A stretch of 45,089 nucleotides of DNA, from positions 718,402-763,490 of the forward strand of contig CP070728.1 in the NCBI GenBank assembly GCA_020351025.1. Reading direction: 5' to 3'. Positions within the stretch are counted from its first letter, which is position 1, and every line of letters starts with the position of its first letter. Source of the stretch: Planctomycetota bacterium. Lineage in GTDB: Bacteria; Planctomycetota; Phycisphaerae; Sedimentisphaerales; Anaerobacaceae. A model generated the notes under the pieces. That model ran no database searches, had not been told where the DNA came from, and was given only the letters and a program-made list of their open reading frames with translations. Made by a program: the position numbers and the translations under genes. This document shows, one piece after another, positions 1 through 45,089 of the stretch.

Positions 1-236
1 GGTTCAACGGCAACTACCACTGCACCCAAATGAACAAACACATTGGTCTTGTCGCCGATATTGGCACCAATATCAAAACATAGGTCATCTCTCTTTATCA
101 ACTGTGAATAAAAATCCAGCTCTTTAGCTAATTGCTCGCGTTCCTTGCCTTTTAATTGCCTTGAGTAGAACTTCTTCCAGTTCCGACGGTATTTATAATA
201 TTGCTTTAATTTGTTATAGATTTGTATTTCCATCAT
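1..236 (-). CDS. FkbM-like SAM-dependent methyltransferase, N-terminal part (cut by window edge)
   Basis: Reading the minus strand from ATG at 236 gives 78 codons that stay open to the window edge. The N-terminus is basic and Tyr/Lys-rich, followed by a segment reading DLCFDIGANIGDKTNVF and then VVAVEP. The D-x-GAN-x-G motif with a following acidic V-x-A-V-E-P strand is the SAM-binding start of FkbM-family methyltransferases, which O-methylate sugars or glycan chains. A second ATG immediately follows the first; no strong ribosome binding site is visible. It lies 32 bases downstream of the DUF268-like gene on the same strand, so it fits the glycan operon. The catalytic half is missing, so the substrate cannot be guessed. 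Confidence 0.8.
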   Translation of the reverse strand, partial: MMEIQIYNKLKQYYKYRRNWKKFYSRQLKGKEREQLAKELDFYSQLIKRDDLCFDIGANIGDKTNVFVHLGAVVVAVE

Positions 237-268
237 TTCTTTTCTTTGATGATGATGCGTAATGAAGC

Positions 269-1015
269 TTATCCTTTCCTGAACCAGAACATCCCGCACC
301 CATATCTTGCATTTTCCAGAGTATCTATCTCTATATTTTCAATGAATCTTTTATCATCATCCGAACCGGACAGCTCAACTAACTTAAGATTACCAAAATA
401 CTCAAGGATTTGCTTAGGTGAGTGGATTCTATGAGCATTAAAGCAAAGTCGTGGCTTGCCCACCGGAACCGAAAAGAAAAGATTACCTCCTTGCGCTAGA
501 CACCGCGATAGTTCTCTTGCTGCCTTCTTTGTCCCAAGTGAGTCTAAATTATCACCATATCTGCCAAGGCCGATATGTTCTGCAACATGAAGGCAGGAAA
601 TTGATTCCAAGGAGTTATCAGAGTAGGGCAGATCCAATATGCTCCCTTTTTTATTCTCAATATTGTCAAGGTATGGTGCATCTAAAGGCCTAATATCTAC
701 AAAATCAACTTTTGTTATAGTCGTCAGAAAACCAACAAAATTAACATTCGACCCTACATCTACATGCAAACTCGGCTTTAGTGCATATATCTTCTTAAAA
801 GCCCAAATATCCTGATAAAAATAATGGCTGTCTATCTTCGTCTTACTTGTTCTGTCAAATAAACATGGATATGTATCTCGAAATTTAATTAGTTCAGCCC
901 CGTCCATCTTGCTGTATTTACGCATGTCTTTTATATATCTCGGGTACTCTAACAACGCGAGCAACGGTTTTCCCTTCCTGAAAGGCCTTTTCCACCTGCT
1001 TAGAACACTTGACAT
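269..1015 (-). CDS. DUF268-like, methyltransferase-fold protein
   Basis: The 248-residue protein has a SAM-methyltransferase-like core. An acidic glycine motif (HVDVGSNVNFVGF) is followed by FVDIRPL, an ILDLPYSDNSLESISCLHVAEHIGLGRYGD-type stretch (written here in part; it runs over about 30 residues), and a late CFNAHRIHSP motif. This combination is what I know from the DUF268 family, found in polysaccharide loci with no settled function. I chose ATG at 1015 because a GGAGGGAG sequence lies 8-11 bases upstream; an in-frame TTG at 1033 is the alternative. It sits between a glycosyltransferase-like gene and an FkbM gene on the same strand. A role in glycan modification is inference. Confidence 0.7.
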   Translation of the reverse strand: MSSVLSRWKRPFRKGKPLLALLEYPRYIKDMRKYSKMDGAELIKFRDTYPCLFDRTSKTKIDSHYFYQDIWAFKKIYALKPSLHVDVGSNVNFVGFLTTITKVDFVDIRPLDAPYLDNIENKKGSILDLPYSDNSLESISCLHVAEHIGLGRYGDNLDSLGTKKAARELSRCLAQGGNLFFSVPVGKPRLCFNAHRIHSPKQILEYFGNLKLVELSGSDDDKRFIENIEIDTLENARYGCGMFWFRKG

Positions 1016-1035
1016 CCCTGTTACTCCCTCCAAAC

Positions 1036-1980
1036 CTACACATTAGATACTGCTTCGTTACGGATTAGTTTGAAATATTCCGGACCGCAGTGTATAGCCC
1101 TCGGTTTATTCTTCGCAATGTAATCGATATCTAACCTGTAACCCTGTTTATATTTTGCCGCCAGTGCCTCAACCGTATAATTAAATGAGCTGTTGAAAAT
1201 CTTACGCTCAGTTACATTCACCATATTTACCTGTACCGCACAGGCACATTGTTTTTGAAAATAAATAAAGTTCGGCAGCTCGTCACTGTGCCTCTGGCAC
1301 CACCTGCAATTCCAGGATTCTAGAGTATTGGGATTATAAAAATAGCCGAACGACTTTAAAATTGGCCGTACTGAAGTTATTTTCCCTAACGCTTTTATTA
1401 AACCGGACTTTGGTGAGAATAACTTTTTGGCTAGTATATTATTATTTTGTGACGAACTTATTATTCTTTTGACAAGATGAGTTTGATAAATTGTCGCGCA
1501 TAATTCGAATGGATACCTCGTACTTGGCGTCCTGCCTTGTTTCCAGTTCACCCTGTACACTGCTTGCCCGCCCGTAACAGCTTCACTAATTGTATCACCG
1601 CATTCCCTGATGCCCTCCTCACTAAACCGGAGCGAAAAGCCGAAAATATCTCTTGCGTATTTACTAAATGTCTCGTCAATTATATCAAAATCAACAAAAT
1701 CAAAACAAACAACGTCATCTATGCCAAACAAAATATAGTCGGTGTCAATCTTGTCTAAAAGTCCTGAAAAATCACTACTAAAATCCTCTTCTTTTATCAC
1801 AACACAGCTTGGATACTTTTCAAAAAGCTGCTCATACTCTTGTTCAAACAGTTCAACCTTATAAATAATATACGTTTGAATCAGTTCTTCTGGTAAATAC
1901 CGGTAAAGACTCTCTAAATACCCATCAAGCTGTAAAGGCCGATTCTTCGTAAATACAATGTTACTTATCTTCTTAGCCAT
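1036..1980 (-). CDS. GT-A-like glycosyltransferase-related protein, function unknown
   Basis: The 314-residue product starts with a strand and loop (SNIVFTKNRPLQLDGYLESL) like the opening of GT-A glycosyltransferases. It then has a stretch ending DTDYILFGIDDVVCFD, where the acidic pair could play the role of a DxD metal motif. I do not recognise a specific family. ATG at 1980 is preferred over an in-frame TTG at 2010 because a plausible promoter at 2022-2049 would put transcription start near 2015. The stop is about 20 bases from the start of the DUF268-like gene, so the two are probably cotranscribed. Cys and Trp residues near the C-terminus (NCRWCQRH) are notable and could bind a metal. Confidence 0.6.
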   Translation of the reverse strand: MAKKISNIVFTKNRPLQLDGYLESLYRYLPEELIQTYIIYKVELFEQEYEQLFEKYPSCVVIKEEDFSSDFSGLLDKIDTDYILFGIDDVVCFDFVDFDIIDETFSKYARDIFGFSLRFSEEGIRECGDTISEAVTGGQAVYRVNWKQGRTPSTRYPFELCATIYQTHLVKRIISSSQNNNILAKKLFSPKSGLIKALGKITSVRPILKSFGYFYNPNTLESWNCRWCQRHSDELPNFIYFQKQCACAVQVNMVNVTERKIFNSSFNYTVEALAAKYKQGYRLDIDYIAKNKPRAIHCGPEYFKLIRNEAVSNV

Positions 1981-2021
1981 ACTTGATTTATTCAAAAAAA
2001 ACGACCGCAACTGCGATATGA

Positions 2022-2049
2022 ATTATCGCTCATTTTGCAATTTTATCAA
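2022..2049 (-). promoter_or_regulatory. Possible sigma-70-type promoter for the 1980-to-1 gene group
   Basis: On the minus strand a TTGATA hexamer (2044-2049) and a GATAAT hexamer (2022-2027) are separated by 16 bases. Each differs by one base from consensus. The predicted start near 2015 leaves a leader of about 35 bases before ATG 1980. The surrounding 149 bases between genes are AT-rich. Only sequence similarity supports it. Confidence 0.4.
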
Positions 2050-2159
2050 CAGACATTTCACTTTTTTACTGTTTGTTACAAAACCAAAATCCCCTCAAAT
2101 CGCCTTTTTATATAGATGTGGGGAAATAGATACATTTGAAGGAGGATGTAATTGGGCCG

Positions 2160-3119
2160 TCAGTTAAATATGCGTTGACCGCCAAGGAGGTATCCTGAAA
2201 GTATTTTCAGTTTTCTTAGCCAGTAGTTCAAGCCACCAGCGCTTTTTTTGCCAAGATAAAATTTACGGTTTATTCGATAATCCAAGACCTTTTGACGATA
2301 CAGCTTTAACTCTTCCGGCTTAATTTCTTTTATAATATTTGATTTGCCGTCTCTGAAAATGTGCTTTTTGCTGCCGGAAAGTACCTCGTTCCCATATCGT
2401 ATGATGGCGGACTGATACTGTTTTTTCATGTCCCGACCTAATTTAGCGGATTTAATTCGATTGCTGTCATGATGATATCTGCCGAAGCTGGCAACTACAG
2501 GTAAGAAATACGGGAGATAACCCTTCACATTAAAACTATAATTGAAGCTCAAAAGCGGATCGTTTTGTAAGAAGAAATCCGTGTCTGCATACTCGGGAAA
2601 ACATTTTTTGTACACATCAGCACGTACACAAAAGGTACTTTCCGGACAAAGGCAAAAAGTCCCCAGCCAAAAGGGGAAAAAACTCGTTTTTTGCGGTGGT
2701 GGGTGGTTTAGATAACCGGACGGTACGATTTTTCCCAATCTTCCATCTTCGCTCATCTGCTGAGTAAGCCCGTAAACCAGCGACACAGTAGGGTCATTTT
2801 CCAGTACTTCCATGCACCTCTCAAACCAACTACTATCCAAATATCCATCTGAAACAGAACACAGCATAATATACTCACCACAAGCCATAGTCATCGCTTT
2901 GTAAAATCCCTCGTCTGCATTTTTGTCGGGCTCTGATATCCATCTTATGTCTTTATATTCTTTGAGGATTTCTATCGTGTCATCCGTAGATGCGCCGTCC
3001 ACCAAAACGTGCTCGTAGTTTGTAAAGCTCTGCTCTAAGACCGACCCAATTGTTTCACGCAAAAAACGCGCGCCATTTTTAGAAGCTGTGATAACAGATA
3101 TTTTGGGTCTTGGAGCCAT
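2160..3119 (-). CDS. GT2-family glycosyltransferase
   Basis: The 319-residue product opens with KISVITASKNGARFLRETI, then SVLEQSFTNYEHVLVDGAS and TDDTIEIL. This is the classic nucleotide-sugar-binding half of a GT-A glycosyltransferase of family GT2. The usual DxD position reads SVSDG, around residue 92. It would transfer a sugar from a nucleotide donor to a growing glycan at the cytoplasmic face. The ATG at 3119 follows a GAGGT sequence. The C-terminal region is basic and could sit at the membrane. A gap of 216 bases separates it from the radical SAM gene upstream, so it may have its own promoter. The sugar cannot be inferred. Confidence 0.88.
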   Translation of the reverse strand: MAPRPKISVITASKNGARFLRETIGSVLEQSFTNYEHVLVDGASTDDTIEILKEYKDIRWISEPDKNADEGFYKAMTMACGEYIMLCSVSDGYLDSSWFERCMEVLENDPTVSLVYGLTQQMSEDGRLGKIVPSGYLNHPPPQKTSFFPFWLGTFCLCPESTFCVRADVYKKCFPEYADTDFFLQNDPLLSFNYSFNVKGYLPYFLPVVASFGRYHHDSNRIKSAKLGRDMKKQYQSAIIRYGNEVLSGSKKHIFRDGKSNIIKEIKPEELKLYRQKVLDYRINRKFYLGKKSAGGLNYWLRKLKILSGYLLGGQRIFN

Positions 3120-3182
3120 CTTTTAACCTCGTTGGACTAGTGTGTAAATACTCCCCCAAGCGGGGATGCCCAAAATGGCGGC

Positions 3183-3269
3183 TCAATACCTGTTAAAGCA
3201 AACGTACTGAGCTGTCCACAAATTTTTTTGTCTGCCTAGCTTTACGATTAGAATATCAGTTGAATACAT
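3183..3269 (-). CDS. Possible 28-residue ORF in an intergenic gap
   Basis: The gap 3120-3335 holds no recognisable gene. The only thing that stands out is a 28-codon ORF on the minus strand starting at ATG 3269, with AGGAAA six bases upstream and a stop at 3183-3185. Its product is unlike anything I recognise. An open frame this short in AT-rich DNA can arise by chance. Confidence 0.15.
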   Translation of the reverse strand: MYSTDILIVKLGRQKNLWTAQYVCFNRY

Positions 3270-3335
3270 TTTAATTTCCTGATTTTATTATTATGAGAAT
3301 TATTTTATCACAGGATTATTTTTTTGTGATTAGTG

Positions 3336-4637
3336 TTAGAAAATCAAATTTCTATCCCGAAGAATAGCTTGAAGTTCGTTATAATTGTTAAGAATCTTTT
3401 CGGCACTCAGACTCTCGCCCCACGGAGTTGTTTTCTTGTATTTAAACAATAAATGCGGCTTCTCATTTTCGTCAAATCGACCAAAAACAGTATAGTAGTC
3501 ATCCCAGTTTTTGTTAGTAATTCTCATGCCGAATTCATCGGGATTATTAGCAATCTTTGTCCCCGGCATTGGACATAAAAGGGATAGCAGAACCGATTTT
3601 GGTTTAGTTTCGTCTATAAAATCCAACGTACGGGAAACGATGTCCTCGGACTCGCCCGGCAGTCCAAAAAGAAAATTAAGCCTAACTCCTATTTCGTATT
3701 TGTGAAGAATATTTATATATTCTTTGGCTTGATCTAAATCGATTTTTTTATTAACAAGCTTAAGAGCTTTAGGGGACATGCTTTCTATGCCGACACCGAT
3801 ATCAGCACATCCAGATTCTTTAGCAAGCTTAACCATATCTTCTGAAATCCCATTGGCGCGGGATTGGCCACGCCATTTCACTCCAGTACGTCCGATGGCT
3901 TCCAAAAAGGGTTTTGCGATTTTTTTATCAATGGGGATGCTGTTATCGTCTTTTATCGCCAATGCCTCAACCTTATATTCTCTTTTAAGATACTCAATTT
4001 CTTCTTCAATCAATTTAGGAGCGCGGAACCTTGTTGTTCCAAGGATTATTTTTGCACAGAAATAACAATTGAAAGGGCATCCCCTTGAAAATAGCGCATT
4101 TGTTCCGAGTAAGTGTTTGTTTTCTCCGTCTAAGATCCCAGTATCAACCACAGAGGGATAAGGTAGATATTTACGAAAAGGATAAGGATATTTGTCTAAA
4201 TCTATGGCGTCGCTGTTTTCATAAACGGGTTTAAGGTTATTTGCTAAAATATCTTTAATTATTTGACTGATAATTTCTTCACCTTCTCCGATAGCAATAG
4301 AATCGAATCCTTCCGAAGTCTTTTCCTTAAAGATAATAATATGAGGACCTCCGACTATATGCAGAGATTTAGGGTAGATAGAGCGAATTACGTCTCGAAT
4401 CTTGCAGATAGTGGAGAACTCCGGGCTCATGGCTGTATAAGCATAAACATCCATTTCGGGGATATAATAATTGATGTATTTTTTGTCGACTCCTCGCAAA
4501 TCTATCAGTGACAACTCAATTTTATTTCCGAGCCTTTCTTCAAGTATTGACATGAGATAAAGAACAGTTAAAGGCTGATTTCTAAAAGGTGCAAAGTTTA
4601 CAGTATCAGGAGGCAGTATGAAGCCTACGTGTAACAT
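3336..4637 (-). CDS. B12-binding-domain radical SAM protein (first of four)
   Basis: The 433-residue protein has an N-terminal Rossmann-like cobalamin-binding-type domain (about residues 1-140, with IVGGPH near 95-99 and a GEGE turn near 117-120). A radical SAM domain follows, in which C187, C191 and C194 (RGCPFNCYFC) form the CxxxCxxC motif that holds the SAM-bound 4Fe-4S cluster. GVGIES near 280 is the usual core motif. No DxHxxG motif is visible in the B12 domain. Relatives modify lipids, tetrapyrroles, sugars and antibiotics, often by C-methylation. The substrate here is unknown, though its place in a glycan locus points to a sugar or lipid-linked intermediate. Confidence 0.88.
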   Translation of the reverse strand: MLHVGFILPPDTVNFAPFRNQPLTVLYLMSILEERLGNKIELSLIDLRGVDKKYINYYIPEMDVYAYTAMSPEFSTICKIRDVIRSIYPKSLHIVGGPHIIIFKEKTSEGFDSIAIGEGEEIISQIIKDILANNLKPVYENSDAIDLDKYPYPFRKYLPYPSVVDTGILDGENKHLLGTNALFSRGCPFNCYFCAKIILGTTRFRAPKLIEEEIEYLKREYKVEALAIKDDNSIPIDKKIAKPFLEAIGRTGVKWRGQSRANGISEDMVKLAKESGCADIGVGIESMSPKALKLVNKKIDLDQAKEYINILHKYEIGVRLNFLFGLPGESEDIVSRTLDFIDETKPKSVLLSLLCPMPGTKIANNPDEFGMRITNKNWDDYYTVFGRFDENEKPHLLFKYKKTTPWGESLSAEKILNNYNELQAILRDRNLIF

Positions 4638-4921
4638 GATCTATTCTTTCCCACACATCCTTATGTTTGTATAAGATTCTACAATAGTAACTGCGCTAGA
4701 CTACTAATTATAAACTCACTACTTTTTGCGGACAAGTTAAAATACCACATAAACCTATAGAAAACCGGTAATCGTGTGAAAATTGTCAGGAAGCATATCG
4801 TGATTTTGCCTAAAAAGGCCTGGCTTTATCCAAACATTATTCTTGCCTTGTTTTTAATACCTTTTATGTTCAAAAAAAAATTTATAGAATTAAGTAAAAA
4901 TCTTTCATGGCGAAACTTAAC
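4638..4921. other. Intergenic stretch with no supported gene
   Basis: This 284-base AT-rich gap separates the radical SAM gene from the NUDIX gene. An open frame on the plus strand (4776-5093) runs into the NUDIX gene on the opposite strand, and its second half mirrors NUDIX coding sequence. I therefore treat it as a shadow. I see no convincing promoter or terminator here. Confidence 0.5.
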
Positions 4922-5452
4922 TCATAGAAAATTAAACAAAGATTTTGCTTTTGATATGAAATATACAGCTATTCCTGTTGACTCATTATACGTTCCATTT
5001 AGTATATATTCCTTAAAGGATTCTCGTGAAACCAAAACAACCTCTATATGGCTGTCATCTTTATTCTTTAGTAATTCCGCCTTATTTCCATAATAAGCAT
5101 GTATCGTATTATTTATTCGGCTGGGACAAATCTTTAATGCGCCCAAATATATTATTTGTGTACAGCAGTATCCTGTTTCTTCTTGCAGTTCTCTTCGAAT
5201 GGTTTCCTCATGTGATTCCCCTTCCCGAACATATCCAGAGGGCAGCTCAAGAGTATATCCGTTCTGTGGCTGTCGAAACTGACGCACTAATATAAACTTA
5301 TGATCAAGTGTCTGAGCAAGTATAACTGCTGAATCAGGACACGAAATACTGTAATACGGTTCCGCTCCCGATTCCAGTGGAATTGCATCTATCGAAAACC
5401 ACGGTGTCTCAAAAGCTTTTTTTGTGCCCTTGTTATAATCGTCTTTTGCCAT
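4922..5452 (-). CDS. NUDIX hydrolase, ADP-ribose pyrophosphatase-like
   Basis: The 176-residue protein carries a complete Nudix box, G-x5-E-x7-REL-x-EE-x-GY, with the REL-x-EE core at about residues 86-91. It binds the Mg ions that cleave a nucleoside diphosphate linked to another moiety. Preceding residues (FRQPQNGYTLELPSG) resemble the ADP-ribose pyrophosphatase and GDP-mannose hydrolase branches. The gene stops 469 bases into the strand gap and starts 6 bases after the stop of the ColD-like gene, so it is probably coexpressed with it. Hydrolysis of a nucleotide sugar is therefore as likely as ADP-ribose turnover. Confidence 0.88.
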   Translation of the reverse strand: MAKDDYNKGTKKAFETPWFSIDAIPLESGAEPYYSISCPDSAVILAQTLDHKFILVRQFRQPQNGYTLELPSGYVREGESHEETIRRELQEETGYCCTQIIYLGALKICPSRINNTIHAYYGNKAELLKNKDDSHIEVVLVSRESFKEYILNGTYNESTGIAVYFISKAKSLFNFL

Positions 5453-5458
5453 TTACTT

Positions 5459-6628
5459 TCATACTTTATTCAATATATCACAAAGCGATAAAATCTTCTG
5501 CTCTTCAAGCTCAGGGTAGTTGCCGATGTAATATCCATAAAAGTGAATGTGCTCCACTTCAGGATATTTTTCCCATTCTTTATTAGGTATAATCTCCCTA
5601 AGATACGGTTGCCTTAGCTGATTGCCTCCGCCGGAGCTGCCGCGGCGAAACTCTACCCCGGCTTTATGCAGTGCCCTTTCAACTCTATCTCGAAACTCCG
5701 GGTTAGGTTCCTTAATTACCAGATTAAAGGCATAATTGCAGCTCCCTTCTAAGTCGAAATCGGTTCTATATTTGTTGCCGTCAAGATTTTTTAAAAAAAT
5801 TCCAAAGTTCTTTTTGCGCTTAACGTTATTTTCATCAAGGCGTTTAAGTTGATTGCGCCCTATAACAGCGCCAATCTCGGTGTTGCGCACGTTATAAGCA
5901 GTGTAAGCAAATATAAAGTCAGGACTAAGTTCAGGATTTTCTTGTATATATTTTTGTTTAAATTTATCGCTTGATGCTTCACGCACCATACCGTGAGAGC
6001 GCAGCATACGAACCATTTCGTATATGTCCTCGTTATTAGTACAAACCATCCCCCCCTCAATCGTGCTCATGTGATGTGCAAAATAGAAGGAAAAATTCGA
6101 TATCAGGCCGAAACTACCCAGCTTTTTCCCTTTAAATGTCGCACCGTGAGACTCGCATACATCTTCAATTAATGGGATGTTCCGCCCTTTAAGAGTCGAA
6201 ATTAACTTGTCGGTCAATCCGTTGAATCCCTGTACATGGGTGAGAAATACCCCTCTTGTCTTATCAGAAAGCTTGGCAATTACCTGTCCATCATCCATAC
6301 ACAAATTTTTAGGATTGATATCAACGAAAATGGGTGTAAAATCATTTTGAAGAACACAAGCAATATCCGATACCCACGTCAATGTCGGGACAATGATTTC
6401 CCCGCCACCATGAAGATGCTTCAGTACTGCCATCGTGACGAGATTTGCCGATGCCCCGGAATTTACATAGACGCTGTAGCGTACGCCCAGCCACTTAGAC
6501 CATTCACTTTCAAAAGCCTGAACATTGCTCGACTGTGTAAGACGGGGGGTTCCCTTGAGAAATTCAATCAGAGCATCAAGGTCTGCTCTGGTGATATTAT
6601 TCTCCATTAAAGCCCAGTTCAACTTCAC
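5459..6628 (-). CDS. DegT-family sugar 3-dehydratase, ColD-like (catalytic Lys replaced by His)
   Basis: The 389-residue fold-type I PLP enzyme belongs to the DegT/DnrJ/EryC1/StrS family. NSGASANLV near 56-64 and EDVCESHGA near 155-163 hold the cofactor. Where sugar aminotransferases have the Schiff-base lysine, this protein reads SFYFAHHMSTIEGGMV with His185-His186. In the family, His at this site defines the 3-dehydratases ColD (GDP-4-keto-6-deoxymannose to the 3,6-dideoxy sugar) and the iron-sulfur E1/RfbH enzymes. The length matches ColD, and the N-terminal cysteines of E1/RfbH are absent. The start is GTG at 6628; its product begins immediately before the conserved NWALMENNIT segment. 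It implies a 3-deoxy or 3,6-dideoxy sugar in the glycan. Confidence 0.8.
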   Translation of the reverse strand: MKLNWALMENNITRADLDALIEFLKGTPRLTQSSNVQAFESEWSKWLGVRYSVYVNSGASANLVTMAVLKHLHGGGEIIVPTLTWVSDIACVLQNDFTPIFVDINPKNLCMDDGQVIAKLSDKTRGVFLTHVQGFNGLTDKLISTLKGRNIPLIEDVCESHGATFKGKKLGSFGLISNFSFYFAHHMSTIEGGMVCTNNEDIYEMVRMLRSHGMVREASSDKFKQKYIQENPELSPDFIFAYTAYNVRNTEIGAVIGRNQLKRLDENNVKRKKNFGIFLKNLDGNKYRTDFDLEGSCNYAFNLVIKEPNPEFRDRVERALHKAGVEFRRGSSGGGNQLRQPYLREIIPNKEWEKYPEVEHIHFYGYYIGNYPELEEQKILSLCDILNKV

Positions 6629-6646
6629 AGCCAGCCACTCACAAAT

Positions 6647-9643
6647 TCAATAAATCCCATCCTGCCCATTTTCTCTAATCTCCCTCACCAGCCTTAATCC
6701 AAGGTGCTCGTGTCGAAAAGCTGGGGGATAGTTTGTTTTTAAGTCATATAGGTTTGTATTTTCGTCTCGCCAACTCCTGCCAAAGCATATATATGGACTG
6801 CCTGGTATCGGTTTAACTTGTGAGTCATAGTATATTTGATTTGCTGTCCATTCCCAGACATTTCCTATCAAATCATAAAATCCCCCGGCGATAGGATGCA
6901 ACTCGCCGGCAGCATGCGTCATTCCTTCTGCATTATATTTCAGCCATGCATGTTTATTAATATCATCCTGCTCGCTTGTGTACATTGTATATAGGTTGAC
7001 TAAATGCAAATACTCTTTTTCAGTAGGCAGCCTGTATAAGTTAACATCCTCAATCCTGTTTAAGCGATTTATAAAATCCTCCACCATATAGTAAGAAACA
7101 TTTTCTACGGGCCGGCTGTCATCCCGAAACTTGCTTGGATTATAACCCATTACTTCCATCCACTGCTTCTGCGTTACCTCAAACATGCCCATCAAAAAAT
7201 CATAGCCTTGCCCTGATACCTTTTTGAATTGTATGCCAATAGGATTTACGTAATTTGCTTGTTCTAAAGGAACTGTGACTTTCTTAGAAGCTGCCACCAA
7301 TTGCGGATTTTTATCATAAACCGAGTATTTAACTTCTTCCCGTAAGTAGTCATATTCAAGCAGGTACTTGGGTTCTTTATTATCTATAAAACGGTTAAAT
7401 AATCCGTCAATACAAGTCTCATGATACCACGCAAACGGTTCTATTTCTGGGGGACGGTCGATTATCTTGAAAGAAAAATCCGGCTCTTTTTTGCGCTCTT
7501 TGACAAATTCTCCAACTGAATCAAAATAATTTTTCAAAGGTGCCGTTTCTTCTTGTATTTTTACGTTGATTTGATGTGTCTTGAAAGCGTGATTAACTAT
7601 TAAAAAAACCAGGATTGTAAAAAGCGAGAAACCCAACTTGTTCTGTTGTCTCATTTTATCGAAATCAAAAAATGAATAGATGATAAATATAACCAAAGCG
7701 CACACGCAGTAGGAATAGTGACCTGCAATATAGCCTAATCTCACCAAAATGTTTATGTACCAGGCACGGCCAAAACATATAATTATTAAAACAGAAAAAA
7801 TTAAGAAGATTGAAAAAATAGCTTCTTTGGGTATCTGCCTGAATATTCTCCCGCGCATTAAAATACAAAAGAAGATTAATGCAATTAGCAGCGCAATACC
7901 AACAAGAAAAACGTTGACATACACTTTATCACTACATTTTATTCCGGTAAAAAAAGGGAAGAATATTCCAGATAGCAACATCATTACAACTCTTACCAAA
8001 TTGATAAAAGGCTTCCATAAAGCAACCATACTTGACTGGCCGGTCATTTGGAAATTGGGATACACAAAATATAGATGAACGGAAAAGAATATCCCCCATA
8101 GGAACATCGGTAGCAGAATTATAAACCAACTGCACCTGTCCTTCAATCTAACCGCTGTTTCGCAGCGCTCCCTGAAGATAACCCAGTACGCAATAAAGAA
8201 ACAAATGGGCATGAGAAATACAACTTCTGTCGTGAGAAGATTCAGCGAAAGGAGTAACCCCGTTAACACAAAACCTTTTAGAGCAGATATTTGATTTTGT
8301 ATGGTTTTGCAGAGTGTAATAACTGCTAAAATAGTAAATATAGCTGTCGTTATGTATGCGCCAGTATGTGGCCATATTACAGGGTCCGAATTTACAATTA
8401 AAACGGAAAACAATAATGCAAAAACAGCAGATATCCGTCGATGGCTACCTTGCCACATAAACCACCATAAACAAAATGTGGCAAGAATATGCTTTATAAA
8501 CGTTATAATATGAAACCCCACATAATTGGTATCAAAAACGACACGGTTTAAAGCTACCATGCTTTGAGAAAAAGGGCGGAACATCAAACGGTCATAGGGT
8601 AACCTTAGTTGCCAGTCGATATGATTAATAAAAAACCAGAGATTAGGTAATTCATCTTTAGATGTAAAAAAAAGAAACCAGTCATCATGACGAAAAAGAT
8701 GAAAAAAACTCGGCCAGTAGACCCAAAGATTGACAATAATTATCAAAACAGAAAAAACCACACCCACTGGGATATTAAATTTTTTCTGGGCAAACAAAAA
8801 ATCCACTAATTTCCTAAAGAAAACAAGGTTTTTCTTTAATATTTGATATAACCGAATAGCTAATAAAGGAGCTAAAACAATAAAGACAAATTCCCAGAAA
8901 AAATCAGGCGTAAGCACCGCTCTATAACCTGAATTGGCGCTTATCCATCCGACCACAAAAAACAACAGGAAAAGGAATAATAGTGACAGTAAGTACCTCT
9001 GGCAATAAAGAGAAAGCCTGTCTTTACTTAAAAAAAAGTTCCTACCAAGAAAATAAGCTATTATCCATGACAATAAAATTAAAATGTTAGTAAAAGGTGT
9101 GATTCTAAGGAAGGCCTTACCTGTTGGTAGATATACTGAATCGGGAAATAAAATATAGGCAATATCGACTATCCGTTTTCTATAATTCGTAAATCTAATC
9201 TTTACATCCGAGGCCAAATCCTTCGAAAAGATTATATCTACGCTGTTTACCCCCTCCCTGACTCTTTCTTTGGGAAGGCGTATATAACTCGTTTCGACAT
9301 ATCTTCTTTCGCGCCTGTAATGAAATATATTGGCAGTAAACTTAATCCCGTTAAAAAAAATCTCCCTCTGTATATTTTTGCCTATTTTATGTGTTATCTG
9401 TAAAAGATAAGCATCTTTAGGAAGTTCAAAATTTACTCTTATCCTATTCCCCTTTAGGTAAAACGTGCGTTTGATTTTTTCAAATTTTTCGTGCGGGCTG
9501 CTGATAACCGCAAAGCTGTATAGAGAAGTTAAGCAAATCCCGACAAAAATTAACCCTGTAATGATAAAAAACCTGTTTTTCATTTTAATGATGAGGTTAT
9601 ACTGAAGATGAGGATTACCTTTGCCATTAAAGTATAAAAACAT
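6647..9643 (-). CDS. GT-C-like polytopic membrane protein with a C-terminal FGE-sulfatase (SUMF1-like) domain
   Basis: The 998-residue protein starts with a signal-anchor helix, then an extracytoplasmic domain (about 35-165). A large block of hydrophobic helices follows (about 180-680), containing RHDDWFLFF and RPFSQSMVALNR, which resemble the first-loop acidic motif and following helix of GT-C glycosyltransferases (PMT/ArnT-like). From about residue 799 it becomes an FGE/SUMF1-like domain: FEVTQKQWMEVMGYNPSK, PVENVSY, YRLPTEKEY, FYDLIGNVWEWT and a terminal HLGLRLVRE. The copper-binding Cys pair of true sulfatase-activating FGEs is not visible, so the domain may only bind ligand. An internal ATG at 9583 begins right at the signal anchor and may be the true start. 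Neither start has a clear ribosome binding site. Confidence 0.8.
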   Translation of the reverse strand: MFLYFNGKGNPHLQYNLIIKMKNRFFIITGLIFVGICLTSLYSFAVISSPHEKFEKIKRTFYLKGNRIRVNFELPKDAYLLQITHKIGKNIQREIFFNGIKFTANIFHYRRERRYVETSYIRLPKERVREGVNSVDIIFSKDLASDVKIRFTNYRKRIVDIAYILFPDSVYLPTGKAFLRITPFTNILILLSWIIAYFLGRNFFLSKDRLSLYCQRYLLSLLFLFLLFFVVGWISANSGYRAVLTPDFFWEFVFIVLAPLLAIRLYQILKKNLVFFRKLVDFLFAQKKFNIPVGVVFSVLIIIVNLWVYWPSFFHLFRHDDWFLFFTSKDELPNLWFFINHIDWQLRLPYDRLMFRPFSQSMVALNRVVFDTNYVGFHIITFIKHILATFCLWWFMWQGSHRRISAVFALLFSVLIVNSDPVIWPHTGAYITTAIFTILAVITLCKTIQNQISALKGFVLTGLLLSLNLLTTEVVFLMPICFFIAYWVIFRERCETAVRLKDRCSWFIILLPMFLWGIFFSVHLYFVYPNFQMTGQSSMVALWKPFINLVRVVMMLLSGIFFPFFTGIKCSDKVYVNVFLVGIALLIALIFFCILMRGRIFRQIPKEAIFSIFLIFSVLIIICFGRAWYINILVRLGYIAGHYSYCVCALVIFIIYSFFDFDKMRQQNKLGFSLFTILVFLIVNHAFKTHQINVKIQEETAPLKNYFDSVGEFVKERKKEPDFSFKIIDRPPEIEPFAWYHETCIDGLFNRFIDNKEPKYLLEYDYLREEVKYSVYDKNPQLVAASKKVTVPLEQANYVNPIGIQFKKVSGQGYDFLMGMFEVTQKQWMEVMGYNPSKFRDDSRPVENVSYYMVEDFINRLNRIEDVNLYRLPTEKEYLHLVNLYTMYTSEQDDINKHAWLKYNAEGMTHAAGELHPIAGGFYDLIGNVWEWTANQIYYDSQVKPIPGSPYICFGRSWRDENTNLYDLKTNYPPAFRHEHLGLRLVREIRENGQDGIY

Positions 9644-9664
9644 AATATCAGTTCATTATTTCCC

Positions 9665-10369
9665 TTAGCTCCACCAAAATTTTTCTCTAATCAACTGAAA
9701 AAGGTATGCTGCTCCCCATCGAAACGCCTTTAATTTCGCTTCCCCCCCGATCCTTGCCGGTTCATCCCCCGGAATCTCAGCAATTTTTAATCCTCTCTTG
9801 GCGGCTCGGATAGATAATATAATCTCCCACGATATTCCCGTACGTAACAATCTCTCAGGTGTTGAATAAGTAATTTCCTTGTCCATATCCAGCTCTTTGA
9901 TAAGACTCTTTTTGTATATGCGATAGATATTCATAACATCTGTATATTTGGCGCTGTATAAAAGATTAACAAGGGTGGTAAACATCCAGTTGCCGAACGC
10001 CGTTACCAGATTATCATCGTAGCTTTTTGCCCCTTCTCTATAACGGGAGGCAATTACCATATCGTACCCTTCCTTCATCTTTGCAACTAATGAGGGAATC
10101 AATTCGGGAATGCAATTGCCGTCGGGACTGAAGGTAATAACTGTGTCGCTCTCAATTTCATCAACTGCCTTTAGCATCGTGCTGCGCAACCCTTCGCCAT
10201 TCTCCGAGAACAAAACGTAATTATTCTTTTTCACATATTCAGATGTTCCATCTGTAGAATTTCCATCGATAAAAACAATTTCGTCCACCCACCCATCTTT
10301 AATTCTTGGCATGATTGATTCTACACCGTCAATTTCATTAAGTGTTGGAATTAATAATGCTACTTTCAT
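9665..10369 (-). CDS. GT2 glycosyltransferase, dolichyl-phosphate-mannose-synthase-like
   Basis: The 234-residue protein begins KVALLIPTLNEIDGVESIM and continues with EIVFIDGNSTDGTSEYV and FSPDGNCIPEL. These are the donor-binding motifs of the GT2 branch that moves a sugar to polyprenyl phosphate (DPM1/ArnC-like). No C-terminal membrane helices are present, so it would be a short, peripheral form. The gene ends 22 bases before the large GT-C/FGE gene. Polyprenyl-phosphate sugars are the donors used by GT-C enzymes, so a donor-maker next to a GT-C acceptor enzyme makes sense. GAGGACAAGTA precedes the ATG and gives a usable ribosome binding site. Confidence 0.85.
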   Translation of the reverse strand: MKVALLIPTLNEIDGVESIMPRIKDGWVDEIVFIDGNSTDGTSEYVKKNNYVLFSENGEGLRSTMLKAVDEIESDTVITFSPDGNCIPELIPSLVAKMKEGYDMVIASRYREGAKSYDDNLVTAFGNWMFTTLVNLLYSAKYTDVMNIYRIYKKSLIKELDMDKEITYSTPERLLRTGISWEIILSIRAAKRGLKIAEIPGDEPARIGGEAKLKAFRWGAAYLFQLIREKFWWS

Positions 10370-10426
10370 TACTTGTCCTCAGTTAATAAACAAAAGTCCC
10401 CAAAAATCGTTTGATGGAGTATTTAG

Positions 10427-11851
10427 TTAAAATGCCCTCTCAAAATCATTGCTGGCTACAGCATAATTACCTGAAGAATTAGACCTTCTAACAATGCTGT
10501 ACTCCAGCAGTTTCTTAAGAATGAACTTAATATGGGGCAATCTTAACAACCTTATAATCTTAAAACACACACTTGGCCTAAAATAAAACTTCTTAAACGC
10601 TCTTGTTCGTGCCTCAAGAAGTTGCTCTTTCGACAATCCTTCCGGTATAAATTCAGGTTCTCTATAACTAAACTTAACCCAGTCTGGAACAAACTCCCCC
10701 TTCAGAGTGTCCCATAACTCTGAGCCGGGTAATACATCTAACAACAGAAAATCCGCCTTTATCAAGGCGGTAGTTCTGGAAAAATTTATAGTTTCTTCAA
10801 TCGTCTCCTTTGTTTCTCCAGGAAGCCCAAAAATAAAAGACCCCCCTACATAGATACCGACTTTATCACAGAGTTCTATCGCTTTGCGTATTTGCTCAAT
10901 CGTTTCCGCTTTTTTTGCTTTCTTCAAAATCTTTGGATTTGCAGATTCTATCCCGAGCTCAACATAATAGCATCCGCTTCTTTTCATAAGCCGCAGTAAT
11001 TCTTCATCGATCTTGTCGGCTCTAATACCATCCGGTACACTCCAGCTTATTTTTATCTTATTTTCTATAAGCAATCGGCAGATCTTCTCTATATGATTTC
11101 TTTTGAACGTCAAATTATCATCAAAAAAATGAATTTCACGAACGCCAAAATTATCCATCAAATATTCTATTTCTTGAATAACGTTTTCAGGGCTTCTGTA
11201 CCTCATCCGACAATCATAAAACTTTGGACTTCCACAAAAAGTACAGTTATAAGGACAACCTCTCGTAGTCATAATAATTCCGACCGGATAATCCTTATTG
11301 AAAAAACCATGTGGGGTATTAGGGTAGCTATTAGGATTGAGTGATTCCCAGTCTGGAAAAGGAATGTCGTCAAGATTTTTAACAACCTCTGCTTTCTCTA
11401 TAGAACTGTCGGAACCCTTGAGATTGCTCAGTGAGTAAACACCTTTGATATTATTATTTATCAGATTATTTTCAAGCAGTGCTAACAGTGCAATCTCCGC
11501 CTCACCGCATATTACATAGTCAGCGTTTGAATCTAAAAGGGTTTGATGTGGGAGAAAAGTTGCATGTGGACCGCCGATAATACAGGGAATATTATTCTTC
11601 TTGATTTCTTTTGATAACAGCACAGTCTCATTATAATGGGAAGTGTAACAGCTGATTCCCACCGCATCTGGAGTTTCACTCAGTATTTTCCCTGCCAAAG
11701 CGTTAAAATCTAACTTATTCTTTAAGCCGTCGACTATCGCCGTTTCGATCCCATACCTTCTAAGATGACCCGACAAATACCCAATTCCTAAAGGTGGCAT
11801 CACTACATGATTTAGACTTCTGTGATTTGGTCTAACTAAAACCACTTTCAT
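10427..11851 (-). CDS. B12-binding-domain radical SAM protein (second of four)
   Basis: The 474-residue protein has a B12-type Rossmann domain (VRPNH near 6-10, PPLGIGYLSGHL near 19-30, IIGGPHATFLP near 91-101) and a radical SAM domain with C199, C203 and C206 in RGCPYNCTFC. ELGIES near 285-290 and FGLPGET near 345 are typical. No DxHxxG cobalamin-coordinating motif is seen. The closest look-alikes are the BchE/HpnP/TsrM-type group with very varied substrates. AAGGAAG lies 10-16 bases upstream of the ATG. A 57-base gap separates it from the GT2 gene, so it probably belongs to the same transcript. It is clearly less similar to its two upstream neighbours than they are to each other. Confidence 0.87.
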   Translation of the reverse strand: MKVVLVRPNHRSLNHVVMPPLGIGYLSGHLRRYGIETAIVDGLKNKLDFNALAGKILSETPDAVGISCYTSHYNETVLLSKEIKKNNIPCIIGGPHATFLPHQTLLDSNADYVICGEAEIALLALLENNLINNNIKGVYSLSNLKGSDSSIEKAEVVKNLDDIPFPDWESLNPNSYPNTPHGFFNKDYPVGIIMTTRGCPYNCTFCGSPKFYDCRMRYRSPENVIQEIEYLMDNFGVREIHFFDDNLTFKRNHIEKICRLLIENKIKISWSVPDGIRADKIDEELLRLMKRSGCYYVELGIESANPKILKKAKKAETIEQIRKAIELCDKVGIYVGGSFIFGLPGETKETIEETINFSRTTALIKADFLLLDVLPGSELWDTLKGEFVPDWVKFSYREPEFIPEGLSKEQLLEARTRAFKKFYFRPSVCFKIIRLLRLPHIKFILKKLLEYSIVRRSNSSGNYAVASNDFERAF

Positions 11852-11933
11852 ATGTCTTCAACTTCCTTAGTGACGCATACATCAATTAGGCTTTAATGTT
11901 GGCAATGCTGCTTTTTCAAAAATATGATCATCT

Positions 11934-13373
11934 CTAATCGCCTAATAACCGCCTTCTCAATTTACGCTTAAGCATATCTCTTATATGCTGAAGTGTCTCT
12001 TGCCCGAATTTATCTAAAACCATATTCTGGTATCGTTCGCTGCCGTGGTACTCATTGAAAGCATTGTCTCTAAACTGCAAAATCTCGGTATCGCTTAGGT
12101 GTTTGGTCGGCAGCGGCTGGGTCTCGTAACCGTACTGAGAATATCCAAGCCAGGTATCGGGCAGCTTGGTACCGTTAGTCACCGCTTCTTCATAAAGCTT
12201 AGAACCCGGATAGGCCATCGTAACGTAAAAATTTCCGTATTCACAATTTATCTCTTTCGCCATATCCAGTGTCCCTCGCATCGTGTCGAAGTCGTCATCA
12301 GGAAGGCCGAATATGAAATTGCCCCCTGTACATACGCCGGCATCTTGCATCATTCGCGCAGCCTTTAACATCCGGTCATCATCAAACCTGCCTTTACTGA
12401 CCTTATCTCGTATCTTCTTGACACCGGATTCAAAACCTATACCCAGCCAGTTAATGCCTGCCTGCTTCATCTTCTCCAGTTTTTTCTCATTGATTGTATC
12501 AACTCGGGCATATGCCCATATATTCAAATCATACTTTCTCTCTATAATAAGCTCACAAAACTCAATAACGTGTCTTTCATTTAAATCGAACATCTCATCG
12601 ATAATCTTCAGATTCTTAACACCATGCTTGTTCACAAGATAATCTATCTCTTCTGCGACTTTCTTAGGGGCTCTGTACCGTATTTTGTGTTTCCCAAAAA
12701 TTGCATTGATACAGCAGAATGAACAGTTAAATGGACAACCTAAGCTTGTATATATAACCCCGTATGGAGTCCTGTCATTTATATGGCCGAAGCAATGCCA
12801 GTTGTGGGCCCGGTATTTATCCATGGGCAATAAATCCCACGCCGGCATAGGCAAATCGTTTGGGTCAAACAATTCGGCTCGCGGATTGCAAACAAAACGC
12901 TCGTCTTCTTTATACCACAACCCTTTTATATCACTGCAATCAATCCCCGAAAGCAAATCTAACAATGTGGAGAACCCTTCTCCCTCGCAAACCATATCTA
13001 CCGGCTCTTCGGTTAATGTTCTCTCCGGAAGCGCCGATGGATGCAATCCTACGAGTATCGTTGTTATATCAGGTGCTGCTTTTTTAATCTCGTGCAATAT
13101 CGTCCGTGCCCCTACCATATTCATCGTTGACGCCGATGGGTTCGTACCTGATACAACCACCGCTACCAATCGAGCCTGGCTTTCGGTCACTGCCGCTATT
13201 ACGCTCTCCGACTCTATCTCAGAGTCTATTATCCTCACTTCGTAACCTTTTCCCCTGATAAATGCACCAAGTAACGCTGCCCAAAGTGGTGGCTCAAGAC
13301 CGGACAGTGTTTCACTTAACTCCTGGTAAAGTTTCTTCTGAGCGCCGGGTTTTATGATTAGAAGGTCCAGCAT
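11934..13373 (-). CDS. B12-binding-domain radical SAM protein (third; paralogue A of a tandem pair)
   Basis: The 479-residue protein shares its whole layout with the adjacent 13312-14745 gene. Both have MLD-L-L-I-x-PG at the N-terminus, a B12-type domain, a linker with MPAWDLLPMDKYRAHNWH, and the radical SAM motif (C213, C217, C220 in LGCPFNCSFC). Both also share MKQAGINWLGIGFESG and FGLPDDDFDTM. The C-terminus has a basic patch. The start at 13373 lies inside the preceding gene, overlapping it by 62 bases, so translation is likely coupled, although a later start cannot be excluded. C-methylation or another radical modification of a pathway intermediate is inferred from family membership only. 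Confidence 0.87.
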   Translation of the reverse strand: MLDLLIIKPGAQKKLYQELSETLSGLEPPLWAALLGAFIRGKGYEVRIIDSEIESESVIAAVTESQARLVAVVVSGTNPSASTMNMVGARTILHEIKKAAPDITTILVGLHPSALPERTLTEEPVDMVCEGEGFSTLLDLLSGIDCSDIKGLWYKEDERFVCNPRAELFDPNDLPMPAWDLLPMDKYRAHNWHCFGHINDRTPYGVIYTSLGCPFNCSFCCINAIFGKHKIRYRAPKKVAEEIDYLVNKHGVKNLKIIDEMFDLNERHVIEFCELIIERKYDLNIWAYARVDTINEKKLEKMKQAGINWLGIGFESGVKKIRDKVSKGRFDDDRMLKAARMMQDAGVCTGGNFIFGLPDDDFDTMRGTLDMAKEINCEYGNFYVTMAYPGSKLYEEAVTNGTKLPDTWLGYSQYGYETQPLPTKHLSDTEILQFRDNAFNEYHGSERYQNMVLDKFGQETLQHIRDMLKRKLRRRLLGD

Positions 13374-14745
13374 CGGTTATTGCTATCCTCTCGTAATCCC
13401 TGCCTATCTTCCTTTTCAGCATATCCTGTATATATTTTTTCATCCCGAATTTCTTCTCTATCATGTCCTGATATCTTGAACTCGAAAAGAACGTATTAAA
13501 TGCCTTGTCCCTGAATCTCACCACATCTTCACTGCCGACATGCTTTGTAGGAAGAGGCCTCGCATTCGGCGCAAAAAAACCATACTGCTCCCATTTCTCA
13601 GGTAAATCCTTGGCATCAGCTTTATCATACATCTCAGTCCCGGGATAGGGCATCGCTATAAAAAAATTGCTCCACTCGGTATTAAGTTCTAACGCCAAAT
13701 CAATCGTGTCCTGCATCGTATCAAAATCATCATCAGCAAGCCCGAATATATAGTTTGTACCCACATTCATCTCTGCATCATGGGCTATTTTCATTGCTCT
13801 GTGAATTTGCTCTAAGTTTTGTTTTTTAAGTACCGAGTCCAGAATTTTCGTATTGCCCGCCTCGACCCCCATAAAAACCCAGTTGATGCCCGCTTTCTTC
13901 ATCTTCTCCATTAAATATGCGTCCGCCGTGTCCGTCCTCGAAAATGCCCACATATTAAAATCGTATTTCCGCTCAATTAATAAATCGCATATCCTTTCTA
14001 CATGTTTCTTATTCAAGGTGAATGTGTCATCAATAATCTCAATGTGTTTGATGTTGTATTTATTGTAAAGAACATCAAAGTCCTGAATTACACGCTCCGG
14101 ACTCTTCCTCCTGTAAATCCTTTTGCCGTATACCACCGAAACACTGCAAAATTTACATTGAAAAGGACATCCAAGACTTGTGTAAACCAGGGCAAACGAA
14201 TTCTTCTGACCAATACCCCAGCTCTGCCAGTGGTGTGCTCTGTATCTGTCCATGTCAAGCAGGTCCCATGCAGGAAGAGGCAGCTCGTCTATATTCTTCA
14301 TAGGCTCTGCAATCTGTATCGCCTCTTTTCGACCGTCAAGTATCTCTATGATAGGTTTGTACCCCTCCCCTTTAACTACAAAATCCACTTTCGTCTCCGC
14401 CAACGTCGCTTCAGGAATCGCTGAACAGTGGTGCCCCCCAATGATAGTTCTTATATGAGGCGCCCTTTCTTTTAGAAGCCCCAATACTTTATTTGCTGCT
14501 GTCATCTTCGTTGTAAATGCCGTAATACCTGTAAATTTCGGCCTGCGCAGTATAATTTCATCCACGGTCTCGCTGGGTGACAAATCCAGAACCTCGGCAT
14601 CAAGAATCTCAACCGAAAAGTTGTGCTGCCTTATATAAGCAGCCAGCATAGCAATACCTAAAGGTTGTGCTACCGTCGCGTATTCTGAAACCCCGCCAAA
14701 TTGGGAGAGTCGATTACCCGGATTTACCAGCAATATATCTAACAT
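13312..14745 (-). CDS. B12-binding-domain radical SAM protein (fourth; paralogue B of a tandem pair)
   Basis: The 477-residue protein has a B12-type domain (PLGIAMLAAYIRQ near 28-40, IIGGHHCSAIPEATL near 101-115) and a radical SAM domain with C193, C197 and C200 in LGCPFQCKFC. MKKAGINWVFMGVEAGN, FGLADDDFDTMQDT and FRDKAFNTFFSSSRYQDM have direct counterparts in the 11934-13373 gene, so the two arose by tandem duplication. It overlaps the E1 beta gene by 7 bases and its paralogue by 62 bases. That interlocking ties the radical SAM pair to the aminotransferase, condensing enzyme and TPP enzyme. The substrate is unknown. Confidence 0.88.
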   Translation of the reverse strand: MLDILLVNPGNRLSQFGGVSEYATVAQPLGIAMLAAYIRQHNFSVEILDAEVLDLSPSETVDEIILRRPKFTGITAFTTKMTAANKVLGLLKERAPHIRTIIGGHHCSAIPEATLAETKVDFVVKGEGYKPIIEILDGRKEAIQIAEPMKNIDELPLPAWDLLDMDRYRAHHWQSWGIGQKNSFALVYTSLGCPFQCKFCSVSVVYGKRIYRRKSPERVIQDFDVLYNKYNIKHIEIIDDTFTLNKKHVERICDLLIERKYDFNMWAFSRTDTADAYLMEKMKKAGINWVFMGVEAGNTKILDSVLKKQNLEQIHRAMKIAHDAEMNVGTNYIFGLADDDFDTMQDTIDLALELNTEWSNFFIAMPYPGTEMYDKADAKDLPEKWEQYGFFAPNARPLPTKHVGSEDVVRFRDKAFNTFFSSSRYQDMIEKKFGMKKYIQDMLKRKIGRDYERIAITDAGPSNHKTRRSEETLPGVK

Positions 14746-15626
14746 AGTATATTCTTCACCGCTGCAACAATCTTTTCGGCCGATGGCGTCTCGTTACGAG
14801 ACTCGTAACTTACTCCTACCGACCTGTCTTCCAAACCAAATGCTTTCACCGGTTTACCCGTTTCCAACATAAGCTCATATGCTATCGATTGGGCCGCGCC
14901 GCATATCTCAAATGTCGCATCAATTACTAAGCCTGCTCTGCTGTTTGCTAATGAACCAAGCAAATGGTCTTTCTTGAGTGGCTTTAGCCACATAACATGG
15001 GCAACATTACATTTAATACCTTCCAGATTTAATTGCTCTATCGCTGCATCCACGTTAAAGCGGGCCGCTGAAATCGGCATCAGTGTTATATCTGCTTCGT
15101 TATCTGTATTCGAAAACTCCCTCGTACTGCTGAAACTCGTTCTGTGCTCGCTGACAATCATAGGGTCGTCATGGGCCATAAAATCATCCCACCCTTCCTC
15201 GTATTCTTTCGGTGTCATAGGTGAACAGACCCTGAAACCCGGCATATGCATAAATATGCTATGTAAGATACCCGAGTGAACACAGCCTGCGTTCTCCTGC
15301 GCCAGTGCCCTGACAAATATCGGCGTCGGTGTACCCAAAATATCTTTGGATTTTGCAGCATAATTCACCAAGGTACTGTTATTAAGCCATAGAAAATCCT
15401 GAAACCGAATAACTATCATAGGACGCTTGCCAGCTATGGCTGCACCACAAACTATCCCCATGTTAGATACGTCTGACATCGGAAACTCAACTATATTCTT
15501 ACAATTTGGAACTGTATTGTTTACCCACCCAACTGCTGTAATTGCCTGTCCGAACAAAAGTTCGTTATTATCATTTAAATGTCTGCGAGTAATCTCTTTT
15601 ATAGTTTCTGCAACTGTCTTTGCCAT
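14739..15626 (-). CDS. E1 beta subunit-like protein (transketolase C-terminal type) of a TPP-dependent enzyme
   Basis: The product is about 295 residues from ATG 15626, which overlaps the E1 alpha stop by 28 bases. An ORF can be read further upstream, but that part mirrors E1 alpha coding sequence and is unlike the family. It has the E1 beta pattern: NELLFGQAIT at the N-terminus, EFPMSDVSNMGIVCGAAIAGKRPMIVIRF (given here as the region around residues 50-80), and a C-terminal transketolase domain with ADITLMPISAA and VIDATFEICGAAQSIAYEL. It pairs with the preceding gene to form the alpha-beta heterotetramer that holds TPP. No E2 or E3 genes are nearby, so a normal 2-oxo acid dehydrogenase complex is unlikely. 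Decarboxylation or carboligation of a 2-oxo acid is the inference. Confidence 0.85.
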   Translation of the reverse strand: MAKTVAETIKEITRRHLNDNNELLFGQAITAVGWVNNTVPNCKNIVEFPMSDVSNMGIVCGAAIAGKRPMIVIRFQDFLWLNNSTLVNYAAKSKDILGTPTPIFVRALAQENAGCVHSGILHSIFMHMPGFRVCSPMTPKEYEEGWDDFMAHDDPMIVSEHRTSFSSTREFSNTDNEADITLMPISAARFNVDAAIEQLNLEGIKCNVAHVMWLKPLKKDHLLGSLANSRAGLVIDATFEICGAAQSIAYELMLETGKPVKAFGLEDRSVGVSYESRNETPSAEKIVAAVKNILC

Positions 15627-16426
15627 AGCTCTCTTACGCGAGCCTGTATCTCGCCCTCTATTTCCTCTGCATTCGGTACTATATCTCTCATCTCTGCTAT
15701 TCTGTCTCGTTCCGGCGGACCATCCGTGCCAATGCCAACATGCCAGAGATGCCTGCACGTCCATATGTTAACAAAGGCAGGAAGCTCATCAAGCAATCCG
15801 CTTACAGTTTCTAATATTAACCTCGGCTCATCTTCAATAGCCATGCTCTTTAACCCCATAGCTGTTGTAACCTCGTAAACATTCCACTTTCTTCTGGCAT
15901 CAATTGGCGTCAGAATAGATAAGTTGTTATCCTCGCAAACATACAAAATCGGCAATTTATGAGTCGCAGCAAAACCAAATGTTGCTAATGCATAATCTTC
16001 CTCTGACGCCGCATCACCAAAGTACGCCACTGTTGGTCTGCTGGAAGCTAATGAATATCCCGTCGCTAAAGGAATGTTCTCACCTATAAGCCCGTGATGA
16101 CCGTACATCGGAATGTCTAAATCCTGTATACACGGTGAACCCCCCCTCCCTCCGCAACAGCCTGTTCTCAGACCTAAAAGTTCATCTATAAGACGTTCTA
16201 TATCGCCCCCATATGCCAAATAGGCTGAATGACCGCGATGTTGGGTAAATACTGCAAAGTCTTTGGTAAGAGTCGAAATCGTCGCGGATATAGCCTCTTG
16301 ACCAACCGACAAATAAACAGGTCCTGGAGTAAGATTGCCTTTCACTGCTTCTGCAACTTGAAGCTCGAAATAGCGAATCAGGCACATCCTCCTGAATATC
16401 TCTTCTAAATTCGTTTGCTCAGCCAT
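15599..16426 (-). CDS. E1 alpha subunit-like protein of a TPP-dependent 2-oxo acid enzyme
   Basis: The 275-residue protein has the thiamine-diphosphate fold. The N-terminal PGPVYLSVGQEAISA and TQHRGHSAYLAYGGD segments are E1 alpha hallmarks. The TPP/Mg motif GD-x26-N is present from G137 (GDAASEEDYALATFGF onwards) to CEDNNLS near 164-170. It lacks the long regulatory and phosphorylation loops of mitochondrial E1 and is shorter than the usual 320-370 residues. It overlaps the condensing enzyme by 22 bases and E1 beta by 28 bases. Related stand-alone pairs include acetoin dehydrogenase-type enzymes and 2-oxo acid decarboxylases. The two Cys at C90-C91 next to GGRGGS are a distinctive detail. 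Confidence 0.87.
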   Translation of the reverse strand: MAEQTNLEEIFRRMCLIRYFELQVAEAVKGNLTPGPVYLSVGQEAISATISTLTKDFAVFTQHRGHSAYLAYGGDIERLIDELLGLRTGCCGGRGGSPCIQDLDIPMYGHHGLIGENIPLATGYSLASSRPTVAYFGDAASEEDYALATFGFAATHKLPILYVCEDNNLSILTPIDARRKWNVYEVTTAMGLKSMAIEDEPRLILETVSGLLDELPAFVNIWTCRHLWHVGIGTDGPPERDRIAEMRDIVPNAEEIEGEIQARVRELWQRQLQKL

Positions 16427-17565
16427 TTCTCGTATAAAGTCGTAATGTCCTTGTCTGTAATAAACTTCTTCTTGGCTGCTTGGTCCTTGAAAAATACCGA
16501 AAAATCCTGCATTTGCTCATCATCAAGTTTCATTCCAACTGCATCCATTCTCTCTTTCAAAGCGCGTTTTCCTGATAGTTTGCCTATTACCAGTCGATAT
16601 CCGTCTAAGCCAATATCTCTTGGATTCAGAAGTTGATATGTCTGGGGCGATTTTATAACACCATCTTGGTGGATGCCGGATTCATGCAAAAACGCCCCTC
16701 TTCCCACAATAGCCTTGTTATGGGCAATCTTGATTCCGGAAAGCTCCTCTACTAATTTGCTCGTCCTCAGAATCTCCTCGCTGTGAATATAATTTATATC
16801 AACCTTGTAAAAATCACTTCTTGCCTTCAATGCCATAATAACTTCTTCCGAAGATGCGTTTCCGACCCTCTCCCCGATTCCATTTATCGTAACCTCTGCT
16901 TGTTTTGCACCAGCCTGTATGCCTACAAGTGTATTTGCTGTCGCAACTCCGAGGTCGTTATGACAGTGTGTTGAAACAACTGTATCTGCTGAAACCGCCT
17001 TTACAACAGCGCTGACTATATTGAAGTATTCTTCTGGTGTGGCATAACCAACCGTATCGGGCAACTCTATCGTCTTGGCACCCGCCTCAACACAAGCGCA
17101 GCACACTTCCACAAGATATTTCAGGTCACTTCTTGTCGCATCCTCAGCAGCAAACTCAACGTCTTCTGCAAACGTCTTTGCATATTTGACCATATCCACC
17201 GAAAGTTCCAGGGACTCCTTGCGGCTCATGTTGAACTTGTGTTTAAGGTGAATATCAGATGTCCCCATAACAACCTGTATGCGCCCCTTCTTGGCGCCTC
17301 CCAGTGCCTTTGCAGCAACCTCTATATCTTTCTTATGCGCTCTGCACATAGCGCTGATTGTGGTCGAATCACCGAATCTTTTGGCAATGAGGTTTACACC
17401 TTTGACATCCGCATCGGATGCTATCGGAAAGCCTGCTTCTATTATGCGAACACCTAATTTGACGAGTTGTTCGGCAATCCTGAGTTTCTCTTCCGGTAGA
17501 AAATTTACCCCGGCAGTCTGTTCCCCATCTCTTAGTGTGATGTCGTTAATCAATATAGACTTCAT
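16405..17565 (-). CDS. 2-isopropylmalate synthase/homocitrate synthase-type condensing enzyme without a regulatory domain
   Basis: The 386-residue DRE-TIM metallolyase reads LRDGEQTAGVNF near 11-22, then VEFAAEDATRSD near 136-147, ELPDTVGYATPEEY near 167-180 and STHCHNDLG near 198-206. R12, D13, H200, H202 and the Asn after them fit the metal and catalytic site that condenses acetyl-CoA with a 2-oxo acid. The ATRS and TVGYA signatures lean to isopropylmalate or related synthases. The C-terminal allosteric LeuA dimer domain is absent, as in homocitrate, citramalate or natural-product versions. It overlaps the aminotransferase by 20 bases and E1 alpha by 22. A dedicated 2-oxo acid chain extension is more likely than housekeeping leucine synthesis, since no leuB, C or D is near. 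Confidence 0.85.
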   Translation of the reverse strand: MKSILINDITLRDGEQTAGVNFLPEEKLRIAEQLVKLGVRIIEAGFPIASDADVKGVNLIAKRFGDSTTISAMCRAHKKDIEVAAKALGGAKKGRIQVVMGTSDIHLKHKFNMSRKESLELSVDMVKYAKTFAEDVEFAAEDATRSDLKYLVEVCCACVEAGAKTIELPDTVGYATPEEYFNIVSAVVKAVSADTVVSTHCHNDLGVATANTLVGIQAGAKQAEVTINGIGERVGNASSEEVIMALKARSDFYKVDINYIHSEEILRTSKLVEELSGIKIAHNKAIVGRGAFLHESGIHQDGVIKSPQTYQLLNPRDIGLDGYRLVIGKLSGKRALKERMDAVGMKLDDEQMQDFSVFFKDQAAKKKFITDKDITTLYEKWLSKRI

Positions 17566-18787
17566 CGTACTCCCTGCCTCTCTCTCTCACTTTATCTAAT
17601 ATTGGCCTCACCCGCTCTCGTGCACCTCTCTTGGTCAATATCCTTTTCATTTTCTCGCAGCCTTCTATGATAATTTCCGGCCGTCTCGTATAGCAAAGCC
17701 TGACGTAACCTTCTCCACGCTCACCAAAACAGGTACCCGGCAGTAACGCTACACCTGCATTGTCCAGAACAAATTCGGCAAACTCAGTACTCTTCAGGCC
17801 CGTCTCTTTTATATTTGGAAAAACGTAACAGGCACCCTCCGGCGTAAGACAAGATACACCAGATATTTCATTTAACTTCTTAACTGTCAAATCTCTCAGT
17901 TTTTGATATTGTCGAATCCTTTCCTCAATAACTTCTTGATTCCCCCTCAATGCGCTTATCCCACCATATTGAATAAAAGCAGGCGTACAGGAATAAATAG
18001 TCTGAAAAAGAATTCCCATTTTTTTAATGACTTCTTTTGGACCTATCGCATAACCCAGCCGCCACCCAGGCATTGAATAATTCTTAGCAAAGCCGTTTAA
18101 AATAATCGTTCTTTCTAAACATTTATCAAAAAGACTCGGCGAATGGTGAACCCTGTCATAAACAACCTTTGAGTAAATCTCATCGCTTAAAAGATACAAA
18201 TCCTCCTCATCTGCTAATAGCGATATATCCTCTATCTCGTCTTCCGTCAATACGGCTCCTGTTGGGTTTTGTGGTGAATTAATGATAATCAGACGCGTTT
18301 TATCGGTTATCCGCTTTCGTATTTCCTCCGCCTCTATGTGGAATCCGTTTTCTTCCCTGAGTGGAACGCCAACCTTCTTTATACCCGTATAATTCGTTAC
18401 AGCTATATAAGTCGAAAAACCCGGGTCCGGATAGATAACCTCCTCACCACGATTCGCAACACAACGCATCACAAAATCGATAATACCATTAGCGGGCATA
18501 ACAAGAACCTGCTCTACATTTGGCCTGAACCCCAAGGTCTCCTCCGTATAATCACACACCGCCTCCCGCAACTCGATAATTCCCGTCGAATCCACATAAT
18601 GTGTTTGGTCATGGTCCAGAGCTTGCTTCGTCGCCTCTATGATATGTTGGTGTGCTCTGAAATCTGAATCCCCAATCTCAAAATGAAAAATTCTATGACC
18701 TGACCTTTCTAACTCCTCTGCCTTTACAAGGAGCTTAAACATTGGCTGACCTATCAATCCCGCCGTAATGTTAGATAATCGTTTCAA
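17546..18787 (-). CDS. Class I/II PLP aminotransferase
   Basis: The 413-residue fold-type I enzyme has FEIGDSDFRAH near 36-46, YPDPGFSTYIAV near 119-130, NSPQNPTGAVLTEDE near 170-184, DEIYSKVVYD near 202-211 and the Schiff-base lysine K235 in NGFAKNYSMPGWRLGY. It resembles aspartate or aromatic aminotransferases that accept varied 2-oxo acids. The start is TTG at 18787, supported by AAAAAGGGG seven bases upstream; the next in-frame ATG would cut off conserved sequence. It is the first gene of an interlocked set and overlaps the condensing enzyme by 20 bases. It probably makes or consumes the 2-oxo acid that the following enzymes handle. Confidence 0.87.
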   Translation of the reverse strand: MKRLSNITAGLIGQPMFKLLVKAEELERSGHRIFHFEIGDSDFRAHQHIIEATKQALDHDQTHYVDSTGIIELREAVCDYTEETLGFRPNVEQVLVMPANGIIDFVMRCVANRGEEVIYPDPGFSTYIAVTNYTGIKKVGVPLREENGFHIEAEEIRKRITDKTRLIIINSPQNPTGAVLTEDEIEDISLLADEEDLYLLSDEIYSKVVYDRVHHSPSLFDKCLERTIILNGFAKNYSMPGWRLGYAIGPKEVIKKMGILFQTIYSCTPAFIQYGGISALRGNQEVIEERIRQYQKLRDLTVKKLNEISGVSCLTPEGACYVFPNIKETGLKSTEFAEFVLDNAGVALLPGTCFGERGEGYVRLCYTRRPEIIIEGCEKMKRILTKRGARERVRPILDKVRERGREYDEVYID

Positions 18788-18815
18788 TTTTTTAACCCCT
18801 TTTTATAAGTTTTCC

Positions 18816-18905
18816 TTATTTAAAAACTTCAATTGCCGATTTCGCCCGGCCCTTCTTTGGCAAAGAATTCAAAACGGTCAATATCGGTTTCATCAAAAAA
18901 TCCAT
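18816..18905 (-). CDS. Possible 29-residue ORF just upstream of the aminotransferase
   Basis: The 270-base gap 18788-19057 holds no clear gene. One open frame begins at ATG 18905 and stops at 18816-18818, 28 bases before the aminotransferase start. Its product is short and basic at the C-terminus, with no family I recognise and no clear ribosome binding site. It could be a leader peptide, a gene remnant or chance. Confidence 0.15.
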   Translation of the reverse strand: MDFLMKPILTVLNSLPKKGRAKSAIEVFK

Positions 18906-19057
18906 AGGGCTTTGTTTATTATCGGTCTTTTTCTATCTTACGCCTGAATGTTTTGGCAACTATAACCCAAAATGTTGCTATAATAACAAACCGCAATCAT
19001 CTCTTCGGCACATCAGGCAAATGAAAATCCTTGCTCAGGCGGCTCGCTTGTATAATG

Positions 19058-20167
19058 TCAGAGTTTCTCTTTGGCAACTGTCTCTGTATGCACCTTCCTT
19101 AACTTCTTTATAGCCTCCAGCTCTTTGAATGAGCTTATAACTCGTTTGGCTCTGTCTTTTTCCAGTTCACTGTAGTCAACTTGGTCTGGTTCGTAAAAAA
19201 CGATTTGGCTGCCAACCGACTCAAAACGAAATGGTACATGAATCTTGTCCGAAAGTTCTTCTCTAATCCAACTTTGTTTCGACGGGGGAACGAACAGAAG
19301 CAGGAATCCGCCACCCCCTGCTCCCGTGATTTTGCCACCGATGGCACCAGCCTTCCGCGCCCGCTCATATAGGGCATCTACATAACCGTTCGATACATCC
19401 TCGCCAAGGCTCCTTTTAAGCATCCATGTCTCGTGCAATAGCTCTCCAAAGCGATATATCGGAAAATTGCTGTTTAAAACCTCAATCCCCTCCTCTACCA
19501 TCTTTTGCATCTTCTTTAGAACTTTCTTCTTCCTACAAATGTCTTCCACATAATTTTTGGCTACATTCGACGCCGTACGTTTTATCCCTGTGTAAAATAG
19601 CATCAAATGCGAGTCAAGTTCTTCCATCCTCGCTCGCGATAGTGTCACCGGTTGAACATCTATTTCGCCATTCGTGTGAAAATTAATTTGATTCAGACCG
19701 CCATATGCAGCGCTGACCTGGTCCTGCGAACCAACGGTTTCCTTTATCATATTCTGCTCGATGTGAATGCTCTCCAATGCCAATTGTCTTTTACTTGGCA
19801 TTATCCCTTGTAAGGCATAAAGAACATGAAGTAAGCCCACCGTGAACGAAGAGCTCGAGCCCATACCGCTGCGGGCAGGCAAATCACCGTCGTAATGAAT
19901 CTCAAGACCTCTCGTAAGGCCTAAAAATCGAAGGGTCTCGCGAACTGCTGGATGTTGAATCTCTTCAAAGTGCGAGCATAGCTCAGTCTTCGAATATACA
20001 ATCCGCAACTTGTGCTCGAAAAAAGGGGGCAAAACTCGGCAACTTATATAGCAGTATTTATCTATGGACGTATTAAGAACACTACCTCCATGCTTGGTAT
20101 GCCAGGAGGGATAATCCGTACCGCCGCCGAAAAATGATATCCGCAATGGTGTTCGATTGATTATCAT
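19058..20167 (-). CDS. GHMP-family sugar kinase, HddA-like (D-glycero-D-manno-heptose 7-phosphate kinase type)
   Basis: The 369-residue protein starts RTPLRISFFGGGTDYPSWH, the substrate-binding opening of HddA and fucokinase-type GHMP kinases. It contains the ATP-binding glycine/serine loop LPARSGMGSSSSFTVGLL near 94-111 and the third motif GGKITGAGGGGFLLLFVP. It would phosphorylate C1 of heptose 7-phosphate (or a similar sugar phosphate). The ATG at 20167 is preceded by AAGGAGG at eight bases. The HddC-like nucleotidyltransferase sits immediately upstream in the operon, which supports a heptose route. A fucose or other sugar kinase is the main alternative. Confidence 0.85.
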   Translation of the reverse strand: MIINRTPLRISFFGGGTDYPSWHTKHGGSVLNTSIDKYCYISCRVLPPFFEHKLRIVYSKTELCSHFEEIQHPAVRETLRFLGLTRGLEIHYDGDLPARSGMGSSSSFTVGLLHVLYALQGIMPSKRQLALESIHIEQNMIKETVGSQDQVSAAYGGLNQINFHTNGEIDVQPVTLSRARMEELDSHLMLFYTGIKRTASNVAKNYVEDICRKKKVLKKMQKMVEEGIEVLNSNFPIYRFGELLHETWMLKRSLGEDVSNGYVDALYERARKAGAIGGKITGAGGGGFLLLFVPPSKQSWIREELSDKIHVPFRFESVGSQIVFYEPDQVDYSELEKDRAKRVISSFKELEAIKKLRKVHTETVAKEKL

Positions 20168-20216
20168 TTTTCAAACCTCCTTGTTTATTCCCAATCTTTA
20201 CTTCCCTGCAAAATCC

Positions 20217-20933
20217 TTAAAAGCCTTCAGTGGCAAAGAACTTTTGGGCTGTTACGTAGGATTCAGGGGTCCCGATATCAATAAATCTCCCCTTAACACA
20301 AAAACCATAAAGTTCACTGCCCATAAACTTTGGAAAAAAGTCACGTTCCAGCGAATAAAACCTTCCAGCTGGTATAGTACTAATCAGTGACTTTCTAAGC
20401 AAATATATTCCAGCATTTATCCAGCCTGGACCAGAATTCTCGCATTTTTCTTCAAAAGATGCAACTGTTTTATTCTCATTTATTCTCACGCTTCCGTAGC
20501 GGCTTGTATCGTCAGCCAAGCTCAGAAGTAGTGCAGCTTGCAGCTTTCTCTCAAAATACCAGTCTACATAAACACTCAGGTCTGTGTTTATGTATGAGTC
20601 CCCATTCATAACTAATATAATATCAGATGACAGATATGGCAATGCTAATCTCAGTGCTCCTCCTGTACCGAGAGGTTCATCCTCTCTCGAATAAACTATA
20701 CCTAATGACTCATAAGCCTCTCCAAAACACTCCTCTATCTTATCACCCATATAACCTGTGCAAATCACCGCCTTGCGAACACCCACCGACGAAATCTGCT
20801 CCAGAAGATATGCCAAAAATGGCTTACCTGAAACTTCAGCCAATACCTTTGGCCTGTCTGAGACTACCGGTTGAAGACGCCTGCCCAATCCCCCAGCTAA
20901 AATCGCTGCTGTTATGTCTGTGGAGCCTTCCAT
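20217..20933 (-). CDS. Sugar-1-phosphate nucleotidyltransferase, HddC-like
   Basis: The 238-residue protein has the nucleotidyltransferase signature AAILAGGLGRRLQPVVSDRPK, in parts at residues 9-29, with GGxGxRL and PK binding the NTP. Then come FLAYLLEQ, EPLGTGGAL and VMNGDSYI, which holds the metal-binding Asp. The size and the EPLGTGGAL/NGDS spacing match D-glycero-alpha-D-manno-heptose 1-phosphate guanylyltransferases and RmlA-like proteins. It is followed by the HddA-like kinase and preceded by the GDP-fucose synthase-like SDR, so a GDP-activated heptose or deoxyheptose is the likely product. Specificity for GTP over other NTPs cannot be read from sequence alone. Confidence 0.85.
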   Translation of the reverse strand: MEGSTDITAAILAGGLGRRLQPVVSDRPKVLAEVSGKPFLAYLLEQISSVGVRKAVICTGYMGDKIEECFGEAYESLGIVYSREDEPLGTGGALRLALPYLSSDIILVMNGDSYINTDLSVYVDWYFERKLQAALLLSLADDTSRYGSVRINENKTVASFEEKCENSGPGWINAGIYLLRKSLISTIPAGRFYSLERDFFPKFMGSELYGFCVKGRFIDIGTPESYVTAQKFFATEGF

Positions 20934-20973
20934 GGTACCTTCAAGTATTAATACTCATAACCGACTCTTATTC

Positions 20974-21927
20974 TCATATGGCTGCTTGGGCTACTGATTG
21001 CTCCTGATACCATTCATAAGTTCTTCTCAAACCCTCTTCTATACTTATCCTTGGTTTCCAGCCGAAGGATAAAAATTTAGTGCTGTCTAATAATTTCCGT
21101 TGCGCACCATCCGGCTTACTCTTATCCCATAAAATTTCCCCATCGAAACCAACAATCTTGGCTGTAATACTCGCTAACTCCTTGATTGAGTAATCTGCCC
21201 CGGTCCCTATATTATAGTGCCTGTTTTCAAAACGGTCAGCGTTTTGCATCGCAAATACCGAGGCCCCCGCAATATCTTCGCTGTAGATAAATTCTCTCCT
21301 CGGCTTTCCACTGCCCCACAATGTCGCACTCTCATGGTTGTTGACCTTTGCTTCGTGAAATCTGCGAATCAATGCTGAAATAACGTGTGAGTGTTCAATG
21401 TCGAAGTTGTCATTCGGCCCGTACATCGAACTTGGAATAAGCGCAATAAAGCGATTTGTGTTATATTGTTGATTGTAAACTTTACAACCAATTATTCCTG
21501 AAATCTTCGCTGTGGCGTAGCCTTCGCTGGTCTCTTCGGTCAAACCGGTTAATAGGTATTCTTCTTTCATTGGCTGCAGGCATTGTTTCGGATAAATACA
21601 GGATGAACCATAAAAAATCAAATGTTTGACCGCGTATTTCTGCGCTGCCTCAAAAATATTATCCTGAATCGCAAGATTCACATGCAGGTATTCTGCCGGA
21701 TAGCTCTTGTTGCTCTCGATGCCCCCGACTTTACCGGCTGCCAAAAAAACATATTCAGGATTCTCAGTCGAGAAAAAATCAAAGATACTATTTTTATCCG
21801 TCAACTCCAGCTCAGAATGCAACTGCGTAATCACATTACTGTACCCATCACCAATTAGCCTTTTCATCAAGGCTGAACCTAACAGCCCTGTGTGGCCCGC
21901 TACGTAGATTTTAGAATCTTTATACAT
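20974..21927 (-). CDS. Extended SDR, GDP-L-fucose synthase (Fcl/WcaG)-like
   Basis: The 317-residue SDR opens KIYVAGHTGLLGSALMKRL with the G-x2-G-x2-G NADP motif. It has GKVGGIESNKSYPAEY, LIFYGSSCIYP and the catalytic Tyr/Lys in EGYATAKISG, then MYGPNDNFD and WGSGKPRREFIYSEDIA. These are the GDP-L-fucose synthase signatures (epimerase/reductase acting on GDP-4-keto-6-deoxy-D-mannose). The ColC enzyme of colitose synthesis and the Campylobacter GDP-6-deoxy-heptose epimerase/reductases belong to the same subfamily. Since a ColD-like dehydratase is in this locus, a 3,6-dideoxy sugar is also possible. It overlaps the next SDR by 8 bases. Confidence 0.87.
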   Translation of the reverse strand: MYKDSKIYVAGHTGLLGSALMKRLIGDGYSNVITQLHSELELTDKNSIFDFFSTENPEYVFLAAGKVGGIESNKSYPAEYLHVNLAIQDNIFEAAQKYAVKHLIFYGSSCIYPKQCLQPMKEEYLLTGLTEETSEGYATAKISGIIGCKVYNQQYNTNRFIALIPSSMYGPNDNFDIEHSHVISALIRRFHEAKVNNHESATLWGSGKPRREFIYSEDIAGASVFAMQNADRFENRHYNIGTGADYSIKELASITAKIVGFDGEILWDKSKPDGAQRKLLDSTKFLSFGWKPRISIEEGLRRTYEWYQEQSVAQAAI

Positions 21928-22858
21928 TGCCGTGCTTGCTGTTGCTAAGAAAGGTATAGCCCTTAATTAATTCCCGAATCCCCATTTCTAATGAATAATC
22001 TGGCTTATACCCCGTCCTTTCTATCTTTTCGTTGGAAACTATATAATCTCTTTTATCTGGGTCTTCCCCGATCGGTGCCTCCAGATAGACAAAATCCGCC
22101 AGCTGTTCTTTGATCTTCACGCAAAGCTCCAGCTTCGATATATTCGCATCTGATAGCCCGGTGTTATAAACCTCGTCTTTCATACTATCAAAATTGTCTA
22201 TCGTGTGAATAAAAGCTTTGGCTACATCCCGAATATGAATATAGTTGCGCTTGAAATACCCCTCAAACACAACAATAAAACGATCCTTTACTGCCCGGTG
22301 AGTAAAATCGTTCACCAGTAAATCTATACGCATTCTTGGGCTTATCCCAAAAACCGTAGCCAGGCGTAAACTAACGCTGTTCCCCCTATCCAGAACAATT
22401 TTCTCCGCCTCCACCTTCGTTTTTCCATAGAATGAAATGGGCTTTAGGGGTGTCTCCTCAGTGCAATAGATGCTTTTTTGCCCGATACCGTAACCGCTGT
22501 TGGTCGTAGGAATTATGACACGTTGCTGCTTGGAAAGTGCCTTGCTAAGGATTCTTATCGCACCGATATTTGTGCTTTCCGCTCCGATTTTATCACGCTC
22601 GCACAAAGGAGCACCAACAAGAGCTGCTAAGGGCATAGCAATATCTATGCCTCGTACAAGTCCTTTAATTAAGGTTTCGTCACGAGCATCACCGTTGATA
22701 ACTTTAAAATTCTCGTAATGACAGCAGTCCAAAAGTGAATCGGGCTTATACATAAAGTTGTCAAGGACTGAAACATGATGTCCCAGCTTCAGAAGCTCCG
22801 AAACAAGGACCGACCCTATGTAACCGGCACCGCCTGTCACCAAAATCTTATAGCTCAT
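21920..22858 (-). CDS. Extended SDR, NAD-dependent epimerase/dehydratase
   Basis: The 312-residue protein begins KILVTGGAGYIGSVLVSEL with the GGxGxxG NAD-binding motif. It has a DNFMYKPDSLLD acidic end, NGDARDETL, PLAALVGAPLCERD and the catalytic Tyr/Lys in SFYGKTKVEAEKI. These place it with sugar-nucleotide epimerase/dehydratases. The FGISPRMRIDLLVND segment matches a subgroup seen in LPS loci, whose substrate is not defined. The ATG at 22858 is preceded by GGAG at seven bases. It is the first gene of the leftward operon, 46-74 bases downstream of a good TTGACA promoter, and overlaps the Fcl-like gene by 8 bases. I cannot say which sugar nucleotide it acts on. Confidence 0.85.
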   Translation of the reverse strand: MSYKILVTGGAGYIGSVLVSELLKLGHHVSVLDNFMYKPDSLLDCCHYENFKVINGDARDETLIKGLVRGIDIAMPLAALVGAPLCERDKIGAESTNIGAIRILSKALSKQQRVIIPTTNSGYGIGQKSIYCTEETPLKPISFYGKTKVEAEKIVLDRGNSVSLRLATVFGISPRMRIDLLVNDFTHRAVKDRFIVVFEGYFKRNYIHIRDVAKAFIHTIDNFDSMKDEVYNTGLSDANISKLELCVKIKEQLADFVYLEAPIGEDPDKRDYIVSNEKIERTGYKPDYSLEMGIRELIKGYTFLSNSKHGNV

Positions 22859-22903
22859 ATGCTTGCTCCAATAATCCTACTTATACATCAGTCTGCCTAA
22901 GAA

Positions 22904-22932
22904 ATGTAACACTTTCTCAGCCAAATTGTCAA
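22904..22932 (-). promoter_or_regulatory. Leftward sigma-70-type promoter for the glycan operon
   Basis: On the minus strand a perfect TTGACA (22927-22932) is followed after 17 bases by TTACAT (22904-22909). The -10 is weak but the spacing is ideal. Transcription would start near 22897 and read the SDR at 22858 and the genes beyond. It is one half of a divergent promoter pair. Confidence 0.5.
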
Positions 22933-23192
22933 CTCTTTTAGAGACCAAAAAGCCTGTAAACTTGACTAAAGTAACACTTCTTCATTGATTGCCCTGCTCG
23001 AAAGCTGAGATTTCATCCGGCTGCTGCTTTCCTATGCCGGCGTATTCGATGAGTCACCTTTAACGCCCTTTTCGCCTTTCGTAAAAACACTCACCACCAA
23101 AAAACTGTTTACGTTAAAACCGCTACATAAGCCCTTTTCTCAGTTAACAGTTCTGCGTTAAATTTTGAAATATACAAAAATTTTAGAAATTA

Positions 23193-23221
23193 TTGACAAA
23201 CCAGAGGAAAGACTATATAGT
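23193..23221 (+). promoter_or_regulatory. Rightward sigma-70-type promoter for the oxidative-stress island
   Basis: TTGACA at 23193-23198 and TATAGT at 23216-23221 are separated by exactly 17 bases. The first is perfect, the second one base from consensus. The predicted start is near 23228, about 78 bases before the PerR ATG. It also argues against the longer reading of PerR, which begins upstream at 23165. Confidence 0.65.
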
Positions 23222-23236
23222 ATTGGCTCCTATATA
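23214..23236 (+). promoter_or_regulatory. Inverted repeat over the -10 element, candidate PerR operator
   Basis: TATATAG (23214-23220) and CTATATA (23230-23236) are perfect inverted arms separated by nine bases. The left arm overlaps the -10 hexamer. A site in this position would block polymerase, as expected for autoregulation by the PerR-type protein encoded just downstream. It is not the textbook 7-1-7 PerR box, so the identity of the binding protein is inference. Confidence 0.4.
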
Positions 23237-23305
23237 CAAATTCAAAAGCAGTTTGTGACTGGCAAAGAGAAAAAGCTCTTAAAAAATTTAGGGAAAGGTG
23301 ATCTT

Positions 23306-23770
23306 ATGTTGTACAGTGATAACAGTGATAAAAATACTAAGCTTAATAAAAAAATGGATGATTTCAAAAAAAGCTGTCATGATGCAGGGCTGAAAGTGAC
23401 AGCACAACGCCTCGCTGTTTACAAAGCACTCATCGAAACCGGGGAACATCCTTCGGCTGAAGCCCTCTTTAGAAAGGTAAAACAGATTTTCCACACTATA
23501 TCCCTCGATACCGTCAATAGAACCTTGCGGACCTTGAGAAAAATTAATATCGCATTTATTGTTGAGGGTTCCGGCGACGCAAAAAGGTTCGACGCCAATC
23601 TCCACCCTCACCAACATTTTAAGTGTGTAAGGTGCAAAAGAATTGTTGACTTTTATCATCAGCCTTTCGACAATATCGAAGTGCCTCTAAGCATTACCGA
23701 AAAGTGGAAAGTCCTGAGAAAAACCGTATATCTCGAAGGAATATGTGGGTCCTGTAGCCATAAAAATTAA
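23306..23770 (+). CDS. perR: PerR-type peroxide-sensing regulator (Fur family)
   Basis: The 154-residue protein has a winged-helix DNA-binding half ([17 protein letters not shown], then [14 protein letters not shown]). The metal site matches PerR: H48, D96, H102, H104 and D115, where Fur proteins have Glu at the last position. Two CxxC pairs (C107/C110 and C147/C150) would hold the structural zinc. In PerR, iron-catalysed oxidation of the His ligands releases DNA. I chose ATG 23306 because AAAGGTGA lies five bases upstream; the longer in-frame reading adds 47 residues unlike the family and crosses the promoter. It heads the island and probably controls rubrerythrin and its neighbours. Confidence 0.87.
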
Positions 23771-23826
23771 TTCTTGCTTGGCTTTCAAAATTTACCTATC
23801 ATAACTTTGGAAAAAGGAGCTTTGGA

Positions 23827-24399
23827 GTGGAGCTTAAAGCAAGTCAGACCGAAAAAAATCTGTTGGTTGCCTTCGCAGGTGAATCACAGGCAAGAAACCG
23901 TTATTCATATTTTGCAAGCCAGGCCCGAAAAGAAGGTTACGAGCAAATCGCCGCTATCTTTGCCGAAACCGCAGACCAGGAAAAAGAACACGCAAAAAGA
24001 GAGTTCAAATTCCTCAAGGGTGGTGAAGTCGAAATTACTGCCGCATTCCCTGCAGGTGCTATTGGAACCACGCTCGAAAACTTAAATGCCGCCGCCGCAG
24101 GTGAACATTACGAAAATACACAAATGTACCCAAACTTCGCAAAAGTAGCTGAACAGGAAGGCTTCGCGGAAATCGCAACCGTTTTTAGAAGTATCGCTGT
24201 TGCTGAAAAACGCCATGAAGACAGATACCTTGCTCTTGCCGAAAACATAAAAGAAGCACGCGTATTCAAAAGACAAAAACCTGTCAGGTGGGTCTGCAGA
24301 AACTGTGGCTATGTGCATGAAGGAGCCGAACCACCTGAACTTTGCCCGGCCTGTGCTCATCCGCAAAGTTACTACGAGTTGGAAGCCGTCAATTATTAA
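23827..24399 (+). CDS. rbr: Rubrerythrin
   Basis: The 190-residue protein has an N-terminal ferritin-like four-helix bundle with the diiron ligands expected of rubrerythrin. They lie in [34 protein letters not shown] and [13 protein letters not shown]-terminal rubredoxin domain follows, with CRNCGYVH and CPACAHP. It reduces hydrogen peroxide to water in the cytoplasm using electrons passed through the Fe(SCys)4 centre. The start is GTG at 23827, with AAAGGAG seven bases upstream. It lies 56 bases after the PerR stop, the arrangement known from anaerobes in which PerR controls rbr. Confidence 0.93.
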
Positions 24400-24432
24400 T
24401 GTTGCTTCGTTTTTTCAGTTATAATTGAATTA

Positions 24433-24525
24433 ATGAGAACTCTTGTCCCGTTAAGAAACCAGGGTTTCGCACTATTGATTATTACCACAATTGCCGTTAT
24501 CGCCTTTGGTTGTAAGGAGGGATCT
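24433..24525 (+). other. In-frame extension of the thiol peroxidase gene that encodes a lipoprotein-like signal
   Basis: The tpx reading frame is open upstream of its well-placed start. These 31 codons read as a basic N-terminus, a hydrophobic run LLIITTIAVIAFG, then Cys at the place of a lipobox (AFGC). A TATAAT sits at 24420-24425, so a transcript could begin near ATG 24433 and be leaderless. No ribosome binding site precedes this ATG. Whether an exported form is made is open. Confidence 0.35.
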
Positions 24526-25041
24526 ATGTCGGAGCAAAAACGTCTAATAACTATGAAGGGGACACCTCTGACTTTGGGGGGTACCGCAGTAGAGGTCGGA
24601 CAACAGGCCCCCGATTTTGAAGTCATTAACAACGAACTGTCGTCCGTTAAGCTCTCTGCATTTCGCGAAAAGGTCTGCATTATTTCATCCGTGCCTTCAC
24701 TGGATACCCCGGTCTGTGATACTCAAACACGAAGATTTAATGAAGAAACCAAAAAATTAGGCAATGATGTCGTCGTTTTGACCATTAGTATGGACCTCCC
24801 ATTCGCTCAAAAGCGTTGGTGTGGTGCCGCTGGTATTACTAATCTTCAGACCCTTTCAGACCATCGTGATGCAGCTTTTGGCAACGCCTTTGGCGTGCTA
24901 ATCAAAGACCTCCGACTGCTTGCTCGAGCTGTTTTTGTCATCGATAGAGAGGGGATTATCCGCTACATAGAGCTCGTTGATGAACTCACCCATCAGCCAA
25001 ACTATGAAGCGGCACTGCAGGCGGCAAAAGAATTGCTCTGA
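24526..25041 (+). CDS. tpx: Thiol peroxidase (Tpx, atypical 2-Cys peroxiredoxin)
   Basis: The product from ATG 24526 is 171 residues, the normal Tpx size. It has MKGTPLTLGGT near 10-20, VGQQAPDFEV near 24-33, and the peroxidatic C64 in SVPSLDTPVCDTQTRRF. C99 in KRWCGA is the resolving cysteine. It reduces peroxides, especially alkyl hydroperoxides, with thioredoxin as donor. TAAGGAGGG lies six bases before the ATG and supports this start strongly. An upstream in-frame ATG at 24433 would add a lipoprotein-like leader. It follows rubrerythrin and precedes the flavodiiron gene, completing a peroxide-handling set. Confidence 0.92.
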   Translation: MSEQKRLITMKGTPLTLGGTAVEVGQQAPDFEVINNELSSVKLSAFREKVCIISSVPSLDTPVCDTQTRRFNEETKKLGNDVVVLTISMDLPFAQKRWCGAAGITNLQTLSDHRDAAFGNAFGVLIKDLRLLARAVFVIDREGIIRYIELVDELTHQPNYEAALQAAKELL

Positions 25042-25112
25042 CAATGCCCCCATAGTGTTTTCCCCTATAAAAGAAACAGTCTTGTCCCCGATAGACGCTT
25101 AACAGTATTTAC

Positions 25113-25125
25113 TGCATTATATGCA
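25113..25125. repeat. Short palindrome upstream of the flavodiiron gene
   Basis: TGCAT and ATGCA are inverted around TAT in the 190-base gap 25042-25231. Its place, about 107 bases before the flavodiiron ATG, would allow an operator role. Nothing else in the gap is convincing, and short palindromes are common in AT-rich DNA. Confidence 0.25.
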
Positions 25126-25231
25126 TCTTAATGATGCTAACGCGTAAAGTGCCGCTGCCGTCCTCGGCTTCGCAATAACGCCGAATGTAACAGCTGTATC
25201 AGGATAAAAGTACGACAGAAAGGCTCCAAAA

Positions 25232-26413
25232 ATGAGACAGCTAAAGCCTAATGTTTATGCCGTTGGTGCCATTGACTTCGACAGAAGGTTATTTGACCGC
25301 CTAATCCCCTTGCCGGATGGTACTAGTTATAATGCCTATCTCATAAAAGGCAGCAAAAAAACTGCTCTTTTGGATACTGTTGACCCAACGAAGGCAGAGG
25401 TGCTGATTGACAACCTCCTCAAAGTAGGAATCGACCGAATAGATTACATTGTCGCACATCACGCCGAGCAGGACCATTCCGGCAGCATACCTGATGTATT
25501 GATGCTCTATCCTCATGCAAAACTCGTAACAAACCCTAAGTGCAAAGCCATGCTGATTGATTTGCTTAACATCGCCGACGACAGATTTATCACCGTTGAT
25601 GACGACCAAACGCTCTCTCTCGGTGATAAAACCCTCCGGTTCATCGATATCCCTTGGGTTCACTGGCCGGAGACAATGGGCACTTACCTAAAGGAGGATA
25701 AAATACTTTTCCCTTGTGATTTCTTCGGCTCACATCTTGCAACAAGCAGCCTCTTTGTCGACGATCAAGCTGTTGTTTATGAAGCTGCAAAGAGATACTA
25801 CGCTGAAATCATGATGCCATTCAGGAATCATATAAACAAAAACCTCGAAAAAATAAAAACCCTCGATATCGATATGATTGCCTCAAGTCATGGCCCCATT
25901 TATGATAAACCCAACTTTATTATCGATGCCTATAAAGACTGGGCCTCCGACAACGTCAGAAACGAAGTCCTGCTCTTATATGTTTCAATGCATGGGAGTA
26001 CAAAAAAAATGGTTGACCATTTTGTAGATGCCTTGATTGAAAGAAATCTCAAAGTTAAGCAGTTTGACCTTCCTGTCTCGGACATTGGCAAGCTCGCCAT
26101 CTCTCTGGTCGACGCAGCTACTATCGTCATTGGCTCCCCCACTGTCTTAACTGGCCCGCATCCCGTTGCTGCCTATGCCGCCATCCTTGCCAACGCCCTC
26201 AGACCAAAGACAAAATTCGCTTCAATTATTGGCTCCTATGGCTGGGGTGGAAAAATGGTCGAACAAATTACTGCTTTAATCTCAAACCTGAAAGTCGAGC
26301 TCCTTCAGCCGGTTGTAGTAAAAGGTTTCCCAAAAGACGATGATTTTATGGAATTGGAAAAACTCGCTGACCGAATCCTCCGGAAACACAGAGAGCTTAA
26401 AATTGCAGATTAA
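25232..26413 (+). CDS. fprA: A-type flavodiiron protein (oxygen/NO reductase)
   Basis: The 393-residue protein has a metallo-beta-lactamase-like diiron domain and a C-terminal flavodoxin domain. The ligands fit the family: H77, E79 and D81 in HHAEQDH, H144 in WVHWPET, D163 in PCDFFG, and a later His in SSHGPIYD. FMN binding is shown by YVSMHGSTKKMVDHF, near 250-264. It reduces O2 to water (and often NO to N2O) at the diiron-FMN centre, taking electrons from rubredoxin. The rubredoxin gene and a flavin reductase lie 2-3 kb downstream. AAAGG precedes the ATG. Confidence 0.93.
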   Translation: MRQLKPNVYAVGAIDFDRRLFDRLIPLPDGTSYNAYLIKGSKKTALLDTVDPTKAEVLIDNLLKVGIDRIDYIVAHHAEQDHSGSIPDVLMLYPHAKLVTNPKCKAMLIDLLNIADDRFITVDDDQTLSLGDKTLRFIDIPWVHWPETMGTYLKEDKILFPCDFFGSHLATSSLFVDDQAVVYEAAKRYYAEIMMPFRNHINKNLEKIKTLDIDMIASSHGPIYDKPNFIIDAYKDWASDNVRNEVLLLYVSMHGSTKKMVDHFVDALIERNLKVKQFDLPVSDIGKLAISLVDAATIVIGSPTVLTGPHPVAAYAAILANALRPKTKFASIIGSYGWGGKMVEQITALISNLKVELLQPVVVKGFPKDDDFMELEKLADRILRKHRELKIAD

Positions 26414-26477
26414 TACAGACTCTTTTGCAACCAAATACAGATTTGTTACAATTACCGAACGGTGAAAGGGTAGAATC

Positions 26478-26855
26478 ATGGCAGAAAAATTGAAAATTTA
26501 TAAATGTAACGTTTGTGGCAATATCGTCGAAGTCCTGCACCCAGGCCCCGGTGAATTGGTTTGTTGTAACCAGCCAATGCAAGAACTCATCGAAAAAACC
26601 GCCGACGAGGGCAAAGAAAAGCATGTACCGGTAATTGAAAAGGTCGATGGCCGCATCAAAGTAAAAGTCGGTAGCATCCCTCATCCTATGGAAGAAAAAC
26701 ACTATATTGAGTGGATTGAAGTCCGGAAAGATGGAAAAACATGCAGACAGTATCTAAAGTCAGGCGACGCTCCGGAAGCAAAATTTGACATCGAGCCAAC
26801 CACTGTTACAGCACGGGAACATTGCACTATTCATGGATTATGGAAGGGAGCCTAA
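26478..26855 (+). CDS. dfx: Desulfoferrodoxin (2Fe-superoxide reductase)
   Basis: The 125-residue protein has two iron sites at canonical positions. Centre I is the desulforedoxin-type site from C10, C13, C29 and C30. Centre II, the superoxide-reducing site, uses H49, H69, H75, H119 and C116, with E47 and K48 as the known helper residues. It reduces superoxide to hydrogen peroxide in the cytoplasm, which rubrerythrin and Tpx then remove. GAAAGGG precedes the ATG. The stop is one base before the ferritin ATG, so the two are translated together. Length and every ligand match the Desulfovibrio-type protein. Confidence 0.95.
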
Positions 26856-26856
26856 T

Positions 26857-27375
26857 ATGCTGACCAAAAAAATGCAGAATGCCTTGAACGACCAGATTAA
26901 CGCAGAGTTCTACTCAGCCTATTTGTATCTCTCAATGCAGGCCTATTTTCAATCTTTGAATTTGCCCGGTTTCGCAAATTGGATGAGTGTCCAAACCCGG
27001 GAAGAGCTGACCCACGCAATGAAGTTTTACGATTTCGTAAACGAGTGCGCCGGCAGGGTCATTCTCAAAGCAATAAACCAACCACAGACTAACTGGAAGT
27101 CCTCACTGGCCGCTTTCGAAGCTGCTTACAAGCACGAACAAATGGTAACTGGACGTATTAGCAACCTTGTAAATCTTGCCATCAAGGAAAAGGACCACGC
27201 TACCAACAGCTTCCTACAGTGGTTTGTCAACGAACAAGTCGAAGAAGAGGCTTCTGTTAACGACGTGGTTCAAAAACTAAAAATGACTGACGATGCGCCC
27301 GGACGCCGCTTCCTGATTGACCGTGAATTGGGCCACCGCGTATTTACGCCACCAATACAAGCTGAAGGAGAATAA
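26857..27375 (+). CDS. ftnA: Ferritin (FtnA type)
   Basis: The 172-residue protein is a four-helix bundle typical of bacterial non-haem ferritin, opening MLTKKMQNALNDQINAEFYS. E and H ligands of the ferroxidase site lie in INAEFYSAYLYLSM, EELTHAMKF and NEQVEEEASV. It stores iron, limiting Fenton chemistry. The start was moved to ATG 26857, one base after the desulfoferrodoxin stop, because AAGGGAG sits just upstream; a longer frame would overlap desulfoferrodoxin. The C-terminus is a little longer than in E. coli FtnA. The next gene begins four bases after its stop. Confidence 0.92.
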   Translation: MLTKKMQNALNDQINAEFYSAYLYLSMQAYFQSLNLPGFANWMSVQTREELTHAMKFYDFVNECAGRVILKAINQPQTNWKSSLAAFEAAYKHEQMVTGRISNLVNLAIKEKDHATNSFLQWFVNEQVEEEASVNDVVQKLKMTDDAPGRRFLIDRELGHRVFTPPIQAEGE

Positions 27376-27378
27376 CTT

Positions 27379-27870
27379 ATGAGTATTACCTTTAACGCAG
27401 ATGAAATCTTCGAAATGGCAGTGCAAATCGAAAAAAATGGCGCAAAATTCTATCGCCAGGCAGCACAAAACACCCCAGATGAAAAAACAAAAAAAATCCT
27501 CCTCGACCTCGCCTCTATGGAAGATGGACACCTCGAAACCTTTCAGGAAATGAGAAAACAACTTGGACCTCGTGAAAAGGAACAGTTGGTTTTCGACCCG
27601 GACAACCAGGCTGCAATGTACCTCAAGGTTGTAGCTGATGGACATGGATGGGAAGGCAAAAAAGACCTCGCAGAAGACCTCACAGGACAAGAGTCAATTG
27701 AAGATGTCCTCAAAGCTGCCATTAATGCCGAAAAAAACTCCGTAGTCTTCTATGTCGGCTTGAAGGACTGTGTCTCAGCCCGGGCAGGAAAAGATAAAGT
27801 CGAGGCTATTATCAAAGAAGAACTGGGCCACGTCGCTGTCCTGAATCGACACCTTGCAGTTCTAAAGTAA
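27379..27870 (+). CDS. Ferritin-like (rubrerythrin-type) diiron protein without rubredoxin domain
   Basis: The 163-residue protein carries the E...ExxH...E...ExxH diiron pattern: IFEMAVQIEKNGAKFY, ASMEDGHLETF, VLKAAINAEKNSVVFY and KEELGHVAVL. It therefore belongs to the rubrerythrin/ferritin-like family, but has no Cys-rich rubredoxin tail. The two halves are repeats of each other, as expected for a duplicated helix pair. GAAGGAG precedes ATG 27379, four bases after the ferritin stop. A role in peroxide or iron handling is inferred from the neighbourhood. It could take electrons from the separately encoded rubredoxin. Confidence 0.85.
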   Translation: MSITFNADEIFEMAVQIEKNGAKFYRQAAQNTPDEKTKKILLDLASMEDGHLETFQEMRKQLGPREKEQLVFDPDNQAAMYLKVVADGHGWEGKKDLAEDLTGQESIEDVLKAAINAEKNSVVFYVGLKDCVSARAGKDKVEAIIKEELGHVAVLNRHLAVLK

Positions 27871-27929
27871 CTTGATAAACTTTTACTATAGGTCCATTGC
27901 CGATTGCAAAAACGCCGCAGGGGATGTAA

Positions 27930-28463
27930 ATGGTAGATTTAGAATCGCTGTTCAAGCTAAGTTATGGTATGTGTGTAGTCAGCTCAAAAAAGAAAGATTC
28001 TATTAACGGTTGTATCGTCAATACCGTATTCCAAATAGTCCCTGAGCCCCCGATGGTTGCTGCCAGCATCAATAGAAATTGCCTGACCCACGATTATATC
28101 ACCGAAAGCAAAGTCTTTGCTGTCTCTGTCCTCTCCCAGCAGGCACCGATGTCTTTTATCCGCCGCTTCGGATTTCGCTCCGGAGGAGACTTCGATAAGT
28201 TTAGAAAGGTAAATTACAAACTCGGCCAGACCGGTGCACCGATACTCTTGGATAATACCGTAGCCTTCCTTGAAGCCCAGGTCACTGAAAGTGTTGATGT
28301 TGTAACTCACACATTATTTATCGCGAATATCGTTGCCTGCCAAATGCTTAATGAATCCGCAGAACCTATGACTTATGCTTACTATCGTGATATAAAACAG
28401 GGCAAAACACCAAAAACTGCTGCAACGTATATCAATCTTGAAAAAAACCGAAAAAAGGAGTAA
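27930..28463 (+). CDS. Flavin reductase-like FMN-binding protein
   Basis: The 177-residue protein is a flavin reductase-like (split-barrel) domain: [26 protein letters not shown]-type start (residues 7-32), then [35 protein letters not shown] in the 65-90 region, and HTLFIANIV. In high-molecular-weight rubredoxins (Hrb) of acetogens and other anaerobes this domain is fused to rubredoxin and passes NAD(P)H electrons to flavodiiron proteins. Here the rubredoxin is a separate gene 5 bases on. The pair would drive the flavodiiron protein, rubrerythrin and superoxide reductase. Confidence 0.85.
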
Positions 28464-28468
28464 CTGTT

Positions 28469-28633
28469 ATGAAAAAATACAAATGTCGTATGTGCGGTTA
28501 TATTTACGACCCGGATGTCGGTGACCCTGATAACGGGGTCGACCCCGGCACCGCCTTTGAGGATTTGCCCGAGGATTGGCTCTGCCCGGACTGCGGAGCC
28601 GACAAGGATGAGTTTGATCCGCTCGAAGAATAA
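28469..28633 (+). CDS. rd: Rubredoxin (54 residues)
   Basis: The short gene encodes 54 residues with both Fe-binding pairs, [10 protein letters not shown] at residues 6-15 and CPDCGA at 39-44, and the usual DLPEDW between them. It carries single electrons to the flavodiiron protein, rubrerythrin and superoxide reductase. AAAAAAGGAG precedes ATG 28469 by seven bases. It starts 5 bases after the flavin reductase stop, so it is translated in the same unit. Every conserved residue of the family is present. Confidence 0.95.
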
Positions 28634-28693
28634 ATATTACACCGTAAATCCTGATTTTTGGATTAAGAGTTCAAAATGTAGAGGATATTTATT

Positions 28694-30244
28694 ATGCAGC
28701 AAATCAGGCCAACTTTAACCAAAGAGGATATCATCTGCGCAGAAACACCTGCAGGACCAAATGCTTTCGTCGTTTTTGGAGCTTCTGGGGACTTGACACA
28801 TCGAAAACTCCTCGCTAGCATCTTTCAGCTTTTTGCCCATAATTTGCTCGATGAAAAATTCTATCTTTTAGGCTGTGGCAGAAAAAAATTCACCGATGAC
28901 CAGTTCCGAGTAACCGCACAAGACTCAATTCGCCAAAAATCCCAATTCCTGTCCGCCAAAGCCCTGAAAACTTTTACAGACAAGCTGTATTACATTGACG
29001 GTGATTACGCTGATGATAACTTGTACCAACGTATAAAAACCCGACTCGCCGAGTTGGACAAAAAGCATAATGTCTTCGAAAGTCTTGTCTATTACTTGGC
29101 CGTACCTCCCTTCCTTTACTCCACAATAGTCGAGCATCTTAGCTCAACAGGGCTGGCGTGCCCCAAAAAACTCGGTTCAAAAGAGCACATCAAACTCGTT
29201 GTTGAAAAGCCTTTTGGAAGAGACCTAAAAACTGCTGCCCACTTGAACAACACTATCAGTCACTGTTTTGACGAATCCCAGATATATCGTATTGACCATT
29301 ACCTCGGAAAGGAAACCGTCCAGAATATCCTGATGTTTCGATTTGCAAATGCTATTTTCGAACCCGTCTGGAACCGAAATTACATCGACCACGTTCAGAT
29401 TACTATAGCTGAAACTGTCGGAGTCGAACACCGTGCCGGTTATTATGATAAGGCCGGTGCGCTTCGTGATATTTTTCAAAACCATATGCTTCAAATGCTC
29501 GCGCTCGTCGCTATGGAACCGCCAATATCTTTCGATGCTGACCACATTCGCAATGAAAGGGTAAAGCTTCTACGCTCAATTCGCCCTTTTAACATTAAAA
29601 CACTCGACGATTGTTGCGTCCGTGGCCAGTATGGACCAGGCTCGATAAACGGCAAAAATCTTATAGACTATCTCGAAGAAAAGGGTATCGACAAAAATTC
29701 AAAAACTGAAACCTTCGTTGCTGCTAAGCTTTTTATCGATAATTGGAGATGGCAGGGTGTACCCTTTTATCTGCGAACAGGAAAAAGACTCGCCGCAAAG
29801 GATACCGAAATCGCAATTACTTTCAAACAGGTCCCATTTTCTATGTTCGCCTCAGTCGCCATTGATGAACTTCCACCAAATATCCTTGTATTGCAAATTC
29901 AGCCGGAAGAGGGTATTTCACTTAGCTTCCAGGCAAAACGACCAGGCTCTAAAATCTGCATGACCAGCCTGAATATGGATTTTAACTATAAAAATATTTT
30001 CCTTGTTGAAATGCCGGAGGCCTATCAGAGGCTGCTTCTCGACTGTATGCTCGGTGACCAAACCCTCTTTGCAAGATATGATGGAGTCGAGACCTCCTGG
30101 CAATTATTAACGCCCCTTCTCCATGCCTGGGAAAAAGATAAATCACCGCCCTTCAAATATCCTGCCGGAAGCCAAAGCTTGCCACAAGCTGATAAACTCA
30201 TCGAGAAAGATAACCGAAAGTGGCGAAAACTCGCTCAACATTAG
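28694..30244 (+). CDS. zwf: Glucose-6-phosphate 1-dehydrogenase
   Basis: The 516-residue protein has the NADP-binding GASGDLTHRKLLASIFQL, near 30-47, and the substrate-binding RIDHYLGKETVQN with its catalytic His. EKPFGRDL and FRFANAIFEP are further family signatures. It oxidises glucose 6-phosphate to 6-phosphogluconolactone and forms NADPH. An NADPH source fits with rubredoxin reduction by the flavin reductase and with thioredoxin-based Tpx. GAGGATATTT lies upstream of ATG 28694. The gene is about 25 residues longer than the E. coli protein, mostly at the N-terminus. No gnd or pgl lies nearby. Confidence 0.95.
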   Translation: MQQIRPTLTKEDIICAETPAGPNAFVVFGASGDLTHRKLLASIFQLFAHNLLDEKFYLLGCGRKKFTDDQFRVTAQDSIRQKSQFLSAKALKTFTDKLYYIDGDYADDNLYQRIKTRLAELDKKHNVFESLVYYLAVPPFLYSTIVEHLSSTGLACPKKLGSKEHIKLVVEKPFGRDLKTAAHLNNTISHCFDESQIYRIDHYLGKETVQNILMFRFANAIFEPVWNRNYIDHVQITIAETVGVEHRAGYYDKAGALRDIFQNHMLQMLALVAMEPPISFDADHIRNERVKLLRSIRPFNIKTLDDCCVRGQYGPGSINGKNLIDYLEEKGIDKNSKTETFVAAKLFIDNWRWQGVPFYLRTGKRLAAKDTEIAITFKQVPFSMFASVAIDELPPNILVLQIQPEEGISLSFQAKRPGSKICMTSLNMDFNYKNIFLVEMPEAYQRLLLDCMLGDQTLFARYDGVETSWQLLTPLLHAWEKDKSPPFKYPAGSQSLPQADKLIEKDNRKWRKLAQH

Positions 30245-30270
30245 CTCTTAGCACTGATTAAGGAAAAACT

Positions 30271-30756
30271 ATGAATATTTTTGATTTCGCAATGGAAAAA
30301 GAAAAATACAGCGAAAATTACTACCGTCAGTTGGCTGCTCAAGCTGACAATACAGCCCTACGCAATATTTTTACTATGCTGGCCGATGAAGAAGCAAAGC
30401 ATTACAAAACTGTTTCCTATATGAAAAAAAATGTTAAGCCAAACCTGGCTCAGATATCTGTCCTCCCAGATGCAAAAGAAATCTTTGCAGAAATGAGAGG
30501 TTCACCGGACAAATTCGATTTCAATATCAGCCACCTTGAACTTTATAACAAAGCAAAAGATATTGAGGCTCAGGCTAAAAAATTCTATCTTGAAAAAGAA
30601 CAACAAGTCGAAATTGATGCCCAAAAAGATATCTTCCTAAAATTAGCAGACGAGGAACAAAAGCATTTTATTTTGCTGCAAAACATTATTGATTTTGTAT
30701 CCAGACCACAAACCTGGCTCGAAAATGCCGAGTGGCACCACTTAAACGAATATTAA
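30271..30756 (+). CDS. Second ferritin-like diiron protein
   Basis: The 161-residue protein has the rubrerythrin-like diiron pattern FDFAMEKEKYSENYY, LADEEAKHYKTV, YNKAKDIEAQAKKFY and LADEEQKHFILL. It lacks a rubredoxin domain. The two halves repeat the same helix pair. TAAGGA precedes ATG 30271. Its sequence is distinct from the ferritin-like protein at 27379-27870, though the plan is the same. A role in peroxide reduction or iron handling is inferred from its place between zwf and a siroheme reductase. Confidence 0.82.
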   Translation: MNIFDFAMEKEKYSENYYRQLAAQADNTALRNIFTMLADEEAKHYKTVSYMKKNVKPNLAQISVLPDAKEIFAEMRGSPDKFDFNISHLELYNKAKDIEAQAKKFYLEKEQQVEIDAQKDIFLKLADEEQKHFILLQNIIDFVSRPQTWLENAEWHHLNEY

Positions 30757-30796
30757 AGAACCGTAACGTAAACTTCAAATTCTATGAGGAGAAAAA

Positions 30797-31459
30797 ATGT
30801 TACAGGATGGACAAAAAGGTGTAATAATTCAGCGGGATAAATGTACCTATGCCGTAGCTCCGCACATTCCTTGTGGCGTCGTCAAACCGAAAACTCTTAG
30901 AAAACTTGCCGATGTAGCTGAAAAATATAATGCCGCCGCACTTAAAATAACCAGCGCCGCAAGAATCGCTCTCGTGGGCTTAAAGGAGCAAGATATTGAT
31001 AACGTATGGGCTGACCTTGATATGAAACCCGGTGCAGCTGTCGGACTTTGTGTAAGGAGCATCAAAGCCTGCCCCGGTACTACCTTTTGCAAAAGAGGAA
31101 TACAGAATAGTCTCTCTCTCGGCTTAAAACTTGATGAAAAATACCACGGGACCCAGCTGCCCGCAAAATTCAAAATTGGCGTAAGCGGCTGCCCAAACCA
31201 GTGCGCCGAAACCTGCATAAAAGATATTGGACTCGTCGGTGCAAAAAATGGGTGGAGAATACTCGTCGGCGGAAACGGCGGACCAAAACCCAGATTGTCT
31301 CAGGAATTAGCAAGAGACCTCACGGACGAACAGGCAATCCAGCTTATTGACAAAGTTATCCAATATTACAAGAAAAACGCCAAACCTCACCAGAGACTTG
31401 GTGCTATACTCGAAAAAGTAGATTTTGATGAATTTAAAAAAGCAATACTTGGTGAGTAA
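30797..31459 (+). CDS. Small siroheme/4Fe-4S reductase (assimilatory-type low-molecular-weight sulfite reductase)
   Basis: The 220-residue protein has the coupled siroheme/4Fe-4S motif: C92 and C98 in ACPGTTFCKRG and C132 and C136 in GCPNQCAETC. Its size and layout match the small single-subunit assimilatory-type sulfite reductases (Desulfovibrio vulgaris alSiR, Methanosarcina P590), not the 550-residue CysI. It would reduce sulfite to sulfide, or nitrite, with electrons from an unknown donor. Extra cysteines C16, C26 and C85 occur in the N-terminal half. A GAGGAG site precedes ATG 30797. It lies in an oxidative-defence island, so a detoxifying role is possible but not shown. Confidence 0.88.
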   Translation: MLQDGQKGVIIQRDKCTYAVAPHIPCGVVKPKTLRKLADVAEKYNAAALKITSAARIALVGLKEQDIDNVWADLDMKPGAAVGLCVRSIKACPGTTFCKRGIQNSLSLGLKLDEKYHGTQLPAKFKIGVSGCPNQCAETCIKDIGLVGAKNGWRILVGGNGGPKPRLSQELARDLTDEQAIQLIDKVIQYYKKNAKPHQRLGAILEKVDFDEFKKAILGE

Positions 31460-32303
31460 AAATTCTGCAAAATTAAAGAATGTGCTCGAGAAACTGTATG
31501 ATAGATACAGTCATCCCGCTTTTATAAAACCCGACCCTTTGCAGTTCGTATACTGCTACTCTAACCCCAAGGATATGGAAGTCGCGGCTTTTTTGGCCGC
31601 CGTGCTCGCTTATGGCAAAGTCCTGCAAATCCAAAATAGCCTCACTCGCCTCTTTGCGCCTATGGGCGATAGTCCTTTCGAATTTGTAAAAAACTTTGAT
31701 AAGCATAAAAAACAGAAATTGCATAATTTTAAGCATCGTTTTACAACCGGCGATTGCCTCTCAGATTTAATCCAGCTCTTATGCAAGGTTCTAAATCGAT
31801 ATGGTAGTATCCAGGAATTTTTCATCCAGGGCTATGATTCGGACGACGAAAATATCATCCCTGCACTGAACAGATTCTGCGATTCCCTTTTGACTATGTA
31901 TACCAAAAACCATAATGGTCGTCTCCCAAGAGGCTTGAAGTATTTGCTGCCAAAACCCTCAGCTGGCAGCGCCTCTAAAAGGCTGAATCTCTTCTTACGA
32001 TGGATGGTACGTGATGATGATATAGATACCGGCTTATGGAAATCCATCGATAAAGCTAAGCTCATCGTGCCCCTCGATGTCCATATGGCAAGATTGTGCA
32101 GGATTTTGAAACTCTACGACCAAAAAACACCTTCTGTGACTGCCGCACTGAAAATCACAAAAGGTTTCGCTCAAATTCAGCCTGCCGACCCCGTCAAGTA
32201 CGACTTCGCTTTGAGCAGAATCGGAATACGTGATAACTGCACAGGCCGATATCGCTGCTCTTGCAGCATTTGTGAGCTGTATAGCTTTTGCTTTCGAAGC
32301 TGA
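31428..32303 (+). CDS. TIGR02757 family protein
   Basis: The protein of about 290 residues resembles the TIGR02757 (DUF2400) family: FIKPDPLQFVYCYSNPKDMEVAAFLAAVLAYGKV-type stretch around residues 32-65, GDSPFEFV, LFLRWMVRDDDIDTGLW and FALSRIGIRD. Family members have no proven function; the fold is thought to resemble HhH-GPD DNA glycosylases. A Cys cluster ends it (CTGRYRCSCSICELYSFC), suggesting a metal site like the 4Fe-4S of endonuclease III. The start is uncertain: ATG 31428 overlaps the siroheme gene by 32 bases, and a GTG near 31452 is an alternative. Confidence 0.78.
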   Translation: MNLKKQYLVSKNSAKLKNVLEKLYDRYSHPAFIKPDPLQFVYCYSNPKDMEVAAFLAAVLAYGKVLQIQNSLTRLFAPMGDSPFEFVKNFDKHKKQKLHNFKHRFTTGDCLSDLIQLLCKVLNRYGSIQEFFIQGYDSDDENIIPALNRFCDSLLTMYTKNHNGRLPRGLKYLLPKPSAGSASKRLNLFLRWMVRDDDIDTGLWKSIDKAKLIVPLDVHMARLCRILKLYDQKTPSVTAALKITKGFAQIQPADPVKYDFALSRIGIRDNCTGRYRCSCSICELYSFCFRS

Positions 32304-32328
32304 TTTAACAAGCGCAACAGGAAACGTT

Positions 32329-32775
32329 ATGTCCGAACCTAAAGAAAAAATAAAACTGCTCTTTCTGTGTACAGGTAATGCCTGTCGAAGCCAGATTGCC
32401 GAAGGATGGGCCAGACACCTAAAGTCCGATTGCCTTGAAGCCTTCTCAGCTGGCATAAGCCCTGCCTTTGTAAATCAGACTGCTGTGGAGGTAATGGCCG
32501 AAGCCGGTGTCAATATCTCAGCCCAAAGACCTAAACATGTTAATGAACTTATCGGCATCGACTTCGATTATGTCATTACTCTCTGCGATAATGCCTACGA
32601 AAATTGCCCCACCTTCCCACCTAACGTCAGGCATATTCACAAGCCATTCTACGACCCTGCTTTTATGCCTGGAACGAATCAGGAAATTATGGCCGCGTTC
32701 AGAAACTTGCGAGACCAGTTAAAAGATTTTGTCCAAAAAATGCCCGAAATCCTCCAAACAGAAAGTACTGAATAA
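32329..32775 (+). CDS. arsC: Thioredoxin-coupled arsenate reductase (ArsC, LMW-PTPase fold)
   Basis: The 148-residue protein has the phosphatase-like loop CTGNACRS (C14-x5-R20) and the shuttle cysteines C86 and C93 in TLCDNAYENCP. All three cysteines needed for the thioredoxin-type arsenate reductase are therefore present. It reduces arsenate to arsenite, which needs an exporter such as ArsB or Acr3; the SO_0444-like permease downstream is the only transporter candidate here. ATG 32329 has AGGAAA upstream and removes an upstream stretch that overlaps the previous gene. A low-molecular-weight tyrosine phosphatase is excluded by the extra cysteines. Confidence 0.88.
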   Translation: MSEPKEKIKLLFLCTGNACRSQIAEGWARHLKSDCLEAFSAGISPAFVNQTAVEVMAEAGVNISAQRPKHVNELIGIDFDYVITLCDNAYENCPTFPPNVRHIHKPFYDPAFMPGTNQEIMAAFRNLRDQLKDFVQKMPEILQTESTE

Positions 32776-32776
32776 A

Positions 32777-34492
32777 ATGAACCAGCAGCAACTCGAAAAA
32801 TACACTTCTGCTATCACCCTCTCCGATATGGAAATCTTCGTCTTTCCTGAATTGATCTATAGCCTCGTCCTCGCCAATATTATCAGCCCCGTTATCTGGA
32901 AGTGGCGAAACCTCGACTGCTTCAAAAAACTAAAGCAAAAAAATAGCTACAGAAAACTGATGCGCCTCAGACAATTTATAATGGATGAATTTGACTTTAA
33001 TCTTGACCTCGAAACTTGGGGCTTAACCAGCAAAGCTAAAGAGCTTAAACGATTTGAAAACTTAATCTCAACCGAGGGAATCGCAAAAAGCAACGCACTG
33101 TTTGGCTATCATGGTGACAAATATTATTTCGATGTCGATATCAGAAAGCATTTCGGCCTCGATAAATACGATAGTGACATCATCCCCTACTGGAAAACAG
33201 AAACAATCGAAGCTATGAATGCCTTTCGCCTGAAACCCGGCTACAATACCGCCGCAGGTGAATGTGTCTCGCTTGCCGCCCTCTATGTCGCCGCGGCTTT
33301 CATCGTATGCGAAATACCGCTCGAAGATATTTTCATGGTTCTTACACCGCTTCACTCGCAAAATTTCATCGATGTAAAAGACGGCGTACTCACCAACAAT
33401 AGAAGGCTCATTACCAAAGCAATGTGGTTCAATGGAACCGCCATCTCAAACAAAGCCCAGCGTGCCCTGCGAAATGAAAACGTCACTATCGTCGCCCATC
33501 CCACAGGATTTATTCATTGTATGTATGATACTGCAACAATAAATAAAAAAGCCTACCAGTATTTCACCAAAAAACTCGGTTCATATTTATCAGCGCCTTT
33601 GACTCTGCAGGTCTTTGCAAGCTTTCTCCGCTCAAATAGACAATATCAAAAATTCTTTCAGGTCTGCCGCGATTGTCACGGCCAGCCAAAATTCTTGAAA
33701 GCCGAAGTCCTTTTCCATTATGAACACTCCAGCAATTACAGAATTGCCGATACCACCTTCAATAAATTACTTGCCGATGTCTCCGAAGAAGATTTTGTCC
33801 CGTATCAACTGCCGGACAGAATTCGATGTGACAACCTCGATGAGCTTATACAAAAACATAAACCCGACCTCAAAAACACACGCGATAAATCTAATTTAAT
33901 AAAATTCTTCGAGCCTGTTATTCCTGAACCACAGCGTTTTGTCGACCGGTTAGCCGATTTTGTGTATATCGAACCAAAGCTGCCCTCTTTAGAAAAAAAT
34001 TTCTCCCCAGCCCAGCCCATTGAAATCTCCGTCACGCAAACAAGAGAACAGATAATCGAATATCTACAGCAAATCCGCTCCGGAAATACAACTGCGGACT
34101 TGGCCTTTTATTCTTTCCGCGATATGCAAACCTGTGATTGGAAACCCTTCATCAAAGCTGCCCTCGAACGCAGCCCCGTCTCAATTGCTCTGACAAAATC
34201 TATGTCTATAGAACAGGCTTACAACTGGCTCCGGCAGCTCCAAAATAACTCGATTTATGATGAAAAACGCCTCGCTCAGCCCGATGAAGTCGCTAACTAC
34301 AAAACAGGCGACGGCCTCGAAAAAGCATTCCTCCTCGCAAACATAATCAGAAACAGAAACCCTGAACAACACATAAAATTAACGGTAGATAATAGTGATG
34401 TCATATTAGAACAAAAAAACAAATACCGTTTTGTATCGGATAAGGGCTTCAAGAAGGTGATTGATATTGAAGCTGAGAGCCAATCTTACTAA
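32777..34492 (+). CDS. Hypothetical protein with a transglutaminase-like Cys motif
   Basis: I do not recognise this 571-residue protein. In its middle GECVSLAALYVAAAF (C163) is followed by ...IPLEDIFMVL and LHSQNFIDVKDGVLTNN (H193, D199/D202). The order and spacing resemble the Cys-His-Asp core of transglutaminase/protease-fold enzymes, as an inference. No signal peptide or membrane segments are obvious. The C-terminal 150 residues are rich in charged helices. ATG 32777 lies one base after the ArsC stop, so it is in the same transcript. It precedes the Zn-ribbon, ferredoxin and permease genes. Confidence 0.65.
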   Translation: MNQQQLEKYTSAITLSDMEIFVFPELIYSLVLANIISPVIWKWRNLDCFKKLKQKNSYRKLMRLRQFIMDEFDFNLDLETWGLTSKAKELKRFENLISTEGIAKSNALFGYHGDKYYFDVDIRKHFGLDKYDSDIIPYWKTETIEAMNAFRLKPGYNTAAGECVSLAALYVAAAFIVCEIPLEDIFMVLTPLHSQNFIDVKDGVLTNNRRLITKAMWFNGTAISNKAQRALRNENVTIVAHPTGFIHCMYDTATINKKAYQYFTKKLGSYLSAPLTLQVFASFLRSNRQYQKFFQVCRDCHGQPKFLKAEVLFHYEHSSNYRIADTTFNKLLADVSEEDFVPYQLPDRIRCDNLDELIQKHKPDLKNTRDKSNLIKFFEPVIPEPQRFVDRLADFVYIEPKLPSLEKNFSPAQPIEISVTQTREQIIEYLQQIRSGNTTADLAFYSFRDMQTCDWKPFIKAALERSPVSIALTKSMSIEQAYNWLRQLQNNSIYDEKRLAQPDEVANYKTGDGLEKAFLLANIIRNRNPEQHIKLTVDNSDVILEQKNKYRFVSDKGFKKVIDIEAESQSY

Positions 34493-34531
34493 AATTGACC
34501 GCAAAAATGTATGTATGGATAAGGATAACTG

Positions 34532-34831
34532 ATGCTCAGATGTCCCGGACAAGACCAAAGGTTTTGGAAATCAGAAGACATCTTTGAAGTCAACTGCCCC
34601 AATTGCAATCAGACCATCGAGTTCTTCAAAGATGAGCCGAAACTAAAGTGCAAAAAGTGCGGACAGCTCGTAGTCAACCCAAAAATCGACCTCGGCTGTG
34701 CCCAGTGGTGCCAGTACGCACAGCAGTGCGTCGGAATTCTAAAATCTCAGGACAACGATAAATCGTCGAAAAAACAAAATCATAAAACCAAAAAAAAAGC
34801 TGCTAAAGAAGTTCAAAGCCACGGCGATTGA
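34532..34831 (+). CDS. Cys-rich Zn-ribbon protein
   Basis: The 99-residue protein has a zinc-ribbon of C22/C25 and C40/C43 around an acidic FFKDEPKLK strand, plus four further cysteines (C4, C56, C60, C66). The last part is a Lys/Gln-rich tail. I recall this kind of small protein (CPGQD..., EDIFEV-CP-C, GCA-WC) next to dicluster ferredoxins in anaerobes, but its function is not known. AAGGA precedes the ATG. It sits 50 bases before the ferredoxin and is probably coexpressed with it and the permease. Confidence 0.75.
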   Translation: MLRCPGQDQRFWKSEDIFEVNCPNCNQTIEFFKDEPKLKCKKCGQLVVNPKIDLGCAQWCQYAQQCVGILKSQDNDKSSKKQNHKTKKKAAKEVQSHGD

Positions 34832-34880
34832 TACTTAAGAATGTTACGGCAGAAAGGCCGAGCTAATAAAGGATTTTACT

Positions 34881-35609
34881 ATGGTTCTGCGAAACATTGT
34901 AAAAATCGACGAAGAAAAATGCAACGGCTGTGGCCAGTGTGTCGATGCCTGTGCCGAAGGGGCTATAAAATTAGTCAATGGCAAGGCAAAGCTCATCAGT
35001 GAAACTTATTGCGACGGCCTCGGCGCCTGTATCGGGCACTGCCCAGAGGATGCTATAACCGTTGAAAAAAAAGATGCTGATGAATTCGATGAAAACGCAG
35101 CTAAAAAACACCTCGCCAAAATGCACCATAATAAAGAGCACTCTGATTTTGTCTGCCCCGGCATGATGGCCAAAAATCTAAGAAAAAAAGGCAAAAAAAC
35201 CAAATCTAAAACAGCAAAAGTCCCATCACAGCTGACCCACTGGCCTGTCCAGTTAAAGCTCGTCTCGCCAAACGCCTCCTATTTTGCCGATGCTGATTTG
35301 CTCCTCGTTGCAGATTGTGTCCCCTTCGCTATGGCTGATTTCCACAACCGCTTCTTAAAAGAACATACTATTGTCGTAGGCTGCCCAAAACTCGATGACC
35401 CAGACTTCTACATTGAAAAACTCGCGGCAATACTAAAAGCAAATAAATTAAATTCCCTGACCGTAATTCATATGGAAGTACCATGCTGCTTTGGATTAAA
35501 TCACATCGCACAACAGGCAATAGCCAAAAGCAGCACAAACCTCCCCTTTGAAGATGTTACAATTGATTTGCAGGGCAATGTAAATAAGACTGAAACGGTG
35601 AAAAGTTAA
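34881..35609 (+). CDS. Dicluster ferredoxin-domain protein
   Basis: The 242-residue protein begins with a bacterial ferredoxin domain. The first cluster motif is complete (C14, C17, C20, C24). The second has only C44, C50 and C54, with Leu47 where the fourth Cys would be, so it may hold a 3Fe-4S or differently ligated cluster. After a Lys-rich linker, the C-terminal half has ADLLLVADCVPFAM, VVGCPKLDDPDFY and HMEVPCCFGL. Those cysteines suggest a further metal or redox site. A TAATG overlap couples its translation to the permease that follows, so it probably serves the same process. Confidence 0.82.
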   Translation: MVLRNIVKIDEEKCNGCGQCVDACAEGAIKLVNGKAKLISETYCDGLGACIGHCPEDAITVEKKDADEFDENAAKKHLAKMHHNKEHSDFVCPGMMAKNLRKKGKKTKSKTAKVPSQLTHWPVQLKLVSPNASYFADADLLLVADCVPFAMADFHNRFLKEHTIVVGCPKLDDPDFYIEKLAAILKANKLNSLTVIHMEVPCCFGLNHIAQQAIAKSSTNLPFEDVTIDLQGNVNKTETVKS

Positions 35610-36637
35610 TGGCTGATTTCGCAAAATCCATATTCTTCGATTTCTGGGCCACCATTGCCGAGATGTCACCCTACCTGTTATTCGGTTTCTTCGTCGCTGG
35701 CCTCCTCTCCGTCATTATATCCCAGCGATTTGTGGAAACACATCTCGGAGGCCGTGGAATTTGGCCCCTCCTAAAGGCCTCAATCCTCGGCGTCCCCCTC
35801 CCTTTGTGCTCCTGTGGTGTTATCCCTGTATCAATGTCACTCCACAAACACGGTGCAAGCAAAGGCTCAACCATCGCATTCTTGCTCTCTACCCCCCAGA
35901 CCGGCGTCGACAGCATCTTCGTCACCTTAAGTCTTCTCGGCCCCATCTTTGCCGTCTTCAGACCACTCGCAGCACTTGTAACCGGTATTGTTGGTGGCTC
36001 CCTCGTGGATGTATTTGAAAAAACCTCTCAAGACTCCAAACAACCACAGCAAAAATGTGAAGATGAGTGCTGTACCACCACCGAAGATAAAGGAAAAATC
36101 GCCAGAGGACTAAAATATGGCTTTGTAACCCTGCCCCGTGACATCGGAAAAGCTATGCTGCTCGGTTTGATTATTGCCGCCTTCATATCCGCCCTCGTAC
36201 CCGATAACTACTTCGCAGAAAAACTCGGTACCGGCCTCTTTCCAATGGTAGTGATGATGTTCTTGGGAATCCCTGTTTACGTCTGCGCCACTGCCTCTGT
36301 CCCCGTTGCCGCCGCCCTCATATTAAAGGGCCTGACCCCAGGCGCAGCCCTGGTCTTTCTTATGACAGGCCCTGCCACCAACGCTGCATCATTCATCACC
36401 ATCTGGAAAATCCTCGGCAGAAAAACTGCCATCACTTATCTCGCAGCCGTAGCTGCCTGTGCCCTCCTGGGCGGTATTCTGCTCGATTATATCGCCGCTG
36501 GCCTCGACTTCGAAATTATCTCCCGACCTCACCGGATGCTCCCGCCCGTCGTCAAATACGCCTCCGCCGTCGCCCTCCTCGCCGTCCTCGCCTTCGCCAT
36601 CCTAAAAAAACCCACTCCAACAACCGCAACCGATTAA
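35609..36637 (+). CDS. SO_0444-like Cu/Zn efflux permease (UPF0718/ArsP-type)
   Basis: The 342-residue membrane protein has about eight hydrophobic segments. The hallmark GVPLPLCSCGVIPVSMSL near 61-78, with Cys67 and Cys69, is followed by HGASKGSTIAFLLSTPQTG and a second similar half with GIPVYVCATASVPVAAA. This is the DUF318 permease group that includes ArsP and SO_0444. A cytoplasmic loop carries a CEDECC cluster that may sense or accept metal. Its ATG overlaps the ferredoxin stop (TAATG). Export of an organoarsenical, Cu, Zn or a related thiophilic ion is suggested by the family and by ArsC 3 kb upstream. Confidence 0.85.
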   Translation: MADFAKSIFFDFWATIAEMSPYLLFGFFVAGLLSVIISQRFVETHLGGRGIWPLLKASILGVPLPLCSCGVIPVSMSLHKHGASKGSTIAFLLSTPQTGVDSIFVTLSLLGPIFAVFRPLAALVTGIVGGSLVDVFEKTSQDSKQPQQKCEDECCTTTEDKGKIARGLKYGFVTLPRDIGKAMLLGLIIAAFISALVPDNYFAEKLGTGLFPMVVMMFLGIPVYVCATASVPVAAALILKGLTPGAALVFLMTGPATNAASFITIWKILGRKTAITYLAAVAACALLGGILLDYIAAGLDFEIISRPHRMLPPVVKYASAVALLAVLAFAILKKPTPTTATD

Positions 36638-36862
36638 CAGCCTTCCTAATGCATTTAGAATTTTTAAAGAGCAGCCGAACATTTCTACTAATAACATTAA
36701 ACACCCTTTAATTGCACCCTCACCTCCAGAACATTACTATGAACTGCATAAAATAATGCTTGAATTTATCAAAAAAAATATTTATGCTCCTGTGTTCCAG
36801 CGTCAGAATGTAAATGAAAAAACCGGTTATTTTAGCAATAGTTATACAGTAAATAAGCTACT

Positions 36863-36994
36863 ATGGAAAACCCTCGTAACAGCAAGATTAAAAGGCGGCG
36901 GAAAATGGGCTTTCGCGCACGAATAAGAACAAAAAATGGCCGAAAAATGCTCAGCCGAAAACGGCACGTCGGCCGCTCCGTAAACTGCCTTTGA
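36863..36994 (+). CDS. rpmH: Ribosomal protein L34
   Basis: A 43-residue frame from ATG 36863 to TGA 36992-36994 reads as a strongly basic protein with SKIKRRRKMGFRARI, then RTKNGRKMLSRKR and HVGRSVN. GFRARI-x-TKNGRK-x-L is the L34 signature that binds 23S rRNA in the large subunit. The N-terminus differs from E. coli L34 (no MKRTFQPS), as I would expect in divergent phyla. The gap 36638-37053 around it has no other gene. rpmH is normally beside rnpA, yidC and dnaA, none of which is here. No good ribosome binding site is visible. Confidence 0.88.
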   Translation: MENPRNSKIKRRRKMGFRARIRTKNGRKMLSRKRHVGRSVNCL

Positions 36995-37053
36995 AAATCC
37001 CCCAACCTTGTTTTCCGCATCCTTAAGCTAATTTGCCGTCGCGGAAATATAAA

Positions 37054-39894
37054 ATGGGCCTCAAACAAAAAATTACTGATTTCTCCCTCATACACTACAA
37101 ACTAATCACGCTTTTAATGCTCGTCTTTACACTCGCCCTCGCCGCATTCATCCCGCTTATAAAAGTCGACACCGACCCCGAAAATATGCTCGCAGAATCT
37201 GAACCCGTACGCGTCTTTCACAATCAAACCAAACAAAAGTTCGCATTAAGCGACATCGTTGTTGTCGGCATCGTCAATGACAAAGACCCGCACGGCGTCT
37301 TTAACACTTCTTCACTGGCTAAAATCTATGAACTGACCGAATTCGCAAAAAACCTTCGCTGGACCGATGAAAAAAATCCTGATAAGCAAATTGGCGTCGT
37401 TGAAGTCGACCTGCTCACTCCCTCCACCGTAGACCACATAGGACAGGGCGGACCAGGCGAAATTAAATTCGAATGGCTTATGCAAAAACCTCCCGCTGAC
37501 CAGGATGCCGCCTTGCAAATTCGTGATAAAGCCCTCTCAAATCCCTTATTAAAAGGAACCGTCGTCTCCGAAGATGGAAAAGCTATATGCCTCTATCTAC
37601 CTTTGACCAGTAAAGACCTCAGCCACAGAGTCTACAAAGAGCTGCAAAAGAAAATCGCCACTTTCACCGGCGACGAAAAATACCACATTACAGGCCTGCC
37701 CGTCGCTGAAGATACCTTCGGCTATGAAATGTTCATCCAGATGGCTGTCTCTGCTCCTCTCGCTATGCTCACAATCTTTGTCCTGATGCTCATTTTCTTC
37801 AGAAAGCTAATCCTCGTTATCTCCCCGATGCTCGTGGCTCTGGTTTCCGTAATCTCAACAATGGGACTTCTCATCGGCCTCGGCTACCACGTCCATATAA
37901 TGAGTTCTATGATACCTATCTTCCTTATGCCAATAGCTGTCGTCGATTCCATCCACATCCTTTCTGAGTTCTTCGACCTCTACACAAAAGAAAAAGGCCG
38001 AAAAAAAACCATAACCCAGGTAATGGACTCCCTCTTTATCCCTATGCTATATACCTCACTCACATCTGCTGCCGGCTTCGCTTCACTGGCTCTCACTCCC
38101 ATCCCGCCCGTACAGCTCTTCGGTGTCTTCGTCGCCATCGGAATTATGCTCGCCTGGCTCTGCACCGTAACCTTCATACCCGCCTATACTATGTTTCTCA
38201 AAGAATCCTCACTCGCCAATTTCGGCCTCGCCGCAGTACACGAAGAAAAACAAACCTGGCTTACAAAATTGCTGCACACCGGCGGCCTGTTCACATTCAA
38301 TCAGGCAAAACCTATCCTGACTGTTCTGCTTATAGTCCTGGCAATCGCAGTTTACGGAATCTCCAGAGTCGAAATAAACGACAATCCCGTAAAGTGGTTC
38401 GCAAAAAACCACCCAATCCGCCGCGCTGACATCGAACTAAACAAACATTTCGGCGGAACATATATGGTATACCTCGTCCTCGATGACGCTCAGGAAAAAA
38501 CCATTTCATATAAATACATAAACGAGCTCCGTAATCGCCTGCTAAATAAAACCATCGAGCTGAAAGAGCAATTCCCGCTGCCCTCCGACTCCATCCTCGA
38601 ACTTGAAAACAAAATCCCTGAATTGTCTGAGTCCGCAAAAACTAAAGAGGAACTGCTTACAGCGTTAGCCGCCTTCGCTGAGGAAAAAATTACGACCGCC
38701 GAAGACAGAGACATCGATGCATGGTATGAGCTCGTTGACTTCTGCGAACTCGAAAAAGAAGGCCTCAAAATCTTCAAACACCCTGATGTCCTGCGATATA
38801 TCAGCCGTCTCCAGAACCATCTCCAGAAATCCGGCCTTGTAGGAAAATCTTCTTCCGTCGCTGATGTCGTCAAAAAAGTCCACCAGGAACTCATAGATGG
38901 AAAACCACGAAGTTATATCATCCCTGACTCATCCGCCGCAGTCGCTCAATGCCTCCTCCAGTTCCAGAGCTCCCACAACCCAGATGACCTCTGGCACCTT
39001 GTCACCGTCGATTATAATAGTGCCAACATCTGGCTCCAGCTGACCTCCGGCGACAACAAAGATATGGAAAAAGTTGTAAATGCCGTTGAAGTATTTGTTA
39101 AAACCAATCCTCCGCCTGTCCCCATAAAATATAACTGGGCGGGTCTTACTTTCATAAACACCGTCTGGCAGGATAAAATGGTCGCAGGTATGCTACAGGC
39201 ATTTCTCGGCAGCTTCCTCATCGTCTTTATTATGATGGCAGTCCTCTTCCGCTCTCCCCTCTGGGGCATCGTCTGTATGATACCCTTGACCATAACCATC
39301 GTTGTCATTTACGGCATAATCGGCCTCATCGGCAAAGATTATGATATGCCCGTCGCAGTCCTTAGCGCCCTCACCCTTGGAATGGCCGTCGACTTCGCCA
39401 TCCATTTCTTACAACGCGCAAAAACAGCTTACCCGCAAACAGCCTCTTGGAAATCAGCAGCCGCTGATATGTTCGGCGAGCCCGCAAGGGCTATCTCAAG
39501 AAACGTCCTCGTCATCGCTATCGGCTTCCTGCCCCTTCTTGCTGCCCCCCTCGTCCCTTACAAAACAGTCGGCATCTTCCTATGCGCTATAATGGCACTC
39601 TCCGGCGTCGTTACTTTGCTCGCATTGCCCTCTATCTTAAAACTTGCAGAAAAAAGATTATTCAAACCTGCCCTCCAGCCACAAACTCCTGCTTGCAATT
39701 GCGGCTTCTGCCTTATTATCTCCATCGCCGCAGTCCTGCTCATCGCTATAAACATCCACCAGTACGCCGTCGTCGGCTGGAGCAAACTCGCCCTCTTTAG
39801 TATAATAGCTATACCAGTAATGGCACTTATCTGCGGTATAATGTCACGAAGACAAAAATGTAAAATGCTCGAAACTCAAGTTAAGGAGCCGTAA
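37054..39894 (+). CDS. RND/MMPL-family exporter
   Basis: The 946-residue protein begins with a single membrane helix near 18-37, then a large extracytoplasmic domain with DTDPENMLAESEPVR. A block of about five helices (near 210-400, with AVVDSIHILSEFF), another loop domain, and a second block of helices (about 700-860, with GMAVDFAIHFLQRA) complete the two-half RND layout. The VDSIHIL and VDFAIHF motifs mark the predicted-exporter (MMPL/SSD-like) group. It probably moves lipids or other hydrophobic molecules with the proton gradient. The ATG 37054 was chosen over an upstream TTG. The two partners follow within 3 bases and by overlap. Confidence 0.88.
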   Translation: MGLKQKITDFSLIHYKLITLLMLVFTLALAAFIPLIKVDTDPENMLAESEPVRVFHNQTKQKFALSDIVVVGIVNDKDPHGVFNTSSLAKIYELTEFAKNLRWTDEKNPDKQIGVVEVDLLTPSTVDHIGQGGPGEIKFEWLMQKPPADQDAALQIRDKALSNPLLKGTVVSEDGKAICLYLPLTSKDLSHRVYKELQKKIATFTGDEKYHITGLPVAEDTFGYEMFIQMAVSAPLAMLTIFVLMLIFFRKLILVISPMLVALVSVISTMGLLIGLGYHVHIMSSMIPIFLMPIAVVDSIHILSEFFDLYTKEKGRKKTITQVMDSLFIPMLYTSLTSAAGFASLALTPIPPVQLFGVFVAIGIMLAWLCTVTFIPAYTMFLKESSLANFGLAAVHEEKQTWLTKLLHTGGLFTFNQAKPILTVLLIVLAIAVYGISRVEINDNPVKWFAKNHPIRRADIELNKHFGGTYMVYLVLDDAQEKTISYKYINELRNRLLNKTIELKEQFPLPSDSILELENKIPELSESAKTKEELLTALAAFAEEKITTAEDRDIDAWYELVDFCELEKEGLKIFKHPDVLRYISRLQNHLQKSGLVGKSSSVADVVKKVHQELIDGKPRSYIIPDSSAAVAQCLLQFQSSHNPDDLWHLVTVDYNSANIWLQLTSGDNKDMEKVVNAVEVFVKTNPPPVPIKYNWAGLTFINTVWQDKMVAGMLQAFLGSFLIVFIMMAVLFRSPLWGIVCMIPLTITIVVIYGIIGLIGKDYDMPVAVLSALTLGMAVDFAIHFLQRAKTAYPQTASWKSAAADMFGEPARAISRNVLVIAIGFLPLLAAPLVPYKTVGIFLCAIMALSGVVTLLALPSILKLAEKRLFKPALQPQTPACNCGFCLIISIAAVLLIAINIHQYAVVGWSKLALFSIIAIPVMALICGIMSRRQKCKMLETQVKEP

Positions 39895-39896
39895 AA

Positions 39897-40712
39897 GTGA
39901 AACCAATCCACATATTTATTGCCCTTATTGCTCTTTCTGTCTTCCTGTTTGCTGCTGATTCAGGCAACAAAGAAACCGAAAAAATCCCCAACGTCGATGA
40001 AATTGTAAACAAAGCCAACCTCGTCGCCTACTACCAGGCTAACGATGGTAAGGCCAAAGTCAGTATGACCATCACCGATAAAAAAGGCCAGACCAGAGAG
40101 CGCGAATTTATCATACTTCGAAAAGACCTCGCCGATGGCGGCGACCAGCATTACTACGTCTATTTCCTCAAACCCGCCGATGTAAGAAAAATGGTCTATC
40201 TCGTCCATAAACACACCGCTCAGGATAAAGACGATGACAGATGGCTCTACTTGCCTGCCCTTGATTTGGTAAAGCGAATCGCCGCAGGCGACAAAAGAAC
40301 AAGCTTCGTAGGTTCCGACTTTCTTTATGAAGACGTCTCAGGAAGAAGTCTCGAAGAAGATTCTCACGAACTTATCGAAACCACAGAGAATTTTTTCATA
40401 GTCAAAAATGTCCCCAAAGACCCCGACAACGTTGAGTTTACCTACTATAATGTCTTTATAGACCGTAATAATTTCATACCTATGAAAATGCAGTATTACG
40501 ACAACCAAGGCAGCCTCTATCGAACCATCGAAGCTCAAGGAGTTGAACTGATACAGAAATTCCCCACCGTTGTAAAAGCCCTCGTCACAGACCTCAAAAC
40601 AGGTAGCAAAACCGAAATGCAGTTCTCCGACGTCAAATACGATATCGGCCTCGATGACGAAATATTCACCGAACGTTACCTCAGAAGACCACCTCGTGAG
40701 GCAATCAGATGA
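39897..40712 (+). CDS. LolA-like outer-membrane lipoprotein-sorting-type protein
   Basis: The 271-residue protein has a signal peptide (KPIHIFIALIALSVFLFAADS) written here over its first 22 residues, then a LolA-like half-barrel. Diagnostic parts are DRWLYLPALDLVKRIAAGD near 119-137, RTSFVGSDFLYEDVSGRS near 139-156 and the FTYYNVFIDRNNFIPMKMQYYD strand pair. It is the PF17131 kind, commonly found with RND exporters and thought to carry a lipid across the periplasm. The start is GTG 39897 with AAGGAG upstream, 2 bases after the exporter stop, so the two are coupled. The last codons overlap the outer-membrane gene (ATGA). Confidence 0.85.
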   Translation: MKPIHIFIALIALSVFLFAADSGNKETEKIPNVDEIVNKANLVAYYQANDGKAKVSMTITDKKGQTREREFIILRKDLADGGDQHYYVYFLKPADVRKMVYLVHKHTAQDKDDDRWLYLPALDLVKRIAAGDKRTSFVGSDFLYEDVSGRSLEEDSHELIETTENFFIVKNVPKDPDNVEFTYYNVFIDRNNFIPMKMQYYDNQGSLYRTIEAQGVELIQKFPTVVKALVTDLKTGSKTEMQFSDVKYDIGLDDEIFTERYLRRPPREAIR

Positions 40713-42001
40713 TGAATTCAAAATCTATAACAGCATTTGTTATAATCGGCTTTGTCGCTTTTTTCATTTTTTCACCGTTCGCAAAAGCCGATGACCAAAA
40801 TGAAACTGACCGCCTTTTTACCCTCCCACAGGTAGAGGTACACGGCTTCTACGAATTAAGAGCTGGCTACCGAACAAGAAAAGACAAATACCAAAAAGAT
40901 ATCTCCATAATGGAAAACCGCCTCCAGCTCGACCTCGCCTCATACCTCGATTGGGCCGACCTCAAATGCAAAGCCGATATCATCGGCGACCTTGTTACCG
41001 AACAGGCAGACTTTGACCTCCGGGAAGCATACCTCTTCACAATGCCCGTCGGCTTTATGGATGTAAAAATCGGAAGGCAAATCCTCACTTGGGGAACCGG
41101 AGACCTTATCTTTATAAATGACCTCTTCCCGAAAGATTGGCAGTCTTTCTTCATCGGCCGTGACCCAGAATACCTCAAAGCGCCCTCCGATGCTGTCAAG
41201 ATAAGTGCCTTTAGCAAAGCCTTCAATCTCGACATCGTATATACCCCCCGATTCGACCACGACCGCTTCATATCAGGCCGGCGCATCTCATACTTTAATT
41301 CAAACCTGAACCGACTCGCTGGCCGCGATGCAATCCAGCACACCGACAAACCAAACTCCTGGTTCCGCGATGATGAAATCGCCATACGTCTCTACAAAAA
41401 TATCAGCGGCTACGAGCTTGCCTTCTATGGCTACCGTGGCTATTGGAAAAGCCCCGCAGGCCAAACTCAAAACGCCACCCAGGCAATCTTTCCCGACCTC
41501 AACGTCTACGGCGCAAGCATCCGCGGAAACCTCGCAAAAGGTATCGCAAATCTCGAATTCGGCTATTATGAATCCGACGACGACCACAGTGGAAAAGACG
41601 GCAACATCTTCAATTCCGAACTCCGCTTCTTAGCAGGCTACACACAGGAAATCGCAAAAGATTTCACCGCATCCGTACAATACTATCTTGAACGAATGTT
41701 GGACTACAGCCAGCATAAAGATAGCTCCCCCTTCGGCCTCGCACGCGATGAAAATCGACAACTCTTGACCCTTCGACTGACAAAGCTCCTTATGAATCAG
41801 AACCTCCGCTGCTCACTCTTTACTTACTTCTCCCCCTCCGATAAGGATGCTTACTTTCGCCCCAACATAAATTACAAAGTCACCGACGACCTGGCCGTCG
41901 AGCTCGGCGCAAACATCTTCTTCGGCGATTACAATAACACCTTCTTCGGCCAGTTCCAGAACAACTCAAATATCTACACCGCCTTCCGTTACAGCTTCTG
42001 A
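40709..42001 (+). CDS. DUF1302-like outer-membrane beta-barrel protein
   Basis: The 430-residue protein has a signal peptide ending near residue 27 and then alternating beta strands. Key segments are VEVHGFYELRAGYRTRKD, MENRLQLDLASYLDW, AYLFTMPVGFMDVKIGRQILTWG and ELGANIFFGDYNNTFFGQF, the last near the C-terminal aromatic YSF. The KIGRQILTWGTGDLIFINDLFPKDW stretch, near 117-141, is typical of DUF1302-type barrels. The overlap of ATGA with the LolA-like gene shows it is one operon with the RND exporter. A role as the outer-membrane end of an export route is inferred. Confidence 0.82.
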   Translation: MMNSKSITAFVIIGFVAFFIFSPFAKADDQNETDRLFTLPQVEVHGFYELRAGYRTRKDKYQKDISIMENRLQLDLASYLDWADLKCKADIIGDLVTEQADFDLREAYLFTMPVGFMDVKIGRQILTWGTGDLIFINDLFPKDWQSFFIGRDPEYLKAPSDAVKISAFSKAFNLDIVYTPRFDHDRFISGRRISYFNSNLNRLAGRDAIQHTDKPNSWFRDDEIAIRLYKNISGYELAFYGYRGYWKSPAGQTQNATQAIFPDLNVYGASIRGNLAKGIANLEFGYYESDDDHSGKDGNIFNSELRFLAGYTQEIAKDFTASVQYYLERMLDYSQHKDSSPFGLARDENRQLLTLRLTKLLMNQNLRCSLFTYFSPSDKDAYFRPNINYKVTDDLAVELGANIFFGDYNNTFFGQFQNNSNIYTAFRYSF

Positions 42002-42032
42002 ACCCCCATACATTTCACACAGTCCTATTTAA

Positions 42033-42185
42033 CTAACGCCTGTCGTGCGGAACGATAACCGTTGCGCTGTCAATCGCAACGTTATTTGAATCGTCAACCG
42101 CCTGATACGTTATCGTATAAACCCTGCCGCTTCCTGCCCCGCTGCGTTCCGCCCGCAGCCATCCCGTAAAATCACTACCCCGAGC
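42033..42185 (-). pseudogene. C-terminal remnant of an HYR/Ig-like-domain protein
   Basis: The minus-strand frame ending at TAG 42033-42035 reads [20 protein letters not shown], then [32 protein letters not shown]...VIVPHD is the end of an HYR/bacterial-Ig or PKD-like repeat found in large secreted proteins. No start codon precedes it; a stop interrupts the frame at 42186-42188, inside the HDOD gene. The HDOD gene stop lies at 42175, so the remnant begins at a boundary where an older gene was cut. Confidence 0.6.
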
Positions 42186-43023
42186 TCATCAAGCTCCTGT
42201 CCTCAGTGCGCGCTCTGTACAGCTCTCGTGCTCTGTCAAAATCAGATGCGCTTATCTTCAGTCTCCCCACAACCTCACCTGCCGACAGCGTCGAAAGAAT
42301 GTCCCCGCTCGGGTCGCTCGCTGACAGAAAATGTGAAGTGAATATTATCGCACCGGGAATACTGAAGTTGCTGTCAATAAGTGGAGTATGATGCCGTAAA
42401 ACTCCCTCCTGGATAATTGGAGAAAAATTCCACTTCCGACATATCTGGGCTCCCACTTCGCAGTGGTTCGTACCGAGGTTCGCCTTCTCGTCATGAACCA
42501 CAGATGCCATCTTGTCCCACAATGTCCCTAACACATGCGAGCTCGTCCTGTTGCTTGCGACCATTATCGCAAGCCGGCCTATATCATGAATCAATCCTGC
42601 TACTGCATATATCCCGCACTCTTCTCCCTCCTTTCTACTAATCTCAGCCAGAATGCGGCAGCCTATCGAAATCTCCTCAGAGTGGTCAAGGTACTCATTC
42701 AAATATTTAAGTGATGAAAATTCTGCTTCAATCGCATTTCTCGCGTAGGAAATCCCGATTAGCTGAACTATTGCCTGAGCCCCGACGTGATGCACTGCGT
42801 CCTCTGCCGTTCTGATGTCCTCTGATTTGCCGTAATAAACTTTCGCCAGCCGAAGTAGCTCGCTCGAAAGTCGCGGGTCGCTCTCTATCAGCTGAAGTAT
42901 CTCTGTAATATCTTCACTCGGCTTCACCGCAATCGCCAGCAGCTTGTCAATATCACGCGGAAATAAAGGCAGCTTATCTACCAGCTCCGTTACCTTGTTA
43001 GCAAACTTTTGCTTCTCCCTCAT
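42175..43023 (-). CDS. HDOD-domain signalling protein
   Basis: The 282-residue protein is an HDOD domain throughout: [22 protein letters not shown] near 19-40, [52 protein letters not shown] and [14 protein letters not shown]. The HD-GYP catalytic residues are mostly absent. Such proteins are usually regulators, not phosphodiesterases. GGGGGA precedes ATG 43023. It is transcribed toward the HYR-like remnant. No nearby chemotaxis or c-di-GMP gene explains its target. Confidence 0.87.
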
Positions 43024-43078
43024 TTCGTCCCCCTATTTAGCTATCGACTTCAACAACATCTTTACCGGCTTGCCTGTC

Positions 43079-43107
43079 AATATGCTCCGAACACTCAGAA
43101 TTGTAAA
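43079..43107 (-). promoter_or_regulatory. Possible promoter for the HDOD gene
   Basis: TTTACA (43102-43107) and CATATT (43079-43084) on the minus strand are separated by 17 bases. The first is one base and the second two bases from consensus. The leader to the HDOD ATG would be about 50 bases. Confidence 0.3.
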
Positions 43108-43171
43108 CAATCAATAATAAATAATCAATTCCATTATCCTCCGGGCGGGGTTTATTTTATATTATGTTTAG

Positions 43172-43190
43172 CCCCCAGCTTCGCTGGGGG
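43172..43190. repeat. Palindromic hairpin repeat
   Basis: CCCCCAGC and GCTGGGGG are perfect inverted arms around a TTC loop. Neither strand is followed by a T run, so it does not look like an ordinary terminator. It lies in the 454-base noncoding stretch 43024-43477. Confidence 0.55.
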
Positions 43191-43200
43191 TCATTCTTTC

Positions 43201-43226
43201 CTTACACCAATCGCTTACACCAATCG
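43201..43226. repeat. Tandem duplication of a 13-base unit
   Basis: CTTACACCAATCG occurs twice in direct succession, followed by partial copies of its AATCG end (AAATCGGCAATCGCAA). This is in the same noncoding stretch as the palindrome at 43172-43190. It looks like slippage or a degenerate repeat array. Confidence 0.6.
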
Positions 43227-43308
43227 CAAATCGGCAATCGCAACTTCATAATCCGACATTCCTTGTTCGATATTGGATATTCCTACCCCGCACCCCTTGT
43301 GACCCTCC

Positions 43309-43337
43309 GTCATTGCGAGCGGAAGCGAAGCAATCTC
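43309..43337. repeat. Interspersed repeat of the CATTGCGAG...GAAGCAATCTC type
   Basis: CATTGCGAGC-GGAAGC-GAAGCAATCTC (spaced here for reading) matches a short interspersed element that I have seen in many uncultured bacterial genomes. The ends ATTGC and GCAAT are inverted. No transposase is near. It is part of the noncoding stretch 43024-43477. Confidence 0.55.
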
Positions 43338-43477
43338 ACTTCTTTACCACAGATGATTCCTTGATTTGCACTTGCGTAACTTTCGTCTCCCCAAGAGGCC
43401 GCCGAACCGCTCCCGCACTAACCCCACTCTTAAAGGCCGCCTGCCCCATAACCGCTACCCACACCAGCGGCTGTGAG

Positions 43478-44533
43478 TTAAAGTCTTGTGCTAACTATCC
43501 GGCCTGGCGCAAAACGAGGGATAGTACTGACCTCAACAATTGATTCTAAAAGAATCAGTTGTTTTCCTTCCAGCACGGTAACCGGCCTATAAACGTGCAT
43601 GTAAGTACCGCCCTTTGCAACTCTTGGAAGCTCATTTACCGAAGCCATTTGCGAGAGGTCAAAAATGACATAGAAATTATCGTTAGTTTCGGAACCAATA
43701 AACGCGTGTTTCCCACCTAAGCTTAGCTCGGCATCTCCAATTAATGGGATTGTCCCCAGGCTGATTATTTCGGAGCCATTAAATTCACATACCTCATTTT
43801 CCCAACCTCCACCGGATAACCTCCTTCTTTTGAGAAATCGTAGTTTCTGATATGATATAGATACAGGTCCGCAGATGTAGCAGTTTTGTGGTAGGGCCGG
43901 AGTGAGTGTCTCTATATGGCCTTCATTGATATCGACTGCGATGATAGACTGGTCAGTTTTAGTCAAACAGACCTTGTTTTCGCCAAACCACGCCATCCCC
44001 ATCTGTTCTGGTATATCCACTAACTTTTGCTCTTGACCTTGATTGAGTTCACCAATTTTAAGGACCTTGCGGACGGTACCACTGACTACATCAAGCACAT
44101 ACAACCACCACTCGCCTGTTTTCGTAGTTGTACTGCCGGAAAAAGCTGTGAATGCAAGGGCCTTTTCACTTGGTGACCATGCTAATCGAAAAATTTCTGT
44201 AATGTCCCCATCAGTTTCCCAGTAAATCTGGAAATCCTCTGGATACTGCGACGAATTTATATAAAGCTTTATATACCCAATATCACCATTATCTGATTTG
44301 CCCACTTCGCCCGCTGCTGTAGCCATTCGACCGCTCACAGGCGAAAATGCCACTTGCCATGTTGGAGCATCAGGCTGAGGCATCAAGCTGACTTGAATAG
44401 GCTCCGGCAAGAGAACTGTTTGACCGATATTATTATCACTTGCTCTTAAAACGCGGGTCAGGGCAAAAGCAACTCCCCCAAAAGCAAGGTTCCGCAGGAA
44501 CGCCCTTCTGGATTTTGCTAATTTTTTATTCAT
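43478..44533 (-). CDS. Tat-exported beta-propeller-like protein
   Basis: The 351-residue protein starts with a twin-arginine signal (SRRAFLRNLAFGGVAFALTRV, in parts) within the first 32 residues. The remainder has repeated strand patterns such as TWQVAFSPVSGRMATAA, IFRLAWSPSEKALAFTAF and WWLYVLDVVSGTVRKVL. The AFSP/AWSP pattern is typical of WD40/TolB-like beta propellers, so the fold is inferred. AAGGGG precedes ATG 44533 by about nine bases. I do not recognise a specific family, and there is no functional neighbour. Confidence 0.7.
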   Translation of the reverse strand: MNKKLAKSRRAFLRNLAFGGVAFALTRVLRASDNNIGQTVLLPEPIQVSLMPQPDAPTWQVAFSPVSGRMATAAGEVGKSDNGDIGYIKLYINSSQYPEDFQIYWETDGDITEIFRLAWSPSEKALAFTAFSGSTTTKTGEWWLYVLDVVSGTVRKVLKIGELNQGQEQKLVDIPEQMGMAWFGENKVCLTKTDQSIIAVDINEGHIETLTPALPQNCYICGPVSISYQKLRFLKRRRLSGGGWENEVCEFNGSEIISLGTIPLIGDAELSLGGKHAFIGSETNDNFYVIFDLSQMASVNELPRVAKGGTYMHVYRPVTVLEGKQLILLESIVEVSTIPRFAPGRIVSTRL

Positions 44534-44790
44534 TCTTATTTTCCCCTTATCTTTTCAATAAATTATACGATTCCGTAAAGCCGTCTGTCCATCGTGGAAA
44601 CTACGGGATTTTCACACTTTTTTTAATTTCCACCCCCATTTTTAGCCCAAAATCCCACTTCACCAAATTTTTCCCATCCCTTCCAAAAATGTTCCTTACT
44701 TCCCCGAATCCCCGCGAAGCCTGTGCCTCAGGTAGCGGGGACCCAGTTTCCTTCCCTTGTGCTGCCTACTGCTCGGATACCATTTTACCC

Positions 44791-44807
44791 GTATGCCTTC
44801 GGCATAC
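44791..44807. repeat. Palindrome with TTC loop
   Basis: GTATGCC and GGCATAC are perfect arms around TTC. It matches the plan of the 43172-43190 hairpin (a three-base loop), though the arms differ. It would fold as a small hairpin. Confidence 0.55.
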
Positions 44808-44926
44808 TTGCTGTATGTTTCCTCGTTGCGGCCTCCGGCAACACCGCGTAAGTCCCAAATCCCCGCCTGCCTGCCCTGCGAAGCCCACAGGGCGTAGAAG
44901 GGCCTGCCCTGAGCTTGTTTAAAAGA

Positions 44927-44947
44927 ATACCTAAGTATCTTAGGTAT
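44927..44947. repeat. Palindrome with TAT loop
   Basis: ATACCTAAG and CTTAGGTAT are perfect nine-base arms around TAT. It lies 35 bases before the next palindrome. A protein-binding operator would be another explanation. Confidence 0.55.
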
Positions 44948-44982
44948 CAATATCACCATCCACCGCCGCGCGCTCAAATGCT

Positions 44983-45001
44983 CGTACTCGTTTCGAGTAC
45001 G
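44983..45001. repeat. Palindrome with TTT loop
   Basis: CGTACTCG and CGAGTACG are perfect arms around TTT. With 44791-44807 and 44927-44947 it is one of three perfect palindromes in about 210 bases. Confidence 0.55.
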
Positions 45002-45089
45002 TCTCTGCCAATTAACACGCAAAAGCCCCCGCGGCGCTTGAGCGGGGTAGACTCAATCATTTGCGCATATACCTGAAACCAAAAATCCA

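Follow-up and report, generated by a model that had tools for sequence, protein, structure and literature searches.

The window analysed here is a stretch of 45,089 nt from contig CP070728.1 of a Planctomycetota bacterium. On its minus strand, positions 6647-9643 hold one open reading frame of 998 aa, free of internal stops, whose translation may in fact begin at the second in-frame ATG (residue 21). From the N- to the C-terminus the encoded protein consists of a TM helix, a beta-rich domain, three TM helices, an 11-TM GT-C core, a linker domain and an FGE-fold domain (Table 1). The join of a GT-C-like region to an FGE domain near residue 799, as proposed by an earlier sequence-only reading, is borne out by the open reading frame, a PF03781 match and GT-C sequence matches; the N-terminal TM helix, beta-rich domain and three TM helices, as well as the conserved linker (residues 701-790), had gone unmentioned there. 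Family-averaged hydropathy assigns the N-terminal module to a TM helix at 27-45, a soluble domain at 46-180 and TM helices at 181-199, 218-236 and 248-266.

Table 1. Features of the fusion gene and its two flanking genes (positions in the window)
Feature	Positions	Strand	Basis
GT-C + FGE-fold fusion protein, 998 aa	6647..9643	-	single ORF; same architecture in L127 (989 aa), L189 and L113
N-terminal module, residues 27-266	8846..9565	-	family-averaged hydropathy
beta-rich domain, residues 46-180 (~135 residues), predicted periplasmic	9104..9508	-	low-confidence fold-model strands; hydropathy topology
GT-C core, residues 285-700, 11 TM helices	7544..8791	-	hydropathy, profile matches, TMTC loop order (PMC7801869)
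H319-D320-D321, acidic motif M1, first outer loop, putative catalytic	8681..8689	-	relatives and fusions
W424-x-H426-x-x-x-Y430, replacing W-x-x-x-R-x-D (M3) of relatives	8354..8374	-	residue counts
T472-E473, replacing K-[PE] (M4) of relatives	8225..8230	-	residue counts
H642-Y643-S644-Y645, replacing R-x-x-Y (M7) of relatives	7709..7720	-	residue counts
linker domain, residues 701-795, contains WYHETCIDGLFNRFIDN	7259..7543	-	conserved among fusions
FGE/C-type-lectin-fold domain, residues 800-990	6674..7246	-	PF03781; Foldseek FGE fold; pLDDT
GNVWEW core motif of FGE fold, residues 927-932	6848..6865	-	alignments A2 and A8
GT2, DPM-synthase/AglJ-like, upstream neighbour	9665..10369	-	AglJ model; PDB matches
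DegT-family enzyme, ColD/RfbH-like PMP-dependent 3-dehydratase, downstream	5459..6628	-	PDB match

Homologous loci were located in named genomes with the neighbouring GT2 as query; a contig scan with the GT-C half alone gave no match. The same domain pair was recovered in three further genomes, one from the same family (L189, genome G527), one from the same order (L127, an Anaerohalosphaeraceae MAG) and one from an uncultured Elusimicrobia MAG (L113), so that at least four genomes, from two phyla, have the fusion. The L127 homolog has 989 aa and aligns over residues 15-988 (phmmer E=2.8e-202), the L113 homolog (L113:5723-7765) is ended by a contig edge after 681 aa (E=8.4e-107), and the L189 homolog (L189:859-3165), also ended by a contig edge, spans residues 243-994. 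The true N-terminus of the latter is missing, and its first residues, RNVTGVQTCALPI, are presumably a translated sequencing adaptor, which they resemble. The N-terminal module is also present in L127, whereas in L189 and L113 it would lie past the end of the contig; the linker (701-790) is 74% identical to that of L189 and 51% to that of L127. The fusion is rare among the genomes sampled, which cover part of the species: it was found in 3 of 161 genomes of the order, where the L127 genome, present as both G530 and G479 with identical contig number and coordinates, was counted once, in 1 of 325 in an Elusimicrobia-centred search and in none of 236 in a Nitrospirota-centred one. An Omnitrophota-centred search of 384 genomes gave stand-alone GT-C relatives only (L190-L197, 485-648 aa) and no fusion. 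The four fusions form one clade (98/98 support), and fusions plus relatives are separated from the TPR-type group with 100/100 support in a midpoint-rooted tree with long branches.

Neither Pfam nor NCBIfam matched the GT-C half. In tblastn against 392 genomes of the phylum, residues ~275-631 weakly matched membrane proteins (E 2.5e-7 to 9e-4), which, examined singly, were mostly GT-C-like with C-terminal TPRs, and an independent phmmer comparison linked the GT-C half to TPR-type GT-C proteins (E 7.6e-9). As both approaches led to TPR-type GT-C proteins, the half is not a chance hydrophobic run, and its sequence assigns it to the GT-C fold superfamily as a relative of the TMTC/TPR-type GT-C proteins. 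A profile from the TPR-type relatives (A1) matched in 138 of 148 genomes of the order; a 344-bit match with this profile is not independent because the profile includes the query. The window's own genome (G000) gave 12 matches, that is, about 12 TPR-tailed GT-C proteins at 12 places, an expansion common to much of the order. Foldseek with the whole model led to AglB, Pmt4, OST and ArnT as best matches, the top 19 being GT-C proteins throughout, all with E > 0.001. This full-length model, built from an alignment with GT-C rows only, has a pLDDT of 53.9 and a misfolded FGE part, and its quality does not allow the C-terminal domain to be positioned; as alignments of mixed GT-C and FGE rows were misaligned, the two halves were also modelled separately.

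Core TM helices were assigned at ~291-309, 379-397, 404-422, 427-445, 452-470, 473-490, 504-522, 576-594, 607-625, 643-661 and 670-688 by simple hydropathy averaged over the four fusions and a single-sequence scan, which is a prediction and not a solved topology. The eleven helices, their loop order and a long fourth outer loop between TM7 and TM8 agree with the arrangement described for TMTC (PMC7801869); a hydrophobic helix within that loop (546-564) is probably non-spanning. Positive charges concentrate in the loops predicted inside. The four motif sites (DD, W-x-H, T-E and H-Y-x-Y) are predicted to lie on one side, together with the beta-rich domain and the C-terminal 310 residues, FGE domain included. 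From hydropathy, positive-inside bias and analogy to TMTC, we infer that this is the periplasmic side.

The first acidic motif is well preserved, with D320 kept in 29/29 relatives and D321 in 28/29; the four fusions have HDD or HDE here. The remaining motifs are changed. Position 428 is R in 28/29 relatives and G in the query, so that the RxD of M3 is missing (G428, Y430), with H426 and Y430 found in 4/4 fusions; position 472 is K/R in 29/29 relatives and the fusions have T-E throughout; position 642 is R in 28/29 relatives, and H642 and Y645 occur in 4/4 fusions. In place of the KE of M4 and the ERxxY of M7 the query thus has T472-E473 and G641-H642-Y-S-Y645, in which Lys, Glu and Arg are gone and E473 and Y645 retained. 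The query also keeps P357, H378, H385, an acid at 420, P479, P563 and Y645 of the 29 relatives and is without H415 (27/29) and P416 (29/29). In models of TMTC, ArnT and OST the M3 Arg/Asp, M4 Lys and M7 Arg contact the sugar or phosphate of the lipid donor (PMC7801869). These residues are replaced throughout a 12-member clade that comprises the fusions and, as their sister clade, the eight stand-alone relatives from the Omnitrophota-centred search; Y430 and E473 are present in 12/12 members, and W424 is nearly invariant among the stand-alone proteins, which differ from the fusions in lacking the FGE domain and in mostly having Gln as the second Asp. Because the replacements are shared, we regard the two groups as a distinct clade with a site of its own.

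For the C-terminal domain, Pfam on the whole 998-aa protein gave PF03781 (FGE-sulfatase) and no other family, with residues 820-987 matching profile positions 67-255 of 255 (E=2.3e-15, 57.4 bits, cut-off 23.3) and the first 66 positions unmatched. In the separate model, residues ~799-930 have pLDDT values mostly of 76-96, and most of the last 60 residues are poorly modelled; Foldseek led to T. denticola TvpA (E=1.5e-10), PvdO, CarF and human FGE. EVTQ and GNVWEW are retained, and WEYACRAG and CRxAxR are absent. The lack of a copper Cys pair, noted from the sequence before, holds for the whole family, as 4/4 members are non-Cys at both positions; these are D960 and L965 of the query, which we take, in a register set by hand, to be the places of human FGE C336/C341. 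The FGE domain is 64% identical to that of L189 and 46% to that of L127, the GT-C core 61% and 41%; since the domain at least matches the core in both pairs, it is under selection. Both copper cysteines are missing, yet the conservation is that of the GT-C core, and the best reading of these sequences is therefore a non-catalytic, retained binding domain rather than a formylglycine enzyme. The domain scores lower in L113 (19.3 bits, cut-off 23.3), where its C-terminal half is degraded or very divergent and GNVWEW is absent.

The GT2 gene is separated from the fusion gene by 21 nt. It matches the AglJ model (E=8.4e-26, below that model's cut-off), and its PDB matches are of the DPM synthase, ArnC and GtrB type; it likely makes a polyprenyl-phosphate sugar donor. 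In each of the three loci with a readable flank on that side (window, L127 and L113) GT2 adjoins the fusion, the two genes facing each other on opposite strands in L113. A polyprenyl-P-sugar GT (GT-A)-like gene is hence found beside a GT-C gene in 3 loci, and multi-component transmembrane glycosylation systems are arranged in this manner, with a GT2 preceding a multi-TM protein (PMC8035078). In other phyla a multi-TM protein is the next gene in 21 of 79 loci with homologous GT2s, and ten of these proteins, when tested, gave matches that include PMT_2, PMT and YfhO. Downstream, the DegT-family enzyme has ColD as best PDB match (E=7.9e-48) and carries the HH active-site pair of PMP-dependent 3-dehydratases; its orthologs are 81% identical in L198 and 68% in L199/L127, and the DegT gene of L113 is distant (27%). 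Around the fusion, L127 and the readable part of L113 again have GT2, B12-radical-SAM, DegT-family and transketolase-like genes, and L113 in addition has a GHMP kinase (57%) and a nucleotidyltransferase (42%). The whole cassette (5459-6628, 9665-22858) encodes the ColD/RfbH-like 3-dehydratase, three B12-radical-SAM proteins, a TPP E1 alpha/beta-like pair, an isopropylmalate-synthase-like enzyme, a GHMP kinase, a nucleotidyltransferase and two epimerase-family genes, and looks like one for an unusual nucleotide sugar of the 3-deoxy type that may be branched or derived from a heptose. G+C is 0.38-0.39 at 1-12000 and 0.42-0.48 elsewhere in the window; together with the cassette genes common to the Elusimicrobia MAG, this makes a horizontal transfer of region 1-12000 possible.

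Among known systems, TMTC and the bacterial TPR-tailed GT-C proteins (PMC7801869) share with the fusion the 11-TM core, the Asp pair in the first outer loop, an RP motif, E473, Y645 and an outside C-terminal soluble domain. In contrast to them, the fusion has an FGE fold where the TPRs stand, replaced M3 Arg/Asp, M4 Lys and M7 Arg, and an extra N-terminal TM helix, beta-rich domain and three TM helices. AftD and YfhO likewise combine a GT-C core with a putatively acceptor-binding outer domain, and YfhO acts together with a polyprenyl-P-sugar GT (PMC8035078); the domain appended to the fusion differs in being of the FGE/C-type-lectin fold. FGE, PvdO, TvpA/TaqVP and PorK (FGE-subtype C-type-lectin domains) have the fold, EVTQ and GNVWEW in common with the fusion, which differs in lacking the Cu cysteines, diversification and the first part of the profile and in being joined to a GT-C core. 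Outer binding domains on GT-C enzymes are thus already known (AftD, YfhO, TMTC), and an FGE fold in this place is new within our searches: none was appended to the other GT-C proteins examined in this analysis, no polytopic protein occurred among those other long FGE proteins of relatives (about 590-960 aa) that were examined for TM helices, and the literature searched contained nothing pertinent on fusions of FGE-sulfatase and glycosyltransferase, which does not prove absence.

We favour, with a probability of about 0.58, an outer-face GT-C glycosyltransferase of a small divergent clade that is partnered by GT2 and carries an FGE-fold domain for acceptor recognition. A transferase is supported by the GT-C homology with its conserved Asp pair, the GT-C matches of the whole model, the adjacent DPM synthase/ArnC/GtrB-type GT2 and the GT-C-type multi-TM proteins beside homologous GT2s in other phyla, where two of the multi-TM proteins have lectin-like domains; recognition is supported by the conservation of the FGE domain, and the combination by the predicted location of motifs, beta-rich domain and FGE domain on one side. 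The replaced donor-contact residues count against a glycosyltransferase, as does the finding that neither a GtrA-type nor a Wzx flippase was among the genes scanned by Pfam from 269 to 22858; against acceptor recognition, FGE-fold domains are also known as scaffolds or enzymes. The earlier suggestion of a glycosyltransferase with a built-in recognition domain is thus supported in part: it stands as the best explanation and fits the neighbouring polyprenyl-phosphate glycosyltransferase, but the canonical donor-site residues are replaced. This leaves an unlikely but serious competitor, in which the GT-C part would be a pseudo-glycosyltransferase that kept fold and Asp motif, lost the binding of lipid-phosphate sugars and came to serve the FGE and beta-rich domains as membrane receptor, scaffold or platform for polymer handling. 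The loss of M3 Arg/Asp, M4 Lys and M7 Arg, each present in 28-29 of 29 relatives, across all 12 clade members and the Gln at the second Asp in most stand-alone relatives would agree with this. However, the pair stays DD/DE in all fusions, a polyprenyl-P-sugar synthase-like GT2 adjoins, and H426, Y430, T472, E473 and H642 are conserved between Planctomycetes and Elusimicrobia, which agrees more with an altered site than with a decaying one.

PF03781 takes in catalytic FGE, EgtB/OvoA and PvdO, which are present among the weak matches. That the FGE domain is an enzyme (forming formylglycine or carrying out some other oxidation) and the membrane part its anchor is nevertheless improbable given the non-Cys residues at D960 and L965 in every member, the missing first quarter of the profile and an 11-TM GT-C core whose conserved signature far exceeds an anchor; an active formylglycine-generating enzyme was rejected for want of the Cys pair. 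Very improbable is a diversified (DGR) display domain: the closest structure, TvpA, is a DGR variable protein, but a search of the genome for RVT_1 gave no match and the C-terminal segment is 52-61% conserved among the Planctomycete members, so a DGR target was rejected as well. The rarity of the fusion could also point to a frameshift, misassembly or chimeric gene call, which the sequence-only reading had named as fatal to its proposal; the uninterrupted frame and the independent copies in three other genomes, united in one well-supported clade, make the chance of such an artefact negligible, and it was rejected. Many known members with an annotated function would equally have spoken against that proposal, and no annotated function was found for the fusion.

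For the favoured glycosyltransferase, the fold families, the fusion, its recurrence, the missing copper cysteines, the conservation of the FGE domain and the shared cassette with its GT2 are established; transferase activity, polyprenyl-linked donor, sidedness and acceptor binding are all deduced from the comparisons above. GT2 would load the unusual cassette-made sugar onto polyprenyl phosphate, a putative flippase would bring the lipid-sugar across the membrane, and the GT-C core would attach the sugar to a glycan or protein of the envelope on the periplasmic face, where the FGE-fold domain, as a C-type-lectin-type scaffold on the same side, and perhaps also the N-terminal beta-rich domain, would hold or select the acceptor. 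A more far-reaching version, in which the clade has a rebuilt donor site (His/Tyr/Thr for Arg/Lys/Arg) for another kind of donor, an FGE acceptor reader and a phylum-crossing 3-deoxy-sugar cassette, is tentative and at present rather doubtful. Roles of outer domains in acceptor choice by GT-C enzymes have mostly been guessed so far. With a recurrent fusion to the well-studied soluble FGE/C-type-lectin scaffold it is possible to express that domain by itself and screen it for glycan ligands, and with the replaced donor-site residues the need for the conserved Arg/Lys contacts becomes testable. As a side observation, two of the multi-TM proteins next to homologous GT2s carry other lectin-like domains, F5/8C in L121:5711-7804 and LamG (ConA-like) in L149:5923-8613, as if such domains were swapped on membrane transferases.
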